Positions 1 to 64,000 of a DNA stretch of 64,000 bases are shown here, in pieces. The first letter of the stretch is position 1, and each line of letters opens with the position of its first letter. The DNA comes from Amycolatopsis jejuensis. Its GTDB lineage: Bacteria; Actinomycetota; Actinomycetes; Mycobacteriales; Pseudonocardiaceae. The notes under the pieces are model-generated. The model was not told the origin of the DNA, did no database searches, and saw nothing but the letters and a program-made list of their open reading frames with translations. The position numbers and the translations under genes are program-made. The DNA is taken from the NCBI RefSeq assembly GCF_000717335.1, contig NZ_JNYZ01000003.1:186001-250000 (forward strand), in the 5' to 3' direction.

Positions 1-1
1 C

Positions 2-814
2 GTCACAGGCGCCAGCCGTGGCCTGGGACGCGCCATCGCCCGAAGGCTCGAAGCCGACGGGTCGCTGGTGGCGGTGCATTACGGCACGAACGAGTCAGCC
101 GCGAACGACACGGTCGCGCAGATCATCGAGGCGGGTGGCGCGGCGTTCGCCGTCGGCGTTCCGCTGGGCGTGGCCGGGAGCGCCGAGCGGCTGTGGCAGG
201 CCGTGGACACCGCGCTGAGCGAGCGCGGCGCGGCGCCGGGCGTGGACGTGCTGGTCAACAACGCGGGAATCGGCGGGGCCAACCCCTCCCTGACCACTGC
301 CCGGCCGGAAGACTTCGACGAACTGTTCGCGATCAATGTCAAAGCGCCGTTCTTCGTGGTGCAGCGCGGTCTCGACCGGCTCCGCGACGGTGGCCGGATC
401 ATCAACATCTCGTCCCTGTCCAGCCGGCTCGCGACACCCGAGGTCCTGACCTACGCCATGACCAAGGGCGCGCTCAACACCTTCAGCGTCACGCTGGCAT
501 ACGAACTGGGTGCCCGGGGCATCACCGTCAACGCGGTGCTTCCCGGGGTGACCGCCACGGAGGCCAACGCCGCCTGGTTCGAATCCCAGCCCGCGGTCCG
601 CGAAGCGATCACCGGTATGTCGGCCCTGCACCGCATCGGGGAGCCCGACGACGTCGCTGACGTAGTCGCCTTCCTGGCCTCTCCAGCCGCGCGCTGGGTG
701 ACCGGGCAGGTAGTCGATGCCACCGGCGGCGCGTTCCTCGGGTTCCGCGTGGGCGGAGCTCCGCCCGTCGACGAGCACAGCAGGTCCGTTGCCGCGGAGC
801 CGTCCAGAGGCTGA
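2..814 (+). CDS. SDR family oxidoreductase (5' end outside window)
   Basis: NAD(P)-dependent short-chain dehydrogenase/reductase; substrate unknown. The reading frame is open from the window edge and the visible part begins inside the Rossmann motif TGASRGLG, so only a few N-terminal residues are missing. NNAGIGG, the catalytic-serine strand INISSLSS and the YAMTK (Tyr-x-x-x-Lys) active site follow in the usual order, then the C-terminal TGQVVDATGG of classical SDRs. A Met at base 68 is internal and not the true start. The next gene, a LysR regulator, is convergent, so no partner can be assigned. Confidence 0.9.
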   Translation, partial: VTGASRGLGRAIARRLEADGSLVAVHYGTNESAANDTVAQIIEAGGAAFAVGVPLGVAGSAERLWQAVDTALSERGAAPGVDVLVNNAGIGGANPSLTTARPEDFDELFAINVKAPFFVVQRGLDRLRDGGRIINISSLSSRLATPEVLTYAMTKGALNTFSVTLAYELGARGITVNAVLPGVTATEANAAWFESQPAVREAITGMSALHRIGEPDDVADVVAFLASPAARWVTGQVVDATGGAFLGFRVGGAPPVDEHSRSVAAEPSRG

Positions 815-972
815 GCAAGACGGTCGAGACCTGCCGCCGACCGTCCGCCGGCACCGTCAACGCCCCTGGTCAGGGCGGACCAAACCGGCAAGGTCGACCG
901 GGCTGTCAGGTGGCCGGAATCGACCACACTCGCCCGCACCGGGATCGGCGGTTTCCATCGGGCGGGCAAGGC

Positions 973-1926
973 TCACCGAGTCGACGGAGGCATCCCCTGA
1001 CCCCGGTCCCAAGACGGTAGCCAGACTCCCTCCGCCGGGGGGTGGTTCGTCACCAGGTGGTCCCGCAGCTCCGCGACCGCCGGGTGGGCATGGTCGTGGC
1101 GCCAGAGCAGGGAATGCGGGTACACCGGAGTCGGGTCGACCACCGGGATTCGGCGGAGGTCGTAGGCGGCCGGCCAGAAGTAGCGGGAGCCCGTGCCCAC
1201 GAAGGTGGACACGTCGCGTGACCCGGCCAGTTCGTCCAGCATCACCTCGTTGCCGAAGACCGGACCGGACACGTCGATGGTCAGGTCGAACAAACCGGCC
1301 AGTTCCGCGTAGTACGTGCCCCATTCGGTGGTCGGCGACAGGCCCGGCATCCAGATCCGGTGACCCGCCAGCTGGGCCATCGACACCGACGCATGGTCGG
1401 CGAACGGATGCCGCGGGCCGACCAACAGCTGGTGGGCGTCGTAGTACACGCGGCCGCTCGTCACGCCGGGCGGCAGGGCTCGCTGTGGTACCCCGCGGAA
1501 CGCCGCGTCCACCGTGCCCGCGGCGACGGCGGCTGCAGCCCCGGCGAAGTCCAGTTCCGCGCCCGAGGTGACCACGTCCAGCTCCACCTCCGGGTACGCC
1601 CGATGGAACTTCTGCAGCAGGTGCGCGGGCGCGGTCCGCCGGTTCAGCACGTCGACCCGCAGTGGCCGCCGCTCCGGGCGGACCGCGGCCAGTGCTTGCT
1701 TTTCGGCGGACAGCAACGTGCGCGCGTGGGGCAGGAAGGACTCACCGTCGCTGCTCAGCCGGGCCCCGCGTGCGGTGCGCGTGAACAGCCGCACCCCCAG
1801 TTCCCGCTCCAGCGCCCCGACCCGCTTCGACACCGCCTGCTGCGTGATTCCCAGTTCCGCGGCCGCCTCTTGGAACTGCCCTCCGTCGACCACGGCGACG
1901 AACGTCCGCACGAATTCCAGCTCCAC
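973..1926 (-). CDS. LysR family transcriptional regulator
   Basis: 317-residue LysR-type regulator, the usual family length. An N-terminal winged helix-turn-helix (about residues 1-60, with GITQQAVSKRVGALERELGVRLFTR split across recognition helix and wing) precedes a periplasmic-binding-like effector domain. Effector unknown. It points away from the decayed gene upstream and is convergent with the SDR gene at the window start; LysR regulators usually control a divergent neighbour, but here the divergent side holds only a pseudogene, so its original target may be lost or may lie elsewhere. Confidence 0.9.
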   Translation of the reverse strand: MELEFVRTFVAVVDGGQFQEAAAELGITQQAVSKRVGALERELGVRLFTRTARGARLSSDGESFLPHARTLLSAEKQALAAVRPERRPLRVDVLNRRTAPAHLLQKFHRAYPEVELDVVTSGAELDFAGAAAAVAAGTVDAAFRGVPQRALPPGVTSGRVYYDAHQLLVGPRHPFADHASVSMAQLAGHRIWMPGLSPTTEWGTYYAELAGLFDLTIDVSGPVFGNEVMLDELAGSRDVSTFVGTGSRYFWPAAYDLRRIPVVDPTPVYPHSLLWRHDHAHPAVAELRDHLVTNHPPAEGVWLPSWDRGQGMPPSTR

Positions 1927-1939
1927 GAGTCGATCCTAA

Positions 1940-2400
1940 GCACTCTCGCGGGGCTCGTGAGCGGTCCGGGCGGGAGACCTGGTGAGCGTTCGGTTGACGA
2001 GCGCGTCGGTGCACCGGTCAATGCCCGGCGGCGCAGGGCCGGGTCGCGGACAGTGGTGAGCAAAGCCGCGGTGAAACGCTCGGCGTGCAGCACCCGGTAG
2101 GAACGAGCGGGTGCGGACATCGACCAGTTCGGCGAGCCCGGTCTCGTTGTGCCGGACGGCGATCGCTTCGTACGCGGTGGCCAGGTGGTGCTCACGATCG
2201 TGCCAGTCGGTCACCGCCACGGCGGAGGTGAGGATCGGGGCCGTTTTGCGCGCGGCAAACGGGCGAACGCGCTGCCGAGCCACTTGCTGTACGGCGGATA
2301 GACCGGCGCCGGATCGGATGCTGCCGGACCAGGTCGTCGTGGAAGACCTTCCCCGCGGTGAGTTCGGCCAGTGCCGGTGCCGGGGATGAACGCTGGAGGT
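1940..2400 (-). pseudogene. Decayed DUF4037-type gene remnant
   Basis: Pieces of one protein family are readable on the minus strand in three frames in the correct order: LTAGKVFHDDLV at about 2362-2327, YPPYSKWLGSAFARL at about 2300-2250, a stretch containing TDWHDREHHLATAYE and AVRHNETGL at 2247-2101, then YRVLHAERFTAALL at about 2099-2058 and on to 2010. I recognise this order as typical of DUF4037 (nucleotidyltransferase-like) proteins. At least two frameshifts are needed, and only about 27 bases separate the first two blocks where intact relatives carry many more residues, so an internal deletion is also present. No start or full-length frame remains. Confidence 0.75.
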
Positions 2401-2507
2401 ACGCGGACCAGAGTGCCCGACGAAGTCGGTTTCCCGACAGGCAGCTGTCACGCCCTTGAGTGACGTATTGCAGAATGCTGTCACCTGCGGAGGAAGCGAG
2501 CGCACCC

Positions 2508-2816
2508 ATGACGTCCAGTTGGCCGATCTGGGTGCTTGCCGCCCTGGTCCTGGTCGCCGCGGGGGTTGCCGCGGTTGCGATCCCCCGATGGCGGGATCGC
2601 CAGCTGCAGGTCCGGACGGCTTGGTCGGCCGCGCGGGCGGCAGTCGAAAGCGCGACGGTGAGCCGTGATGCCGCAGCTGCACGGCAGCCGGAAGCCGAGC
2701 AGCTGCTGGCTCGGGCAGAGACGCTTGTCGCGTCGCACGGCGGAACCCGGGCGGCGAAGGCGGCGTTGGCGCAGGCGCAGCAGGCGGACGAACTCTGGCG
2801 AGCCGCTCGTGGCTGA
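2508..2816 (+). CDS. Small membrane-anchored protein of unknown function
   Basis: 102-residue protein and first gene of a three-gene operon. The chosen ATG is preceded by GGAGGAAG about 11 bases upstream; an in-frame upstream ATG at 2460 has no such site. An N-terminal membrane helix (about residues 6-25, WVLAALVLVAAGVAAVAIP) is followed by a charged, Ala/Glu-rich helical tail likely to form a coiled coil. The stop overlaps the GTG start of the next gene. No family recognised; presumably works with the two membrane proteins encoded downstream. Confidence 0.7.
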   Translation: MTSSWPIWVLAALVLVAAGVAAVAIPRWRDRQLQVRTAWSAARAAVESATVSRDAAAARQPEAEQLLARAETLVASHGGTRAAKAALAQAQQADELWRAARG

Positions 2817-4128
2817 ACGTTCCCGCCGCGCGTGGCCCGAACTGCTGCGCTGGACCCTGCTCGCGGCAGCCGTCGCCGTGCTCGTCGTGTTCCTGCTTGC
2901 GCAGCATCAGCAGACCGCGAACATCAGCTACGGCCAGTCCCCCGCGCAGCGCGACGCAATCCCGAGCGAGCCGAGCGGGCCGATCGTCCCGTCCGTCGAG
3001 GAAATGACCGCGATGGTGAAGGCGAACCGGGTCGTGCGGCTGCCCGGCTCGATCGCCACCTGGGACGACAAGCAGGTGCAGGCCGCCATCGGCACGTCCG
3101 ACGTGCGGATCCTCGTCGCGCCGCCGGGCCTCGACAAGGAAGGCCGCAAGCGGGTCAACGCCGTCGATGTCGCGAACGTGCAGGTGATCGGGACCGAGGT
3201 GAGCGGCGGAATCCTGCAGGCCTCGACCGATCGCGCGACGGAATGGATCCGCCAGTTCGGCACCGGGGACGTCACCCGGCAACTGCTCGCGATCCTGGCC
3301 CCCAAGACCGACCAGCCCGAGCTGCCTGCCCTCCCGCGCCGGGACCCGGCCCCCGCCGAGCTGGCCACCGCGCTCACCAGCCTGCACGCCGACGGCCGCT
3401 ACGTCGCCCCGGGTGCAACGCTCACCGATCCACCCGCGACCACGCCCGCGTTCCCGGGCAAGCCGCTCTACGTCGCGCTGCCGCGGCAACCCGCCGACCA
3501 GCCGCTCGTCGACTACGGTCCAGCGCTCACCAAGGAATTCCCCGACCGGCCGATCGTGCTGCTGTACGGCTCGTGGATCGAGTACGCCGGCCCGTCCGCA
3601 GCCGAGTTCAGCGACATCGCCACCGCCCGGCTCTATGGGCAATTCGGTGACCGGATGAGCAAATCCACCTACCCACAGGGCGTCGTGCTCAGGGCGTATC
3701 TCTCCGGCGTCACCGACATCCGCTACGCAGGCCTGTTCGACCGTCCCCTGCCGTACGTCCCCTTCGACCCGGTACGCGTCACCCTGCCTGCGTTGCCCTG
3801 GATCTTCGCGGCGTGCGCGGTCGGTTTCCTCGTCTTGTCGGTCCGTCCGGCGCTTCACCGCAAGCCACGCGCCATCACCGGCACTCCGGCGCGGCTCGCG
3901 GGTCTGACCGCCCTCGCCGTCGAAATCTCCGGCCTCACCCACGACGCGTCCCTCACCCGTGGCATCGGACGGCTCACTGCCGCGCAGGAAGCATTGGACC
4001 AGAAGCTGCCCGACCAGCACGTCCGCGAACTCCTCGACGCTGCCGAAACCGAGCTGGACACCGCCGCCGGGCAGCTCGGCCGCGACGACTACCGCCCGGC
4101 CACCTACCTGCGCGAGAGGCTGGCATGA
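2809..4128 (+). CDS. Two-helix membrane protein of unknown function
   Basis: 439-residue protein, second gene of the operon. The GTG start overlaps the preceding stop by eight bases. A cytoplasmic N-terminus precedes a membrane helix at about residues 14-35, then roughly 290 residues that should be extracellular, a second helix near 326-346 (WIFAACAVGFLVLSV) and about 90 residues of charged helical C-terminus. The outer domain contains VRILVAPPGLD and PIVLLYGSWIEYAG but no catalytic signature I can name. The same N-helix, outer domain, second helix and helical tail layout recurs in the next gene, which suggests a complex. Function unknown. Confidence 0.8.
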   Translation: MAERSRRAWPELLRWTLLAAAVAVLVVFLLAQHQQTANISYGQSPAQRDAIPSEPSGPIVPSVEEMTAMVKANRVVRLPGSIATWDDKQVQAAIGTSDVRILVAPPGLDKEGRKRVNAVDVANVQVIGTEVSGGILQASTDRATEWIRQFGTGDVTRQLLAILAPKTDQPELPALPRRDPAPAELATALTSLHADGRYVAPGATLTDPPATTPAFPGKPLYVALPRQPADQPLVDYGPALTKEFPDRPIVLLYGSWIEYAGPSAAEFSDIATARLYGQFGDRMSKSTYPQGVVLRAYLSGVTDIRYAGLFDRPLPYVPFDPVRVTLPALPWIFAACAVGFLVLSVRPALHRKPRAITGTPARLAGLTALAVEISGLTHDASLTRGIGRLTAAQEALDQKLPDQHVRELLDAAETELDTAAGQLGRDDYRPATYLRERLA

Positions 4129-5018
4129 GCAGCGTGCGCCGGTTCTTCGGATCGATGTTCGGACTCGCCGTGGTCGGCTGTCTCGGCCTGGCCGCCTGGG
4201 CAGCGTGGTCCGCCGGAGCCTTCGACGGCCCGGTCGGGTCGCAGCTGCGGACGTCGTCGGTGTACGTCGCTCCGGGAATGCAGATCGACGAAGCCGCCGC
4301 CGAACGCATCATCGGCAACCGGCGGCTCACCGTCGCGTTCCTGGCGAAGGACGCCGACTTCAGCGACACCTGCGACAGCATTTCCGGCGGCGCCGCCGGA
4401 ACGCTCGCCCTCCTGCTCCGCCCGGACAACGACGAGTTCGACAAGTACGGCTGCTCGCGGCTTCCCGGCGCCGCTGACGTGCACCTCGGAAAGGCCGCGG
4501 TCGCCGAAACGCGGATCGGCAACGGAGTCGACGGCTTCGTCCACCGGCCGCTCGACGCGCTCAAGGTCGCCGTGGTCAACTACGACCAGCTGGTCAGCAC
4601 GCACACAGTCCCGGACGGCGCCCGCACGATGACCCCGTCGCTGCCCCGCTACCTGATTGCCGCGTCGGCCGTCGCAGTCGTGATTCTCGGCGCCACTGCG
4701 CTCTACGTGGGCAGCCGTCGCGCGGCAGCAAAAGCCGAGGCAAACCGCGTCCGCCGCACCGCAGCCTCCGACGCGCATGCCGAACTCAGCGCGGCCGCAG
4801 CAGTACTGGCCCAGGAGATCATCGACCTGGATACCCGGTACGCCCGCCAGCGTCCGGACGACTCCGAGCACGGCTTCGCTCCCGCGTACCGCCGCCTGGT
4901 CACCGATTACGCGAAGCTGCTGCCGTCGCTCACCCAACCCGACACCGACGTACGCGAGCTGAAAGCAAGAGTGGAGAAAATGCTTACCCGGTCCCGGAAA
5001 CTGACCGGACGAAGCTAG
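4125..5018 (+). CDS. Two-helix membrane protein of unknown function
   Basis: 297-residue protein, last gene of the operon; its ATG overlaps the previous stop as ATGA. Membrane helices lie near residues 7-30 and 176-196 around an outer domain of about 145 residues, followed by a 100-residue charged helical tail. The outer domain has two cysteines (SDTCDSI and KYGCSRL) that could form a disulphide. The stop codon overlaps that of the convergent MarR gene, so there is no room for a conventional terminator between them. No family recognised. Confidence 0.8.
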   Translation: MSSVRRFFGSMFGLAVVGCLGLAAWAAWSAGAFDGPVGSQLRTSSVYVAPGMQIDEAAAERIIGNRRLTVAFLAKDADFSDTCDSISGGAAGTLALLLRPDNDEFDKYGCSRLPGAADVHLGKAAVAETRIGNGVDGFVHRPLDALKVAVVNYDQLVSTHTVPDGARTMTPSLPRYLIAASAVAVVILGATALYVGSRRAAAKAEANRVRRTAASDAHAELSAAAAVLAQEIIDLDTRYARQRPDDSEHGFAPAYRRLVTDYAKLLPSLTQPDTDVRELKARVEKMLTRSRKLTGRS

Positions 5019-5497
5019 ACCCGTTTGCGTGGTGCAGCCGACCGAGGCGGTTGCGCGCGCATGTGATCCCGTACCCGGGTCATCATCTTGCCAAGCGCCG
5101 CAACGTCCTTTTCGGACAGTTGCGAGAACAGCATCCGGCGCGCGACCTCCACGTGACCCGGCATCACCTTGCCGACCACAGCACGTCCGGCGTCGGTGAT
5201 AGTGACCAGGGTGGCCCGCTGGTCGTCCGGGCAGGGCCCGCGGGTGACCAGGCCCGCCTTCTCGAGCAGACCGGCCTGGTGGGTGAGGCCGCTGCGGCTG
5301 TACACGACGCCGTCGGCGAGGTCGGTCATCGTGAGTTCGCCGGTGGAGTGCGCGAGGCGGGCCAGCAGCTGGAACTGGACGTAGCTGATCCCGCCGTCGG
5401 CCTGCAGCTGCTGTTCGACCGAATGGTGCAGCAGGTTCACCGACTCCATGAGCGCGAAGTACGCGCCCAGCTGCTCCGGTTTCAGTGCGTCGGCCAT
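5015..5497 (-). CDS. MarR family transcriptional repressor
   Basis: 160-residue MarR regulator with a central winged helix (about residues 35-125): LTMTDLADGVVYSRSGLTHQ is the recognition helix, and CPDDQRATLVTITDAG is the typical wing motif. It is divergent from a quinone oxidoreductase / ene-reductase operon, and the spacer carries palindromes that look like its operators, so it probably represses both itself and that operon. Quinones or electrophiles are plausible inducers by analogy with other MarR/oxidoreductase pairs; the ligand is inference. Confidence 0.92.
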   Translation of the reverse strand: MADALKPEQLGAYFALMESVNLLHHSVEQQLQADGGISYVQFQLLARLAHSTGELTMTDLADGVVYSRSGLTHQAGLLEKAGLVTRGPCPDDQRATLVTITDAGRAVVGKVMPGHVEVARRMLFSQLSEKDVAALGKMMTRVRDHMRAQPPRSAAPRKRV

Positions 5498-5510
5498 ACC
5501 CCATGATAGA

Positions 5511-5528
5511 TGCTTCGAGATCGAAGCA
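5511..5528. promoter_or_regulatory. MarR operator candidate 1 (perfect palindrome)
   Basis: TGCTTCGA-GA-TCGAAGCA, a perfect 8-bp inverted repeat with a 2-bp centre, lies 13 bp upstream of the MarR start codon. The size and symmetry fit a MarR dimer site. It shares the ACTTCGA-like half-site with the second palindrome next to the divergent operon. Confidence 0.7.
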
Positions 5529-5558
5529 ATGTGACGACCCTCACCGCGTGACGGGATT

Positions 5559-5571
5559 ACTTCGACTTCGC
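5559..5571. promoter_or_regulatory. Degenerate MarR half-site
   Basis: ACTTCGACTTCGC resembles the left half of the two palindromes on either side of it, but the right half is degraded. It may be an auxiliary site or chance similarity. Confidence 0.35.
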
Positions 5572-5592
5572 AGCACGTTAGGGTCGGTATCT

Positions 5593-5608
5593 ACTTCGAG
5601 TTCGAAAC
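5593..5608. promoter_or_regulatory. MarR operator candidate 2
   Basis: ACTTCGA-GT-TCGAAAC, with seven-base arms that match except for the outermost positions, lies 22 bp before the oxidoreductase start and just upstream of its AAGGAG ribosome-binding site, a position suited to blocking transcription of the operon. It shares the TTCGA-NN-TCGAA core with site 1. Confidence 0.65.
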
Positions 5609-5629
5609 ATCTGAACAAGGAGAACCGCC

Positions 5630-6556
5630 ATGAAGGCAGTGCGCTACCAGCAGTACGGCGACAGCGACGTGCTCGCTTACGTCGACACCCCGCGTCCGGT
5701 GCCGGGACCCGGCCAGGTGCTGGTGCAGGTGGCCGGGACGTCGTTCAACCCGGTCGACGCGACCATCCGCTCGGGGGTGCTGGAGCAGGTGTTCCCGGTG
5801 ACGTTGCCGCACGTGCCAGGCGTCGACGTCGCGGGGACGGTCGCCGAGCTCGGCGACGGCGTCGAGGGCTGGCAGGCCGGTGACGAGGTCGTCGCGTTCC
5901 TGCCGATGACCGCCGACGGTGCCGCCGCGGAGTACGTCGTGGCCCCGGCCGGGGTGCTCGCCGCCGCACCGTCCACAGTGGATCTTGTCGACGCCGCTGC
6001 ACTGCCCGCGGTCGCGCTGACCGCGTGGCAGGCACTGCACACCAACGCTCAGCTGAAGTCCGGGCAGACCGTGCTGGTCAACGGCGCCGGTGGCGCGGTC
6101 GGCGGGTACGCGGTGCAGTTCGCCAAGGAAGCCGGCGCGACGGTCACCGCGACCGCGAGCGACCGCAGCGCCGAGCGGGTCCGCGGCTACGGCGCTGACC
6201 GGATCGTCGACTACCGCACCGCGCCGGTCACCGAGATCGGCGAGCAGTTCGACGTCGTGCTCAACCTCGTCCCCACCGACCCGGAGACGACCGCGGCGCT
6301 CGTCCAGCTCGTCGCCGACGGTGGCGTGTTCGTGTCCACCACCACGCCCGGACCGGAGAACCCCGGCCGCGGCGTCCGCACCAGCAGCGTGTTCGTCCAG
6401 TCCGACGCCACCCAGCTGGCCGACCTCGTCGCCCGCCTGGACGCCGGAAAGCTGCAGCTCAACGTGGCCGGCCGCCGTCGGCTCGCCGACCTTCCCCTCG
6501 TCCACGCCGAAGCCGACGGCGGGCACCTCGCCGGCAAGACCGTCCTGCACCCCTGA
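5630..6556 (+). CDS. NADP-dependent quinone oxidoreductase (zinc-free MDR family)
   Basis: 308-residue medium-chain dehydrogenase/reductase of the QOR type: N-terminal GroES-like fold with NPVDATIRSG, then the nucleotide-binding motif VNGAGGAVGGYAVQFAK near residue 150. The catalytic-zinc cysteines of alcohol dehydrogenases are absent, as in quinone reductases. AAGGAG precedes the ATG. It is the first gene of a three-gene operon facing a MarR repressor, followed 14 bp later by an ene-reductase. Likely role: reduction of quinones or activated alkenes. Confidence 0.9.
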   Translation: MKAVRYQQYGDSDVLAYVDTPRPVPGPGQVLVQVAGTSFNPVDATIRSGVLEQVFPVTLPHVPGVDVAGTVAELGDGVEGWQAGDEVVAFLPMTADGAAAEYVVAPAGVLAAAPSTVDLVDAAALPAVALTAWQALHTNAQLKSGQTVLVNGAGGAVGGYAVQFAKEAGATVTATASDRSAERVRGYGADRIVDYRTAPVTEIGEQFDVVLNLVPTDPETTAALVQLVADGGVFVSTTTPGPENPGRGVRTSSVFVQSDATQLADLVARLDAGKLQLNVAGRRRLADLPLVHAEADGGHLAGKTVLHP

Positions 6557-6570
6557 AGGGAAAACCCTCG

Positions 6571-7650
6571 ATGACCACCGCATTCGACCCGATCGCCCTG
6601 GGCAGCACGAAGCTCCCCAACCGCATCGCGATGGCTCCGATGACGCGGAGCCGCGCGTACGGGCCGGGCGCCACGGTGACCGACCTGACCGCGACCTACT
6701 ACGCCCAGCGGGCGAGCGCCGGACTGATCATCACCGAGGGCACGCAGCCGTCGGTGCTCGGCCAGGGCTACCCGAACACGCCCGGCTTGCACACGGATGA
6801 CCAGGTCGCCGCGTGGCGCAAGGTCACCGACGCGGTGCATGCCGAAGGCGGCACGATTTTCGCGCAGCTCATGCACACCGGCCGGATCAGCCACCCGAGC
6901 CTGCTGCCCGGCGACCTGCACCCGGTCGCGCCGTCCGCGATCCTGCCGCAGGGCAAGGTCTTCACCAACGACGGCCTGCAGGACCTGGTGACGCCGAAGG
7001 AACTGACCGGCGACGAGATCACCCGGACGATCGCGGACTTCGCGGCTGCCGCCCGCAATGCGATCGACGCGGGCTTCGACGGCGTCGAGATCCACGGCGC
7101 GAACGGGTACCTGATCCACCAGTTCCTCGCGCCCAACGCCAACCTGCGCACCGACCGCTGGGGCGGTTCGGTGGAGAACCGGATCCGGCTCGGGGTGGCG
7201 GTGGCGAAGGCCGTCACGGACGAGATCGGCGCCGACCGCACCGGATTCCGCATTTCGCCGGGTAACCCGTTCAACGACATCACCGAAACCGACGCGGCCG
7301 ACGTCGACGAGACCTACACCGCGCTCCTCACCGAGCTGGCGTCGCTGAATGTCGCGTACGTGCACCTGATCGAGGGCGCCGACCGCGAGCTCACGCTCCG
7401 GCTGCGCAAGACGTGGCCAGGTGTGTTCGTGCTGAACCCGTTCACCCGCCCCGATCCGACCGGTCCGGAGACCCTGGGCCTCGTCGAGGACGGGACGGCG
7501 GACGTCATCTCCTTCGGCGCGCTGTTCCTGGCCAACCCGGACCTGCCGCGCCGCCTCGCCGAAGGCGGTCCGTTCACCACCCCCGACCGGACCACCTTCT
7601 ACGGCGGCGACCACCGCGGGTACACCGACTACCCGAAGCTGTCCGACTGA
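6571..7650 (+). CDS. Old Yellow Enzyme family alkene reductase
   Basis: 359-residue FMN-dependent ene-reductase of the NemA/XenB type, full length. Visible signatures: MAPMTRSRA near the N-terminus, the substrate-binding HGANGYLIHQFLAP near residue 175 and NLRTDRWGGSVENR. The family reduces alpha,beta-unsaturated carbonyls, nitroesters and maleimides with NADPH. The ATG has GAAGGG upstream. Being downstream of a quinone reductase under an apparent MarR operator supports an electrophile-detoxification role. Confidence 0.93.
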   Translation: MTTAFDPIALGSTKLPNRIAMAPMTRSRAYGPGATVTDLTATYYAQRASAGLIITEGTQPSVLGQGYPNTPGLHTDDQVAAWRKVTDAVHAEGGTIFAQLMHTGRISHPSLLPGDLHPVAPSAILPQGKVFTNDGLQDLVTPKELTGDEITRTIADFAAAARNAIDAGFDGVEIHGANGYLIHQFLAPNANLRTDRWGGSVENRIRLGVAVAKAVTDEIGADRTGFRISPGNPFNDITETDAADVDETYTALLTELASLNVAYVHLIEGADRELTLRLRKTWPGVFVLNPFTRPDPTGPETLGLVEDGTADVISFGALFLANPDLPRRLAEGGPFTTPDRTTFYGGDHRGYTDYPKLSD

Positions 7651-7669
7651 AACCGAAAGAGTGAGAACC

Positions 7670-8089
7670 ATGGTCGACCGCGCCGCATTCAACCAGCGCA
7701 CCATTGCGGAATTCCGCCAGAACGACGGCAAGGTGGGCGGTCCGTTCGAGGGCGCGCCGCTGCTCCTGCTGCACACCGTCGGCGCCCGTAGCGGGCAGCC
7801 GCGGGTCAACCCGATGATGTACCTGCCCGACGGCGAGCGGTACCTCGTCTTCGCGTCGAAGGCCGGTTCCGACCGCAACCCGGACTGGTACTGGAACCTG
7901 CGCGCCACCCCGGACGCCCGCATCGAGGTCGGCGACCGGACGCTGGACGTACGCGCGGTCGAGCTGGAAGGCCCGGAGCGCGACGAGGTGTTCCGCGTCC
8001 AGGCCTCGCGGTACCCCGGTTTCGGCAGGTACCAGCAGATGACCGACCGGATCATCCCGGTCGTGGCGCTCGTGCCGGTCGAGGGCTGA
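7670..8089 (+). CDS. Nitroreductase/deazaflavin-dependent oxidoreductase family protein
   Basis: 139-residue protein of the Ddn-like family (split beta-barrel, F420- or flavin-binding). Family features: LLLLHTVGARSGQPRVNPMMYL at the N-terminal half (two strands around the GARSG turn), then SKAGSDRNPDWYWNLRATPDARIEVG. Mycobacterial relatives use F420 to reduce nitro compounds and quinones; whether this one prefers F420 or FMN cannot be told. ATG at 7670 has a weak purine-rich site; the operon gap is 19 bp. Last gene of the MarR-linked operon. Confidence 0.85.
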   Translation: MVDRAAFNQRTIAEFRQNDGKVGGPFEGAPLLLLHTVGARSGQPRVNPMMYLPDGERYLVFASKAGSDRNPDWYWNLRATPDARIEVGDRTLDVRAVELEGPERDEVFRVQASRYPGFGRYQQMTDRIIPVVALVPVEG

Positions 8090-8212
8090 ACGGCGGTTTC
8101 CGGCTGTCCGGCGGCGGATTCCGGCTGTACAGGAGCGGGCCCGCCGACATACCGTGACGTCGGCTGTGCAAGTACCCACAAGGTGGTGCGGTACCAGAAC
8201 AGAGGTGAACCG

Positions 8213-9253
8213 ATGGCGCCGACGTCACACCCGGCCGGAACCAGTCCGTGGAACGTCGCGGACGCGATCGGCAAACCGGCCGGGCAGCTGCTGCACACCA
8301 CCGATCTCGACCAGGCGTCCGCGGTGATCGCGGAGAACTACCAGCCGGGGCGGCTGCACATCGCCGCCCCGCGCCGTCCGCTGGACATGGTGATGTGGAC
8401 CAACACGCTGCCCGGCCTGCGCCTCAACTACCTGTCGTACGGCACCGACGTCGTGGTCACCGCCCCGCCCGCGGAACGTTACGTGCTGTGCCTGCCCATC
8501 ACCGGCAGTGTGCGGATCGGGTCCGCGCGCACACAGATCGAGGCGTCGGCGAACCGGCTCGGCGCCGCGATCAGCCCGGACGCCTCGGCGTTCTTCGAGA
8601 ACTGGAGCGACGACTGCCGGGTGGTCACCGCGCGGTTCGCGCCCGCTCAGCTGGAAGACCTGCTGGCGACCATGCTGGACCGGCCGCTGTCCGGGTCGAT
8701 CCAGTTCGACCTCGGGGTCGACCTGGAGGAGCCGAGCGTCCGGGCCGTGCTGCGCACGCTCACGCTCGTGCGCAACGAGCTCGACCGGCCGGACGGGATC
8801 ACGTCCGATCCGACGATGGGTACCGGGCTCGCGCGGCTCGTGATGACCGGCCTGCTGCTCGCGCAACCGCACAACTACAGCGAGCTGCTGCACCAGCCCG
8901 CGAAAACCGTGGCGCCCCGGCGGATCCGCGGGGCGATCGAGTACATGGAATCGCATCCGACGGAGATCGTCGGCGTCGCGGACCTGGCTCGGGTGGCGAA
9001 GCTGAGCGTGCGGGCGCTGGAGGCCGGGTTCCGCAAGCACGTCGGGGTACCGCCGATGGCGTACCTCCGCAAAATCCGGATGTCCGGGGCACATTCGGAA
9101 CTGCGCACTGCCGACGCGGGTGCGGACACTGCCGCGGCAATTGCCCGGCGTTGGGGATTTCACCATTATGGCCGATTCGCGACCGCGTACCGTGATCGTT
9201 ACGGCGAAGCACCTTCGGAAACGCTGCGGCAAACTGCGACCGGGCCTGCGTAA
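8213..9253 (+). CDS. AraC family transcriptional regulator
   Basis: 346-residue activator-type protein with an N-terminal AraC-binding-like (cupin) sensing domain and a C-terminal double helix-turn-helix (about residues 245-340, VADLARVAKLSVRALEAGFR and the second motif ARRWGFHHYGRFATAYRDRYG). GAGGTGA lies just upstream of the ATG; an upstream in-frame GTG at 8183 is less likely. It heads the catabolic block and is followed in the same direction by an SDR, so it may control that gene and the monooxygenase operon beyond. Inducer unknown. Confidence 0.9.
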   Translation: MAPTSHPAGTSPWNVADAIGKPAGQLLHTTDLDQASAVIAENYQPGRLHIAAPRRPLDMVMWTNTLPGLRLNYLSYGTDVVVTAPPAERYVLCLPITGSVRIGSARTQIEASANRLGAAISPDASAFFENWSDDCRVVTARFAPAQLEDLLATMLDRPLSGSIQFDLGVDLEEPSVRAVLRTLTLVRNELDRPDGITSDPTMGTGLARLVMTGLLLAQPHNYSELLHQPAKTVAPRRIRGAIEYMESHPTEIVGVADLARVAKLSVRALEAGFRKHVGVPPMAYLRKIRMSGAHSELRTADAGADTAAAIARRWGFHHYGRFATAYRDRYGEAPSETLRQTATGPA

Positions 9254-9347
9254 TCCGGCTGACGCGCAGCGGAAAAAGGCTGCAGTGACGAAAACTGGCG
9301 TACCTACGCTGACTCCACCACTTGTCACGTGGCGAGCGGGAGAGCGC

Positions 9348-9364
9348 AAAGGAGCGTCGCCTTG
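9348..9364 (+). promoter_or_regulatory. Ribosome-binding site deciding a TTG start
   Basis: AAAGGAG at 9348-9354 is followed after seven bases by TTG at 9362. An ATG or GTG further upstream in the same frame would place this Shine-Dalgarno inside the gene and add residues that SDR proteins do not have, so TTG is chosen as the start of the SDR gene. Confidence 0.7.
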
Positions 9365-10117
9365 TATACGGATCTCGAAGGCAAAGTCGTCATCGTCACC
9401 GGGGCCGGCGGCGGGATCGGCCGGGAAACCGTGAAACGGTTCGCCGACAACGGTTCGCTGGTGATCGCCACCGACGTCAACGAGGAAACCGGACACGAAA
9501 CGGTCGAGTACGCGGGCAAGGAACTCGTCACGTTCGTCGCTGCTGACGTGAGCAATGCGGATTCCATGGGACGGCTCGTCGAGCGGACCCTGGAACTGCA
9601 CGGACGGCTCGACATCGCCCACAACAACGCCGGGGTCGAGCTCAACGGCCCGCATCTCGCCGATGTCACTCCCGAACAGTTCGACCGGATCATGGCAGTG
9701 AACCTGTCCGGGGTGTTCCTTTCCATGCGCGCGGAAATTCCGGCGATGCTGAACGGGTCCGGCGGATCGATCATCAACACGTCGTCCGGGCTGGGGGTAA
9801 AGGGGTTCGCCGGGCAATCCTCTTACGTGGCTTCGAAACACGGCGTGCTCGGACTGACCAAGACGGCCGCGCTCGAATACGCCGCGCAGGACGTACGGGT
9901 GAACGCTGTGATGCCCGGGGTGGTGCGGACGCCGATGGTGGAAGCCATCGAAGCGGAAGTGCCCGGGTTCATCGACATGGTGACGGCAAAACATCCCATG
10001 GGACGTCTTGCCACTCCCGGGGACATCGCGAATGCCGTGCTGTGGCTGGCTTCCGAACAATCGGCGTTCGTGTCCGGGGCGGCCATTGCCGTGGACGGCG
10101 CGCTGCTCGCCGGGTGA
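9362..10117 (+). CDS. SDR family oxidoreductase
   Basis: 251-residue classical short-chain dehydrogenase starting at TTG. It reads LYTDLEGKVVIVTGAGGGIG at the N-terminus, NNAGVEL, NTSSGLG, the catalytic YVASK and a C-terminal AVDGALLAG. The acidic residue after the second strand (ATDVNEE) points to NAD(H) rather than NADP(H). It lies between the AraC regulator and the monooxygenase operon, suggesting alcohol/ketone interconversion in the same pathway. Confidence 0.92.
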   Translation: MYTDLEGKVVIVTGAGGGIGRETVKRFADNGSLVIATDVNEETGHETVEYAGKELVTFVAADVSNADSMGRLVERTLELHGRLDIAHNNAGVELNGPHLADVTPEQFDRIMAVNLSGVFLSMRAEIPAMLNGSGGSIINTSSGLGVKGFAGQSSYVASKHGVLGLTKTAALEYAAQDVRVNAVMPGVVRTPMVEAIEAEVPGFIDMVTAKHPMGRLATPGDIANAVLWLASEQSAFVSGAAIAVDGALLAG

Positions 10118-10187
10118 CGCGAAAACAGGCACCTGCTCGGCGGTAATCGGCGGGTTCGCGTTCCGGTGCCGTTCCTATGCTCGGCAC

Positions 10188-11267
10188 ATGGTCAAATCAT
10201 GGTTGTTCGACATCTTCAACTATCCGCACGATCCGCGGCCCGAAGGCTTCGATCCCGAGCTGGCACAAGAAGAATTCGACTGGCACCTGGAAACCTGGAC
10301 CGGCGCGGAAGAACTCGGCTACGACGGGATCTTCTTCTCCGAACACCATTTCACCGCCTACAACATGAGCCCGTCGCCGAATCTTCTCGTTTCGGCGGTG
10401 GCCCAGCGGACGAACACGATGCACCTCGGCGTGATGTGCAATGTCACGGCATTCCACCATCCCCGGCGGCTGGCCGAGGAAACGGCCATGCTCGACTACC
10501 TGACCCACGGCCGCCTCGAAGTCGGGCTCGGCCGGGGCGCCGACGATCTCGAATTCAAGAAGGAGGGTTTCCCGCTCGAGGACACGCGGGCGTGGTTCGA
10601 GGAGTCCCTCGAACTCATGCACCAGGCGTGGGAAAAGCCGCGTTTCACCCACCACGGCCGGTTTTTCGACTACCAGGACACCGCACTCTACCCACGGCCG
10701 CTGCACCAGCCCCGGGTCTGGATCACCGCGCTGAGCCCGTCCACGGTGAGCTGGGCAGCGGCCAAGGGGTACCGGATGGCCATCTCGTTCCTGCCCGCGT
10801 CCGGGCTCGCGGACATGCGCAAGGCGTACGACGAGGCCGCGCGAGCCGCCGGACGCACGCCCACCGCGGACGACGTCGCGATGCTGCGCAACGTCTTCGT
10901 GGCCGACACCGACGAGCAAGCGCGCGAAATCGCGGAACCGGCGCTGGACCACGTTTTCCGGCTGTACAAGGAAGCCGCGGTACCCGAGGACGTCGAGCAC
11001 ATGGCGAAAGGGTACGAGGCGTACTCGTCGTTCTTCCGCCCGTTCGTTTCCGGCGGCGGGGTGACGTTCGAAGACCTGCAGGCGGCCGGAATCGTGATCG
11101 TCGGGTCCCCGGAATCGGTGCGGGACCAGCTGGTCGCGCAGACCTCCGAGGTCGGCTGCGGGCACCTGCTCAACTGGTTCTCCTTCGGCGCGCTGACCAA
11201 GGAGCAGACCCAGCGCTCGGTCGAGCTGTTCGCGAAGGAAGTCGCCCCCGCCCTGCGCGCGGTCTGA
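10188..11267 (+). CDS. LLM class flavin-dependent monooxygenase
   Basis: 359-residue luciferase-like TIM-barrel oxidoreductase. Hallmarks: EELGYDGIFFSEHHF near the N-terminus, NLLVSAVAQRTNTMHLG, LDYLTHGRLEVGLGRG and a C-terminal LLNWFSFGALTKEQ. Group members use reduced FMN supplied by a flavin reductase, or F420; the flavin reductase encoded six genes downstream makes FMNH2 use likely. First gene of a tight operon and followed by a second, divergent family member, so the two may act on successive intermediates or as a pair. Confidence 0.9.
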   Translation: MVKSWLFDIFNYPHDPRPEGFDPELAQEEFDWHLETWTGAEELGYDGIFFSEHHFTAYNMSPSPNLLVSAVAQRTNTMHLGVMCNVTAFHHPRRLAEETAMLDYLTHGRLEVGLGRGADDLEFKKEGFPLEDTRAWFEESLELMHQAWEKPRFTHHGRFFDYQDTALYPRPLHQPRVWITALSPSTVSWAAAKGYRMAISFLPASGLADMRKAYDEAARAAGRTPTADDVAMLRNVFVADTDEQAREIAEPALDHVFRLYKEAAVPEDVEHMAKGYEAYSSFFRPFVSGGGVTFEDLQAAGIVIVGSPESVRDQLVAQTSEVGCGHLLNWFSFGALTKEQTQRSVELFAKEVAPALRAV

Positions 11268-11288
11268 CCCGAGAAAGCAGACGAGGCA

Positions 11289-12428
11289 ATGAAGTTCTCC
11301 TTTCTGTGCTCCCAAATCTATGGCGACACCGAGCACTACCGGACCCAGAAGAGCTGGCCGGTGCCGCCCGCCCGCTACCGCCCGGCGATCGGTGAGCGGT
11401 CCACCGATTTCGCGCTCGACCAGGCTGCGCTGGCCGAGGAGCTGGGTTTCGACATGGTGAGCGTGTCCGAACACCACTACTGGCCGTCGCTGCCGAGCCC
11501 CAATCCCGCGGTGCTCGCCGCGGCGCTCACCCAGCGTACGAGCCGGGTGCGGATCGGGTGGATGGGTCCGCTGGTCTCGATCGCCAATCCCGTCCGGATC
11601 GCCGAGGAAGCGGCCATGCTCGACCAGCTCAGCCACGGCCGGCTCGAGTTGCTGCTGCTGCGGGGAACGCCCAACGAATTCGTTTCCTACAACGTGAATC
11701 CGGCCGAGACCCGCGGCCGGACGCAAGAGGCGACCGAGCTGATCGTGAAGGCCCTCACCGAACCGCAGCCGTTCGGCTGGCAGGGCCGGTATTACCAATA
11801 CCCCACGATTTCGTTGTGGCCCGGTGTTTCGCAGCAGCCGCGGCCGCCGATTTACGGGTCGGGGAACAGTCCCGAGTCCGTGCGTTACGCCGCTGCGCGT
11901 GGGTACAAGATCGGTATTTCGTTCTATCCTGCGCAGTTGACCGCGAAGCTCGTTCAGTCCTATCAGGACGCTTGTGCGGAAGCCGGACGTACGACGACTG
12001 CTGCCGATGTGCTTTACCGCGCGCATGTCACAGTTGCCGAAATCGAACGTGACGCCAAAGCGTTGGCGTCACGGTATTACGGCGAAGGTGGTCTCGGTCA
12101 GGCAGCGGCGCTCATGGGGCGCGGTGCGACTGTCGCATCCGAACTCCGGCCGCCGACGGAATTGGGGACCGACGCGGACGGGAAGAAAGCCGGTGCGGCG
12201 GGATTCGCGCTCGGCAAGCTCGATTTCGCCGGTACTCCGGAAAGTGTGGTGGAGCAGTTGACCGAATTCGCCTCGATATCGGGCGTCGGGTTGCTGGATC
12301 TCGGCTTCTCCGGCGGCGGGCTCACCGAGGCCGAACGGGACCGTAGCCTCCGGCTGTTCGGCGAGGAAGTGCTGCCGAAACTGCGACACCTCGGTGCCCC
12401 GGACGAGGAGTACGCCGATGCTCACTGA
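11289..12428 (+). CDS. LLM class flavin-dependent monooxygenase (second copy)
   Basis: 379-residue luciferase-like protein with EELGFDMVSVSEHHYWPS, PNPAVLAAALTQRTSRVRIG and LDQLSHGRLELLLLRG. It is clearly different in sequence from the copy just upstream rather than a recent duplicate. The stop overlaps the ATG of the following hydrolase by 11 bases, showing translational coupling. Likely substrate chemistry is monooxygenation or Baeyer-Villiger-type oxidation; the substrate is unknown. Confidence 0.9.
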   Translation: MKFSFLCSQIYGDTEHYRTQKSWPVPPARYRPAIGERSTDFALDQAALAEELGFDMVSVSEHHYWPSLPSPNPAVLAAALTQRTSRVRIGWMGPLVSIANPVRIAEEAAMLDQLSHGRLELLLLRGTPNEFVSYNVNPAETRGRTQEATELIVKALTEPQPFGWQGRYYQYPTISLWPGVSQQPRPPIYGSGNSPESVRYAAARGYKIGISFYPAQLTAKLVQSYQDACAEAGRTTTAADVLYRAHVTVAEIERDAKALASRYYGEGGLGQAAALMGRGATVASELRPPTELGTDADGKKAGAAGFALGKLDFAGTPESVVEQLTEFASISGVGLLDLGFSGGGLTEAERDRSLRLFGEEVLPKLRHLGAPDEEYADAH

Positions 12429-13200
12429 AGCCAGCGTGCACGTCGACGGTTTCGACATCCGTTACCGCACCGCCGGAACCGGCGACCCATTGGTGTTCCT
12501 GCACGGTGCGGGTGGACCGGCACCGGCGCGGACGCACGAGATCCTTGCACAGGACTTCCGCGTGATCCTCTTCGAGATGCCCGGCTTCGGCGGTTCCCCG
12601 GCCAACTCGCGGCACACGCACGCAGCACAGCTCGCCGACACAATGCATGAAGCGGCGAAGCAGGTCGCAGGCGGGCGTTACACCTTGATCGGGACTTCGT
12701 TCGGCAGCCGGATCGCGTCGTGGCTGGCAGTGCGGCACGCCACCGAAATCGATGCGCTCGTGCTCCTCGCACCCACCGGAATCCTGCCGGACGGGTTCCG
12801 CCCGCCGACCGTCGAAACGATGCTCGGCAGCCGCGCCGGGCTGTACGCGCATCCCGAGCAGATCGAGATGCGGCCGCAGCTCAGCCGGGAAACCGCGGTG
12901 CGGCAGGCCGAGGTCGTCGGACGCCTGCTGACTCCCCGTGACGAGGAACTCGAGGACGCCTACCGCACCCTTTCGGTGCCCACCCTGTTGCTGTTCGGCA
13001 CCGAGGATCGGCGCATTCCGCCGGATCTTGCTCGCCGTTACCTCGAATTGAACCCGGAGTTCGCCATGCTGTTCGTTTACGACGCGGCCCATGTCCTGGA
13101 AGAAGAACGACCCGAGGCCACCGCGGATGCGATCGGCGCATTTGCCCGGCACCGGCTGGGATTCGTGGTCAACCACTCGGACAACCGGGTGTTCCCGTGA
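12418..13200 (+). CDS. Alpha/beta hydrolase
   Basis: 260-residue alpha/beta-fold hydrolase. Visible: oxyanion motif FLHGAGGPAP, nucleophile elbow GTSFGSR with the catalytic Ser, LLFGTEDRRIPP bearing the acid and a terminal AAHVLEEERPEA with the His. The ATG lies inside the end of the upstream monooxygenase, and an upstream ATG at 12394 would overlap even further. Family members of this look cleave esters, lactones or C-C bonds, a natural follow-up to a monooxygenase that makes esters or lactones. Confidence 0.88.
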   Translation: MLTEASVHVDGFDIRYRTAGTGDPLVFLHGAGGPAPARTHEILAQDFRVILFEMPGFGGSPANSRHTHAAQLADTMHEAAKQVAGGRYTLIGTSFGSRIASWLAVRHATEIDALVLLAPTGILPDGFRPPTVETMLGSRAGLYAHPEQIEMRPQLSRETAVRQAEVVGRLLTPRDEELEDAYRTLSVPTLLLFGTEDRRIPPDLARRYLELNPEFAMLFVYDAAHVLEEERPEATADAIGAFARHRLGFVVNHSDNRVFP

Positions 13201-13883
13201 CCGGGCGGCTCGCGGGCAAGACCGCGCTCGTCACCGGAGCGGCCAGCGGAATCGGCGCCGCCGTCGCCGAACTGTTCGCCGCCGAGGGGGCGAAAGTGAT
13301 CGCCACCGATGTCCGGCCCCAGCCGGGCATTGTCGAGCTGGACGTATCGTCCGAAGAGGACTGGCGGGCCGTACTGTCCGGAGTGGACAGCCTCGACATC
13401 CTCGTGAACAACGCGGGAATCGGGGAAGGGCAAGGAATTGCCGACACCGACCTGTCGACCTACCACCGGGTCATCTCGATCACGCAGACCGGCGTGCTGC
13501 TCGGAATGCGCGAGGCAATTCCGCGGATGCCGTCAGGTGGCTCGATCGTCAACATCTGCTCGATCTGGGGCGTCGCAGCGGTTCCCGGGCTGGCGGCGTA
13601 TCACGCGGCCAAGGGCGCGGTGCGGATGCTCACCAAGAATGCCGCGGTCACCTACGCACCGGACGGCATCCGGGTCAACGCGGTCTACCCTGGCTTCGTC
13701 GACACTCCGCTGACGCAGGGCAACGACCCGGCCGCGAACGCCGCGATCATCGGCGTCACGCCCCTCGGTCGCGCCGCGCAGCCGGTCGAAATTGCCTACG
13801 GCTGCCTGTTTCTCGCGTCCGATGAGGCCAGTTTCGTGACCGGTGCCGACCTCGCCATCGACGGCGGGTACCTCGCCCGCTGA
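13197..13883 (+). CDS. SDR family oxidoreductase
   Basis: 228-residue short-chain dehydrogenase starting at GTG that overlaps the preceding stop (GTGA). TGAASGIGAAVAELFAAEGA, NNAGIGEG, NICSIWG, YHAAK and a final TGADLAIDGGYLAR are all in place. It is somewhat shorter than the 250-residue average because a segment between strands B and D is missing, but the active site is intact. Operonic with hydrolase and bicupin genes. Confidence 0.92.
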   Translation: MTGRLAGKTALVTGAASGIGAAVAELFAAEGAKVIATDVRPQPGIVELDVSSEEDWRAVLSGVDSLDILVNNAGIGEGQGIADTDLSTYHRVISITQTGVLLGMREAIPRMPSGGSIVNICSIWGVAAVPGLAAYHAAKGAVRMLTKNAAVTYAPDGIRVNAVYPGFVDTPLTQGNDPAANAAIIGVTPLGRAAQPVEIAYGCLFLASDEASFVTGADLAIDGGYLAR

Positions 13884-13896
13884 AAGGAAATCCGCA

Positions 13897-14667
13897 ATGG
13901 ACTTCGTCCGCAGGTTCGAGCCCGACCGGCTCGCGCGGGACCGGTTCGACCATCAGCCGCTTGCCGACCTGGAGAGCTGCCTGATCGAAGGCGTCCGCAT
14001 GCCAGGCGGCTCCACGGGGTACGCGCGGCATCGGCACGAGGCCGCCGACCAGCTGTACTACGTGCTCGAAGGCCGGATGTCGCTGGACCTCAACGGGACG
14101 CCGTACGACGTCGAGGCCGGTTCCGTCGTCTTCATCCCCGCCGGGACACCGCACCACAACGAGAATCCGCACTCCGCCACGGAACTGCACATCGACGTGA
14201 TGCTCCCACCTCCGCCGCGCGGCGTCCCGCTCGCCACCCCCGCCGGACCGGACGAACGGGGCGGCCCCGGCACCGGGTACGTCCGCGCTGTCGCCGACCT
14301 GCCGAGCCGCGAGGCATTGCCCGGTTTCCACATGCACATTCTGGCCGACCGGCAGACCGAAAGCGGGCGGGCGTCGTTCCGGCTGGCGAACGTCGAGGCG
14401 GGCTCTCCCGGAACTCCGTGGCACATCCACGATTTCGACCAGATCTACTTCATCCTCGAAGGCGCGCTGGACATCGACATCGCCGACCGGCATTACCGTG
14501 CCACGCAAAACGACCTCGTCGTACTGCCTGCCGGGGTCCCGCACCGCAACCACAACGCCGGACCGGGTCAGGAAAGCCACCTCGTGCTGCTGGTACCCGA
14601 ACCGGAACCCGGCACCGAGCTCGACCGGGAAGTCGAGTTCGCCGCGACCGGCCGCAGTTTCGGCTGA
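13897..14667 (+). CDS. Bicupin protein, possible dioxygenase
   Basis: 256-residue protein with two cupin domains. The first (about residues 30-105) has HRHEAADQLYYVLEG and PAGTPHHNEN; the second (about 165-240) has WHIHDFDQIYFILEG and PAGVPHRNHNAG. Each has the two-His/Glu/His pattern that can hold a metal. Bicupins include quercetin and gentisate dioxygenases, but also isomerases and storage-type proteins, so a ring- or C-C-cleaving dioxygenase is possible and not proven. AAAGGA precedes the ATG 13 bp after the SDR stop. Confidence 0.85.
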   Translation: MDFVRRFEPDRLARDRFDHQPLADLESCLIEGVRMPGGSTGYARHRHEAADQLYYVLEGRMSLDLNGTPYDVEAGSVVFIPAGTPHHNENPHSATELHIDVMLPPPPRGVPLATPAGPDERGGPGTGYVRAVADLPSREALPGFHMHILADRQTESGRASFRLANVEAGSPGTPWHIHDFDQIYFILEGALDIDIADRHYRATQNDLVVLPAGVPHRNHNAGPGQESHLVLLVPEPEPGTELDREVEFAATGRSFG

Positions 14668-14687
14668 CACAGAAGGGAACCGCCGCC

Positions 14688-15491
14688 ATGGCATTGATCA
14701 CTGTGGACGGTGCCGTCCGTCTGAACTACCGGATCGCCGGTACCGGACCGGTGCTGGTGTTCCACCCCGGCTTCGGCAACAACCTCGACATGTGGAACTG
14801 GCTCGTCCGCGAGCTGGCGCCGCACCGCACGTGCGTGACCTTCGACCCGCGCGGCCACGGACTGTCGGACAAACCCGACTCCGAATACACCCTTGACGAA
14901 CTCGCCGCCGACACGAATGCGTTGATCGAAGGTCTCGGCCTCACCGACGTCACCTTGGTCGGCCATTCTCTCGGCGGCGCCGTCGCCTTCCAGACCGCAT
15001 TGAAACACAATGGCGGCAACCGGATTACCCGGCTCGCATTGCTCGCGCCCGCACTCCCCACCTTCGTGGCCTTCGACGACATCGGTGTCCCCCGCGAAGC
15101 GTTTGCCGGAATGCAGCAGGGACTTTCCGACGGAATCGTACCCATGGCCCTTGGCATGACCGGCGTGTTCTTCCACCAGACCGACGAAACGACGGCGCAC
15201 TGGTTACTGCAGAAGTGTCTCGAAATGCCGATCCACCTTGCCGAACGGTACTTCGCCCAGCTCGGCACCATCGACTTCCGTCCGGTGCTGGCCGAGCTCG
15301 GCCTTCCGGTGCTGGCCGCATGGGGCGACCACGACCAGATGGCCGACCTGCGGTGGGTGCCCTGGCTGCGCGAGGCGAACCTGCCCGGCTGGTCGGTGGA
15401 AACGCTGCCGGACAGCGGCCACGGAATGATGGTGGACGAACCCGCGCGCCTGGCGCAGCTCCTGCGAGACTTCAGCGGGAGCAAGCCATGA
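14688..15491 (+). CDS. Alpha/beta hydrolase
   Basis: 267-residue alpha/beta hydrolase with VFHPGFGNNLDMW, DPRGHGLSDKP, nucleophile elbow GHSLGGA, WGDHDQMAD with the acid, and DSGHGMMVDEP with the His. This pattern is close to 3-oxoadipate enol-lactonase and meta-cleavage hydrolases, but the exact substrate is open. AAGGGAA precedes the ATG; its stop overlaps the next start as ATGA. Confidence 0.9.
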   Translation: MALITVDGAVRLNYRIAGTGPVLVFHPGFGNNLDMWNWLVRELAPHRTCVTFDPRGHGLSDKPDSEYTLDELAADTNALIEGLGLTDVTLVGHSLGGAVAFQTALKHNGGNRITRLALLAPALPTFVAFDDIGVPREAFAGMQQGLSDGIVPMALGMTGVFFHQTDETTAHWLLQKCLEMPIHLAERYFAQLGTIDFRPVLAELGLPVLAAWGDHDQMADLRWVPWLREANLPGWSVETLPDSGHGMMVDEPARLAQLLRDFSGSKP

Positions 15492-15967
15492 CCGACGCTT
15501 TTCTTGACGTGATGGCCGCAGTACCGACGCCGGTTTCCGTCGTGACCGCAATGGACGGCACGCGCCCGCACGGCACGACGGTCAGCGCATTCGCCTCCCT
15601 TTCCCTCGACCCGCCAATGGTTCTCGTCGCCCTGGACCGCGGTTCCGACCTGCTGAAGATAGTTCGCGAACAGCGCAGGTGCGGCTTGAACGTACTCGCT
15701 TGCGCACAATCCGATCTCGCTAAAGTCTTCGCCCGCAAAGGCGCCGCGAAATTCACCGGTGTGCGATGGTACAGCGAAGACGGACTACCACGACTCGACG
15801 GCGTTTGCGGCTGGCTTTCCTGCAACGTGGCCGATCTCGTCGACGGCGGTGATCACGTCGTGGCACTGGGTACAGTCATCTCGGCGCAGGTCGGGAATCC
15901 GGCGCCACTGACATATCACGCGCGGGAGTTCGGCACCCACATCGCACTGGACAGAGCGGTCCGGTGA
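15488..15967 (+). CDS. Flavin reductase family protein
   Basis: 159-residue flavin reductase-like protein (split barrel, FMN-binding) with PTPVSVVTAMDGTRPHGTTVSAFASLSLDPP at its N-terminus, the standard family signature split over two strands. Members reduce FMN with NAD(P)H for two-component monooxygenases, and it is operonic with two luciferase-like oxygenases, its likely partners. ATGA overlap with the hydrolase upstream and GTGA overlap with ribB downstream. Confidence 0.92.
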   Translation: MTDAFLDVMAAVPTPVSVVTAMDGTRPHGTTVSAFASLSLDPPMVLVALDRGSDLLKIVREQRRCGLNVLACAQSDLAKVFARKGAAKFTGVRWYSEDGLPRLDGVCGWLSCNVADLVDGGDHVVALGTVISAQVGNPAPLTYHAREFGTHIALDRAVR

Positions 15968-16647
15968 CCGTACGAAAAGCTGTCGAAACCCTCGCCGCAG
16001 CCGGAATGGTCGTGGTGATCGACGACGCCGACCGCGAGAACGAAGGCGACCTCATTGCGGCGGCGGAATCCGTGACCGAGGAGCACCTGGCGTTCCTGGT
16101 TCAGCACACCACCGGAATCATTTGCGTGCCGATGCCGCCGGAACGGTGTACTGTCCTCGACCTCCCGCAAATGGTGGCTGACAACACCGACCCGCACAGC
16201 ACCGCATTCACGATCAGCGTCGACCACGTCAGCACCGGAACCGGAGTGTCCGCTGCCGATCGGGCAACGACTGTGCGTGCCCTCGCCGATCCACTCACCA
16301 ACCCGGCCCAGCTACGTCGTCCTGGGCACGTTTTCCCGTTGAAGGCAAGGGAAGGCGGAGTCCTCACGCGGCCCGGGCACACCGAGGCAGCCGTCGACCT
16401 GACGCGACTCGCGGGGATGAGCGGGGTCGCCGTGATCGGAGAACTTGTGGCTCCCGGCGGCAGAATGCTACGCGGCCAAGCGCTGACGGATTTCGCCGCC
16501 GAGCACAGTCTTCCGGTGCTCACCGTCGCCGACCTCATCCGGTACCGGCGGTCCGTCGAGCAGGCGCCGGAGGCGGAGAACGTGCGATATCTGTCCACCA
16601 AACCAGAACGGCTCGGGCGCCTGCTGAACCTGCGGAGGAGCAGTTGA
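15964..16647 (+). CDS. ribB: 3,4-dihydroxy-2-butanone-4-phosphate synthase
   Basis: 227-residue monofunctional RibB, starting at GTG overlapping the upstream stop. It makes the four-carbon riboflavin precursor from ribulose 5-phosphate. Conserved active-site blocks are present: DDADRENEGDL, TTGIICVPM, GVSAADRATTVRA, RPGHVFPL and GGVLTRPGHTEAAVDL. No GTP cyclohydrolase II domain is fused, unlike the usual actinobacterial ribBA. Its place right after a flavin reductase in a monooxygenase operon suggests extra flavin supply for the pathway, not housekeeping biosynthesis. Confidence 0.93.
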   Translation: MTVRKAVETLAAAGMVVVIDDADRENEGDLIAAAESVTEEHLAFLVQHTTGIICVPMPPERCTVLDLPQMVADNTDPHSTAFTISVDHVSTGTGVSAADRATTVRALADPLTNPAQLRRPGHVFPLKAREGGVLTRPGHTEAAVDLTRLAGMSGVAVIGELVAPGGRMLRGQALTDFAAEHSLPVLTVADLIRYRRSVEQAPEAENVRYLSTKPERLGRLLNLRRSS

Positions 16648-17885
16648 TGAGCAATTTCGACCACCGCCATTTCCACGGGTTCGGCCCGCGCCCGGACGGC
16701 CGTTATTCCCTGCACCACGCCCGGATGACCCCGGGCAGCCTGCCGGAAGCCATTCTCCCGCTGGTCCCGGACGTCGTCGGAAATGCCGAAGAACCGTTCC
16801 TCGGCATCACCACCGACGGCGTACCGGTTCCCGATCTCTTCGCACTGCAAGACGAAGGTTTCGACCCACGTCCAGCCGCCCGGGCAGCAGCGCAATTCCT
16901 GGCCGGGCTCAGTCCAGAACAACAATCCACCGTACAGTACGACATCGACGCCAAACACTGGCGCAGGTGGACGAACGCCTACCCGAGCTGGGAACCCCAC
17001 GGCGTCCTACTCGACGACCTCACCGCAAAACAGCGCGAAGCGATCTTCGCGGTAATGGAAACCAGCCTGTCGGCCAAGGGTTTCGCCGACGCCCGTACCG
17101 CCATGAAATTGAACGCCGCGCTGGGCGAGCTGATCCGCCAATACCCGGACACCCTCACCGAATTCGCGTATTTCTTCGCCGTTTTCGGCACTCCCTCACC
17201 GGCCACGCCGTGGGGCTGGCAGCTGTGGGGCCACCACCTCGTACTCACCTGTTTCGTACTGGGCCACCAAATCGTGCTGACCCCGGCGTTCATCGGTGCC
17301 GAACCGATCGTCGCCGAACAAGGTACCCATGAGGGTCTCCGGCTCTTCGACGCCGAACGGTCCGCCGGGCTCGCATTGCGCACCAGCTTCACCGCCAAGC
17401 AGACCGGACGCGCCGTGCTGCACCGGTCGCTGCTCTCCACGGAACTGCCCGCTGACCTGGTGAACTTCGTCGACGGGCGACACAAGGCAGGCGCCGGGCG
17501 GGACAACCGGATCCTGCCGCACGAGGGCATTTCCGCGGACCAGCTGTCCACCGGCCAGCAAGACCTGCTCCTCGACCTGGTCCGGACGTACGTCGACCGC
17601 GCTCCGGCAGGTCCGGCGGCGGCGCTGATGGCGCGCGTCCGAGCTCACCTGGACGAGACGTACGTCGCCTGGATCGGCGGCGACACCAGCTCGGAAGCCT
17701 TCTACTACAAGGTGCACAGCCCGGTCCTGCTCATCGAATACGACTGCCACCAGGGCGTCTTCCTGGACAACGACGAACCCGAGCCATTCCACGTGCACAC
17801 CATCGTCCGTACCCCGAACGGCGGTGACTACGGCCAGGACCTCCTTCGACAGCACTACGCGCGCCATCACCCAAACGTTCGTTAG
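16647..17885 (+). CDS. DUF3500 domain-containing protein
   Basis: 412-residue protein; the ATG overlaps the ribB stop (ATGA) and GGAGGAG lies just upstream. I recognise DUF3500 from EPFLGITTDGVPVPDLFAL, LSPEQQSTVQYDIDAKHWRRWTN and WQLWGHHLVLTCFVLG, then a His/Asp/Glu-rich end (YDCHQGVFLDNDEPEPFHVHTI) that could bind metal. Biochemical role unknown. Being the last gene of this catabolic operon suggests an enzymatic part. The TetR promoter site overlaps its stop codon. Confidence 0.85.
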   Translation: MSNFDHRHFHGFGPRPDGRYSLHHARMTPGSLPEAILPLVPDVVGNAEEPFLGITTDGVPVPDLFALQDEGFDPRPAARAAAQFLAGLSPEQQSTVQYDIDAKHWRRWTNAYPSWEPHGVLLDDLTAKQREAIFAVMETSLSAKGFADARTAMKLNAALGELIRQYPDTLTEFAYFFAVFGTPSPATPWGWQLWGHHLVLTCFVLGHQIVLTPAFIGAEPIVAEQGTHEGLRLFDAERSAGLALRTSFTAKQTGRAVLHRSLLSTELPADLVNFVDGRHKAGAGRDNRILPHEGISADQLSTGQQDLLLDLVRTYVDRAPAGPAAALMARVRAHLDETYVAWIGGDTSSEAFYYKVHSPVLLIEYDCHQGVFLDNDEPEPFHVHTIVRTPNGGDYGQDLLRQHYARHHPNVR

Positions 17886-17888
17886 AAT
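17871..17888. promoter_or_regulatory. TetR operator and promoter candidate, copy 1
   Basis: CCAAACGTTCGTTAGAAT overlaps the DUF3500 stop and sits 29 bp before the TetR start. AACG-TT-CGTT is a perfect inverted repeat, and TAGAAT is a good -10 box. The same 18-base sequence, 14 of 18 identical, occurs upstream of the thiolase gene at 22085-22102, which supports a shared TetR target. Confidence 0.6.
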
Positions 17889-17917
17889 GGCGGGGACCGG
17901 CAGTCCGAGGAGGGTTC

Positions 17918-18508
17918 GTGGCACGCACGCGGGGCGCATCGCGGGGACGGCGCGCGGAAGCGCTCGAAGCGGCGGCCCAGGTGTTCTACGAGAAGGGCTA
18001 CGAGGCAGCCAGCATCCAGGACATCGCCGACCGGCTCGGGCTGCTCAAGGGCAGCGTGTACTACTACATCTCGTCCAAAGAGGACGTGCTGTACGAGCTG
18101 GTCAAGAGCTACCACGACGAAACCCGGGCGTACTTCGACGACATCGCCGAGTCGGCCGGCCCGGTGGTCGAGAAGCTCCGCCGCTTCGTGGCCACCGAAA
18201 CGGCGCACACCGCGCGGCACGTGATCAAATCGAGCCTCTTCTTCAGCGAATGGCGGGCGCTCAGCGCCGAACGGCAAGCCGAGATCGTCGCGGAACGCGA
18301 CCGGCACGACACCTTCGTCCAGGACTGCATCCGCGCTGGTCAGCAGGAAGGTCTCTTCCGCAAGGAGATCGACCCGCGGCTCACGGCGTTCGGCATTCTC
18401 GGCATGATGACCTCGGTGTACCGCTGGTACCAGCCGGGCGGACCGGCGTCGGCGGACGACATCGGCCGGGAGTTCGCCGACTTCACGATCAACGGGCTGA
18501 TGGCCTGA
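17918..18508 (+). CDS. TetR family transcriptional regulator
   Basis: 196-residue TetR repressor starting at GTG with GAGGAGG upstream. The N-terminal helix-turn-helix reads ALEAAAQVFYEKGYEAASIQDIADRLGLLKGSVYYYISSKEDVLYE in pieces, resembling regulators of fatty-acid and sterol catabolism that respond to acyl-CoA esters. It lies between the monooxygenase operon and the convergent CoA gene set, and a shared putative operator links it to both itself and the thiolase promoter. Confidence 0.92.
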   Translation: MARTRGASRGRRAEALEAAAQVFYEKGYEAASIQDIADRLGLLKGSVYYYISSKEDVLYELVKSYHDETRAYFDDIAESAGPVVEKLRRFVATETAHTARHVIKSSLFFSEWRALSAERQAEIVAERDRHDTFVQDCIRAGQQEGLFRKEIDPRLTAFGILGMMTSVYRWYQPGGPASADDIGREFADFTINGLMA

Positions 18509-19295
18509 CCGCGAAGCGCGGCTTGCGTTTTTCCCGGAAGGCAGCCAATCCCTCGGCGTAGTCCGGCGAATGCGTGTGCAGTGCCGCCATCGTCTGTTCC
18601 CCGGCCAACGCCGTCGGCAGTGGCTGGTCGACGCCGTCGTCGATCAGCCGCTTCAGCCGGGTCAGCCCGTCACGGCTGCGCGAAACGAGATCGGCGACTA
18701 CTTCCTCGGCAACGACGCCAAGCTTGCCGTCCGGAGCGACGAGCGACACCAGACCCCAGCCGGCCATCGTCACCGCGTCCACGCGCCGTCCGGTCAGCAT
18801 CAGGTATTTGGCCCGGTTCACGCCGATCTTGCGCGGCAGCCGCACCGACCCGCCGCCGCCCGGAAGCAGGCCGTACCCGGCGTGCCCGTCGCCGAACGAA
18901 GCCGATTCCGCCGCGACCACGATGTCGCACGCCGCCGCGATCTCGAGCCCACCGGCGACGGCAATGCCCTGCACCACGCAGACAACCGGCACCGGCGCCA
19001 GTTCCAGCCGCCGCAGCACCGCGGAGATCGAGGCGTGGAACGCGCCGATCGCCGCCGGATCGGGCGCTCCGGCCAGCCCGGCGACCGCGTCGAGGTCGCC
19101 ACCAGCGGAGAACGCCCGCCCGCGCGCCGCGAGCACCACGCACCGGTCCGCCTGAGTCAGGCCGTCCAGCGCCCGGTCGAGCGCGTCGACGACGTCCGGG
19201 TTGATGCTGTTCAGCTTCTCCGGCCGGTTCAGCGTGAGCCACACGGCCTCGGCGCGGCGCTCGACCAGCAGGACGTCCTCAGGCTCCGGAGACAC
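18489..19295 (-). CDS. Enoyl-CoA hydratase/isomerase family protein
   Basis: 268-residue crotonase-fold protein. The oxyanion-hole segments GRAFSAGGDLD and GIAVAGGLEIAAACD are present, and the first catalytic Glu (E144 of rat crotonase) is kept in GGLEIA. The position of the second catalytic Glu (FGQPE in rat enzyme) reads FGDGH, a His instead, so a simple hydratase reaction is uncertain; isomerase, lyase or hydrolase chemistry is possible. Last gene of a three-gene CoA operon; it overlaps the acyl-CoA ligase start of translation by 17 bp and the TetR gene end by 20 bp. Confidence 0.88.
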   Translation of the reverse strand: MSPEPEDVLLVERRAEAVWLTLNRPEKLNSINPDVVDALDRALDGLTQADRCVVLAARGRAFSAGGDLDAVAGLAGAPDPAAIGAFHASISAVLRRLELAPVPVVCVVQGIAVAGGLEIAAACDIVVAAESASFGDGHAGYGLLPGGGGSVRLPRKIGVNRAKYLMLTGRRVDAVTMAGWGLVSLVAPDGKLGVVAEEVVADLVSRSRDGLTRLKRLIDDGVDQPLPTALAGEQTMAALHTHSPDYAEGLAAFREKRKPRFAVRPSAR

Positions 19296-20817
19296 GGGTA
19301 TCGCGGTCCTTCCAGTAGGGCTCCCGCAGTGCGCGCCGCAGGACCTTGCCCACGACGGATTTGGGGAGCGGATCGCTGGTGAACTCGACCCGCGACGGCT
19401 TCAGGTACGAGCCCATCCGCTCGGCCACCAGCGCGATGATGTCCTCGGGCCGGACGTCGGCCCCCTCGTCGACCCGGCACACGGCCATCGGCGTCTCGCC
19501 CCACTTCTCGTGCGGGATGCCGAACACCGCGACCTCGCGGACCTGCGGATGGTCGGCAATCACCGTCTCTAGCTCGGACGGCCAGATGTTGAGCCCGCCG
19601 GACACGATCATGTCGTCGACCCGGTCGAGGACATACAGGTAACCGTTGCGGTCCAGCCTGCCGATGTCGCCGGTGCGGACCCAGCCGTCGCTCAGCCGCG
19701 CCACGGACAGCTCCGGATTACCCCAATAGCCGGACATCTGCCCCTCGATCCGGGCGCGGATCTCGCCGGTTTCGCCCAGCGGCAGCTCGTCGCCGGCGTC
19801 GTCGAAAATCGCCAGCTGCGCGTACGGCAGCACCTTGCCCGCCGAACGCAGCGGCGTGGAACCGGGTACGTCGGCAAACCACTCCTGCGGCGTCATCATG
19901 GTGAGCGGTGTCGCCTCGGTCTGGCCGAAAACCTGGTGCAGTACGTCGCCGAAGGTCGTCCGGGACGCGGCGATGGTGGCGTCGGTGATCGGCGACCCAC
20001 CGGTGACGATGCATTCCAGCGCCGACCAATCCCGTCCGGCCGCTCCGGGCCGGGCGCAGAGCGCAGCCACCATCGACGGCGCCAGAAAAGTGTGGGTTAC
20101 CCGGTGGCGTTCGGACATCTCCAGCACCGCGTCCGGTTCGAAGGCGCCGTACAGCAAATTGGTGCCGCCTTCCAGCCACACCGGGATGAACAGGTAGCCG
20201 GAGGCGTGTGAAATCGGGGCCGCGTGGCCGAACACGCTGTCCGCGGTGAGGCGCGGCAGGCGCACGAACCAGTTGCGGCAGTTGGCAATCCAGTCGTGCT
20301 GACGGTAACCGACGCCCTTGGGATTCCCACTCGTACCGGACGAATGGCGGATGAGATACCAGTCGTCCGGGCCGACCGGGATGAGTGGATCGGTCTCCCG
20401 TTGCCCGGCGAGCCAGCTCTCGTACGTGTCGTCGCGTATGAGAACCTGTTGCAGCGAAGGAACTTCCTCGACCAGACCGTGCACGCTGCCGGCATACGCC
20501 GGATCGGCGAACAGCAGCACGGATTCCGTGGACGCGAGCATCGCGCGATGTGCGGCACGGGAATTTCGTGCGTACAGCGGTACCCGCACGGCTCCGGCGA
20601 TGGCGGCGCCGAGGAGGAGATCCACCGCGGGCAGGGAATTGTCCTCGACCATCGCGACGCGGTCGCCCGGCCGGACGCCGAGATCGATCATCGCGTTGGC
20701 CAGCCGGACGCCGCGTTGCCATGCCTCGCCGTAGGTCAGGGTCTGCCCGGGGGTGACGATCGCGGTCCGCTTCTCGTTGAACCGGGCCGCTTGCCGCAGG
20801 AGTGCGGGCACTTCCAT
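19279..20817 (-). CDS. Acyl-CoA synthetase (AMP-binding family)
   Basis: 512-residue ANL-superfamily ligase activating a carboxylic acid with ATP and CoA. Visible: phosphate-binding SSGTSGNPKGVGYR, FGQTEATPLTMM, GWVRTGDIGRLDRNGYLYVLDR and GLNIWPSELE, plus the C-terminal lysine block LPKSVVGKVLRR. Full length. The ATG at 20817 follows GAGGTGA by six bases. Acid substrate unknown; the neighbours suggest it activates a product of the oxygenase pathway for thiolytic or retro-type cleavage. Confidence 0.93.
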   Translation of the reverse strand: MEVPALLRQAARFNEKRTAIVTPGQTLTYGEAWQRGVRLANAMIDLGVRPGDRVAMVEDNSLPAVDLLLGAAIAGAVRVPLYARNSRAAHRAMLASTESVLLFADPAYAGSVHGLVEEVPSLQQVLIRDDTYESWLAGQRETDPLIPVGPDDWYLIRHSSGTSGNPKGVGYRQHDWIANCRNWFVRLPRLTADSVFGHAAPISHASGYLFIPVWLEGGTNLLYGAFEPDAVLEMSERHRVTHTFLAPSMVAALCARPGAAGRDWSALECIVTGGSPITDATIAASRTTFGDVLHQVFGQTEATPLTMMTPQEWFADVPGSTPLRSAGKVLPYAQLAIFDDAGDELPLGETGEIRARIEGQMSGYWGNPELSVARLSDGWVRTGDIGRLDRNGYLYVLDRVDDMIVSGGLNIWPSELETVIADHPQVREVAVFGIPHEKWGETPMAVCRVDEGADVRPEDIIALVAERMGSYLKPSRVEFTSDPLPKSVVGKVLRRALREPYWKDRDTRVSGA

Positions 20818-20831
20818 CGGAATCACCTCGT

Positions 20832-22067
20832 TCACTTGCCGCCGAGAATGGTCACACACGTCGATGCGTCTTCGATGCCGAGAAAACCGCCGCCGCCCTG
20901 GCTGATCCCCCAGCGAGCGCCCGGCACCTGCCGCGCACCTGCCTCGCCGCGCAGCTGGGTGACGAGTTCGAACGTCTTGGCCAGTCCGGTCGCCGCGATC
21001 GGATGCCCTTTCGACACGAGCCCGCCCGACACGTTGATCGGCATCCGGCCGCCGAGCGTGGTTTCGCCCGCCTCGGCCGCCGCCCCGCCGTCCCCGGGCG
21101 GGACCAGGCCGAGGCTTTCGGACTGCAGGATCTCACCGAAGCTCGTCGCGTCGTGGATCTCGGCGAGATCGACGTCGTCCGGGCCGATCCCGGCGCGTTC
21201 GTAGGCCCGGGCGGCGGTGCGCCGCGAAAGGTGGTTGCCGAGGTCGGCCGGAGCCCGGTCGGATCCGCTGCCGAGCTCGGCTGCCGCGATGGGTACCGCT
21301 CGCCGCCGGTCCACCCTGGACAGGAATTCGTCGCTGCACACCACGACTGCCGCGGCCCCGTCGGTGATCGGCGCGCACATGGGCAGCGTGATCGGCCACG
21401 AAATCACCGGCGCAGCCAGGATTTCCGCGGTGGTGAACGGTTTCCGGTACTGCGCCAGCGGGTTGAGCACGCTGTGCGTGTGATCCTTCGCCGCGACGCT
21501 CGCGAGCTGCCGGTCGGTGAGCCCGTACTGCTTGAAGTGGAACTTGGCCAACGCCGCGTACACGTCCATGAACAGGCTCTTGCGCTCGGCCGGTGGTTCC
21601 TCGACGCCGGGCGGAGTCTCGACGCCGTCGCCGAGCGCGAGCAGGCCCGCGACCGTCCGGTCCGCCTCGTGCACGTCCCAGGCGCCGGTGAACCACTCGA
21701 ACGCGCATGCCTTGTCGAACGTCATGCGCTCGACGCCGACCACCAGCACGACGTCGGCGAGCCCCGCGCGGACGTGCGCGTCGGCCAGGTACAACGCGGT
21801 ATCCCCACTGGCGCAAGCGTTTTCGACGTTCACCACCGGCCAGGTACCCAGTCCCATCGCCCGGAGCGCAATCTGCCCGGCGACGGCGTGCTGTCCCTCC
21901 AGCGCCCCCTGCAACGCGCACGCGAAGAACGACGCGCGAACGTCCGTGAGCGCGATCCCGGCGTCTTCGATCGCCGCCGAGACGGCTTCCGCCACCAGCT
22001 GCTTGACCGGAACCTCCGGCCGCCGCCCGAACGCGGTCATCGCCACCCCGATGACGTGGCTCGCCAT
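20832..22067 (-). CDS. Thiolase-like / lipid-transfer protein
   Basis: 411-residue thiolase-fold protein of the SCP-x/lipid-transfer type. The nucleophilic-cysteine region reads NVENACASGDTAL, and the C-terminal half has EIHDATSFGEI, GGLVSKGHPIAATGLA and GGGGFLGIEDAS. Such proteins act in side-chain thiolysis or aldol-type cleavage in sterol and related catabolism, often with acyl-CoA ligases and crotonases as here. First gene of its operon; AGGAGGCGGC precedes the ATG. Confidence 0.9.
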   Translation of the reverse strand: MASHVIGVAMTAFGRRPEVPVKQLVAEAVSAAIEDAGIALTDVRASFFACALQGALEGQHAVAGQIALRAMGLGTWPVVNVENACASGDTALYLADAHVRAGLADVVLVVGVERMTFDKACAFEWFTGAWDVHEADRTVAGLLALGDGVETPPGVEEPPAERKSLFMDVYAALAKFHFKQYGLTDRQLASVAAKDHTHSVLNPLAQYRKPFTTAEILAAPVISWPITLPMCAPITDGAAAVVVCSDEFLSRVDRRRAVPIAAAELGSGSDRAPADLGNHLSRRTAARAYERAGIGPDDVDLAEIHDATSFGEILQSESLGLVPPGDGGAAAEAGETTLGGRMPINVSGGLVSKGHPIAATGLAKTFELVTQLRGEAGARQVPGARWGISQGGGGFLGIEDASTCVTILGGK

Positions 22068-22084
22068 GCCGCCTCCTCTTTCTA

Positions 22085-22102
22085 CCAACCGGCCGTTTGA
22101 AT
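22085..22102. promoter_or_regulatory. TetR operator candidate, copy 2
   Basis: CCAACCGGCCGTTTGAAT, 18 bp upstream of the thiolase ATG, matches the TetR promoter site in 14 of 18 positions and contains an imperfect palindrome CAACCGGCCGTTTG. Its placement between a likely promoter and the AGGAGG site would allow repression of the CoA operon. Confidence 0.55.
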
Positions 22103-22170
22103 TTACTGTGACACCTCCGGCGGACCGGGTCAAGCCTTCGTCTCCAGCGCACGTGAAATCCGGACGAGAC

Positions 22171-22195
22171 GGAACCGCCCGGCGTCGGTAACGTC
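22171..22195 (+). promoter_or_regulatory. ECF-type promoter of the sigma factor gene
   Basis: GGAACC followed by 15 bases and CGTC matches the common ECF sigma promoter pattern (GGAAC, 16-17 bases, CGTC). The GTG start codon at 22202 is only seven bases downstream of the -10, and there is no Shine-Dalgarno, so the transcript would be leaderless. Suggests autoregulation by the sigma factor it drives. Confidence 0.5.
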
Positions 22196-22201
22196 GAAAC
22201 C

Positions 22202-23128
22202 GTGCTTGCCCCGCGACCGGTCACCGCGCCGTCGGACCGTGAACTGGTGCGTGCCGCGCAACGAGGAGACACCGGCAGCCTCGGCCTGGTACTGGCCCGG
22301 CACGAGGCGAGCATGCGCGCGGTCGCGCTGGCGATGCTCGGCCACCACCCGGACTCCGAGGACGTCGTGCAAGAGGCGACGCTCATCGCGTTGAGCCGGA
22401 TCGGCGACGTCCGCGATCCGGACGCCGTCGGGGCGTGGCTGCGGATGATCGTGCGCAATGCGTGCCGGGCGCAGCTGCGCCGGACGTCGCCGGTGCCGAT
22501 GGCCGAACCGCCGGACCCGCCGGGTGCCGGCCCCGATCCCGCGGACATCCTCGAACGGCACGCACTGGGGGACTGGATCTGGACCGCGCTCGACCGCCTC
22601 TCGCCCAAGCTCCGGCTGGTCACGATGCTGCGCTACTTCACCGACGTGACGTCGTACGCGGAGATCGCGGCGGTGTGCGAAGCGCCCGTCGGAACAGTGC
22701 GGAGCAGGCTCAGCGAGGCGCGGGCGAAGCTGTCGAACGCACTCCTGACCACTGCCGACACCGCGCACGACGACGCGACCGCGCGCAACGCTGTGCACCG
22801 CCGGTTCGGCGAGGAGACGTTCAAGGCTGTCGAGCGCGGCTCCGTCACGAAGGCGCTGGGCGATCGATGGTCGCCGCAGCTCACCGTGACGTGGCCCCGC
22901 GGGAGCCACACCGATCTCGACTACCTCCGTGCCGCGTGGAGCCGGGATCTGGAGGACGGCGTACGGCATCGGCTGCGCAACGTCGTGGCCGGGCGCGACG
23001 TCGTGATCTGGGAAGACGAGCTGAACAGCCCGCCGGACGACCCGTCCCACTGCCCGCCGTCGGTGGTGTGGGTACTGCAGCTCGACGGCAGCCGGATCAG
23101 CCGGATCCGGCTTTTCCACCCGAAGTGA
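22202..23128 (+). CDS. ECF-type RNA polymerase sigma factor with SnoaL-like C-terminus
   Basis: 308-residue sigma-70 family protein. Sigma region 2 (HEASMRAVALAMLGHHPDSEDVVQEATLIAL) and region 4 (LRLVTMLRYFTDVTSYAEIAAVCEAPVGTVRSRLSEAR) are followed by about 110 residues resembling a SnoaL/NTF2-like domain, as in sigma factors that carry their own regulatory tail instead of an anti-sigma gene. No anti-sigma gene is adjacent. GTG start, apparently leaderless behind an ECF-like promoter. Confidence 0.87.
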   Translation: MLAPRPVTAPSDRELVRAAQRGDTGSLGLVLARHEASMRAVALAMLGHHPDSEDVVQEATLIALSRIGDVRDPDAVGAWLRMIVRNACRAQLRRTSPVPMAEPPDPPGAGPDPADILERHALGDWIWTALDRLSPKLRLVTMLRYFTDVTSYAEIAAVCEAPVGTVRSRLSEARAKLSNALLTTADTAHDDATARNAVHRRFGEETFKAVERGSVTKALGDRWSPQLTVTWPRGSHTDLDYLRAAWSRDLEDGVRHRLRNVVAGRDVVIWEDELNSPPDDPSHCPPSVVWVLQLDGSRISRIRLFHPK

Positions 23129-23187
23129 ATCGAACTTTTCGCCCACCCGCTGCATCCAGCAGGTGATCCCGACCGATGAGGAGAACC

Positions 23188-24018
23188 ATGCTGACCCCCG
23201 GCGCCGCCGAACAGGCCGAAATCGATGCGTACCTGACCTTCGCGACCGCGGCCCCGCCCGCCGTGCGCGAGACTCTCGGCGTCGGCTCGCTGCGGTTCGG
23301 ACCGGTGCGGGCGCTGGCGATCCGCGAGGACCCGAGCGGGTTCTTCAACCGGGCCGGCGGGTTCGACGCCAGCGAGCCCATCACCGTCGACCTCGTCGGC
23401 AGGCTGTGCCGGTTCTTCGCCGAGCAGTACGTACCGGCGGGCGCGATCATGATCGCGCCCGCCCTGCTGCCGCCGGACTGGGACTCCATCGCGGCGAAGC
23501 TCGGCCTCACCACGGGCGCCAGGTACGTCAAGCTCGCCCGCGACCTCCGCGCCCCGATCGCCGACCCCGTCCTCGATTCCGGCCTGCGCGTCGGCAGGCT
23601 CGATCCGGCGGAGTCCCGCGAATGGGCGACGGTGATGATGGAAACGTTCGGCCTGGCCACCCCGCGCGAGATGATCGACCTCACCGAAGGCTTCGTCGGC
23701 GCGCCCGGCTGGCAGCAGTACGCGGTGTGGGACGGCGACCACATCGTCGCAACCGGCAGCCTCCACCTGGACGGCGAATGCGCCGACGTATTCGGCGGAG
23801 CAACCCTGCCGGAGGCGCGCGGCCGTGGCGCCCAGTCGGCGTTGCTCGCAGTCCGGCTCCAGGCGGCGCGCGACGCCGGGTGCCGCTGGGCCGTCGCCGA
23901 AACGGGCACGGAATCACCAGGTGAACGCAATCCTTCGCTGCACAATATGCTGCGCTTCGATTTCACGCGGCAATATGAGCGGACAAGCTGGGTGTGGAAT
24001 TCCTTGACCTCTAGTTAA
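23188..24018 (+). CDS. GNAT family N-acetyltransferase
   Basis: 276-residue protein with a C-terminal GNAT fold: YAVWDGDHIVATGSLHL, GATLPEARGRGAQSALL (acetyl-CoA pyrophosphate loop) and AVAETGTESPGERNPSLHNMLRFGF-like end (here LRFDF). The N-terminal half is more divergent. GAGGAGAA lies before the second Met at 23188, so that start is preferred over 23176. Acceptor unknown. Possibly cotranscribed with the sigma factor 59 bp upstream. Confidence 0.85.
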   Translation: MLTPGAAEQAEIDAYLTFATAAPPAVRETLGVGSLRFGPVRALAIREDPSGFFNRAGGFDASEPITVDLVGRLCRFFAEQYVPAGAIMIAPALLPPDWDSIAAKLGLTTGARYVKLARDLRAPIADPVLDSGLRVGRLDPAESREWATVMMETFGLATPREMIDLTEGFVGAPGWQQYAVWDGDHIVATGSLHLDGECADVFGGATLPEARGRGAQSALLAVRLQAARDAGCRWAVAETGTESPGERNPSLHNMLRFDFTRQYERTSWVWNSLTSS

Positions 24019-24041
24019 GTCGAAGTCCTACCGTCGGTGTC

Positions 24042-25223
24042 GTGACCGAAACGACCGTTGCCGCCGTACGGCCTCCTACCTCACTACTGCTCACCTTGCT
24101 CGGCGCCAGCACGATGACGATCATGGCCAGCGCCACGATCACGCCGTCCCTTCCGGGAATGGAACAGCATTTCGCCGCGGAGCCCTCCGCCCAGCTGCTG
24201 GTCCGGCTGGTCCTGACCCTGCCGGGGCTGGCGATCATGCTGGCCGCGCCGCTGCTGGCCAAGCTCAGCGGACGCACCGGCCGCGTGCCGGTGCTGGTCG
24301 GCTGCCTGGTGCTGTACGTGCTCGGCGGCGGATCCGGGCTGCTCCTGGACTCCCTCCCCGCACTGCTGGCCGGACGGGCCCTGCTGGGCGTCGGCATCGC
24401 CGGGATCATGACCACGTCGACGGCCCTGCTCGCCGACCACCACGCCCCGAGCGAGCACGGGCGGGTGCTCGGATTGCAAGGCGCCGCAATGGGTTTCGGC
24501 GGTGTCATCGCGCTTCTGCTCGGCGGATTACTGGCCGCAGTGGACTGGCGGGGCCCGTTCGCCGTGTACCTGCTGGCACTCCCGTTGGTGGTCCTGGTAC
24601 TGCGCTACGTGCCGGAAGCCCCGGTGCCACCGTCCGACGACAGTGCCCCGGTGGCCTCGTCGCCATGGCGGCCCCGGTTGCTGGGCATGTACGCACTGAT
24701 TTTCGTCGGTGTCGTCGTGTTCTACACGGTGCCGACGCAAGCCCCGTTCTGGCTGGCCGAGGTCGGCGGCGCGGGACCGGCCGTCATCGGTGTCCTGATG
24801 GCCGTCCTCAACCTGGCGACCACCTTGGTCGGCCTGGGCTTTCGCCGCCTGCGCGCCCGCTGGACCTTCCCGGCACTCGCTGCCGCGACCTTCGTGGCCT
24901 ACGCCGCCGGGCTGGTCGTACTCGGCACCGCCAGTACATTGTGGACAGCCGCGCTCGGCATGGTGGTGATCGGCATCGGAATCGGCCTGCAGAACCCGAC
25001 GATCAACGGCTGGGTGGTCGCGTCCACCGCACCGGGGACCCGCACCCGGGCACTGGGCCTGCTGACGTCGGCGCTGTTCCTCGGTCAGTTCTCGTCCCCG
25101 CTGATCGCACAGCCGGTGATCGACGGGGCGGGCATGGGTATGACGTTCATTCTCGCCGGAGCACTGGCCGTGCTGATCGCGGTGCTCGTCACGCTGCCGC
25201 GACTGGGTGGCCGACGCAGCTGA
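24042..25223 (+). CDS. MFS transporter
   Basis: 393-residue major facilitator with about 12 hydrophobic segments, length and charge pattern of drug/metabolite exporters. The loop 2-3 motif reads LAKLSGRTGRVPVLV, and GRALLGVGIAGIMTTSTALLAD is the helix 4-5 region. GTG start with no clear Shine-Dalgarno. Substrate unknown; follows the acetyltransferase by 23 bp, so an acetylate-and-export pair is conceivable. Confidence 0.9.
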   Translation: MTETTVAAVRPPTSLLLTLLGASTMTIMASATITPSLPGMEQHFAAEPSAQLLVRLVLTLPGLAIMLAAPLLAKLSGRTGRVPVLVGCLVLYVLGGGSGLLLDSLPALLAGRALLGVGIAGIMTTSTALLADHHAPSEHGRVLGLQGAAMGFGGVIALLLGGLLAAVDWRGPFAVYLLALPLVVLVLRYVPEAPVPPSDDSAPVASSPWRPRLLGMYALIFVGVVVFYTVPTQAPFWLAEVGGAGPAVIGVLMAVLNLATTLVGLGFRRLRARWTFPALAAATFVAYAAGLVVLGTASTLWTAALGMVVIGIGIGLQNPTINGWVVASTAPGTRTRALGLLTSALFLGQFSSPLIAQPVIDGAGMGMTFILAGALAVLIAVLVTLPRLGGRRS

Positions 25224-25245
25224 CAAACTTACCGGGTTTCACCCG

Positions 25246-25611
25246 TTACGCGGAAAATGTGGTGACCGCTTCCACACCGTAGTTCTTCGCGTACCCGTTC
25301 TCCACCCCGGCCAGCACGTCTACGATCTCGAAATACCGGTCCCAGAACGGGGTTTCGCGCAACGCCTCGATCACGAGCTGGTACGCCTGGTGATCGCGCG
25401 CCTCCCACATCCACACGTCGGTGACGCGGGCGGAGTAGAACTCGGTGTCGAAGAACGTCGACCGGACATCCTTTGCCTTGTCCTTCAGTACCGGCAGGAT
25501 TTCGGTCTCGAAGGCGCTGATCCGCTGTTCGACGCTCATCGCCAGCCACTCGGTCGTGGTCTTGATCAGCAGGAACGCGGTAACGCCCGCCTCGAACGGC
25601 TCTTTTGCCAT
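25246..25611 (-). CDS. Darcynin-like protein
   Basis: 121-residue protein that I recognise as darcynin family from [18 protein letters not shown] and the later [21 protein letters not shown], which form a small ferredoxin-like (dimeric alpha/beta) fold. The function of the family is not established. The start at 25611 follows GGGAGAAAATC; an in-frame GTG further up would overlap the divergent LysR promoter. Divergent from that LysR gene, so probably its target. Confidence 0.75.
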
Positions 25612-25714
25612 GATTTTCTCCCGTCGGTGCAGAATGCCTGCCATCGACAGTAGGAACATCCGCACTGAACGCGCCACGCAACTTTGTCAACCAAGATTTG
25701 CGTACACTGCAACC

Positions 25715-26608
25715 ATGCCCGACCAGATCGACCTCAACCTCCTGCGAGTCTTCGACGCGCTGTTGCAGACCGGCAGCGTCACGGGCGCGGCCGAGCAGCT
25801 GACCCTGTCGATCCCGGCAACCAGCAGGGCACTCGGCCGATTGCGCCGAGCGATGAAGGACCCGGTCCTGGTACGAGCCGGCCGCGGCATGGCGCCGACC
25901 CCCTTCGCACTCCGCACCGCACCGCGCGTGCGGTCGCTGCTCGAGGAAGCGTCGGCGTTGATCAATGCCGACCGCGAGGTACGGATCGCAGAGCTGGAAC
26001 GCACCTTCACGATCCGAATCAACGACGGCGTCGCCACGACTCTGGCAGCCACCGCAGTCGAGGCCACGGCCGCCATCGCGCCGGGCGTGGTGCTGCGGTT
26101 CGTCGAGGAAGGCAGCGAAAGCGCCGAAGCCCTCCGCGACGGTTCGGTGGACCTGGACATCGGCGCCGGCGACCCGTCCGCCCCCGACCTCCGCAGCGCG
26201 TTGCTCTACCGAGAACGACTGGTCGGCATCGTCCGCGCCGACAGCAAACTGAGCCGCACCCCGACGCTCGCGCAACTCTGCCGGCACCCCCACGTGTCAG
26301 CCTCCCGCCGCGGCCGCACCCACGGCCCCCTCGACGAAGCCCTCGAAGCCGCCGGCCTGCGCCGCCAGGTAGCCGCCGTCGTGCCGACGCCCGCCGTCGC
26401 CGCGCTGCTCGTCTCGTCGAGCCACTATGTGGGAATGGTCCCGCAGCGCCTGGCCGAGCAGTACGGCAAACCGCTAGGCCTCCGCTGGTTCCCCCTCCCG
26501 GCCACCCTGCCGGACGTGGAAATCCGCCTGGTATGGCACGCCCGCCTCGACGCCGACCCCGCACAACACTGGCTCCGCACTACCCTCCGCGACGCTTTGT
26601 CTTCGTGA
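25715..26608 (+). CDS. LysR family transcriptional regulator
   Basis: 297-residue LysR-type regulator with HTH LRVFDALLQTGSVTGAAEQLTLSIPATSRALGRLR (in parts, residues 8-45) and effector domain. Divergent from the darcynin-like gene with a 103-bp spacer. The sequence TTGTCA...TACACT just before the ATG may be its promoter, with an unusually short 13-bp spacer. Confidence 0.9.
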   Translation: MPDQIDLNLLRVFDALLQTGSVTGAAEQLTLSIPATSRALGRLRRAMKDPVLVRAGRGMAPTPFALRTAPRVRSLLEEASALINADREVRIAELERTFTIRINDGVATTLAATAVEATAAIAPGVVLRFVEEGSESAEALRDGSVDLDIGAGDPSAPDLRSALLYRERLVGIVRADSKLSRTPTLAQLCRHPHVSASRRGRTHGPLDEALEAAGLRRQVAAVVPTPAVAALLVSSSHYVGMVPQRLAEQYGKPLGLRWFPLPATLPDVEIRLVWHARLDADPAQHWLRTTLRDALSS

Positions 26609-27520
26609 ACGTTTGTCGCTCATGAGACCGAGGTTGCCTCCCACACGAAATTTGGGCGCAAGCCGTTCCGACACCACTGCCCCGGACAGCAAGGAAACCA
26701 GCAGTTCCAGCCCACGTACCTTCATGCATCGGCGAACGGACACCCGGTCGCATGCCCCCTGCCGCGCCCAGAATGCCGACCGAGGCAAGTCGTTCACCGC
26801 AAACAGCGCCGTCGGGCGAGATTGGCGCGGTAGCAGGGTTCCTCTCAGCCCGGCGCTCTCCCACAGTGTCGAACGGCGAGTGCAGGAAGCGGCCCGCGAT
26901 GAGCCAGCCACCACTCCCTGCGACATTCCGCGCGCCACAACCCATACGTCACTGCGTTTTGCCGCCGCCGACACAAGCACGAGACACCAGATCGAGGCCG
27001 GAACTCCTCAATCAGGGTGCGCTGTCGGGAAAGTCCGCGATAAAAATCGGATCCAGCAAAGCAACCGAATGAATGAGCGTGGCAAGAACCGCGAGCAATA
27101 TTTCCGGCCCTTCGTCCGCCCGCTCACGACGAGTGCGCCGGGATCTCTTTCTCCGCCACGAGGACCGTCGCGCCCGCAGAACCGGCCCGACCTCCCGTCC
27201 CGCGGCCGCACGCGCCTTCCCGCGTTCAGATGAACCTCCCACTGGCGATCATCAAGCGACTACCGGCACCCGGTCCGCGTACCCGCCGGAAACCGACCGC
27301 ATATTGCACGCTCGAGCACGACACTCATCGCCCGCCTCCTAGCCTGTTCGAGCCGACCGCCCAGCCCACGCCGGCGGGGCCCGTCCGGAGGGAATTCGCC
27401 AGGTCAATCGCCCCGTGATAGTGTCGCTGTCACCAGGCGTACGACCTTGGTTCCGGCCATTTCGGCCACCTTCCGGCATCTTCGCCGCTTCGCTCCCTGT
27501 CCGAAGAACGGAGTACCCCT
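26609..27520. other. Gene-free stretch of about 0.9 kb
   Basis: Several open frames cross this stretch, but none has a ribosome-binding site, recognisable motif or the third-position GC bias of the neighbours. Arg/Pro/Ser-rich translations are typical of non-coding GC-rich DNA. It could hold an RNA, a promoter region, or an eroded gene too old to read. I see no clear repeats or hairpins. Confidence 0.5.
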
Positions 27521-28003
27521 ATGAGCACGCCCAGGATCACGGATGGCAACGAACGATCGCTCCTCGAGAACCTGCTGGACCGCAACCGTGAAGCCCTGAT
27601 CGAAACCGCCCGCGGCCTCTCGGAAACCGCCGCCCGCAAACGTCTCGTCCCATCCCTGACCACGCCGATCTCCCTGATCAAGCACGCTGCAGCCGCCGAG
27701 CGGATCTGGTTCCAGCGCTTCTGGGCCGATCGGGACGCCACAGAATGTGACGGATACTCCAACCGAGACGAAGGCACTTTTGTGGTGGCTGATGGCGAGC
27801 CGCTGGCTGCCGTAATCGCCGAATTCGAACGCGCAAGCCGTCAATCCCGCCAGATCGCCGCCCGTTTCAACCTGGACGATGTCAAGGAAAACCCGCGCGA
27901 AGGCACCGTGAGCATGCGCTGGACCCTGCTGGCGATGATCGAGGAATTCGCCAGGCATGCCGGCCATGGAGACATCCTTCGCGAGCAGATCGATCAGCAG
28001 TGA
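27521..28003 (+). CDS. DinB family protein (DUF664 type)
   Basis: 160-residue four-helix-bundle protein of the DinB/YfiT superfamily: LISLIKHAAAAERIWF-like helix (here SLIKHAAAAERIWFQRFW), and the terminal WTLLAMIEEFARHAGHGDILRE carrying the conserved His residues of the metal site. Actinobacterial relatives are thiol- or damage-related enzymes of mostly unknown substrate, including mycothiol-dependent ones. Stand-alone gene. Confidence 0.88.
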   Translation: MSTPRITDGNERSLLENLLDRNREALIETARGLSETAARKRLVPSLTTPISLIKHAAAAERIWFQRFWADRDATECDGYSNRDEGTFVVADGEPLAAVIAEFERASRQSRQIAARFNLDDVKENPREGTVSMRWTLLAMIEEFARHAGHGDILREQIDQQ

Positions 28004-28195
28004 GCCACCGACGACTCGGCAGAAGCATCGAGGGACGACCGGAAGGAGGTTCAACCAGCTCGCCGGAAACTGCTCGTACCAGCGTTTGCGGGCCAGCCTG
28101 AATGCCAGCACCGGACGGCCTCAGCAATGGCCGACCGTCAAGGCAACATCGCCTACGATGACGATCTCCGTCATAGTCAAGGTCGGCAGCCGAGA

Positions 28196-29401
28196 TCAGG
28201 AGCCAAGCAACGAAGTGACTGTTGCAATGAGATCCGACCGAGATCGTCCCGCATGGTCGGCAATCCTTCGGATCATCGAAGCCGAACTGTTTTCGATGAC
28301 GTGTACCAGTTCTTCCACCTTCGCATGACCGTTTTCCAATGGGTCATCCACAGCCGACAAATAGAGGTCGGTCGCATCGTAGGATGCGTAGAACACATGC
28401 TTCTTGAAGTCGTTCAAGGACGGGATTTCACTGTGTGAAGGCTGTGGTGCTCCGATACAGATCGCGGGGGTTCCGCTGCGCCACGCATTGATCGCGAGAT
28501 GATAAGTATCCGTGATGATCAACCGGTACCTCGGCAGAGCGGCCAGTAGGTCGCCGAAGGTCGGGGTACCTGGACGCAGCCCGATGCCGTCCATCTCGGG
28601 CGGCGCCATTTCCGTCCAGGGCAACCACTCACATCCGGCGTCGAAGTGCTTGGCCAAGACGTCGACGAACGACCCCAGCCACGGTGGAGCCGTGGTCCGC
28701 TGTCCGACGAATACCCCGATGACCTCGTTTTCGTCGATTTCACCGGCCCAGCCGGTCAACGGCAATCGATCGATCTCGGGTTCCTCGAGCAGCAACGCGG
28801 CATCCGCGCCGAATTTCGCAGCGATTCCGGCATGCCGGAGGTGACCAATTTTAGCCACGGAAATCGGCTCGCGCATCCACACCGCGTGCGAGTCGCGTGC
28901 TATCCGGGCAAGCGCGCGATGATACGTCTCGTCCTCGTAGTCTCGCTGAGTATTGTATAAAATCGTTCCGCCGTACAGTATCGATCGACCGACAACCTCA
29001 TCCGGCGCGTCACGCAGGAACAACGACCGGTAGAGCGCATCTCGTGCGGCACCCGGTCCCATTGCGGATTCACCGGAGGTCAGCCTGACAACGGCATCCT
29101 GTTCAAGATCATGCCTGCTGTGCAGAAAATCTCCCCAGTACAGCACGACGTCGCAATCGTCCAATTCCTTTGCGCTTTTCACGAGCGACTTGAAGTGAAA
29201 AGGCAAGTCGGATTCCCGCACATACGGGCGAAGCTCTTCGGAGGTCGGCGGCATCACCGTGTACCAGTCCGCGGCGACACCAGATCCGAGGACCCGCCGA
29301 ATCCCCTCACAGGCGAGGTCCACCGTCACCATTCCGGCGTTACGGTAGCCGGGATTGCTCGCGGTCACTATTGCCATCTTCGCTACCGGTGTCGACGTCA
29401 A
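28196..29401 (-). CDS. Polysaccharide pyruvyl transferase family protein
   Basis: About 401 residues. The family is recognised from CDVVLYWGDFLHSR, WMREPISVAKIGHL, the long Rossmann-like core and the C-terminal RLIITDTYHLAINAWRSGTPAICIG, the region that in relatives holds the catalytic His and binding loop. Members add pyruvate ketals to cell-surface sugars using PEP. AAGGAG is five bases from TTG at 29401, which I chose; GTG at 29404 is the alternative. No other polysaccharide genes are adjacent, which is unusual. GC content looks lower than the surroundings, hinting at transfer. Confidence 0.8.
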   Translation of the reverse strand: MTSTPVAKMAIVTASNPGYRNAGMVTVDLACEGIRRVLGSGVAADWYTVMPPTSEELRPYVRESDLPFHFKSLVKSAKELDDCDVVLYWGDFLHSRHDLEQDAVVRLTSGESAMGPGAARDALYRSLFLRDAPDEVVGRSILYGGTILYNTQRDYEDETYHRALARIARDSHAVWMREPISVAKIGHLRHAGIAAKFGADAALLLEEPEIDRLPLTGWAGEIDENEVIGVFVGQRTTAPPWLGSFVDVLAKHFDAGCEWLPWTEMAPPEMDGIGLRPGTPTFGDLLAALPRYRLIITDTYHLAINAWRSGTPAICIGAPQPSHSEIPSLNDFKKHVFYASYDATDLYLSAVDDPLENGHAKVEELVHVIENSSASMIRRIADHAGRSRSDLIATVTSLLGS

Positions 29402-29404
29402 CAC

Positions 29405-29751
29405 ATCTCCTTGCCTCAGCCGCTTTGAGAGCAGTACCTCCCTTGTATACGGCGCGTGAGTGACGCTCGGCGATCCCTCACGCGACCGCCTCTATCCGGT
29501 AGATGAGTCCAGTTGCCCGACGTCGCACTCTCCGCAAGAGGCCCGTCACCTCCGCAAGACCGTCTACAGACAGTAGTCACCCGCGTCCCCGCCATTCACC
29601 CCCGCCAACGTCCAGCCTCAAAGGTCGACCGGTTGAACTTTGATCCCGGTCAGGGTACGTTGTCGGCAGCGCGGCCAAATCGTGGGCTGGCAAGCGATTG
29701 TTCGGAGTGCGCGGCAATGCCTTTCGAAAAGACCAGATCCAGACCGGCGAG
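29405..29751. other. Divergent intergenic region between pyruvyl transferase and DMFase-like genes
   Basis: About 350 bp that should hold two back-to-back promoters. I see no strong palindrome or RNA motif. The reading frame of the DMFase-like gene extends upstream to a TTG at 29698, so the last 50 bp may be coding. Confidence 0.4.
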
Positions 29752-31950
29752 ATGTGGTGGACGCGCGTGATCGATTTCAGATGTACGCCGGAGCTGCTTC
29801 TTCCAGGTGAAAACCTGACGCTCCAGGTACGGTCACCGACAGTTGATACCGGACGCTTGACCATCAGTCCGGAATGGCTCCGCCCGCAGGGTCCCATTCA
29901 TTCTGCAACGGTGGATTTGGACCGAACTGCCGACCCCGAGCCCGGCTGGACAGCCAGTCACGCCATGAGCATTCCACCGGAGTGGCAGCCTGGCGCATAC
30001 ACAGTGAGCTTCGCGGCCGATAACGGCTCGACGGCCTCGGCAGTGTTCGGCGTCGCGGGAGTGATCGACGGCTATTGCTCAGCAGAGTCCGTCTACCCTG
30101 GCGAAGAGATCAGTTTCCATCTGAGCGCACGCGGTGGAGCTTTGGTGGATCTTGCAGTGACTCGGTTACGCGCGGACGAACCGGCATTCACGACATCGGT
30201 GGAGGTGGCCGATTACCCGAGGCCGGTCGACGCACAAGCCTGCAGATGGCCGGCAGCACACAAACTTCTGGTTCCGGAGGACTGGAATCCCGGCGTCTAC
30301 CGGGTCACCGCTACCACGGGGAAATCGATCTGCAGGGAGCTCCTCTTTGTCGTCAAGGCACCCCGTCCGACCTCGTCAATCCTGCTGTCCTTGACGACTG
30401 CAACGAATGCGGCCTACAACCCGTGGCCAGAAGAATGCTGGCCAGGGAAAAGCTTGTACTCGGCGACATCTCCGACGCGTAGCCGGAAGGTCAGCCTCGA
30501 TCGGCCGGGCGGGTGGGCGCTTTTCAACATCTGGGAGGAACCGTTCGTCCGCTGGGCGGAAAGCGAAGGAATCGGCTTCGACGTCTGTACGAGTCTTGAC
30601 CTGCACCGTGACCCGGAGCTGCTGTCCAGGTACCAGCTTCTGCTCAGTGTCGGGCATGACGAATACTGGTCGAAGGAGATGCGCGACAACGTCGAGGCGT
30701 TCATCGGCGGCGGTGGAAATGCGGTTTTTTTGAGTGGCAATACGTGCTGCTCGCAGATTCGATACGAGGACGAGGACCGAACTGTCGTCTGCTATCGCGA
30801 CCCGGCTGAAGATCCACTCACCGGAGTGGACAACGAGCGGGTGACAACGTTTTGGGATTCTGCTCCGGTCGAGCGCTCATCAACGACCCTGATCGGCGTG
30901 GGGGTGAAAGGGACAGCCTTCTACACCCCTGCAGCGGGGTGTGAGTCGAGACGGGAAGATGCTGCTTACGAGGTGCGCTTCCCCGAGCATTGGGTGTTCG
31001 ACGACGCACCGTTGGCGGTGGATGGCACGTTCGGCCGGGGCGAGAACATCATCGGCTACGAAACCGATGCAGCGGAATACGTGGAGGCGGATGGGACAGC
31101 GCGAGCTACCCTCCGCGACGGCGCTCCGGCGAATCTCGTGATTCTCGCCACCGCTGACCTCACTTCATGGCGCGGTTGTGGCCATGGCGGCCATGCCACG
31201 ATGGTCATTTTTCGCCGGAACGGGACGGTTTTCACGGCATCAACGACCGACTGGTCACACGGGTTGTCGAAGCCGGGAAGTGCGGTTCCGCAGATCACGA
31301 GAAATGTCATCTCGCGCCTCAGCACGCGGCGTTCTGCGTACGAATGGGAGCTCATCGGAACAGCGCCGTCGATTGTATCGCTGACGACGTTCGAATCTCG
31401 CCTGTACGGTATCTGCGCGGATGGACGATTGTGGCGACGGGAGGCGACACCGCAGAATGTCGATTGGACGGAAATCGGTCCCGCGACGGCGATGTACGCG
31501 CTCTGCTCAACGGAGTGGTCGAGTGGCCGGCTGGTGGCAGCGGGCAAGAACGGCTTGTCGTGGCGGCACGTAGCAGATGAACGACGAGAGTGGCATCCCA
31601 TGGGTGACGCTCCTTCGGGTCTTCACGATCTCGCCGGCAGTGCGCAGACGATCTACGGGATTGCCGACGAGGCGCTCCACCACCGGGGAACAGCATTGCG
31701 GCAGGAACCCTGGGCCTCGGATGACACTGTCGAAAAGGACATCGTGGCAGTCGATGTCGCCATGCCTACCTCCGTTCTCGTCGGGGCAACCCGGTCAGGA
31801 GAACTCGTGAAGCGCCAACAAAACCATCGGGAGTGGCAAGTTGTCGGCGATCTTCCGGGTGAGGTCACGGGAATCGCCGCGCTGCCGTTTCACGGGCGCG
31901 TAGTCGCCACAACCACGGACAAACGTGTTTGGTGGCGCCCACTCTGGTGA
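29752..31950 (+). CDS. N,N-dimethylformamidase beta-subunit-like protein with beta-propeller tail
   Basis: 732-residue multidomain protein. Two similar beta-sandwich repeats come first (about residues 5-95 and 100-205; each starts with a CTPELLLPGE / CSAESVYPGE motif and ends in IPPEWQPGAYTVSF / VPEDWNPGVYRVTA). The middle part matches the catalytic region of dimethylformamidase large subunits: GHDEYWSKEMRDNVEAF, GGGGNAVFLSGNT, and WRGCGHGGHATM. The last 190 residues repeat a W-x-x-IG / YALC / GRL-type pattern, like tectonin or propeller blades. DMFases hydrolyse formamides with iron. ATG at 29752 chosen; TTG at 29698 is possible. An amidase gene follows. Confidence 0.8.
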   Translation: MWWTRVIDFRCTPELLLPGENLTLQVRSPTVDTGRLTISPEWLRPQGPIHSATVDLDRTADPEPGWTASHAMSIPPEWQPGAYTVSFAADNGSTASAVFGVAGVIDGYCSAESVYPGEEISFHLSARGGALVDLAVTRLRADEPAFTTSVEVADYPRPVDAQACRWPAAHKLLVPEDWNPGVYRVTATTGKSICRELLFVVKAPRPTSSILLSLTTATNAAYNPWPEECWPGKSLYSATSPTRSRKVSLDRPGGWALFNIWEEPFVRWAESEGIGFDVCTSLDLHRDPELLSRYQLLLSVGHDEYWSKEMRDNVEAFIGGGGNAVFLSGNTCCSQIRYEDEDRTVVCYRDPAEDPLTGVDNERVTTFWDSAPVERSSTTLIGVGVKGTAFYTPAAGCESRREDAAYEVRFPEHWVFDDAPLAVDGTFGRGENIIGYETDAAEYVEADGTARATLRDGAPANLVILATADLTSWRGCGHGGHATMVIFRRNGTVFTASTTDWSHGLSKPGSAVPQITRNVISRLSTRRSAYEWELIGTAPSIVSLTTFESRLYGICADGRLWRREATPQNVDWTEIGPATAMYALCSTEWSSGRLVAAGKNGLSWRHVADERREWHPMGDAPSGLHDLAGSAQTIYGIADEALHHRGTALRQEPWASDDTVEKDIVAVDVAMPTSVLVGATRSGELVKRQQNHREWQVVGDLPGEVTGIAALPFHGRVVATTTDKRVWWRPLW

Positions 31951-32025
31951 CGCTCGCGCGCGGCACACTCAAACATCTCGCGCATCCCAACCGGTCGATG
32001 ACTCACTACCAGGAAGTGGCCTACG

Positions 32026-33609
32026 GTGACGACACCAAGCCAGCGCACCCACCGGCTTGAGGTGCACGATGCCGACGAGGTGGACGCTCCCACCAGGCAG
32101 CAGATCCAAGCGTACGCGGCCAAATGCGGAATGCAGCTGGCCACGGAAGACATAGACGAGATCGGCGCACAGGTAACCGAATTTCTCGGGTTCATGAGCT
32201 TCGAAGAACTGGGCAAATTGGCGGCTCCGCCCACACCGGCGGACACCTCGAATCGAGATCCCGGCCGCCGACCGAGTGCCGAAGACGACCCGAACAACTC
32301 GATCATCAGATTCTGTCATGTTCCCGCCACCGGCACCGGGCTGCTCGATGGCGTACTCATCGGCGTAAAGGACAGCCTGGCCGTAGCGGGAGTACCGCTG
32401 ACCGGCGGCCACAAAGCCCAGGATACTGTGCCGACCGAAGACGCCACCGTCGTCGAACGCATACTCGCGGCCGGTGCGACGATCGTCGCCAAAACAAATC
32501 TGAATATGGCCAGCAGTGAATTCGGAAGTACGAAGAATCCGCTGGATCCACGATTCTCGGCCGGAGCTTCGTCAGGTGGATCGGCCGCAGCAGTCGCGGC
32601 TGGACTCGTGGACATGGCGCTAGGCAGTGATTCCGGCGGCAGCATTCGGGACCCGGCGGCGCGGTGCGGAATCGTGGGCTTGAAGCCGACGCACGGCCTG
32701 GTTCCCGGCTACGGGAGCACGTACACCTCGGACCCGAGCATGGGCTGCATCGGCCCGATGACCAAGACAATGGCGGACAACGCACGGCTGCTCCAGGTGC
32801 TGGCCGGGCCTGAGTTGCGCGAAAGGCACGGTGCACATGGCGAACCGTCCGAGGTAGGTCTCCTCAGCGCAGCTGACCAAGGCATCGACGGCCTCCGGAT
32901 CGGCGTGATCACCGAGTCCGTCGAACCGGCCGGCTGCACACCCGCCGCTCTGAAAGCGTTCGACCAGGCCCATCAGACACTGACCAGCCTCGGAGCGGTC
33001 GTGGAGCAGGTGTCAGTGCCGCTCTGGTGCGAATCAGCCCGCATCTGGAGCACCTGCTACATCGCCAGTATCGCGACGATGGCCAGCTCGTTCGGCCAGG
33101 GCTACCACGCGCCCGGCCTGGTCAATATCGAATCATTGTCCGCTGCAGCGCACACGTACTTCCGCGGCTCCCTGCAGTATTCTTTCTTAGGATTGGCGCT
33201 GCCGTTCGTGTACGAGCACCTGCGGGAAACCCGGCTCGGTATACCGTTCGGGCACGCACAGAACCTGCGGCTGGAATTGTGCCACCAGGTCGACGACGCG
33301 TTGCGGGAAACAGATCTGCTCATCAGCCCCACCCTGCCCACCGATCCGACGGAACTGCCGTCACCGACACCCGGAATGGAAAGCCGGAAGCGCTGGTGGC
33401 CAACGTCAGCGATCAATCACGGTCACGAGATGATCAACACAACGCCGGCCAACCTGACCGGACATCCCGCGTTGACCATGCCCTCGTTCCCCGGCTCCCG
33501 CGATCTCCCCACCGGCCTGCATATCATCGGCCGGAAGTTCGACGAGTACTCCATCTATCGACTCGGCTTCGCCTATGAGCATGCGATCGCCGCGAAAGCG
33601 ATCACCTGA
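32026..33609 (+). CDS. Amidase signature family enzyme
   Basis: 527-residue amidase. Catalytic Ser-cisSer-Lys residues fall in IGVKDSLAVAG (Lys), GASSGGSAAAVAAG (cis-Ser) and GSDSGGSIRDPAARCG (nucleophile Ser). A long N-terminal part with no motif precedes the core. It starts at GTG, 75 bp after the DMFase-like gene in the same direction, so the two probably form an operon for hydrolysing amide bonds in succession. Substrate unknown. Confidence 0.92.
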   Translation: MTTPSQRTHRLEVHDADEVDAPTRQQIQAYAAKCGMQLATEDIDEIGAQVTEFLGFMSFEELGKLAAPPTPADTSNRDPGRRPSAEDDPNNSIIRFCHVPATGTGLLDGVLIGVKDSLAVAGVPLTGGHKAQDTVPTEDATVVERILAAGATIVAKTNLNMASSEFGSTKNPLDPRFSAGASSGGSAAAVAAGLVDMALGSDSGGSIRDPAARCGIVGLKPTHGLVPGYGSTYTSDPSMGCIGPMTKTMADNARLLQVLAGPELRERHGAHGEPSEVGLLSAADQGIDGLRIGVITESVEPAGCTPAALKAFDQAHQTLTSLGAVVEQVSVPLWCESARIWSTCYIASIATMASSFGQGYHAPGLVNIESLSAAAHTYFRGSLQYSFLGLALPFVYEHLRETRLGIPFGHAQNLRLELCHQVDDALRETDLLISPTLPTDPTELPSPTPGMESRKRWWPTSAINHGHEMINTTPANLTGHPALTMPSFPGSRDLPTGLHIIGRKFDEYSIYRLGFAYEHAIAAKAIT

Positions 33610-33692
33610 CGTCCACCAGATGAATCAAGGATGGGGCCACAGGTCCCCGTGCCCGGCGCTGTCGTCGACCGGCAAAGTCGTAGAGTCGAGCT

Positions 33693-34376
33693 ATGGCGGC
33701 GAGTGACGAATTCGGTGCGAATCCCTCCTCCGAGTCCCGCAGGAGCGAAGAACCGGACAGTGTGATTCTCCCGCCTCGACCCGATCCGGAGACTGGTCAG
33801 CCGTTCCCACCCCATGCTCCGGCCTACTCGCGCGCAGACAGGGGTATCCCGGAGAACGACAAGGATCGGGAAGCGAGCCCGGGTGGCAAACACCGTCCGC
33901 CGCCCGGACAAGGACCTACCTTGGTGTCGTATCGAGCCAGTAGACGCAAGGCTGTCCTGGCTGTCGCATGGGTCTACGTTCTGGCGATGATCGGCATATT
34001 CATCGAGCATGGTTTCACAACCGGATGGTTTCGTCTTTGGTGGCTCAGGCTCGCCGCTGCAGCTTTTTCGCTGCTTGCCTACCCAATTGTCAAAGAAGAA
34101 GGCGCCGCAGCAGGCGCAGAGTGGGTGATGTTCAACAGGGCATGGGTACGTCTCTACGAACTGACGTCGGTCAGGGCCTACTCCTATGGCAATACGCTGA
34201 ACATTCACCTGGTTGACCACGATGGACGCAAGCTGCAAACCAGCATCGACCGTTTACAGGACGACCGGCGGATCTGGGACCTTACTTACAACGGGATCTT
34301 GCACTCAATAGTCAAGAACGGTGCCGATTCCAACCAGCTTGCCCGCGGCACACTCAACCTTCCGGCGACGAGTTAG
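33693..34376 (+). CDS. Two-helix membrane protein of unknown function
   Basis: 227-residue protein. A Pro/Ser-rich, probably disordered N-terminal 85 residues precede two hydrophobic helices (VLAVAWVYVLAMIGIFIEHG and LAAAAFSLLAYPIVKEEG) and a C-terminal globular part resembling a small beta-rich sensing or lipid-binding domain (RAYSYGNTLNIHLVDHDGRKLQTSI). No family recognised. Stand-alone and convergent with the zinc-finger gene. Confidence 0.7.
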   Translation: MAASDEFGANPSSESRRSEEPDSVILPPRPDPETGQPFPPHAPAYSRADRGIPENDKDREASPGGKHRPPPGQGPTLVSYRASRRKAVLAVAWVYVLAMIGIFIEHGFTTGWFRLWWLRLAAAAFSLLAYPIVKEEGAAAGAEWVMFNRAWVRLYELTSVRAYSYGNTLNIHLVDHDGRKLQTSIDRLQDDRRIWDLTYNGILHSIVKNGADSNQLARGTLNLPATS

Positions 34377-34574
34377 CCCGCACCACACCCGGTACCGGCT
34401 CTCTCGTTCATCGGTACGGCCCACGAGACCACAAATAGATATCAACCGCACGGCGGTGTAGGCCCATCGCGGCACACAGACCACGGTCCGACACGGGCGT
34501 GAGTCCCTTACCTGCGCATACTCGGCTCAGATTGGCCAGGTTGGGGCGCTAGTCCGGGTGGCATGCGTGCCGCG

Positions 34575-35360
34575 TCAAGTCCACGACGAATCCTCACGCA
34601 GGTGCAACCCTGGCTTGTGGCGTGCCGTGCACGGCACTCCGGCACCGCCACCCCGGCATGGCAGCCGCGTGGACGTCGGCTGGCCACAGATGACGTGCCA
34701 ACCGCTGGTGTATTCGTTGCGGGCAAGGAACACGCGTTCCCCGCTGCCCGCGGTGGCCTGGACGGTCCGATTAGCGTAGGTCCATTCGACGGTGTACCGG
34801 TCGGCGTCATCGGACGCCTCAGTAAGCATCCAGCGCTTGACCTCCAGCACCGCGCCGCGAATCGGCGGCGTGGCCATCTCGCGCTGCCACCGTTCAGCAG
34901 CCTCCGCTTCCTCGCGCGCTTTCCGTACCGCCGCATCAGCCTGCTCGATCTCCCATCGCGAGCGCCCCTGAGACCGCTTGCTGTGCGTTCCGCACGGCTG
35001 CTTCTTCTTGCTCATGCACTGCTCGCCTGGCGCAGCCTGGCAGACCGGGCACTCGTGGTTGTCCCGGGCAGGGTCGCGCACGACAACAACGGTGTCGTCG
35101 TACAGACCCGTGCCTCGCGGGTCCACGAACCGAGAGACGAATTTGGTCGCACCGTACGTGACGGACTCAAAGCCGCGATTGCGGCCAACCACCAGCTCAG
35201 TGATGGGACCATACTTACGAAACGCCTCAGCCGCGGACAACCGGTCGGTCACCGCCACCCAGCCATGTTCTGTCCATTCTCGCCCGATGACGGGATCACC
35301 GAGCCGGGCCCACGCAATCGGCTCGCCGCACCAGCCGTCATACAGAACCTCACCGCCCAT
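34575..35360 (-). CDS. Zinc-finger protein of the actinophage/mobile-element type
   Basis: 261 residues with CPVCQAAPGEQCMSKKKQPC (positions near 105-125), a zinc-binding pattern common in actinobacterial phage and integrative-element proteins, followed by basic residues and a coiled coil (EQADAAVRKAREEAEAAERW). A further Cys/His cluster lies near the C-terminus (CGQPTSTRLPC, CTARHK). Function unknown; likely nucleic-acid binding. AGGATAGG precedes the ATG. It lies 350 bp from tRNA-Ala, consistent with a remnant of an integrated element. Confidence 0.65.
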   Translation of the reverse strand: MGGEVLYDGWCGEPIAWARLGDPVIGREWTEHGWVAVTDRLSAAEAFRKYGPITELVVGRNRGFESVTYGATKFVSRFVDPRGTGLYDDTVVVVRDPARDNHECPVCQAAPGEQCMSKKKQPCGTHSKRSQGRSRWEIEQADAAVRKAREEAEAAERWQREMATPPIRGAVLEVKRWMLTEASDDADRYTVEWTYANRTVQATAGSGERVFLARNEYTSGWHVICGQPTSTRLPCRGGGAGVPCTARHKPGLHLREDSSWT

Positions 35361-35707
35361 GCGCCTATCCTGCCCTGGCTACCTCGGCAGGGCACCGCAC
35401 GAGCGGACCGTGACAGATGCATCACCGATCAAGCTTGGCCACCTACTGGTCCTTACGGCTCAGGAATGCCGTGCAGCATCCGGCGCCCCTCTGGTGCATA
35501 CAGCGCGAGGCGACGACCGGAGAGTTGCGCGGGCGGTAAGCGAGTGCAGACATGGACGTGGGCCGTCGAATCGTGTCCGGTAACCCAAAAGCCCAGTGTA
35601 TGAGCCTTACGGGTGATTACTCGAACGAGGTGACCCAACGCGAGCCCCCAGAGAACACGCGGCACAGAAAGGGCCCGCACTCTCCGCGAGCACGAGCCTG
35701 CCACCTG
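35361..35707. other. Gene-free stretch next to tRNA-Ala
   Basis: About 350 bp with no supported gene. Short minus-strand open frames (for example 35453-35704) lack a ribosome-binding site and conserved motifs. I could not find a copy of the tRNA-Ala 3' end within the region as an attachment duplicate. Confidence 0.45.
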
Positions 35708-35780
35708 TGGAGCTGAGGGGAATCGAACCCCTGACCTTCTCGATGCGAACGAGACGCGCTACCAACTGCGCTACAGCCCC
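35708..35780 (-). tRNA. tRNA-Ala (CGC)
   Basis: 73-nt cloverleaf read on the minus strand: acceptor arms GGGGCTG and CAGCTCC pair (with one G-U), the D arm is GCGC-AGTTGGTA-GCGC, the anticodon stem is TCTCG/CGAGA around TTCGCAT, giving anticodon CGC, and the T arm is AGGGG-TTCGAAT-CCCCT. Discriminator A. CCA is not encoded. Confidence 0.95.
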
Positions 35781-35851
35781 TAGGAGCGTGAGCCCCTGTC
35801 ATTCAGTGCTCGTAAAGCCTATCAGCCCCCTCGAGCACCGGACGGCGGGGG

Positions 35852-36682
35852 TCACTCTCCGACTGCCCGGCGGTACGGGCCGACGGTCGGCTCGTCGAGT
35901 TCCTCGAATGCGGGGTCCTCGTCGTCCAGGTCGACTACCACTGCCTGGCGCCGGATGCGGGACATCGGGGACGGTTTGCGTTCCACGATCTCACGCGGGA
36001 CCTCGGGGGCCACGACCTCGACGTCATCATCTTCAGCGGAAGCGGAAGCGGAAGCGGACGACGAACCCGCGGACTCGACCGGCTCCGAACGCCGCGTCGT
36101 CGAGTAGCGGGCCATCCGTCGTTGCCGGATGTCGTTCTCGATGCGGACCTGGCGGCGCAGGTAGAAGAGGTAGCCGATGAGGGCGAGGTCGATCGCGGCG
36201 TGTGCCCACCAAACGAGCGTGAACAGGAATCCGGCGACCGCGGCCGTCACCACGGCGGCGATCAGCAGGATCACCACCACTCGCTGACGGAATGCGTACT
36301 TCGCGCGGGCGGCGATCTCGGCCGCTTCCGGGTCGAAGCCGCCTCGGCCGGGGCGGTAGCTGCGGTGTTCGCGCGCCGGTTCGCCGCGTTCCGCGCGGGC
36401 CGGCTGCGGGAGCGGTTCCGGCTCGGGTTCGGGTTCCTCGTCGAGGTCGGCGTCGAGTTCTGCCTCGAGTTCGGCGAGGTCGTCCTCCACCGTAGGCTTC
36501 GCATTTTCGGGCACGGCGCGTTCCTCCTGTCCCTCGTTGCGAGCACTGCCCCTGCGCACCACCCGGGCGGCGAGCGCGGAGGTGGGCGTCCGCGCGACCT
36601 GCTGGCGTTTGCGCGCCACCATGGGCACGAGAACGACGAGCCATGCCGCTGCGAGCGCGACGATGATCACCGAGCTGGGCAT
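35852..36682 (-). CDS. glpR: Gephyrin-like protein receptor GlpR (SepX-related)
   Basis: 276-residue membrane protein with an N-terminal helix (residues 3-23), a long acidic Glu/Pro-rich cytoplasmic part, a pair of helices near residues 130-175 (VVVILLIAAVVTAAVAGFLF and a second) and an acidic tail. This layout and the neighbouring glp gene match GlpR of corynebacteria and SepX of streptomycetes, membrane partners of the gephyrin-like Glp protein that help place the cell-division machinery. GGAGGTGA precedes the ATG. First gene of a glpR-rimJ-glp-galU order on the minus strand, though likely its own unit since it lies last in transcription direction. Confidence 0.82.
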   Translation of the reverse strand: MPSSVIIVALAAAWLVVLVPMVARKRQQVARTPTSALAARVVRRGSARNEGQEERAVPENAKPTVEDDLAELEAELDADLDEEPEPEPEPLPQPARAERGEPAREHRSYRPGRGGFDPEAAEIAARAKYAFRQRVVVILLIAAVVTAAVAGFLFTLVWWAHAAIDLALIGYLFYLRRQVRIENDIRQRRMARYSTTRRSEPVESAGSSSASASASAEDDDVEVVAPEVPREIVERKPSPMSRIRRQAVVVDLDDEDPAFEELDEPTVGPYRRAVGE

Positions 36683-36843
36683 CTCCCGTCACCTCCCCCG
36701 ATCCTCTGCTGTAGTCACGCTAGCCACAACAGTCACACAGGAGGCGCAGACTCGCCGGGTTCGATCACGGAAATGCATCACCGCATTAGGTGAATCTCAC
36801 AAGATGTGGTAACGCGTGATCGGACCCGGACGCGTAGTCACGA

Positions 36844-37503
36844 TCAGGCCAGGCCGGCGCGTCCCGAGCCCACCAAGCGGGACACGAGACCGTCGCCGGT
36901 TTCCTCTTTTGTCACGGCGAAGCACAGGTGGTCGCGCCAGGCGCCGGCCACGTCCAGGTACCGCTCGAACAAACCTTCCTGCCGGAAGCCTGCCTTGGTG
37001 AGCACGCGGATGCTTGCGTTGTTCTCCGGCCGTACGGTCGCCTCGATCCGGTGCAAACCGGCGACGGTGAAGGCGTGATCCGTCACGAGCGCGACAGCCG
37101 CGGTCGCGACCCCTCCCCGCACGATCTCCGACGACACCCAGTACCCCACCCAGGCCGACCGCAGTGCGGCCCGGATCACATTACCCACCGTAATCTGACC
37201 GGCGAACTTTCCGTCCACCGTGATCGTGAACGGCAGGCACTGTCCCCGCCGCGCCAGCCCACGCAGCGCCGCCCACTGCGACGGCCACGACCAGAACGCG
37301 TTGCGGTCCGCCCACGGCCCGATGCCGGTCGGCTCCCACTCCTCCAGGTGTTCCCGGTCGCGCAGCCGGACGCGGCTCCACTCACCCGCGTCACGCAGCC
37401 GCACCGGGCGCACGACGACGACCCCGGCCGGGACTCGCAGCGGCCCGAGCGTCGCAGGCCAGCCGGGATGCCGGTGCTCGACAGGGTCGGCGAGTGCGGC
37501 CAC
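36844..37503 (-). CDS. RimJ-type GNAT acetyltransferase
   Basis: 219-residue N-acetyltransferase of the RimJ/RimL family: RPVRLRDAGEWSRVRLRDREHLEEWEPT, then VGYWVSSEIVRGGVATAAVALVTDHAF, GLHRIEATVRPENNASIRVLTKAGFRQEG. Homologous position to mycobacterial rimJ between glpR and moeA1. Targets in this family are N-terminal residues of ribosomal proteins, though the true acceptor here is not shown. GTG start, three bases after the Glp stop. Confidence 0.9.
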   Translation of the reverse strand: MAALADPVEHRHPGWPATLGPLRVPAGVVVVRPVRLRDAGEWSRVRLRDREHLEEWEPTGIGPWADRNAFWSWPSQWAALRGLARRGQCLPFTITVDGKFAGQITVGNVIRAALRSAWVGYWVSSEIVRGGVATAAVALVTDHAFTVAGLHRIEATVRPENNASIRVLTKAGFRQEGLFERYLDVAGAWRDHLCFAVTKEETGDGLVSRLVGSGRAGLA

Positions 37504-37506
37504 GGA

Positions 37507-38787
37507 TCAGGCGCGCTGGGCGAGGAACGTGACCTTGACCTGGTCGCCCGCGGCCACCTCGGTGAGGTCCTCGTCCACGATGATGAGGCAGTTCGCCTCG
37601 GCGAGCGAGGCGAGCAGGTGCGCGCCCGACGTGCCGAGCGGCTGCACCAGGTACTCACCGTTCGCCTCGTCGCGCAGGAGCTGGCCACGCAGGTAACCGC
37701 GACGGCCCTTGGTCGACGTGATCGGCGACAACAGCCGCGCCCCGACCACCCGTCGGTGCGGGTTGCGGGTGCCGCGCGCGGTGCGGATCAGCGGTCGCAC
37801 CAGCACTTCGAACACCACGAGCGCGCTCATCGGGTTGCCGGGGATCAGGAACGTCGGCACCGAGTCCGGGCCGAGCCTGCCGAAGCCCTGCACCGACCCG
37901 GGGTGCATGGCCACGCGGGTCAGGTCGATGTGCCCGAGGTCGGACAGCGCGGCGTGCACCTCGGCGCCGGACGTGCCGCCTGCGCCCCCGGCAACGACCA
38001 CGATCTCCGACATCAGCAGGCGGCCCTCGACGACCTCACGCAGCCGCTTCGGGTCGCCCGGCACGATGCCGACGCGGCTCACCTCGGCGCCGGCGTCGCG
38101 CGCGGCTGCGGCCAGTGCGTAGGAGTTGACGTCGTAGACCTGGCCGACCGACGGCGTCCGGTCGATGTCCACCAACTCGTCGCCGACCGACACGATCGAC
38201 ACTCGCGGCCGCGGGTAGACCAGCACTTTCGCGCGTCCGACCGCGGCCAGCAGGCCGACCTGCGCGGACCCGATCGTGTCACCTTTGCGTACTGCGACGT
38301 CGCCGATCTGCACGTCCTCGCCGGCGCGGCGCACGTAGCCGGCCGACGGCACGGAACGGTGCACGGTCACCTTGGCCTGGTGACCGTCGGTGTACGCAGT
38401 GGGGACGACGGCGTCGGCAAGCGTCGGCAGCGGCGCACCGGTGTCGACGCGGACTGCCTGGCCCGGCTGCAACCGCCGCGGCTGCCGCGAACCGGCCGGG
38501 ATTTCGCCGACCACCGGCAGCTGCACCGGCTCCTCCCCGGCGGAGCGCACGTCGACGCTCCGGACGGCATACCCGTCCACCGCGGCCTGGTCGAACCCGG
38601 GCAGCGCGTGCTCCGCGACCACCTCCTCCGCGCACAGCAGGCCCTGCGCCTCGGAGATCGCGACGCGGACCGGACGCGGTCGCACGGCGGCGTCGAGGGT
38701 GAGCGCGATCTGCTCGTCGACAGAGCGGAAGTCCGCGGCCGGCTCAGCAGCTTCTTCGGCCGGGGTGGCGTCGAGGGAGTCCGTCAT
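37507..38787 (-). CDS. glp: Gephyrin-like molybdotransferase Glp (MoeA family)
   Basis: 426-residue MoeA-like protein with all four domains: QAAVDGYAVRSVDVRSAGE, TGAPLPTLADAVVPTAYT, the MogA-like core VSIVSVGDELVD and VVAGGAGGTSGAEV, FLIPGNPMSALVVFEVLVRP, and the C-terminal domain IV. MoeA inserts molybdate; actinobacterial Glp also binds FtsZ through its membrane receptor GlpR, encoded two genes away. The start overlaps the galU stop (ATGA). Confidence 0.92.
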   Translation of the reverse strand: MTDSLDATPAEEAAEPAADFRSVDEQIALTLDAAVRPRPVRVAISEAQGLLCAEEVVAEHALPGFDQAAVDGYAVRSVDVRSAGEEPVQLPVVGEIPAGSRQPRRLQPGQAVRVDTGAPLPTLADAVVPTAYTDGHQAKVTVHRSVPSAGYVRRAGEDVQIGDVAVRKGDTIGSAQVGLLAAVGRAKVLVYPRPRVSIVSVGDELVDIDRTPSVGQVYDVNSYALAAAARDAGAEVSRVGIVPGDPKRLREVVEGRLLMSEIVVVAGGAGGTSGAEVHAALSDLGHIDLTRVAMHPGSVQGFGRLGPDSVPTFLIPGNPMSALVVFEVLVRPLIRTARGTRNPHRRVVGARLLSPITSTKGRRGYLRGQLLRDEANGEYLVQPLGTSGAHLLASLAEANCLIIVDEDLTEVAAGDQVKVTFLAQRA

Positions 38788-39689
38788 GGGCGATCGTTCC
38801 CGATCCGTTCGGTCAGCCAGGTGCGTAGCGAGGGCCCGTAATCGGGGTCCTCGAGCGCGAAGTCGACGGCAGCCCGCAGGAAGCCGCCGGGATTGCCGAG
38901 GTCGTGCCGCCCGCCGCGGTGGACCACGATGTGCACCGGATGTCCCTCGCGGATCAGCAGCGCGACGGCGTCGGTGAGCTGCAGCTCACCGCCCGCCCCC
39001 GGCTCGATCCGGCGTAACGCGTCGAAGATCGCCCGATCGAGCAGGTACCGCCCGGCCGCGGCGTAGGTGGACGGCGCGTCCTCCGGCTTTGGCTTCTCGA
39101 CCATGCCGTGGACCTGCTTGACGTCCGGGTCGCCGGTGTCGGTGACGTCGAAGACCCCGTACGGCGAGATCTCCGCCTTCGGGATGTCGAAGGCGCAGAG
39201 GACACTCCCGCCGTATTGGGCCCGTACGGCCGACATCCGGTCGAGGACCCCGGCGGGCAGCACCAGGTCGTCGGGCAGCAGGACGGCGACGGCGGCGTCC
39301 TCGTCGGTGAGGTTGGGCTCAGCCTGGGCGACGGCGTGTCCCAGCCCGAGCGCCTGCTCCTGGATCGCGACCTCGACGTCCAGCAGCCCCGGCCCGCGGC
39401 GCACCTTCTCCAGCAGGTCGGTCTTGCCCTTGGCCTCGAGCGTCTTCTCCAGGTCCGGCTGCGCCTCGAAGTACCGGGCCACGGCCTCCTTGCCGGGCGA
39501 GGTCACGATCACCAGCCGCTTCGCGCCCGCGTTCGCCGCCTCGGTGGCGACGATCTCGATCCCCGGCGTGTCGACCACCGGAAGCAGCTCTTTCGGCACT
39601 GCTTTCGTGGTCGGCAGGAATCGCGTACCGAGGCCTGCGGCAGGCACGATGGCGGTTCTGAAGGTCTGGGTGGTTGAGGCGCCCGTCAT
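38784..39689 (-). CDS. galU: UTP-glucose-1-phosphate uridylyltransferase
   Basis: 301-residue GalU making UDP-glucose. Nucleotide-binding AAGLGTRFLPTTKAVPKELLPVVDTP is at the N-terminus (in parts), then EQALGLGHAVAQAEPNL, VLLPDDLVLP, MVEKPKPEDAPS and GRYLLDRAIFDALRRIEPG. The frame runs far upstream, but the conserved N-terminus fixes the ATG at 39689, divergent from the cyclo-ligase gene 24 bp away. The product feeds the GalT and epimerase reactions encoded later in this window. Confidence 0.95.
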   Translation of the reverse strand: MTGASTTQTFRTAIVPAAGLGTRFLPTTKAVPKELLPVVDTPGIEIVATEAANAGAKRLVIVTSPGKEAVARYFEAQPDLEKTLEAKGKTDLLEKVRRGPGLLDVEVAIQEQALGLGHAVAQAEPNLTDEDAAVAVLLPDDLVLPAGVLDRMSAVRAQYGGSVLCAFDIPKAEISPYGVFDVTDTGDPDVKQVHGMVEKPKPEDAPSTYAAAGRYLLDRAIFDALRRIEPGAGGELQLTDAVALLIREGHPVHIVVHRGGRHDLGNPGGFLRAAVDFALEDPDYGPSLRTWLTERIGNDRP

Positions 39690-39713
39690 GGGCGCAAAGC
39701 CTAACCTGGTCTC

Positions 39714-40313
39714 ATGCACGTGCCGGGCAATGAGACCCCGAGCAAGGCGGAGTGGCGGACCCGAATCCTTCGCGCCCGCGCCGACCTGCCACCCGAAGAC
39801 CACGCCCGCGAGGCCGCCGCGCTGGCCGCCGCCGCAGCCGCGTTGCCCGCGGAAACGGTGTGCGCGTACCTCCCGTTCGGCACCGAACCCGGCCGGATCT
39901 CCCTGGTGGACGCCCTGGCCGCCACGGGTGCCCGCGTCCTGCTCCCGGTGATCCCGGACACCCCGGGTCCGCTCGACTGGGCCGAGTACACCGGCCCGGA
40001 CACCCTGACCCCCGGCCGCCTCCGCGGCGTCCTGGAACCGTCCGGCCCCCGCCTGGGCCCGGCCACGGTCGCCAGCGCGCAGGTCCTCCTGATCCCGGCA
40101 CTGGCCGTCGACCGTGAAGGCAACCGCTTGGGCCGGGGAGCCGGGTACTACGACCGAACCCTGACCGCAGCCGCCGACGTCGCCCGGGTGGCTGTGGTAC
40201 GCGCCACGGAGGTGGTCGACCGCCTGCCTGCTGAGCCGCACGATGTGGCCATGACTGCTGCCTTGACGCCGCTGGGGTTGGTTCAGCTGCCTGCTGCCGC
40301 GGTGGCTTGGTGA
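39714..40313 (+). CDS. 5-formyltetrahydrofolate cyclo-ligase
   Basis: 199-residue enzyme converting 5-formyl-THF to methenyl-THF with ATP. Typical blocks: CAYLPFGTEPG, VLLIPALAVDREGNRLGRGAGYYDR and a C-terminal PHDVAMTAALTPLG. Full length. Divergent from galU; position conserved with the mycobacterial homologue between galU and ruc. Confidence 0.92.
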   Translation: MHVPGNETPSKAEWRTRILRARADLPPEDHAREAAALAAAAAALPAETVCAYLPFGTEPGRISLVDALAATGARVLLPVIPDTPGPLDWAEYTGPDTLTPGRLRGVLEPSGPRLGPATVASAQVLLIPALAVDREGNRLGRGAGYYDRTLTAAADVARVAVVRATEVVDRLPAEPHDVAMTAALTPLGLVQLPAAAVAW

Positions 40314-40384
40314 GCCGGTGGGCACTGCGCGGGGCCTGGGTGTCCGGCTGGCGGGTTGGCCCGCGGCGGCTCGGCTCAGGTTCA

Positions 40385-40860
40385 CGTGAGCCCGACCCAA
40401 CCCAGTCCAGCTTGGTCCGGTCCAGCTCTGCACAACCCAGGCTCGCGTCAGCCCAACTCAGCCCTGTCCGGCCCCTGCCCAGGCCGCTTCAGCCCGGTCC
40501 GACTCAGCCCGGTCCGACTCAGCCCGGCACGGCTCGCTTCAGCCCGGCCCGCTTCAGCCCGGCCCGACTCAACCCGGCCCGACTCAACCCGGCCCGACTC
40601 AACCCGGCCCGGCCCGACTCAACCCGGCCCGACTCGCGTCGGCCTGGCCCGTGCTTGAGCCAGTCCAACTCAGACCGGCCCAGCGCAGTCCAGACTGGCC
40701 CCCCTGGGCAGCCCGGCCCAGGCTCGCGTCAGCAAGACTCAACCCCGTCCAGCTCGGCCAGGCTCGCCTTGACCGGCCTCGCCTCAGCCCAGCCCAGACC
40801 GGCCCAGCACGCCTTGACCCGGCTCGCCTCAAGCCACCTCAGCCCGTCACCCGAGCCCGC
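40385..40860. repeat. Degenerate 15-bp tandem repeat tract
   Basis: A run of 15-bp units with consensus CARCCCGGYCCGACT. The core at 40490-40635 has about nine copies, some with small insertions, and the flanks on both sides carry weaker copies. Because 15 is a multiple of three, all frames stay open and yield pentapeptide repeats, so the long open frames here are probably not genes. Lies between the cyclo-ligase and ruc genes. Confidence 0.85.
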
Positions 40861-41014
40861 CAAGAGCCCTACCGGCTCCGCGCCAGCTACGTCACCGGCC
40901 ACCTCAGCCCCACCACACCCGACCTGACCAGCACCAACCCGTTCCCCTCCCGTCCACCCGCCGATGTGAGCAAGGGGGAATTGCGCCGGAGGAATGCCGT
41001 CCAGCACAATTGGG

Positions 41015-41041
41015 CTAGCACTCTTGTAGGTCGAGTGCCAG
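41015..41041. promoter_or_regulatory. CIRCE element (HrcA operator)
   Basis: CTAGCACTC, nine bases, GAGTGCCAG: an inverted repeat matching the CIRCE consensus (TTAGCACTC-N9-GAGTGCTAA) in 14 of 18 positions with exact spacing. It lies 18 bp upstream of the ruc/fmdB start codon. HrcA control of the mycobacterial homologue Rv0991c is known, which supports the call. Confidence 0.88.
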
Positions 41042-41058
41042 TGCATGAAGGAGCTTCA

Positions 41059-41385
41059 GTGCCCACGTACCAGTACGCCTGCAAGGAATGCGACCACCGC
41101 TTCGAGGCGGTGCAGTCCTTCTCCGACCCGAGCCTCACCGTGTGCCCGCAGTGCTCCGGTCCACTGCGCAAGGTGTTCAGCTCGGTCGGGGTGGTCTTCA
41201 AGGGCAGCGGCTTCTACCGCACGGATTCGCGTGATTCGGGCAAGTCGAGCACCACCACGGCTCCGGCCAAGGCCGAGAGCGGCAAGTCCGACTCGTCGTC
41301 CACCACCTCCACTTCGTCGTCGTCTTCGTCCTCGGATACATCCTCCACCACGAGTACGACGAAAACGGCTTCCACGTCCTCCTGA
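41059..41385 (+). CDS. ruc: FmdB-type zinc-ribbon protein, Ruc-like chaperone regulator
   Basis: 108-residue protein: N-terminal zinc ribbon with Cys8, Cys11, Cys29, Cys32 (YACKECDHRF ... VCPQCSGPLRKVF), then a Ser/Thr-rich low-complexity tail with no predicted fold. In M. tuberculosis the homologue Ruc (Rv0991c) is a redox-regulated protein that works with DnaK when its cysteines are oxidised. GAAGGAG precedes the GTG. The CIRCE site places it in the heat-shock regulon. The upstream extension of the open frame is the repeat tract and is not coding. Confidence 0.9.
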   Translation: MPTYQYACKECDHRFEAVQSFSDPSLTVCPQCSGPLRKVFSSVGVVFKGSGFYRTDSRDSGKSSTTTAPAKAESGKSDSSSTTSTSSSSSSSDTSSTTSTTKTASTSS

Positions 41386-41393
41386 CCCCCGAG

Positions 41394-41420
41394 TTGTCCA
41401 CAAGGGGGCGGTTATCCACA
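41394..41420 (+). promoter_or_regulatory. Pair of DnaA boxes
   Basis: TTGTCCACA at 41394-41402 and TTATCCACA at 41412-41420, same orientation, 18 bp apart. The first is the actinobacterial consensus and the second is the classic E. coli one. There is no dnaA or AT-rich unwinding element here, so this is not oriC; it could titrate or sense DnaA or regulate the flanking genes. Confidence 0.6.
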
Positions 41421-41514
41421 GGTCCGCGATGAGGCCCTTCCGGCCGGGCCGCGAGGTCCTTAACGTCGATTTCGTGCGGCATCCCGCCGCACGGGAACCG
41501 ACGATGGGACGACC

Positions 41515-42164
41515 GTGAACACCTTGCTCAGCCGCCTTCCCGCGCTGCCTGATCCACGCTTGCTGCGCGGACGGCGAGCCCGGCTGGTCCGCCGGTGCCT
41601 CGCAGCGGCGCTGTTGCTGGCCGGTCTGCTGGCCCTGCTCCTTCCGCCATCCGCACGGGGCGCACCGGCCACCGCCACTGTGGTCTCCGCCCGTGATCTG
41701 CCTGCGGGGTCGGTACTGCGCGCCGCAGACGTCCGGATCGTCGCGCTACCCGATGACGTCCGCCCGTCCGGTGCGCTCTCGTCGCCGGAAGCCGCGGTCG
41801 GCCGCCTGCTGTCCGGGGCGGCACGGTCGGGTGAACCCATCACCGACGTCCGCTTGCTGGGGCACCACCTCCCCGCGACGGGTGAACCCGGCGCCGTCAC
41901 GGTCGCGGTCCGGCTCGCCGACGCGGCGGTCGCGGAATTGCTGCAGCCGGGCCAGCAGGTCGACGTGGTGGCGGCCGGAGATGCCCCAAATTCCGCGTCT
42001 GTGCTGGCCAGAGGGGCCTCAGTGGTCACGGTGCGGCGAGCCGACGACACCGGGAAGGGCGGCCGCAGAAGGGTCCGCTCGTGCTGCTGGCACTGCCGAT
42101 GCCGGTTGCCACGCAAGTCGCCGCATCCTCGCTGGAACGGCCGGTTACGGTTACTCTCCGCTAA
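41515..42164 (+). pseudogene. SAF-domain protein (CpaB-like), frameshifted
   Basis: About 215 residues. N-terminal signal/membrane helix (CLAAALLLAGLLALLLPPSARG), then the SAF domain VVSARDLPAGSVLRAADVRIVALPDD and a beta-rich C-terminal part. The frame breaks near 42060-42066: the expected ending GPLVLLALPMPVATQVAASS...VTVTLR with a stop at 42162-42164 is readable only in another frame. One missing base in the run GGCGGCCGCAG would restore it. Relatives include Flp-pilus assembly CpaB/RcpC. The break is either a real mutation or a sequencing error in a GC-rich run. Confidence 0.85.
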
Positions 42165-42238
42165 CCCGACCCCGTTCCGACGGGCGACGGCTGTCTCACG
42201 ACGGCCCGGTGCCTGTCCCGAATTTCCTGGGAGTAGAA

Positions 42239-42658
42239 GTGCTGAAAGGTTTCAAGGACTTCCTGATGCGCGGCAACGTCGTCGACCTCGCGGTCGCGGT
42301 CGTGATCGGCGCCGCGTTCACCACGATCGTCACGGCGTTCACCAGCGGTCTGATCAAGCCGTTGATCAGTGCCATCGGCGGTTCGGACGCGGCGCAGGGC
42401 CTCGGCTTCCGGATCTTGAGCGAAAACGGCGCGACCTTCATGGACTTCGGCGGGGTGATCAACGCGGCGATCAACTTCGTGATCGTGGCCGCGGTCGTCT
42501 ACTTCGCGATCGTGCTGCCGGTGAAACACCTGCAGGAGCGGCGCAAGCGTGGTCAGGAGCCCGGTCCGGCCGAGCCCACCGACGTCGAGCTGCTCACCGA
42601 AATCCGCGACCTGCTGCGCGCGCAGCAGGGCAACGGCTCCTCCCGCTCCGGCGACTGA
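42239..42658 (+). CDS. mscL: Large-conductance mechanosensitive channel
   Basis: 139-residue MscL with the N-terminal amphipathic LKGFKDFLMRGNVVDLAVAVVIGAAF, TM1, a periplasmic loop, TM2 (INFVIVAAVVYFAIVLPV) and a charged C-terminal helix. The frame is open upstream, but the conserved N-terminus and GGGAG place the start at GTG 42239. Releases solutes on hypo-osmotic shock. Neighbour of mogA as in mycobacteria. Confidence 0.95.
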   Translation: MLKGFKDFLMRGNVVDLAVAVVIGAAFTTIVTAFTSGLIKPLISAIGGSDAAQGLGFRILSENGATFMDFGGVINAAINFVIVAAVVYFAIVLPVKHLQERRKRGQEPGPAEPTDVELLTEIRDLLRAQQGNGSSRSGD

Positions 42659-42662
42659 GGGG

Positions 42663-42836
42663 TCACCGATCGTGGTGTGGGGGCCGGTTCTCGAGATACC
42701 ACGAGTCCGGGGTGGTTTCCGGGCCCCGGCCCCGCTCATCGGACGTGGTCTCCGGCAATACTTCGCCGAAGACCTCGTCGACCCGGCGGCGGCGCTGGGC
42801 CTCGGTCGCCGGGGGACGTTGTTCCTCGTGCGGCAT
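42663..42836 (-). CDS. Small conserved protein of unknown function
   Basis: 57 residues, highly charged: an Arg-rich basic helix (ATEAQRRRRVDEVFGEVLPE) and an acidic, hydrophilic tail ending WYLENRPPHHDR. It lies directly between mscL and the mogA-like gene, convergent with mscL by only four bases. The codon bias and sharp start (ATG at 42836) suggest it is real. Function unknown; an upstream frame extension is spurious. Confidence 0.6.
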   Translation of the reverse strand: MPHEEQRPPATEAQRRRRVDEVFGEVLPETTSDERGRGPETTPDSWYLENRPPHHDR

Positions 42837-42889
42837 GGCTCCATCGTCGCACCTGCTGTTTGACAAGTGCAGAGAGATACCCGCCGAGC

Positions 42890-43390
42890 TCAGACCTCTT
42901 CGAGGCCGGAGAGCTCGTCGATCACGTGCGGGACCAGCGACGAGAGGGTCGCCATGCCGTCGCGCACCGCCGCCCGCGAGCCGGCCAGGTTGACCACCAG
43001 CGTGCTGCCCGAAACGCCGGCCAGGCCGCGGGAGATCCCGGCGTCGACCGCGCCTGCGGCCAGCCCCGAGGCGCGCAGGGCCTCGCCGATCCCCGGGATG
43101 GGCCGGTCGAGGACCCCAGAGGTGGCGTCCGGTGTGCGGTCGCGCGGCGACACTCCGGTGCCGCCGACCGTGATCACCAGGTCCGCCCCGCCGATCACCG
43201 CGGTGTTGAGCGCGTTGCGGATGCCTGCGGTCTCGGCCTCGACCACGACGACGCCGTCGACGATGAACCCGGCTTCCTCGAGCAGCTCGGTGACGAGGGG
43301 TCCGGTGGTGTCCTCGTGCTCGCCGTGGGCGACCCGGTCGTCCACGATCACCACGAGTGCCCGGCCCAGCCGCTGTGCGCTCCGTTCCAT
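42890..43390 (-). CDS. MogA/MoaB family molybdenum-cofactor protein
   Basis: 166-residue MogA/MoaB fold: ALVVIVDDRVAHGEHEDTTGPLVTELLEEAGF, DLVITVGGTGVSPRDRTPDAT (MPT-binding loop), and VNLAGSRAAVRDGMATL. In this lineage it corresponds to MoaB2, which adenylylates molybdopterin before Mo insertion. ATG at 43390 is chosen because the upstream frame is non-conserved Pro/Arg-rich. Fits with Glp (MoeA) and a molybdoenzyme nearby. Confidence 0.9.
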   Translation of the reverse strand: MERSAQRLGRALVVIVDDRVAHGEHEDTTGPLVTELLEEAGFIVDGVVVVEAETAGIRNALNTAVIGGADLVITVGGTGVSPRDRTPDATSGVLDRPIPGIGEALRASGLAAGAVDAGISRGLAGVSGSTLVVNLAGSRAAVRDGMATLSSLVPHVIDELSGLEEV

Positions 43391-43512
43391 GTAGACACCG
43401 TATCCGGTTCCGGGTCCGCTCCGCCGCCGCGGGCCCGGCGATTCTGACGATTCGGTGACGGCGTCCGCGCAGGCCGCGCGCACGCTGGGCAGGGCAGCCT
43501 AGCGTCGGCGGG

Positions 43513-44574
43513 ATGCGAGTGCTCCTCACCGGCGGCGCCGGGTTCATCGGGTCCCGGATCGCCGACCGGCTGGCCGACGAGGGCGACGACGTCGTGGTGC
43601 TGGACAACCTGCTGTCCACCGCGCACGGGTCCACCACTCCGCCCGAATACACCCGGCGGCACCGTTTCCTGCGCGGTGACGTCACGGATGCCGAAATCGT
43701 CGCCGAACTGCTCGATGACGTCGATGCCGTGTGCCACCAAGCAGCGGTAGTCGGACACGGCGTGGATCCGTCCGACGCGCCGTCGTACGCGCTCAACAAC
43801 GACTACGGCACCGCGGTACTCCTCGCCGCGATGCACGCGGCGAAGGTGCGCAAGCTCGTGCTCGCCTCGTCGATGGTCGTGTACGGCGAGGGCCGCTACG
43901 CCTGTCCGCAGCATGGCGTGGTGCCGCCGTCACCTCGCCGACAGTCCGATGTGGACACTGGTCAGTTCGAGCCGACCTGCCCGCGGTGCGGGACGGAACT
44001 GAACTGGCAACTCGTGCCCGAAAACGCGCCGCTGCTGCCCCGAAGCACCTACGCGGCAACAAAACTGGCACAGGAACACCTCGCGGGTGCGTGGGCGCGG
44101 CAGACCGGCGGCACGGTCTGGGCCTTGCGCTACCACAACGTCTACGGACCGCGGATGCCGCGGAACACGCCGTATGCCGGGGTCGCGTCGCTGTTCCGGT
44201 CGGCGCTGGAACGCGGCGAAGCGCCGACCGTGCTGGAGGATGGGCGGCAGCAGCGGGACTTCGTGCACGTCGAGGACGTCGCCCGCGCCAACGTCCTCGC
44301 GCTCCGCACGGATGGACCTGCGGCCGACCTCACCCCGCTGAACGTCTGTTCCGGACAGCCGCACAGCGTGGGTGACCTGGCGCAGGAGCTGGCGCGCGTC
44401 TGTGGTGGGCCGGAGCCGCGGATCGTCGGTGGCGCGCGTCCGGCCGACGTCCGGCACGTGGTCGCCGATCCGGCGCGGGCACGGGAGTTACTGGGGTTTA
44501 CCGCCGAAACGACGTTCGAAGCAGGAGTCGCCGCGTTCGCCACCGCGGAGCTGCGCGCACCCGTCAGCCGATGA
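43513..44574 (+). CDS. NAD-dependent sugar epimerase with zinc-knuckle insert
   Basis: 353-residue extended SDR: GGAGFIGSRIADRLADEGDDVVVLDNLL at the start, STYAATKLAQEHL with Tyr-x-x-x-Lys, and a normal C-terminal NDP-sugar domain. Between the substrate loops sits an insert of about 40 residues with CPQHG and CPRCG, a Cys/His set that could hold zinc. This insert is typical of dTDP-L-rhamnose 4-epimerase-like enzymes as I recall them. Start of a sugar-nucleotide/envelope region; ends in an ATGA overlap with the next gene. Confidence 0.85.
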   Translation: MRVLLTGGAGFIGSRIADRLADEGDDVVVLDNLLSTAHGSTTPPEYTRRHRFLRGDVTDAEIVAELLDDVDAVCHQAAVVGHGVDPSDAPSYALNNDYGTAVLLAAMHAAKVRKLVLASSMVVYGEGRYACPQHGVVPPSPRRQSDVDTGQFEPTCPRCGTELNWQLVPENAPLLPRSTYAATKLAQEHLAGAWARQTGGTVWALRYHNVYGPRMPRNTPYAGVASLFRSALERGEAPTVLEDGRQQRDFVHVEDVARANVLALRTDGPAADLTPLNVCSGQPHSVGDLAQELARVCGGPEPRIVGGARPADVRHVVADPARARELLGFTAETTFEAGVAAFATAELRAPVSR

Positions 44575-45470
44575 GGCGAAAGTCACTTTCCGGAATGAAT
44601 CGGCCGCACCGGATCTTGATGCTGGGCATGCGTTCCATCGTGGTGGGGGACATCGCAATCCAAGCGCTGACCGACGGGCGCGGGCAGCTGCCGGCGTCGT
44701 TCTTCCCCGGGCTCAAAGACGACCGCACGATTCCCGTGGTCACCGGCGCTTTCCTGGTCCGGGCGGGTGGCCACACCATCCTGGTCGACGCCGGTTTCGG
44801 CCCGCGACCGGCCGGGTCGCCGCATCTGCCGCAGCACGCCAAAGAGCAGCGGCACCTCGCGGTGGCCGGTCCGGCTGGTGAGCCCGAGGCCAGCGGTGGG
44901 CTGCCCGCCGCGCTCGCCGACGCCGGAGTTTCGCCAGAGGACGTCGACCTGGTGGTGCTAACCCACCTGCATGCCGACCATGTCGGCTGGGTCGCGCCGC
45001 ACGGCGAGCCCTACTTCCCGAACGCCGAGGTGCGGTACGGAACGCCGGACTGGGCTGCGTTCATCGACTCGGCCGGCCGGCACGCCCGGGCCCGGGTGGC
45101 GTTGGAAGCCGTCCGTGCCAAGGGCAAACTGCGCGGTCTGGTCGACGGCGAGGCAGTGGCTCCTGGCCTCACAGCGAGGCATGCGCCTGGGCACACCCCT
45201 GGGCATTACGTGCTGGAAGTCGCTGATCAGGGCCATCGCGCCGTCCTGCTCGGCGATGTTTTCCAGATCCCGGCGCAGCTGGCCGATCCGGCAATCGGGT
45301 CCGCCTCCGACCACGACCGTCGACAAGCAGAGCTGACGCGTCGTCGATGGCTGCGCGAGATCGCCGGGACGGGCACGATCGTTGCGGCCGTCCATTTCCC
45401 GGACGAGCCGTTCTTCCGGATCGCAGCCGACCGCACAGTGGAGCCGATTTCGGCAGTCGCCGCGTCCTGA
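44571..45470 (+). CDS. MBL-fold metallo-hydrolase
   Basis: 299 residues from the ATG that overlaps the epimerase stop. The metallo-beta-lactamase motif HLHADHVG is near residue 135, followed by HAPGHTPGHYVLE, LLGDVFQIP and AVHFPDEPFF carrying the other metal ligands. Reaction unknown (glyoxalase II- or lactonase-like). ATGs at 44595 and 44628 are alternative starts; the first gives translational coupling with the epimerase. Confidence 0.88.
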   Translation: MRRKSLSGMNRPHRILMLGMRSIVVGDIAIQALTDGRGQLPASFFPGLKDDRTIPVVTGAFLVRAGGHTILVDAGFGPRPAGSPHLPQHAKEQRHLAVAGPAGEPEASGGLPAALADAGVSPEDVDLVVLTHLHADHVGWVAPHGEPYFPNAEVRYGTPDWAAFIDSAGRHARARVALEAVRAKGKLRGLVDGEAVAPGLTARHAPGHTPGHYVLEVADQGHRAVLLGDVFQIPAQLADPAIGSASDHDRRQAELTRRRWLREIAGTGTIVAAVHFPDEPFFRIAADRTVEPISAVAAS

Positions 45471-45482
45471 CTGTCCGAAGAA

Positions 45483-46523
45483 TCACGAGGCGGCCAGCGG
45501 CAGCCGCACCTCGAAACGGCAGCCCGGGCCATGGTTCTGCACGCCGATCCGCCCTCGGTGCGCTTCCACCAAGCCCTTCGCGATGGCCAGACCGAGCCCG
45601 CCGCCACTGGTGCGGTCCGGGGTGCGGGCTTGCGTGCCGCGGAAGGCGACGTCGAAGACGCGGCTGATCTCGTCGTCGGGAATGCCGCCGCAGCCGTCGT
45701 CCACGGCGAGCAGGGCCTGGTCGCCATCGATGCCGAGCTGGACGGCGACTGTGCCGTCCGGCGGGGTGTGCCGGATGGCGTTGGACACGAGGTTCCGCAC
45801 GATCCGCGCCAGCTCCGGATCGCTGCCGGACACCACCGGCCATGCCGACGCGTTCTCCAGCACCCGCACGCGTTTGCGTTCGGCCACCGGCGCCTGCGCG
45901 GCGACCGCGTCGCTTACCACGTCGCGCAACGGCACCGCCGACATGCTCAGCTCGAGTGCTCCCGCGGTGATCCGGGAAAGCTCGAACAGGTCGCCCACCA
46001 TGCCGGACAACCGGGTGGTCTCGCCGCTGATGCGCTGGGCGTAGTCGGCCACCTCGGCACGCTCGGAAACTACGCCGTCAGCCAATGCCTCCGCCATTGC
46101 CTGGATTCCGGCCAGCGGGCTGCGGAGGTCGTGACTGATCCACGCCACCAGTTCCCGGCGCGACGCCTCGGCGGCCCGCTCCCGTTCACGTGCCTCGCGT
46201 TCCCACACACTGCGCCGAGCGATGACCCGGCCGAGCACCATCGCCGCGGGTACTGCGACCAACGCCACCAGCAGGCATACCAGCAGCTCCGTGGTGAGGG
46301 CCTCGGTGAACATGAAGCCGCTCACACCGAGGATTCCGACCAGCAGCGCGGCGACCGGCGTCAGCACGAGCGTCGTCATCGTCGTGGCCAGCGACCGGTG
46401 CCGCAGCAGGTAGAGCGCCAGCCCGCCGAGCGCCGCCACCGGCAGGGCGAACAGCATCGCGAGCGGCAGGATGTGCAGGACGTGGACGAAGATCTCCCAC
46501 GCCGATTCACCGGTGCCGATCAT
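45483..46523 (-). CDS. Sensor histidine kinase
   Basis: 346-residue membrane kinase with three to four N-terminal helices (residues 8-105) and little extracytoplasmic loop, so it may sense a membrane signal. Then H-box [15 protein letters not shown]-box [13 protein letters not shown]1 DDGCGG and G2 [12 protein letters not shown]. The start overlaps the stop of the response regulator gene by four bases (ATGA), a usual cognate pair. Part of a three-gene unit with a GT-C-like membrane protein upstream. Confidence 0.93.
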
Positions 46524-47221
46524 GTCCGGACCCCGTCGTAGCGGTAGCCGACGCCCCACACCGTTGCGACGCGGGACGGTTTGGCCGGGTCACGTTCGAT
46601 CTTTTCGCGCAACCGTCGCACGTGGACGGTCACCGTGGACTGATCGCCGAAGTCCCAGCCCCACACCTTCTCCAGCAGGTCGGACCGGCTGAATGCGACG
46701 CCCGGGTGGGACAGGAAGTATGCGAGCAGATCGAACTCACGGGTGGTCAACGGCAGTACGGCGCCGTCGAGAGTCGCTTGGCGGGCGGTCATCTGGAGGC
46801 GGAGGTTGCCGTCCACCAGCTCGGCCGCCGGCGGCTCCGGGCGGGGCATCCGGGCCCGCCGCAGGACGGACGCCACGCGCAGCGTGAGTTCCTTGGGGCT
46901 GAACGGTTTGGTGACATAGTCGTCCGCGCCCAGTTGCAGGCCGGCGATGCGGTTCTCCTCCTCGCCGAGGGCCGTGAGCATCACGATTGGTACCTGGCTC
47001 GTCTGCCGCAGACGTCGGCACACCTCAAGGCCGTTGAGCCCGGGCATCATCACGTCGAGCACCACGAGATCCGGCTCGCGCTCGGCAAACCGGGTGAGCG
47101 CGGACGTCCCGTCGCCCGCGAGGTCGACGGTGAAGCCTGCCGTTTCGAGGTAGCGGCGGACGACGTCACGCACCGTCTCGTCGTCGTCCACCACGAGCAC
47201 GCGGCCCGGTCGGTCGTCCAT
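46520..47221 (-). CDS. OmpR family response regulator
   Basis: 233-residue regulator: receiver with [18 protein letters not shown], phosphoacceptor in [22 protein letters not shown], then winged helix [26 protein letters not shown] and [17 protein letters not shown] at 47221; the frame further upstream overlaps the membrane protein gene and is not conserved. Cognate of the kinase that overlaps its 3' end, and eight bases after the GT-C-like gene. Confidence 0.95.
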
Positions 47222-47229
47222 GCCACACC

Positions 47230-48624
47230 TCACCAGTTCGTCAGCAGCAGGTGGTTCACCGCCAGGGCAACCGCCGCCTGCGCGGCCAGCCACCCGCGGC
47301 GATGGACCGACGGCAGCAGCGCGGTGGCCGGGATCAGCCACGCGCCGAACGGTAGCCAGATCCGTTCTACCTCGGCCTTCGACAGGCCGGACGAATCGGC
47401 GAACACGATCGTGAGCACGGCCGCGACCACGATCAGCAGCACCGGGTCATGCAGCAGCTTCCGGCGAGGCGGCAGGAAGAGCGCCGACGCGACGCCGCGC
47501 CGGGACGCTGCGACCACCGCGGGCCCGCACGCGACCGCGACCGCGGCGAGGTCGGCCCACACCCAGTACGAGAACGGCCGGACCGCCGCGACGCCCTGGT
47601 AGTAGCGCTCCACCACGAGGTGGTACCCGTCGAGCCACCAGAATCCCGCCACCGCGAACGCGGCAACCACCGCCAACGCACCGATGACGGCAGCCGCGGC
47701 AGCGCGCCACTGCCGGCCGAGCACGGCAACCGCAAGCGCGACGAGGCCGAGCAAGATGAGCCCGTACGAGAGGAAAATGCCGAAGCCGATGAGCAACCCC
47801 GCAGACAACGCCGTGGGCCAGGCATAACCACGTCGGTCGCGAAATCCCACGGCAGCAAGGGCAAGCAACGCGATACCGGTGGCAGTCAGGCCGGCGAACA
47901 GCCCGTCGGCCGACACGCCCAGCCACACCGCACCCGGGCTGAGCACCGCGAACGGGAGCGCCGCGCGAGCCGCGTCCGGACGGCCGAGCAGCGCGATCGT
48001 GGCGGGTACCGCGACCGCGACCGATGCCGCTGTCAGCACGACGGCGGTCGAGGCCCACGCACCGCCGCGGAGGCCGAGGCGGTCGAGCCAGACGAACACG
48101 AGCGTCGCACCTGGTGGGTGGCCGGATACGTGGGTGGTCCAGGAATTGGGCTGGAAGTCGAGGATGCGGGAGGAGAATTCGCCGAGGAAACGCGGGATGT
48201 CGGTGATGCCCGGTACCTCGTGCAGGTACTCCTGCGGCGTGGTGAGCCGGTCGGCGAACCCGCGGCTCCAGCCGTCGGCCATGGCCAGCGAAAAGATCCA
48301 GCCAAGGGATGTCGCGTAACTCGCCGCCAAGGCCCGCCGCCACGGCAGCCGGGCGGCCAGCGCCGGGCCGTGGAGCACGACACCGGCGGCGATCAGGACG
48401 GCGAACACCGACCCGGGACCCACGTGCGGTAGCCAAGACGCGAACAGGGGCGGCGCGAATGCGTAGATGACCACATCCGAGCCCGGGCGGTTGTAATAGA
48501 CGCCGACGGCCGCAGCGGCGGCGATCAGCACCACCGTGACGCCGACCGTCACGAGGTCGGCGCGGATCCGGGGGCGGGCGGGAACCGGCGGCGCGAGCCG
48601 GGCTGCCTTCGTCGACTCGCTCAT
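47230..48624 (-). CDS. Polytopic membrane protein, GT-C glycosyltransferase-like
   Basis: 464 residues with about 11-12 hydrophobic segments. The first external loop holds FADRLTTPQEYLHEVPGITDIPRFLGEFSSRILDFQPNSWTTHVSGHPPGATLVF, where mannosyltransferase-like GT-C proteins carry their Asp/Glu catalytic motif. I do not see a clear DxD, so the enzymatic call is tentative. Its place in one unit with a two-component system and divergent from a GT2/DUF2064 unit suggests envelope glycosylation under signalling control. Confidence 0.7.
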   Translation of the reverse strand: MSESTKAARLAPPVPARPRIRADLVTVGVTVVLIAAAAAVGVYYNRPGSDVVIYAFAPPLFASWLPHVGPGSVFAVLIAAGVVLHGPALAARLPWRRALAASYATSLGWIFSLAMADGWSRGFADRLTTPQEYLHEVPGITDIPRFLGEFSSRILDFQPNSWTTHVSGHPPGATLVFVWLDRLGLRGGAWASTAVVLTAASVAVAVPATIALLGRPDAARAALPFAVLSPGAVWLGVSADGLFAGLTATGIALLALAAVGFRDRRGYAWPTALSAGLLIGFGIFLSYGLILLGLVALAVAVLGRQWRAAAAAVIGALAVVAAFAVAGFWWLDGYHLVVERYYQGVAAVRPFSYWVWADLAAVAVACGPAVVAASRRGVASALFLPPRRKLLHDPVLLIVVAAVLTIVFADSSGLSKAEVERIWLPFGAWLIPATALLPSVHRRGWLAAQAAVALAVNHLLLTNW

Positions 48625-48767
48625 CGCCGGTCACGATAACCCCGTCGACGGCAGTACGGCGAGGTCAGGGGGATCCGTGAGAACTCGGTAAGATCTGGCC
48701 AGACGTCACGATTCGGTAAGCACTGCAAGGGTTATTGACTGTCCTTTACGGACCTAACGTACGTCAG

Positions 48768-49427
48768 ATGAACGCATGCGGAGTGGACGTCGTCCTGCCC
48801 TGCCTCGACGAGGCGGCCGCGCTGCCGGGTGTGCTCGCGGGGTTGCCACAGGGATACCGCGCGATCGTGGTGGACAACGGATCCACCGATGGCTCCCCCG
48901 AAATTGCCGCTGCGCTTGGCGCGAAGGTCGTCGACGAACCTCGGCGTGGGTACGGCGCCGCAGTGCACGCCGGGCTGGAGGCGGCAACGGCCGACGTCGT
49001 GTGCATCGCGGACGCTGACGGGTCGCTCGACCTGGCCGAGTTGCCGCGGCTCGTGGCCGCAGTCGCGGGAGGTGCCGAACTGGCGGTCGGACGGCGGGTG
49101 CCGGTGTCCCGCAAGGCGTGGCCGTGGCATGCGAGAGCGGGCAATGCGGTGCTGTCGCTGCTCTTGCGGTCCCGCGGGCTGCCGGTGCGGGACGTCGCTC
49201 CGTTGCGGGCGGTACGACGTCGGGAGTTGCTGGAACTCGACATCGTCGATCGTGCCTTTGGTTACCCGCTCGAGCTGCTGGTGAAGGCGCAACGCGCTGG
49301 TTGGGTGGTCCGCGAGTTCGACGTCACCTACAGGGAACGGGCGCGGGGCACGAAATCGAAGGTGTCCGGTTCGGTGCGCGGCACGCTGCGCGCGGTGCGT
49401 GACTTCGGGCGGGTGCTGGCCCGATGA
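48768..49427 (+). CDS. Glycosyltransferase family 2
   Basis: 219-residue GT2 of the dolichol-phosphate-mannose synthase-like type: VDVVLPCLDEAAALPGVLAGLP, VVDNGSTDGS, then DADGSLDLAELPRL (DxD metal site) and YPLELLVKAQRAGWVVREFDVTY at the end. No membrane helices. First gene of a five-gene plus-strand unit, coupled by ATGA to the next. Donor and acceptor unknown. Confidence 0.9.
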   Translation: MNACGVDVVLPCLDEAAALPGVLAGLPQGYRAIVVDNGSTDGSPEIAAALGAKVVDEPRRGYGAAVHAGLEAATADVVCIADADGSLDLAELPRLVAAVAGGAELAVGRRVPVSRKAWPWHARAGNAVLSLLLRSRGLPVRDVAPLRAVRRRELLELDIVDRAFGYPLELLVKAQRAGWVVREFDVTYRERARGTKSKVSGSVRGTLRAVRDFGRVLAR

Positions 49428-50089
49428 CGTTCTGTCTGCTCGTGGTTGCGAAAGCACCGGTGCCAGGTTTTGCGAAGACCCGGTTGTGCCCACCGGCGAC
49501 GGACACGCAAGCCGCGGAGATCGCTGCCTGCGCGCTGCTGGACACGTTGGAAGTCGTGTTCGAAACACCGGGCGCGGTCCCGGTGGTGGCGATGACGGGT
49601 GACCTTGGGGCAGCGGCGCAGGGCGCGGAGATCGGGCGCGCTCTGCGGAAGGCGACTGTGATCGCTCAGCGCGGCTGGGATTTCGGTTCCCGGCTTGCGA
49701 ATGCGCACGCTGACACGGCCGTCGTACACGTTGGTCTGCCAGTGCTGCAGATCGGGATGGACACGCCGCAGGTCTCGCCGGAGTTACTGGCCGCGGCGAT
49801 CGCACCGGTGGTCGCTGGGACGCACGGCGCGGTGCTCGGCAGGGCGGAGGACGGTGGGTGGTGGGGCCTGGGGCTGGCCGATCCGACGTACGCGCAGGTG
49901 CTCGCGGGTGTCCCGATGTCGCGGCCGGACACCGGTGCGCGTACCCGTGAAGCGTTGGCGGGTCTGCAGGTTGGCGAGCTGCCGGTGTTGTCCGATGTGG
50001 ACACTATGGCGGACGCGCGGAAGGTCGCCGCGCTCCGGCCGGGCAGCAGGTTTGCCACGGCGGTCGATGTGGTGCGGGTGGCAGCGTGA
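49424..50089 (+). CDS. DUF2064 / TIGR04282-type glycosyltransferase
   Basis: 221 residues with KAPVPGFAKTRLCPPATDTQAAEIA at the N-terminus and IGMDTPQVSPELLAAAIAPVV, RAEDGGWWGLGLADP later, typical of DUF2064 nucleotidyl/glycosyltransferase-like proteins. Relatives are linked to arsenosugar pathways elsewhere; no such genes are nearby, so the role here is open. ATGA overlap with the GT2 and GTGA overlap with the methyltransferase. Confidence 0.88.
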   Translation: MTFCLLVVAKAPVPGFAKTRLCPPATDTQAAEIAACALLDTLEVVFETPGAVPVVAMTGDLGAAAQGAEIGRALRKATVIAQRGWDFGSRLANAHADTAVVHVGLPVLQIGMDTPQVSPELLAAAIAPVVAGTHGAVLGRAEDGGWWGLGLADPTYAQVLAGVPMSRPDTGARTREALAGLQVGELPVLSDVDTMADARKVAALRPGSRFATAVDVVRVAA

Positions 50090-50715
50090 AACTCGCGACC
50101 GGCAGGGAATTCGACCGTGGCTTGCTCGGGTATCGGTGCTGGCTGGAGCTTGCGAACGGGGGACGCGTCGAGCTTCCGGTGGGCCGTTGGGCAGACGGTT
50201 GCGGCGCTGGCGACGCGGTGTTGCTCGACGCGTGCGAAGGTCCGACGCTCGACGTCGGCTGCGGACCGGGACGGCTCACCGCCGCGCTCACCCGACGAGG
50301 CGTGGTGACCCTCGGGGTGGACAGTTCGCCGATCGCGGTCAGGCTGGCTCGGCGACGCGGCGCAGCTGCGTTGCAGCGCAACGTTTTCGCGCGCTTACCC
50401 GGTGAGGGGCGGTGGAATCATGTGCTGCTGGCCGACGGCAACATCGGGATCGGTGGCGACCCGGAAATACTACTGCTTCGGGTAGGTGAGCTGCTCACGC
50501 CGGACGGCGAGGTGCTCGTGGAGTTGGAGGCGCCGGGATACGGCGTGCGGCGGGATCACGTGCGGCTGCGGCCGGATCCGGTGGGCGGGCGGTGGTTTAC
50601 CTGGGCCTGGGTGGGCGTGGACGCCATCGCGGGAATCGCGGCGCGGACAGGATTCCGGGTCGCGTGGACGACCAGCCGCGGGCGCCGGTGGTTCGCGAAG
50701 CTGGAGCGGACATGA
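50086..50715 (+). CDS. Class I SAM-dependent methyltransferase
   Basis: 209-residue methyltransferase: LDVGCGPGRLTAALTRRGVVTLGVDSSPIAVRLAR is the SAM-binding core (in parts), followed by LLADGNIGIGGDPEILLLRVGELLTPDGEVLVELEAPG. The product methylates an unknown acceptor, plausibly the glycan or lipid made by the two upstream enzymes. GTG start overlapping the previous stop; ATGA overlap with the molybdoenzyme. Confidence 0.88.
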   Translation: MKLATGREFDRGLLGYRCWLELANGGRVELPVGRWADGCGAGDAVLLDACEGPTLDVGCGPGRLTAALTRRGVVTLGVDSSPIAVRLARRRGAAALQRNVFARLPGEGRWNHVLLADGNIGIGGDPEILLLRVGELLTPDGEVLVELEAPGYGVRRDHVRLRPDPVGGRWFTWAWVGVDAIAGIAARTGFRVAWTTSRGRRWFAKLERT

Positions 50716-51908
50716 AGCGGCTGACGTGGCATGAGTTCGACGCGCGGATCACCAAGGCGCAGGCCAAGTTCAGTGCGCGGGCGGCCGCCGGGATCCCGAA
50801 GGCGGAGCAGTTCAAGGGCGGCGCGCACGGCGAACGCGTCACCGCGCGCGTCGGTGTTCTGCTTGGCCTCGCGTTCCTGATCTGCTTCGTCACCGGGCTG
50901 TTGAGCCACTTGATCCAGCATCCGCCGAGCTGGTTCTTCTGGCCCAGCCGGCCGGTGTGGCTGTACCAGGTCACGCAAGGAGTGCACGTACTCTCCGGGA
51001 TCGCGGCGATTCCGTTTCTGCTGGCGAAATTGTGGAGTGTCTACCCGAAGCTGTTCGAACGTCCGCTGGTGCGTTCGGTCCCGCACGCGGTGGAACGGCT
51101 GTCGATCCTCGTGCTGTCCGGGGCGGCGTTTTTCGAGCTGAGTTCGGGGCTGCTGAACGTCGCGCAGAACTACCCGTGGAGTTTCTACTTCCCGCAGGTG
51201 CACTACGCGGTGGCATGGGTGGCGATCGGATCGATTTTCGTGCACGTCGCGGTGAAACTCCCGGTGATCCGCCGGGCGTTGACCCGGGAGCGCGCACCGG
51301 TGGAACCGTCGGGACGTGGGTTGTCGCGCCGTGGATTCCTGGCCACCACGGGAATCGCTACCGGAGCAGTGGTGCTGGCCACCGCCGGAGCGACAGTGCC
51401 CGCGCTGCGGAACGTCTCCGGGTTGTCGTGGCGGTCGGATAAGGGTTCGCAGAAGTTGCCGGTGAATCGCACGGCCGTCGCGGCGCAGGTGACGCAGACC
51501 GCCCGCGATCCCGGGTGGCGGCTGGCCGTGGTGACGCCGGTCGGGACGAGACAGCTCACGCTCGCCGAGTTGCGGGCCTTGCCGCAGACGACCGTGGATT
51601 TGCCGATCGCATGTGTCGAAGGGTGGAGCCAGATGGCGACCTGGCGGGGCGTTTCGTTCCCGGACCTGCTGCGGGCGGCCGGGAGCCTGCCGGGGGTGGA
51701 CGTCCGGGTGTCGTCGCTGGAAAAGACCGGCCTGTACGGCGTCAGCACGTTGCCGGGTGAGCACACGGCCGACGCGCGCACGCTGCTCGCGCTGGAGTTG
51801 AACGGCGAGGTGCTGAACCTCGACCACGGCTATCCGTGCCGTGTGATTGCGCCGAGCCGGCCGGGTGTGCTGCAGACGAAGTGGGTCGCGATGGTGGAGG
51901 TGCGGTGA
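50712..51908 (+). CDS. Polytopic Tat-dependent molybdopterin oxidoreductase
   Basis: 398 residues. Four membrane helices (near 47-67, 89-110, 129-150, 163-184) contain His residues that could bind haem (SHLIQH, GVHVLSG, VHYAVAW, FVHVAV). A twin-arginine motif SRRGFL at 205-210 precedes a fifth helix, then a sulfite-oxidase-type molybdopterin domain with Cys301 in IACVEGWSQMATWRG. The C-terminal domain should lie outside the cell. A five-helix family with Tat-dependent last helix has been described in Streptomyces. Substrate unknown. Needs the Mo cofactor for which Glp and MogA are encoded nearby. Confidence 0.87.
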   Translation: MKRLTWHEFDARITKAQAKFSARAAAGIPKAEQFKGGAHGERVTARVGVLLGLAFLICFVTGLLSHLIQHPPSWFFWPSRPVWLYQVTQGVHVLSGIAAIPFLLAKLWSVYPKLFERPLVRSVPHAVERLSILVLSGAAFFELSSGLLNVAQNYPWSFYFPQVHYAVAWVAIGSIFVHVAVKLPVIRRALTRERAPVEPSGRGLSRRGFLATTGIATGAVVLATAGATVPALRNVSGLSWRSDKGSQKLPVNRTAVAAQVTQTARDPGWRLAVVTPVGTRQLTLAELRALPQTTVDLPIACVEGWSQMATWRGVSFPDLLRAAGSLPGVDVRVSSLEKTGLYGVSTLPGEHTADARTLLALELNGEVLNLDHGYPCRVIAPSRPGVLQTKWVAMVEVR

Positions 51909-52348
51909 GGATCCTGCTGGCGCTGCCGGGTTTGGCGGCCTTGGTGTTCGGAGCGGTGCTGTTCGTGGATTATGCAGCACCGGCGTGGCCGGGCAGTCTC
52001 GCGACGTTGCTGTGGATCGGCGGTGGTCCGATTGTCAACGACGTCGTATTCGCTCCGGTCGCTGGCGTGGTCGGCCTGGTGCTTGCCCGGGTACTGCCGA
52101 CGCCGTGGCGGGCGCCGGTGCAGGTCGGCGCTGTGGTGACGGTGATGCTCGGGTTCGTGGCGTTCCCGCTGCTGTGGCGGGCGTACGGGGTGCCACCGCA
52201 GCCCGGTCTGCACGATGGCAACACGTGGCTGGGGCTGGTGGCGACGCTCGTCGTGGTGTGGAGTGCGGTGCTGGTTGCCGGCATCGTTCGAGTGGCCCGG
52301 ACGTGGCGTCGGCGGGGCTGCGAAATTCGGTCGCACACAGCCCGTTGA
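51905..52348 (+). CDS. Small polytopic membrane protein
   Basis: 147 residues with four hydrophobic helices and short loops. GTG start overlapping the molybdoenzyme stop, so probably translated with it and perhaps its partner subunit. The first helices carry NDVVFAPVAG in the membrane border. No family recognised. Confidence 0.75.
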   Translation: MRILLALPGLAALVFGAVLFVDYAAPAWPGSLATLLWIGGGPIVNDVVFAPVAGVVGLVLARVLPTPWRAPVQVGAVVTVMLGFVAFPLLWRAYGVPPQPGLHDGNTWLGLVATLVVVWSAVLVAGIVRVARTWRRRGCEIRSHTAR

Positions 52349-52432
52349 CCAGGGTTTTCGTCCCATAGCGGAATTTTCCCGCGGATTTGACGTTTGGGAC
52401 GGTGAGCGAGTGGGCACCCCATCGCTCGCGGA

Positions 52433-52473
52433 GAGGCTCTCCGTGCCGAGTCGGAGGCGGCACGGAGAGCCTC
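52433..52473. terminator. Strong hairpin, terminator between convergent genes
   Basis: GAGGCTCTCCGTGCCG and CGGCACGGAGAGCCTC form a perfect 16-bp stem with a nine-base loop. On the plus strand it is followed by CTTCTTGTTTT, a T-rich tail. Ends the plus-strand sugar/molybdoenzyme unit. Confidence 0.8.
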
Positions 52474-52514
52474 GCTGCGTCTTCTTGTTTTGCCTGTGCC
52501 GGACGGAAAAGCAA

Positions 52515-52551
52515 CCACGCGCGACCGGCGTGGTCATCCGGTCGCGCGTGG
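52515..52551. terminator. Second strong hairpin
   Basis: CCACGCGCGACCGG and CCGGTCGCGCGTGG form a perfect 14-bp stem with a nine-base loop, 41 bp after the first hairpin and 74 bp before the protease stop. On the minus strand it is followed by TTGCTTTTCC, so it probably ends the protease gene. Confidence 0.75.
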
Positions 52552-52625
52552 CCTTCAAGGGTCCGGCCCCAGTGAGTGGGGGTCGAGCCGTGGCTGGTCT
52601 CGGCCGCGCCACGGCGGCCGAGCGA

Positions 52626-54398
52626 TCAGTTCGCCGGTACCGGCTGTCCGCCCAGGGTGACCTGGACAGTGCGGCCGTCGGCGAGAGTAAAAGTGACCTG
52701 CTCGTTGGGCGCGCGGGTGCGGACTGCGGCGACGAGCGTGTTGGCGCTGTCAATCACCCGGTCGCCGATCTTCGTGACCACGTCGCCGGACTTCAGACCG
52801 GCCTTCTCCGCCGGGCTGCCGGGCGTGATGTCGCCGAGCTGGGCGCCGCCCTGTGGCGCGTCCTGCACCTTGGCCCCGATGAACGTCTGGGTGGCGTGGC
52901 CGGTCTTGATGATGTCGTCGGCGGTGCGGCGAGCCTGGTCGATCGGGATGGCGAAGCCGATGCCGACGTTGCCGCCCTCGGACCCGCTGCCCTGGCCGCG
53001 TCCCGAATTCGGGCTGTAGATGGCCGAGTTGATGCCGATGACCTGGCCGCTCATGTTCGCCAGCGGACCACCCGAGTTGCCCGGGTTGATCGCGGCGTCG
53101 GTCTGGATCGCGTCCATCACGGTGGCCTGGTCGGTCTTGTCGCCGCCCGCCTGCACCGGGCGGTGCAGCGAGCTGACGATGCCCGAGGTCACCGTGCCGG
53201 TGAGCTCGTACGGCGATCCGATGGCGACCACCTGCTGCCCGACCCGCAGGTCGTCGGAACGGCCCAGCTCCACCGGCTTGAGGTTGCCGACACCGGACAC
53301 CTTGACCACCGCGATGTCCGTGGTCGGATCCCGGCCGACGACCTTCGCCGCGGCCTTCTTGCCGTCCTGGAACACGGCCTGGATCTGACCACCGTTCGCG
53401 GCGACCTCGACGACGTGGTTGTTGGTGAGGATGTAGCCGTCGGTGCTGATGACGAAACCGGAACCCTCGCCCGCCGCAGAACGGCCCGACACCTGCAGCT
53501 CGACCACGCTCGGCGACAGCTTCTGCGCCACCGATTCGACCGACCCGGCCGGGGCATTTCCGGTCTGCTGCGCGGGTTTCGGCTGGTCGAGCGCGTTCAC
53601 CGACGAACCGGACGACCCACCGGTGAAGTAGCCGACCGTGCCGCCCGCCACCCCGCCGATCACGAGCGAGACGGCCGCGACGCCCGCGAGCAGCTTGCCC
53701 GCGGTGCCTTTCTTCTCGCGCTGTGCGGGAACGTTGTAGACCGAGGTTCCCGGCGCGCTGTACGGGTTGGGGCCGGTCTGCGGGTAGGCGGAGTACTGCC
53801 CACCGGCATACGCCTGGCCGGTGCCGGGTTGCTGCTGCTGTTGTGCGCTCTGGGTGGAACCGGTCTGTGCCGCCGCGGCGGCCTGTGCTGACCAGGGGTT
53901 CGGGTAGCCTTCCGCGCTCGGGGAGCCGTACGCGCTGGTCGAGCCGGTGTTCTGGGCCGCGCCGTAACCTGCCGCACCTGGCGTGGTGTGTTCCTGGACC
54001 GGTTCACCACCGGGTGGGGTCGCTGCCGACTGGCCACCGGAACCTGCCTGCGCCTGACCTGGCTGGCCTGACGACCCAGCTTGACCTGGCTGCCCGGCCT
54101 GCGCCGCCGGTGCCACCTGCCCGGCGTACCCCGGCTGCCCAGCCGCCGACTGGCCCCCGGAAACGTCCTGGGTCTGCCCGGCGGAACCCACCTGCCCGGC
54201 CTGTCCCGCCGGTGCCACCTGCCCCGGTTGAACCGGCTGCCCAGACGGCCCCGGTTGAACCGGCTGTCCCGCCGGTCCAGGTTGGCCCGGTTGGGCGGGG
54301 GGCTGGTTCCAGGCCGCCTGGCCCTCGGCGCCCGGCTGGGCGTCCGGGTTCGGGCGACCCGCCGCGGGGTCGGGCGCGTGGGGGTCGTTCTCGGTCAT
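52626..54398 (-). CDS. HtrA/PepD-like trypsin-fold serine protease with PDZ domain
   Basis: 590 residues. The first 225 are Gln/Pro/Gly/Ala-rich, low complexity and probably cytoplasmic. A membrane helix (about 236-258) follows, then a protease domain with His328 (ILTNNHVVE), Asp361 (TTDIAVV) and Ser442 (NPGNSGGPL), and a PDZ domain (SPAEKAGLKSGDVVTKIGD). This is the layout of mycobacterial PepD but with a far longer N-terminal arm. HtrA proteases handle misfolded envelope proteins. GGTGAGG precedes the ATG. Near mprAB-like genes that control pepD in mycobacteria. Confidence 0.93.
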   Translation of the reverse strand: MTENDPHAPDPAAGRPNPDAQPGAEGQAAWNQPPAQPGQPGPAGQPVQPGPSGQPVQPGQVAPAGQAGQVGSAGQTQDVSGGQSAAGQPGYAGQVAPAAQAGQPGQAGSSGQPGQAQAGSGGQSAATPPGGEPVQEHTTPGAAGYGAAQNTGSTSAYGSPSAEGYPNPWSAQAAAAAQTGSTQSAQQQQQPGTGQAYAGGQYSAYPQTGPNPYSAPGTSVYNVPAQREKKGTAGKLLAGVAAVSLVIGGVAGGTVGYFTGGSSGSSVNALDQPKPAQQTGNAPAGSVESVAQKLSPSVVELQVSGRSAAGEGSGFVISTDGYILTNNHVVEVAANGGQIQAVFQDGKKAAAKVVGRDPTTDIAVVKVSGVGNLKPVELGRSDDLRVGQQVVAIGSPYELTGTVTSGIVSSLHRPVQAGGDKTDQATVMDAIQTDAAINPGNSGGPLANMSGQVIGINSAIYSPNSGRGQGSGSEGGNVGIGFAIPIDQARRTADDIIKTGHATQTFIGAKVQDAPQGGAQLGDITPGSPAEKAGLKSGDVVTKIGDRVIDSANTLVAAVRTRAPNEQVTFTLADGRTVQVTLGGQPVPAN

Positions 54399-54477
54399 GT
54401 CCTCACCTAAGCGGCCGGGCCTGAGAGGTTCCTGAGTCGAACCTGTGTTTCGTAGATGAGTATGCCGCCGGCATGGG

Positions 54478-55548
54478 TCAGCCTGCCGTGCGAAGGCGGT
54501 CTGCGATCTGTTCCGGGGTGGCGTCGTTGATCCACACTGCCATCCCCGACTCGGAGCCGGCCAGGTACTTGAGCTTGTCCTTGGCCCGCAGTACCGAGAA
54601 AAGTTCCAGGTGCAGCCACGAAAGTTCGCGGTCCCGCCGCACCGGGGCCTGGTGCCAGCCGGCGATGTACGGCAGCGGACGGTCGTACAGGGCGTCGCAG
54701 CGGCGGAGGACGTCCAGGTACACGCGGGCGAAGTCGTCGCGTTCGGCGGCGGTGAGGGACGGGATGTCCGGTACCTGGCGGTGTGGCACCACCTGCACGT
54801 GCACGGGCCAGCGCGCGGCCGGTGGTACATACGCGGTCCAGTGCTCGCCCGTGACGATCACGCGTGCGCCGGACTTCTGCTCTGCCGCCAGCACATCGCC
54901 GAGCACCGAACCGCCGTGTTCCCGCGCGACTGCGAGCATTCGCTCCGTTTTCGGGGTGACGAAGGGGTATCCATAGATCTGGCCGTGTGGATGCGAGAGG
55001 GTGACGCCGATTTCCTCACCGCGGTTCTCGAACGGGAAGATCTGCTCCACGCCGGGCGTCTGCGCGAGTGCCGTAGTGCGGTCGGCCCAGGCGTCGACGA
55101 CCAGGCGCACCTGCTCCGGGCTCAGCCGGGCGAATGCACCGTCGTGGTCGCTGGTGAAGCACACCACCTCACAGCGGCCGCGGCCCGGCGCGGTCGGCAC
55201 GAGGCCAAGGCCGTCCACAGTGGACGGTTCGCCGGACACGTTCTGCGAGAAGGACGGGAACCGGTTCTCGAACACGACGACGTCGTAGTCGGGCTCGGGG
55301 ATCTCGCTCGGTTTGCCCGGCCGGGTGGGGCAGAGCGGGCAGAGGTCGGCCGGTGGTTTGTACGTGCGCGTCTGGCGGTGCGCGGCCATCGCGACCCATT
55401 CGCCGGTGAGCGGGTCACGGCGGATTTCCGACGACGCGGCGACGGGCGGCAAGTCGCGGGTGTCCTCGGCTCGGCGCGGGTGGTCGGCGTTGTGGTCGAA
55501 GTAGATGATCTCCCGGCCATCGGCCAGGTGCCTCACGGTGCGTTTCAC
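54478..55548 (-). CDS. galT: Galactose-1-phosphate uridylyltransferase
   Basis: 356-residue GalT (Leloir pathway): zinc-binding CPLCPTRPG, catalytic SHPHGQIYGYPF with His-Pro-His, and a second HIT-like half ending in VHVQVVPHRQ and WLHLELFS. GTG start at 55548 overlaps the regulator stop (GTGA); the longer upstream frame runs inside the regulator gene and is spurious. Uses UDP-glucose, made by GalU encoded in this window. Co-transcribed with its DeoR regulator; no galK or galE is adjacent here. Confidence 0.93.
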   Translation of the reverse strand: MKRTVRHLADGREIIYFDHNADHPRRAEDTRDLPPVAASSEIRRDPLTGEWVAMAAHRQTRTYKPPADLCPLCPTRPGKPSEIPEPDYDVVVFENRFPSFSQNVSGEPSTVDGLGLVPTAPGRGRCEVVCFTSDHDGAFARLSPEQVRLVVDAWADRTTALAQTPGVEQIFPFENRGEEIGVTLSHPHGQIYGYPFVTPKTERMLAVAREHGGSVLGDVLAAEQKSGARVIVTGEHWTAYVPPAARWPVHVQVVPHRQVPDIPSLTAAERDDFARVYLDVLRRCDALYDRPLPYIAGWHQAPVRRDRELSWLHLELFSVLRAKDKLKYLAGSESGMAVWINDATPEQIADRLRTAG

Positions 55549-56351
55549 GCTTCTTCTGCCTCGAGGTTCTCCGCCGTTTCGGCGATCATGAGTTCGCCGA
55601 CCCGCTCGGCGAGGTCTTCCCGCGCCCGGACGTCCAGCCCGTCGTCGGTCACCACCACGTGCGCCTCCTCGAGGTCCGCGATCGTGGAGATGCCGACCGT
55701 GCCCCACTTCGTGTGGTCGGCCAGCACCACCAGCCGACGACCGGCTTCCACCAGCGCGCGGTCGGTTTCGCTCTCGGTGAGGTTCGGCGTGGTGAACCCC
55801 GGCCCCACGGCCATGCCGTGTACGCCGAGGAACACCAGGTCCAGATGCAGCGTGCGCAGGCTCTGCACGGCGACCGGGCCGACGAGCGCGTCCGACGGCG
55901 TGCGCACCCCGCCGGTGAGCACCACCGTGCGCTCGGGCTGGGCGGAGCTGCGGAGGACGTCGGCGACCTGGATCGAGTTGGTGACGATCGTGAGGCCCGG
56001 GATGCCGTCGAGCGCGTGCGCGAGCGTCCAGGTGGTGGTGCCTGCGGACAGCCCGATTGCGGTACCTGGCTTCACGAGCGTGGCCGCGAGCTCGGCGATG
56101 GCTTCCTTCTGCGCGCGCTGGCGTACCGACTTCGCCTCGAAGCCGGGTTCGTCGGTGCTCTTGCCGACCAGTGACGTCGCGCCGCCGTACACCTTCTCCA
56201 CGAGGCCGCGGCCGGCGAGCACGTCGAGGTCGCGCCGGACCGTCATATCGGACACGCCGAGCCTCGCGACGAGGTCACTGACCCGGACCGCGCCGGTCCG
56301 CCGCGCCTCCTCGAGGATCACCGCCTGTCGCTGCCGCGCGAGCACCGCCAC
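55545..56351 (-). CDS. DeoR/GlpR family transcriptional regulator
   Basis: 268-residue sugar regulator: N-terminal HTH RQRQAVILEEARRTGAVRVSDLVARLGVSDMTVRRDLDVL (in parts), then DeoR C-terminal effector domain with GLSAGTTTWTLAHAL and VFLGVHGMAVGPGFT, the sugar-phosphate-binding pattern. It overlaps galT at its end, so it probably controls galT, responding to a galactose-pathway phosphate. Confidence 0.92.
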   Translation of the reverse strand: MAVLARQRQAVILEEARRTGAVRVSDLVARLGVSDMTVRRDLDVLAGRGLVEKVYGGATSLVGKSTDEPGFEAKSVRQRAQKEAIAELAATLVKPGTAIGLSAGTTTWTLAHALDGIPGLTIVTNSIQVADVLRSSAQPERTVVLTGGVRTPSDALVGPVAVQSLRTLHLDLVFLGVHGMAVGPGFTTPNLTESETDRALVEAGRRLVVLADHTKWGTVGISTIADLEEAHVVVTDDGLDVRAREDLAERVGELMIAETAENLEAEEA

Positions 56352-56446
56352 TCCCCAAGCACACCATCAACTACACAAAATCCTACACGATTCAACATCA
56401 GGTGTGCGCGACGTGCTGATCGACGTCCCCCGGCCGGGCGAGGACC

Positions 56447-57886
56447 TTACGCGACCGGGACGCCGGGCAGCCGGATGGTGAGGAGCGCGCCGCCTTCGGG
56501 AGCGCGGTTGGCGTAGACGGTGCCGCCGTGTCGTTCGGCCGCGTGCTTCACGATCGCCAGCCCGAGGCCGGACCCGGGCAGGGTGCGGGCCTCCGACGAG
56601 CGGTAGAAGCGGTCGAACACCTTGGGCAGGTCCTCCTCGGCGATGCCGGGGCCGGAGTCCGCGACCTCGACCACCGCGGTGCCGTCGCCGAGCGGCCGCA
56701 GCGTGACGCGTACCCGCGAACCCGGCGGCGAGAACTTCACCGCGTTGTCCAGCAGGTTCAGCACCGCACGCTCGAGCGAGCTGTTGTCGCCGGTGAGCAC
56801 CCACGGCTGCAGCGTGACGTCGAATTCGATCTCACCCGCGCGACGGCGCGCCCGGTCGAGCGCGCGCTCCACCACGTCCATCAGGTCCACGCGCTCGGCC
56901 GCCTCGCGGGGCTCGTCCTGCCGGGCGAGTTCGACGAGGTCGCCGATGAGCTGGGTGAGCTCGTCGAGCTGGCCGCGGATGTCGGCCTCGATGTCGGCGC
57001 GGTCCTCGTCCGACAGGCTCGGCGAGCCCGGGAGGCTGGCCGACAGCAGCAGTTCCAGGTTGGTACGCAAGGAGGTGAGCGGCGTGCGCAGCTCGTGCCC
57101 GGCGTCGGCGACGAGCTGTCGCTGCCGCTCCTGCGAGTCCGCGACCGTGCCGAGCATGACGTTGAAACTGCGGGTGAGGCGGGCCAGTTCGTCGTCGCCG
57201 CTGACCGGGATCGGGCGCAGGTCACCCGTCGCGGCTACGCGTTCGGTCGCCGACGTGAGCCGGTCGACCGGGCGCAACCCGGCGCGTGCCACGGCCGTAC
57301 CCGCGCCCGCGGCCACCACGATGCCGGCGCCACCGACGAGGAACAGGACCACGGCCAGCTCGTTCAGCGTTTGCATGGTGGGACCCAGCGACTGCGCCAG
57401 CACCAGGGCCTGCCCGTGCCCGAGTGGCAGCGCAACCACCCGCGTTCCGGTGGCCGTGTCGGTGCGCAGCGACTGGTCCTGCAAGCCCGTCGCGACCCGC
57501 AGCTCGGCAGGCCCGACCGGCGGCCGCGCGCCCGGCTGCGGGTAGATCAGCTGGTTGGTCCAGCCGTTGAGCTGGCCGATCTGCAGGTCGGTGCTCGCCA
57601 GCAGCGCGCCCGGTACCTGCCGGAGCTGGTCGGTCTGCACCAGCGGCGAGTTGACCGCGGCCTGCGCGCGGGCGAGCAGGTTGTCGTCGAGCTGGGTGAG
57701 GAGGTTGCTGCGCACGACCAGGTACGCGCACAACGACACGAGCGCCACCGCACCCGCGACGCACGCGGCCGCCAGCATGGTGACCCGGCCGCGCAGCGAG
57801 AACCGGCGGGTGCCCCATCGGGTGCCCCGCGGATCGGGGACCGCGCCGGACTCCGCAGCCTGATCGTCCGGCGGCGCTTCGGTCAC
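56447..57886 (-). CDS. Sensor histidine kinase (MprB-like)
   Basis: 479-residue two-helix kinase: cytoplasmic N-terminus, TM1 ([23 protein letters not shown]), an extracytoplasmic domain of about 130 residues, TM2 followed by HAMP ([15 protein letters not shown]), H-box [14 protein letters not shown]-box [12 protein letters not shown] and G2 [16 protein letters not shown] start overlaps the response-regulator stop. Matches the architecture of mycobacterial MprB, which senses envelope stress. Confidence 0.92.
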
Positions 57887-58572
57887 GGCGGGGTCTCGCG
57901 CAGGACGTACCCCACTCCCCGCACCGTGTGGATCAGCCTCGGTTCGCCGTCCGCCTCCGTCTTGCGGCGCAAGTAGCCGACGTAGACCTCCAGCGCGTTG
58001 CCCGACGTCGGGAAGTCGTAACCCCATACTTCCTCCAGGATCCTTCCGCGGGTGAGCACGTGCTTGGGGTACGACAGGAACAGCTCGAGCAACGCGAATT
58101 CGGTGCGGGTAAGGCTGATCTCGCGGCCGCCGCGGCGGACCTCGCGCGTGCCCGGGTCCAGCGTGAGGTCGGCGAACGACAGCTCCTCCGACGTCTCCTG
58201 CTGCCCGTCCGGCGCGGCCCGGCGCAGCAGCGCGCGCAGCCGGGCCAGCAGTTCCTCGAGGGCGAACGGCTTGGGCAGGTAGTCGTCGGCGCCCGCGTCG
58301 AGGCCGGAGACCCGGTCCGAGACGGTGTCGCGCGCGGTGAGCACGAGGATCGGCAGGTCGTCGCCGGTGCTGCGGAGGCGGCGGGCGACCTCGAGCCCGT
58401 CGAGGCGCGGCATCATGACGTCGAGGACCATCGCGTCCGGCCGGTTGGCGAGGATCGTCTCCAGTGCCTGCGCACCATCGCTCGCGAGCTCCACGGTGTA
58501 GCCGTTGAACTCCAGGGACCGCCTGAGCGATTCACGGACGGCACGGTCGTCGTCCACTACGAGGATGCGCAT
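57883..58572 (-). CDS. OmpR family response regulator (MprA-like)
   Basis: 229 residues: receiver [30 protein letters not shown], phosphoacceptor in [31 protein letters not shown], then winged-helix [31 protein letters not shown]. MprA-type. The two-gene unit with the kinase probably controls the nearby HtrA/PepD-like protease as MprAB does in mycobacteria. Confidence 0.93.
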
Positions 58573-58624
58573 GCCGTCAGTCTTACTCAGAGTGCTGAGA
58601 CCCGCCTAAGAACACACGCAGAAC

Positions 58625-59245
58625 TCACAAAGACCGCTCGTCGGGCGGACGCGCGACCGGGGCGTTCCAGTGCCGCCAGAGCGCGATCACACGGATCGCG
58701 ACCACGACCGCCGCGGCGACGGCGGTCACCGGCCCGGCCGGGAAGTGCAGGGCATGCCCGGCCCACACGCACGCGGCGCCGGTGAGCGCGGCCATCGCGT
58801 AGATCTCCTTGCGCAGCACCAGCGGAATCTCCCGCAGGAGCAGGTCGCGGACCGCGCCGCCGCCGATCCCGCTGGTCATCCCGATGAGGCAGGCGGCATA
58901 CCCGGTGGCGCCGGAGTTGATCGCGACCGTGGTACCCGCGGTGGCGAAGATGCCGAGCCCGACCGCGTCGGCGAGCAGCACCGCGTGCCGCAGCCGGGCG
59001 ACCTGCGGGTGGAAAGCGAACACGACCAGCGCGGTCGCGGCGCAGACCGCGAGGTACGGCCAGTTGCGCAGGGACGTCGGCGGGTGGATGCCGAGGAGGA
59101 CGTCCCGGATGATGCCGCCGCCGAGCGCCGTGGTGAGCCCGACCACGACGACGCCGAACACGTCCAGCCGCGCCCGGACCGCGGCCAGCGCCCCGGACGC
59201 CGCGAACGACACCAGCCCGAGGAATTCGAGCGCGGTCAGCAGCAT
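58625..59245 (-). CDS. TRIC-type cation channel family protein (UPF0126)
   Basis: 206 residues with two tandem repeats of three helices, the hallmark of trimeric intracellular cation channel homologues: LGLVSFAASGALAAVRARLDVFGVVVVGLTTALGGGIIRDVLLG and a matching second half LADAVGLGIFATAGTTVAIN...GIGGGAVRDLLLREIP. Probably a potassium channel. The ATG directly abuts the stop of the upstream regulator, so the two are co-transcribed. Confidence 0.92.
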   Translation of the reverse strand: MLLTALEFLGLVSFAASGALAAVRARLDVFGVVVVGLTTALGGGIIRDVLLGIHPPTSLRNWPYLAVCAATALVVFAFHPQVARLRHAVLLADAVGLGIFATAGTTVAINSGATGYAACLIGMTSGIGGGAVRDLLLREIPLVLRKEIYAMAALTGAACVWAGHALHFPAGPVTAVAAAVVVAIRVIALWRHWNAPVARPPDERSL

Positions 59246-59899
59246 CTACTGGTCGAGGAGTCCGCCGCGGTAGGCCAGCAGAGCGGCCTGCACCCGGTTG
59301 GCCGCGCCGATCTTGGACAGCACCGCCGAGACGTACCCCTTCACCGTCGCCTCGGACAGATGCAGCCGCCCGCCGATTTCGGCATTCGACAGGCCTTGCC
59401 CGATCAGCGCCACCACCTCGCGCTCGCGCTCGGACAGCGAGGCCAGCAGCTTGCGCGCGGGTTGCGCGGCCCGCTGCTCGTCTCGATGGGTCTGGACCAT
59501 CCGCGCGGCCACCCCGGGATCGAGGACGGCGCCGCCCTTGGCGAGGTCACGGACCGCCCGCAGCAGCGCCGCCGGGTCGATGTCCTTCAAGAGGAAACCG
59601 TTGGCGCCGAGCCGCAGCGCAAGGCTGACGTACTCGTCGATGTCGAAGGTGGTGAGCATCGCGACGGCAGGCGGATCGGGCAACGCGAGAATGGCTCGGA
59701 GCGCGCGGATGCCGTCGTCAGGAGCCCGCATCTTGATGTCGAGCAGCGCGACGTCGGGGTGATAGCGCCGGGCGACCTCGACCGCTGATCTGCCGTCGCT
59801 CGCCTCACCCACGATCTCGATGTCCGCAGCCCCGGACATCATGGCACGCAGCCCCGACCGAACCAGTTCCTCGTCGTCGGCGAACATGAGCTTGATCAA
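59246..59899 (-). CDS. NarL/LuxR family response regulator, orphan
   Basis: 217 residues: receiver IKLMFADDEELVRSGLRAMM with phosphoacceptor in VALLDIKMRAPDDG, then LuxR-type HTH LSEREREVVALIGQGLSNAEIGGRLHLSEATVKGYVSAVLSKIGAANRVQA (in parts). No histidine kinase gene is adjacent; upstream lies tRNA-Arg. Its stop and the TRIC start are back to back with no gap, which suggests it regulates or is coexpressed with the channel. Confidence 0.93.
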   Translation of the reverse strand: MIKLMFADDEELVRSGLRAMMSGAADIEIVGEASDGRSAVEVARRYHPDVALLDIKMRAPDDGIRALRAILALPDPPAVAMLTTFDIDEYVSLALRLGANGFLLKDIDPAALLRAVRDLAKGGAVLDPGVAARMVQTHRDEQRAAQPARKLLASLSEREREVVALIGQGLSNAEIGGRLHLSEATVKGYVSAVLSKIGAANRVQAALLAYRGGLLDQ

Positions 59900-60138
59900 C
59901 GAAGCCCTCCGGCAGCCCGTGGGTTGGTGGTGGTTCCCTCACCCGTTACGGAAGATTACCTACTGTTGTTCACGGTTTCGAAACCAGACACGACCAGGTG
60001 ACGAGACTGGTCCACCAGGGCTGCTGGGAACCCCATTAGCCCTGGTTTGGGGTCACCCACGCGGGCGACGACTTCCGTCGCCCCGGGCGGCGGTTGCCGC
60101 GGCCGGACGGACCGGTACGCTCCAGGGTGGCAGCACAT

Positions 60139-60211
60139 GCCCTCGTAGCTCAGGGGATAGAGCACCGCTCTCCTAAAGCGGGTGTCGCAGGTTCGAATCC
60201 TGCCGGGGGCA
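60139..60211 (+). tRNA. tRNA-Arg (CCT)
   Basis: 73-nt cloverleaf: acceptor arms GCCCTCG and CGGGGGC, D arm GCTC-AGGGGATA-GAGC, anticodon stem CCGCT/AGCGG with loop CTCCTAA (anticodon CCT), T arm GCAGG-TTCGAAT-CCTGC, discriminator A. CCA is not encoded. Sits at the boundary to a stretch with phage-like genes and is a plausible integration site. Confidence 0.95.
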
Positions 60212-60293
60212 CTCTCAGTGAGGTAGATGCCCATTTCGATCATGGTTCATTGGAACCTCGATGGGCGAAGGGTCCACAAACGGTCCACATTGG

Positions 60294-60860
60294 TCAACTC
60301 TCGTGGCGCTGTGCCGCCACCATGTCGGTGTAGGACCGGTTCACCGCGTCGTCCTCGGTGACGCCGAGGTTGTCGAGGACGGCACGCAAGGCCCGGAGCG
60401 CGACGGGCAGCTGGTCGCGGTCGGCCATTGTCTCCAGCTCGATGAAGGTCCGCCCGGCGAGCTCGGGGATTGTGACGAGGGTGGCGAGCATGTCTCGGCC
60501 GTCGGCGGTGAAGCGGGTGTTCTCGCAGTGTTTTTCGAGCGAGATCAGCTCGATCAGGCCCAATGCGGTGAAGATGGTCCCCATGACCTGCGGATCGTCG
60601 GCCGTGGTCTCGTGCTCGGGCTTGGATCGCGAGGCGGCGTCCACTGGGGGTTCTTTGTAGGTGACGACGGTGCGCCGTTGCTCGCCGGTCGTGATGGTGC
60701 GCACGCGCAGCTCGTAGCCGTCGCGGTCCATGGAATGGTCGGGCCGGTCGTAGTAGGTGTCCGCGTAGACCGAGCGTTCCGCCGCGGCCAGCTCGGCGAG
60801 TGCCGCGCGCACGCGGTCGGGGTCGCGGACGACGGCGGTCAGCTCGGCCTCGACGGGCAT
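60294..60860 (-). CDS. CYTH-domain protein (class IV adenylate cyclase-like)
   Basis: 188 residues. The N-terminal VEAELTAVV holds the acidic EAE of the CYTH fold (the usual pattern is ExExK), then YADTYYDRPDHSMDRDGYELRVRT, VVTYKEPPVD and FIELETMADRDQLP complete the beta-tunnel. Relatives hydrolyse triphosphates or make cAMP; the active substrate cannot be told. GAGGAGG precedes the ATG. Co-transcribed 11 bp after the XRE regulator. Confidence 0.8.
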   Translation of the reverse strand: MPVEAELTAVVRDPDRVRAALAELAAAERSVYADTYYDRPDHSMDRDGYELRVRTITTGEQRRTVVTYKEPPVDAASRSKPEHETTADDPQVMGTIFTALGLIELISLEKHCENTRFTADGRDMLATLVTIPELAGRTFIELETMADRDQLPVALRALRAVLDNLGVTEDDAVNRSYTDMVAAQRHES

Positions 60861-60871
60861 GCGGCACCTCC

Positions 60872-61717
60872 TCAGACGACGCGGCGTGCGGTGCGCCGCA
60901 GCTCGTGCATGAACCTACGGAACCCGCGGTGCAGCGCGCCATGCGGCGACCCGGTGATCTTGTACATGGGCGAGGTGTGGCCCTCGTGGTTGTCGCCGAA
61001 CGCGGAGACGAACAGCGTCGAGTCGAGCCCGATCACCCGCCACGTCGGCAGTACGTCGTAGGTGTGCACCTCGACCTCGGCGCCCTCGGCGGCGAGGTCG
61101 CGCAGCCGCTCGATCGACAGCCGGATTCCGGCGGCGAAGCTGCCCAGCGTCTCGCCGATCTCGGTGGCCCGGCGCACGGCGGCCTCGCCGTCGGGGTCGA
61201 GCAGCAGCACCCGCACGGTCGTCGAGCGCTGCCGGATGCGGGAGCGCAGCAGCGAGTCGTTCATGCCGATGATGCCGAGACCCCGCACGGCCAGGACCTC
61301 GATCTCGGTGGCCTCGGCGGCGCGCTGCTCGATCTCCGGCCGCGCCTTGGACTGCGCGGGGAACACGGCCAGGATCTCCGCGCGGCCGGACGCGCCGAGG
61401 TGGTCGAGACCGGCCGGGTGCACGGGGGCGAGCCCGAGCAGCATCCGGGCGTCGTCGGGCATCTCCAGCCCGTCGGCGATTCGCTCGAACAGCTCCAGCG
61501 TGGTCACGGTCCGGTTGCCGCGCAGGATCTCCGACACCCGCCCCTGCAGCACCCCGACGGCGACGGCGATCCGGCTTTGACTCGCGCCGGTGTACTGCTG
61601 GGCAGCCCGCAGCAGCGCGCCGATGTCCCGTGCCTGCAGCGCGTCGCGCACCTCGGCGCGGCGCCATGCCCAGTCCGGCAGCGTGAGCGTCCCGCCGCGG
61701 GCGGTCGGTTCGACCAT
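60872..61717 (-). CDS. XRE family regulator with C-terminal PLD-like sensor domain
   Basis: 281 residues from the ATG at 61717. An N-terminal HTH (GALLRAAQQYTGASQSRIAVAVGVLQGRVSEILRG) is followed by about 180 residues that resemble DUF5919-type or phospholipase-D-like regulators: VLAVRGLGIIGMN, VRVLLLDPDGEAAVRR and VIGLDSTLFVSAFGDNHEGHTSPMYKITGSPHG. An ATG at 61732 is the alternative start. An inverted repeat overlaps its start. Paired with the CYTH gene; the pair may be a signalling or defence module, which is inference. Confidence 0.8.
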   Translation of the reverse strand: MVEPTARGGTLTLPDWAWRRAEVRDALQARDIGALLRAAQQYTGASQSRIAVAVGVLQGRVSEILRGNRTVTTLELFERIADGLEMPDDARMLLGLAPVHPAGLDHLGASGRAEILAVFPAQSKARPEIEQRAAEATEIEVLAVRGLGIIGMNDSLLRSRIRQRSTTVRVLLLDPDGEAAVRRATEIGETLGSFAAGIRLSIERLRDLAAEGAEVEVHTYDVLPTWRVIGLDSTLFVSAFGDNHEGHTSPMYKITGSPHGALHRGFRRFMHELRRTARRVV

Positions 61718-61745
61718 CTCACGATGGTACATATCACCGTGAGAT
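61716..61745. promoter_or_regulatory. Inverted-repeat operator at the XRE promoter
   Basis: ATCTCACG, fourteen bases, CGTGAGAT: perfect 8-bp arms. The left arm contains the XRE start codon and the right arm lies where a -10/-35 would sit for a leaderless transcript (GATATG on the minus strand just upstream). Fits autorepression and possible control of the divergent small gene. Confidence 0.6.
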
Positions 61746-61794
61746 ACCCGTCTTGGTATGGAGGCTACCACGCTGTGTAGTCGAGGGTGAGGCC

Positions 61795-62082
61795 ATGGCG
61801 AGCAGCGGAAGCATCAGAGGAGAGCTACCGGCCGCCGACGTAGCTGCGGAAGACTACGCCGTGCACCAGTCGGCGAAGGACAACCGGAATCACCGGTACG
61901 CGCGCAACCAGGCCGGGAACGACGTGCTGTGGCCGAAATGCACGCGCGGCATGGCGGTGCCGCAGCGGATGGTGTTCAGCTTCGAACTGTCCCCCGAACT
62001 CGGCGACGACCGCGACCACGGCGCCGACTGCCGCACCTGCTTCTCCACCGGCCCGCGCGCACCGCGGACGCCGCTGTGGTGA
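61795..62082 (+). CDS. Small protein of unknown function
   Basis: 95 residues; GAGGGTGAGG precedes the ATG. Hydrophilic N-terminus with ELPAADVAAEDYAVHQSAKDNRNHRYARN, then a Cys-containing C-terminus (WPKCTRGMAVPQ, GADCRTCFSTGP) that might hold zinc. No family recognised. Divergent from the XRE gene and overlapping the next small gene. Confidence 0.6.
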   Translation: MASSGSIRGELPAADVAAEDYAVHQSAKDNRNHRYARNQAGNDVLWPKCTRGMAVPQRMVFSFELSPELGDDRDHGADCRTCFSTGPRAPRTPLW

Positions 62083-62246
62083 CCAGGGCCAGCGGCGATG
62101 GGCGATTCCTGTCGGGCGACGCTGAGGTCAACCGGCAGTGGCCCCTGCAGTTCTCGTTCGATCGTCGTGGGCGTCGCCGGTACGAACCACCGGAACCGCC
62201 GCCACCCACGCCCCGCCAGTGCCCGCACTGCGGACACCGCCACTGA
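62079..62246 (+). CDS. Small CxxC protein of unknown function
   Basis: 55 residues, GTG start overlapping the previous stop (GTGA). It is Arg/Pro-rich and ends QCPHCGHRH, half of a zinc knuckle. Small proteins of this kind are common in actinobacterial mobile elements. Coding status is supported mainly by the overlap and the conserved-looking terminal motif. Confidence 0.5.
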   Translation: MTRASGDGRFLSGDAEVNRQWPLQFSFDRRGRRRYEPPEPPPPTPRQCPHCGHRH

Positions 62247-62363
62247 ATCTTCCGGCCGCCGCGCCTTCCCCCTCGGCTGGTGCGGCGGCCGGGTTCCATC
62301 CGGTGTAACACCCGCGTTGATCAACGCGAATCTCCGGTGGAGTATCGGTCAAAGGGAGTCGAA

Positions 62364-62723
62364 ATGTCGCTCGGTACCGCCACTGCACGCCGGACCCGGC
62401 GAACGTCGCCATGGATGGTCATCTGCGCCGGTGCCGCGCTCATGGCAGTCGCGGTCGTCGTTGCACTCTGGGTGTCCGGCGCGTTCTCCTCACCGACCCA
62501 GGCCGATCAGGAACGGCTGTTCGCTGGCCTCGTCAACACCGGCCCTGGACCGCACGGAGACGTCGTGCGAGCTGGGTACATCGCGTGCGGCGACAGCAAG
62601 ATCTACAGCAGGGCAGAGCTGCAAGACCGGTACGAGCGCAACGGCATCGGCGGCGACCCGTGGACGGCCGATGGCATCCGGTCCCTGCTCGCGAACATCG
62701 ACGTGCTCTGCTCGGCGAGCTGA
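62364..62723 (+). CDS. Small secreted or membrane-anchored protein
   Basis: 119 residues: cytoplasmic basic N-terminus, membrane helix (about 17-40, WMVICAGAALMAVAVVVALWVSG), then an outer domain with GYIACGDSKIYSRAE and NIDVLCSAS whose two cysteines may pair, a pattern seen in DUF732-like actinobacterial proteins. AAAGGGA precedes the ATG. Function unknown. Confidence 0.7.
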   Translation: MSLGTATARRTRRTSPWMVICAGAALMAVAVVVALWVSGAFSSPTQADQERLFAGLVNTGPGPHGDVVRAGYIACGDSKIYSRAELQDRYERNGIGGDPWTADGIRSLLANIDVLCSAS

Positions 62724-62738
62724 CCCCCAGACGCGAAT

Positions 62739-62773
62739 CGAGGGCCCCCGCGCAAACTGCGCGGGGGCCCTCG
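62739..62773. terminator. Bidirectional terminator
   Basis: CGAGGGCCCCCGCGC and GCGCGGGGGCCCTCG form a perfect 15-bp stem with loop AAACT between two convergent genes. No long T-run, as is usual in actinobacteria. Confidence 0.85.
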
Positions 62774-62793
62774 TCGTAGGTCGTACGGGTGGT

Positions 62794-63126
62794 TTAACCG
62801 AGGTCGGCCTTGATTCTCACGGTCTCGTAGCTGGACGGCGGGAACGTCTGCGGTCTCGACCCGGGCCACATGGCCTCGACCTCGACCCGGACGTCCCCGG
62901 TCTCGGCTGTTTCCCCGGCCTGCCACCGGCGGGTCAGCACCGCTTTCCACGGGGTGGCCGGGTCGATCACGACGGTGTCCGGGGCGCCGTCAACGACGAG
63001 CTGCCCGTGCAACTCCCCCAGCACCCGCCACGCCACCACCTGCCGGAGATCCGCCACCCCCGCGGCGTCTGCGACGTCCATGACGAGCGCCGGTTCCAGG
63101 TCGTGTCTCTTGATCTCCATGCTCAC
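62794..63126 (-). CDS. Phage baseplate/tail-like protein
   Basis: 110 residues, beta-rich: DLEPALVMDVADAAGVADLRQVVAWRVLGEL, VVIDPATPWKAVLTRRWQAGETAETG, EVEAMWPGSRPQTFPPSSYETVRI. The WPG.RPQTFP end and small size resemble upper-baseplate (BppU-like) or tail-accessory proteins of actinophages. Its start overlaps the stop of the repeat protein upstream by four bases, as in phage structural operons. Confidence 0.6.
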   Translation of the reverse strand: MSMEIKRHDLEPALVMDVADAAGVADLRQVVAWRVLGELHGQLVVDGAPDTVVIDPATPWKAVLTRRWQAGETAETGDVRVEVEAMWPGSRPQTFPPSSYETVRIKADLG

Positions 63127-64000
63127 GATGTCCCCCCGTGATTGATGGTCAGCTGGGCGCTGTTCTCGCGGATGGCGAGGGTGGCGGTGTTGGGCCGGAC
63201 GGCCAGAGTCGGTTCAAGCGCCACCGGCACGCCTGTGCCGCCGCGGGCGAGCGCGCGGGCGACGCTGGTCTCCACCACTCGCGCCAGCGCCCGGGCACGC
63301 GCGAACGGCAGTGCGCTCTCGACGTCGACCACGCGGCCAAGGAGCCGCACCAGGCCGCGCGCCGGCGCACTCGCGGTGTCCTGCTCGACGACCCGCGAGA
63401 GCGTGCGGCCCCGCGCGAACGGGATCGCCGCGCTGGTGTCGACGACCCGGCCGAGCACCCGGGCACCCGCGTGCACAAGGCCCCCGGTGGTGTCCTGCTC
63501 AAGTACTCGTCCCAGGCCGCGGCCCCGCGCGAACGGGACGGCCGTGTCCGTCTCGCCGACGACCGGCAGTGTGCGGCCACGAGCCCGGACGGCCGGGCTG
63601 ACCGTGTCCGTCTCGACGACCCGCGTGAGACCGCGGGCCCGCGCGAACCCGACTGTGCTGCTGGTGTCCACGACGCGGCCGAGGACGCGGCCGCGGGCCC
63701 GGCTCAATGGCGTGGTGCTGTCCGCCTCGGCGGCACGCAGCACGCTCCGCCCGCGGGCCATCTTCGCCGTGCTGTCGGTCTCGGTAGCCCGGTTCAGGGA
63801 CCGGGTGTTCCCGGACGCGGTGGAGCGGATGCAGATCGCGGCCGAACACCACGGCTCAGTCTGCGTGAACGTCGCCGTCTTCGTGCCGGTCGACCCGGAC
63901 GCGGTGAGGAACTGCCGGAACGACGCGATCGTGACCACGCCGCCGTTGTCCTGCTCGGCAACCTTCGTCGACCCGGCCGGCGCCGTGTAGTCCCCCGCGG
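63123..64000 (-). CDS. Phage-like repeat protein (5' end outside window)
   Basis: At least 291 residues; the frame stays open to the window edge (DYTAPAGSTKVAEQDNGG precedes a GTG at 63938 that is not the start). The first 60 visible residues look like a tail or Ig-like module. Then ten repeats of 18-20 residues follow, consensus xLGRVVETDTAxPFARGR (about residues 45-235 from the GTG), ending in SARxALARG. ETDTA-type repeats are known from actinophage and prophage tail-region proteins. C-terminal end TLAIRENSAQLTINHG. Confidence 0.7.
   Translation of the reverse strand, partial: AGDYTAPAGSTKVAEQDNGGVVTIASFRQFLTASGSTGTKTATFTQTEPWCSAAICIRSTASGNTRSLNRATETDSTAKMARGRSVLRAAEADSTTPLSRARGRVLGRVVDTSSTVGFARARGLTRVVETDTVSPAVRARGRTLPVVGETDTAVPFARGRGLGRVLEQDTTGGLVHAGARVLGRVVDTSAAIPFARGRTLSRVVEQDTASAPARGLVRLLGRVVDVESALPFARARALARVVETSVARALARGGTGVPVALEPTLAVRPNTATLAIRENSAQLTINHGGTS

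Follow-up and report, generated by a model that had tools for sequence, protein, structure and literature searches.

The luxAB genes encode the luciferase-like monooxygenase (LLM) pair of luminous operons, and LuxAB is a heterodimer. Riboflavin-synthesis genes are described in luminous operons, in the order rib E-B-H-A in Photobacterium and as ribB alone in V. campbellii (excerpted text of PMC6409340). Two-component FMNH2-dependent LLM monooxygenases, for example 3,6-diketocamphane monooxygenase (PDB 4uwm), likewise pair an LLM with a separate reductase, as does the operon described here. For proteins of the DUF3500 family, the one role proposed in the literature found is ring opening in fungi: in a 1,2,3,5-tetrahydroxybenzene central pathway, AN10530 of A. 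nidulans (PF12006; IPR021889) is assigned to the step where the ring is proposed to open (excerpted texts of PMC12388069 and PMC13094099). The only solved DUF3500 relative, ApmL (Amc20) of amipurimycin biosynthesis, is titled a dehydratase in its structure entry (PDB 9x86).

The window, a 64,000-nucleotide stretch of Amycolatopsis jejuensis DNA, carries a run of nine plus-strand genes between 10188 and 17885 that brings elements of these systems together (Table 1). All nine are present where the original prediction placed them, spaced by -11 to +21 bp, and the family of each was confirmed by Pfam. As in lux-rib operons, an LLM pair is linked to a riboflavin-synthesis gene, but the LLMs fall far below the cut-offs of the NCBIfam luciferase alpha/beta models (LLM1 and LLM2 scored 112.1 and 71.5 bits against 600, and 64.2 and 55.3 bits against 500), and catabolic companions stand in place of a fatty-aldehyde gene, which was not among the unit's Pfam matches. 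With the fungal pathway, as far as the excerpts describe it, the operon has the DUF3500 family in common, a likeness at family level; the operon has LLM and alpha/beta hydrolase genes, whereas the fungal substrate is made by a decarboxylating FAD hydroxylase, and no FAD-binding hydroxylase was among the operon's Pfam matches. A characterised pathway with this gene order, which would have counted against the original prediction, was not found in the literature searched.

Table 1. Genes of the operon and its flanks in A. jejuensis (positions in the window; gap, distance to the next gene of the nine-gene run, negative for overlaps).
Feature	Position	Strand	Basis and remarks	Gap (bp)
AraC-family regulator	8183..9253	+	PF14525 + PF12833; orthologue adjoins operon in L005, L006, L037	
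SDR1, short-chain dehydrogenase, optional first gene	9329..10117	+	PF13561	
LLM1, luciferase-like monooxygenase	10188..11267	+	PF00296, 3.6e-57	21
LLM2, luciferase-like monooxygenase	11289..12428	+	PF00296, 1e-52	-11
ABH1, alpha/beta hydrolase, putative LLM2 partner	12418..13200	+	PF12697	-4
SDR2, short-chain dehydrogenase	13197..13883	+	PF13561, 3.6e-56	13
CUP, bicupin with three-His site per domain	13897..14667	+	PF07883, two stretches	20
ABH2, alpha/beta hydrolase, arylesterase / enol-lactonase-like	14688..15491	+	PF00561, 2.9e-32	-4
FRED, flavin reductase component	15488..15967	+	PF01613, 6.9e-38	-4
RibB, DHBP synthase without RibA half	15964..16647	+	PF00926, 6.2e-80	-1
DUF3500 protein, candidate ring-opening enzyme	16647..17885	+	PF12006, 324.4 bits (cut-off 27.2)	
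TetR regulator, probably outside unit	17918..18508	+	PF17932	

Comparison of gene order across genomes, the check suggested with the original prediction, found the same order in Amycolatopsis pithecellobii (locus L005) and in another genome of the genus (G251; locus L037), and a rearranged set with ribB unmatched in Nonomuraea lactucae (L006). Because both Amycolatopsis loci keep orthologues in this order (dN/dS 0.12-0.22 against L005 and 0.10-0.24 against L037 over the nine genes), the operon is more than a chance assembly. These simple count-based estimates (dS 0.6-1.5; for LLM1 and ABH1 of L037, the best aligned piece only) show the nine genes to be under purifying selection. The gene set is rare and patchy in distribution, with LLM2 homologues in two of the 200 family genomes searched, A. 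jejuensis itself counted. An FAH-family hydrolase lies near or inside the cluster in all three relatives: in A. pithecellobii an FAH gene and a mycothiol maleylpyruvate isomerase-like gene sit about 4-5 kb upstream of the AraC gene on the opposite strand, and in N. lactucae an FAH-family gene occupies the SDR2 position. In A. jejuensis, by contrast, the cluster (20.5-kb piece) yielded no FAH match.

The operon probably starts further upstream than LLM1, because the AraC gene is linked to it in all three relatives; SDR1 is so linked in L037 only, where its orthologue is in place (76%; none in L005 or L006). The AraC protein is the probable regulator, and its score against the AndR-like NCBIfam model (130.6) is far below the cut-off of 350. 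Neither L005 nor L037 has an orthologue of the TetR gene. A search of 8000-19400 for sigma-70-like promoters came up empty, a result that carries little weight in an actinomycete, and the unit itself holds no transporter or other substrate clue.

The interpretation that we favor, albeit tentatively, is an operon under AraC control that breaks down an aromatic (or aromatic-ketone) compound through monooxygenation, hydrolysis and then ring opening by the DUF3500 protein; the individual reactions, the sequence they follow and the kind of substrate are all inferred. FRED would reduce FMN, and RibB would provide the butanone half of riboflavin, with the RibA half supplied in trans here and by fusion in A. 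pithecellobii. With FMNH2 and O2, the two LLMs, acting separately or as a single heterodimer, would then carry out hydroxylation or Baeyer-Villiger oxidation of the substrate, and the product would be hydrolysed by ABH1, whose family is naturally fused to an LLM2-like part in one protein (database entry P0221). The DUF3500 protein would open the resulting polyhydroxylated ring, the three-His bicupin may serve as a second oxygenase or an isomerase, and ABH2, SDR2 and an FAH-family hydrolase (in trans here) would carry the product into central metabolism. The catabolic character claimed at the outset is supported by context, namely a DUF3500 clade that occurs with FAH genes and bicupins, the FAH and isomerase-like genes of A. 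pithecellobii, and the closeness of ABH1 to a meta-cleavage-product hydrolase. Overall, the original prediction is partly supported; its chemistry, in which the hydrolases and bicupin would cleave esters or lactones made by the LLMs, is conjectural. By sequence, the best solved relative of ABH1 is the meta-cleavage compound hydrolase 1j1i (1.6e-15), and ABH1 itself has GTSFG, GTED and AAH motifs. The best solved relatives of ABH2 are 5h3h and arylesterases; the 3-oxoadipate enol-lactonase (PcaD) model TIGR02427 gave ABH2 95.9 and ABH1 68.7 bits, below its cut-off of 255.85.

Both LLMs are well above the PF00296 cut-off of 27.9 bits (194.5 for LLM1 and 179.9 for LLM2), none of the NCBIfam LLM models shown reached its cut-off, and LLM1 matched PDB 4uwm at 5.2e-20. 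The reductase in the unit (PF01613, 130.6 bits against a cut-off of 27; orthologues in L005, L006 and L037) suggests FMN rather than F420 as the LLM cofactor. It is possible, if unlikely, that LLM1 and LLM2 are subunits of a single heterodimeric monooxygenase in the manner of LuxA/LuxB, the rest of the pathway running as above. The genes adjoin, the proteins are 36% identical, LLM1 is by far the nearest relative of LLM2 in the genome (174.2 bits, the next 91.7), and luminous operons with rib genes offer a precedent (PMC6409340, as excerpted). However, no second LLM match accompanied the LLM2-like gene at six of nine LLM2 loci (L007-L012, DNA fetched; some contigs short), and in L006 the pair is divergently oriented. 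An ABH1-like match lay near LLM2 at seven of the nine (in L007 and L008 the match covers the last third only).

The DUF3500 protein belongs to clade I of a quick tree in which the clade split has SH-aLRT support of 99; the family comprised 1284 proteins at E <= 0.001 among 7994 candidates scored. FAH-family hydrolases lay near DUF3500 at 13 of 24 clade I loci, one of 19 loci of sister clade II and none of 20 random pieces, and bicupins (8/24), flavin reductases (6/24) and CoA-transferase III (5/24) occurred near clade I members but at 0/19 clade II and 0/20 random pieces. HpaI-like aldolases followed (5/24 against 0/20 random), and enrichment was not clear for FAD hydroxylases (7/24 against 2/20 random, p 0.12) or LLMs (8 against 2, p 0.07). 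These are Fisher tests uncorrected for relatedness, on families picked after annotated clusters had been viewed; hits of >=95% identity were omitted, and four of the 24 clade I loci are this same operon. Two clade II pieces were 3.5 and 7.1 kb long and several others 12-13 kb, lengths at which a neighbor is less likely to be caught. Neighborhoods came from 10 of 16 genus-search records, 19 of 28 phylum-search records (two A. jejuensis records, G647 at a contig edge, the second record of G296, both of G300, and G277, G413 and G658 were dropped) and 10 of 51 plasmid records, fetched from 30 listed and spread over organisms.

In support of the favored interpretation, presence of FAH changes at least seven times on the DUF3500 tree; against it, FAH went unmatched at 11 of the 24 clade I loci. 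At two loci (L039, L040) DUF3500 is the sole panel family, and at a third (L087) it is joined by an aldolase and nothing more. Other ring-cleavage genes occur nearby in a few cases (intradiol in L050, extradiol in L051 and L086), which also counts against it. On the supporting side, FAD hydroxylases, Rieske genes and genes like HpaH/HpaI are found in annotated clade I clusters. L084 reads FAD hydroxylase-DUF3500-SDR-RidA-FAH, and the panel's intradiol, extradiol and cupin families were not found on this 7.8-kb contig, one ORF of which is unannotated.

A rather unlikely alternative makes the bicupin the ring-opening dioxygenase and the DUF3500 protein a downstream dehydratase, hydratase or isomerase, with FAH or an alpha/beta hydrolase cleaving an acylpyruvate-type product. 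The bicupin's H45/H47/H86 and H176/H178/H216 sites (two HxH...H sites) are kept in all 27 aligned sequences, chosen among 120 listed, and, in line with its place in the favored interpretation, the structures nearest to its AF2 model (pLDDT 93.4) are quercetinase and salicylate 1,2-dioxygenase. Identity to these and to gentisate 1,2-dioxygenases is 13-19%, and most of these proteins have longer chains. The eight NCBIfam families with matches at E <= 0.001 do not include gentisate 1,2-dioxygenase, for which the library probably has a model. The title 'dehydratase ApmL' of the only solved DUF3500 protein favors this alternative. ApmL is 29% identical to the operon protein (match over model residues 73-390 of 412) and has the same fold and conserved residues, and it differs from the role proposed here in its title and its antibiotic pathway, as the entry gives them. 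Because ApmL also aligns at H196, H197, E364, H382 and H384, the His-His / Glu / His-x-His motif is not diagnostic of a dioxygenase.

It is tempting to speculate, at a distinctly low probability, that clade I is a bacterial aromatic-ring-opening family using this site, and that the operon is a counterpart in bacteria to the fungal 1,2,3,5-tetrahydroxybenzene route. In its specific form, LLM Baeyer-Villiger oxidation would convert an acylphloroglucinol to an aryl ester, hydrolysis would release 1,2,3,5-tetrahydroxybenzene (2,4,6-trihydroxyphenol), and DUF3500 would yield a hydroxydienelactone, to be delactonised by the distantly PcaD-like ABH2.

The on-site flavin supply proposed in the original prediction holds as a pattern, whereas ribB itself may not be needed, because it went unmatched in the N. 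lactucae cluster, the copy here is truncated, the genome has five other PF00926 copies, and ribB occurs at three of 24 clade I loci. RibB passes TIGR00506 (224.9 bits, cut-off 177.45), has all five DHBP synthase motifs searched and lies 42 bp from the flavin reductase domain. At 227 aa it has PF00926 only, whereas the A. pithecellobii orthologue is a full RibBA fusion (PF00926 + PF00925) and the L037 match runs on in a single 477-aa frame; by this comparison the gene is an N-terminal half only, its RibA half lost. We consider it improbable that ribB arose by chance duplication and is a mere passenger, irrelevant to flavin supply, as the other genomic copies, the lost half and its absence from the L006 matches would allow. 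Its dN/dS (0.21 and 0.18) and intact motifs argue against this, as do two counts. Three of six genomic copies have a flavin reductase domain within 100 bp (binomial tail 1.1e-6 at 200 bp, a figure calculated once the adjacency had been noticed), and a flavin reductase stands no more than 5 kb from 12 of 30 extra copies elsewhere in the genus (random 0/20). When LLM genes are counted as well, the number rises to 17 of these 30 (random 1/20), so that on-site flavin supply recurs as a pattern in Amycolatopsis. The 60 ribB matches outside A. jejuensis comprised 29 best-per-genome copies (10 fetched) and 31 further copies, all of them fetched except a 126-base fragment from G208; seven of the 30 fetched come from G208, two of them 10 kb apart. 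As DUF3500 occurs at none of the 30 extra-ribB loci and ribB at so few clade I loci, the two patterns coincide solely in this operon.

Least probable is a tailoring or detoxification cluster whose enzymes modify some foreign ketone or secondary metabolite but do not serve growth, for although ApmL comes from an antibiotic pathway, the distribution is patchy and the unit lacks a transporter, its Pfam matches include no assembly-line or glycosyltransferase families, and the FAH, HpaI-like aldolase and CoA-transferase genes near clade I DUF3500 fit degradation.

Should the DUF3500 protein prove to be an aromatic-ring-opening enzyme, a common but uncharacterised domain would gain a testable bacterial role, and bacteria would have a counterpart of a pathway that has been described as apparently confined to fungi. 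In addition, the placement of extra ribB copies next to flavin reductase or LLM genes suggests that flavin precursor supply is raised along with flavin-hungry oxygenases in these actinobacteria, much as the lux-rib gene order suggests a like coupling in luminous bacteria (PMC6409340, as excerpted).

The nine genes assigned to one catabolic operon by the original prediction are all present on the forward strand at the positions predicted, separated by gaps of 21, -11, -4, 13, 20, -4, -4, and -1 bp. They encode two PF00296 luciferase-like monooxygenases (LLM1 and LLM2), two alpha/beta hydrolases (ABH1 and ABH2), a short-chain dehydrogenase (SDR2), a bicupin, a PF01613 flavin reductase, a PF00926 RibB, and a PF12006 DUF3500 protein, while an AraC regulator and a second dehydrogenase (SDR1) lie upstream on the same strand, with 70-75 bp between each and the next gene. 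Comparative sequence evidence indicates that the nine genes are a unit, as had been predicted. The Amycolatopsis pithecellobii locus (L005) keeps the order AraC-LLM1-LLM2-ABH1-SDR2-bicupin-ABH2-flavin reductase-RibBA-DUF3500 at 57-81% identity (AraC lowest), and a same-genus genome (G251, locus L037) shares this gene order at 70-84% identity, together with SDR1 and two genes further upstream (OYE and F420 quinone reductase). The Nonomuraea lactucae locus is rearranged, with a divergent LLM1, an FAH-family hydrolase gene in the place of SDR2, and no match to ribB. Across the nine genes, comparison with L005 gives dN/dS values of 0.12-0.22, and comparison with L037 gives 0.10-0.24. The ABC importer of L005 (see table) is a possible uptake system for the operon's substrate.

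LLM2 homologs (E <= 1e-60) occur in 2 of 200 family genomes, the window's own included, in a drawn sample outside which G251 falls, and the only bicupin match (E <= 1e-35) among 396 phylum genomes is the window's own. Streptomyces sp. NPDC001177, with proteins 76-79% identical to DUF3500, LLM2, and the bicupin, probably carries a further copy.

Among the parts of the operon, DUF3500 is the informative one. It was matched (E <= 1e-10) in 11 of 80 genomes of the genus and in 24 of 396 of the phylum, both counts including the window's genome, and a quick tree of 45 rows split into clade I (n=24, the window's protein among them) and clade II (n=21; SH-aLRT 99). Neighborhoods of 24 clade I loci (four of them the same operon), 19 clade II loci (some pieces short), and 20 arbitrary pieces of 20 kb, drawn from seven genomes holding such loci, were searched with a panel of catabolic proteins picked only after annotated clusters had been seen, excluding matches of >= 95% identity. 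FAH-family genes were found in 13/24, 1/19, and 0/20, respectively (p 5e-5 versus random, 6e-4 versus clade II), and were absent from 11 clade I loci, including the window's. Bicupins (8/24), flavin reductase (6/24), and CoA-transferase III (5/24) were confined to clade I, HpaI-like aldolase was found in 5/24, 1/19, and 0/20, and RibB only in two clade I loci plus the window's own. LLM (8/24, 1/19, 2/20; p 0.07 versus random) and FAD hydroxylase genes (7/24, 1/19, 2/20; p 0.12) were not clearly enriched over the random pieces. Because FAH presence requires at least seven changes on the DUF3500 tree, its pairing with DUF3500 is not one inherited event.

Annotated clusters include LLM-Rieske-FAH-DUF3500-FAH-cupin in Paraburkholderia sprentiae, DUF3500-cupin-AMP ligase-FAH in Rhodococcus qingshengii, and DUF3500-FAH-HpaH-HpaI aldolase in Thioclava, with an extradiol hpaD 1.8 kb off on the opposite strand. 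A 7.8-kb contig (L084) carries FAD hydroxylase-DUF3500-SDR-RidA-FAH and one further ORF without annotation; the intradiol, extradiol, and cupin families of the panel gave no match there.

The 10.1-Mb genome carrying the window holds six PF00926 loci. The copy on contig C57 adjoins a riboflavin-synthase-like gene and is, judged by sequence, the housekeeping one. Three others, including the operon's, have a PF01613 domain 42, 66, and 93 bp away (binomial tail 1.1e-6 at 200 bp for 28 PF01613 loci, from 29 rows with two merged, calculated after the adjacency was noticed), and a fourth lies 846 bp from an LLM domain. Extra ribB/ribBA genes recur near flavin reductase or LLM genes in the genus: within 5 kb of 30 lower-ranked copies from 29 other genomes, flavin reductase was found in 12, LLM in 9, either in 17, and ribE in 8, the ten best copies giving 0, 0, and 10 for flavin reductase, LLM, and ribE, and twenty random pieces 0 and 1 for flavin reductase and LLM. 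FAD-type hydroxylases showed no such link (0/30 versus 2/20 random), and neither DUF3500 nor bicupin genes lay near these 30 copies. Precedent comes from lux-rib operons, in which, according to PMC6409340, rib E-B-H-A accompanies lux genes in Photobacterium and ribB alone does so in V. campbellii; our literature search on ribBA duplicates paired with flavin reductases found no closely matching paper.

Coordinates of features in the window and compared loci (the three G000 copies are loci L135-L137)
Location	Coordinates	Strand	Feature
Window	10188-17885	+	Nine-gene operon
Window	15964-16647	+	RibB without the RibA half kept in the L005 ortholog; end abuts DUF3500 directly
Window	18489-22133	-	Crotonase, acyl-CoA ligase, and thiolase-like genes, convergent with the operon
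Window	28001-36000		G+C 0.60-0.64 (0.66-0.72 on both flanks); possible acquired island
L005	3965-7645		Sugar-type ABC importer just upstream of AraC (PF13407 binding protein; other two genes by eye)
L037	4834-5909		LLM1 across two frames; sequencing error or decay
L037	7113-7888		ABH1 across two frames; sequencing error or decay
L084	4343-4759		RidA-family (PF01042) gene near DUF3500/FAH genes
L086	5082-5486		RidA-family (PF01042) gene near DUF3500/FAH genes
L011 (alphaproteobacterial)	1484-5932		Rieske-type oxygenase gene (by eye), divergent DUF3500 gene, LLM2-like gene
G000, C15	113521-114614		Extra ribB/ribBA copy
G000, C15	166967-168021		Extra ribB/ribBA copy
G000, C29	72353-74757		Extra ribB/ribBA copy

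Another RidA-family (PF01042) gene adjoins an LLM gene in L135.

In the mechanism that we consider most likely, AraC would control a pathway whose LLM oxygenation and hydrolysis steps lay bare a polyhydroxylated ring. DUF3500, the bicupin, or both would then open this ring, with ABH2, FAH, and SDR completing the route. A fitting form, on inferred chemistry, would be conversion of an acylphloroglucinol to 1,2,3,5-tetrahydroxybenzene via Baeyer-Villiger oxidation and ester hydrolysis. Literature searches gave one partial match, on anthraquinones, for such a cluster, and one paper, on the alkanesulfonate monooxygenase MsuD, for LLM with flavin reductase and ribB. The operon is real, conserved, and uncommon, and its interest lies in DUF3500 and the ribB pattern more than in the LLM pair itself.
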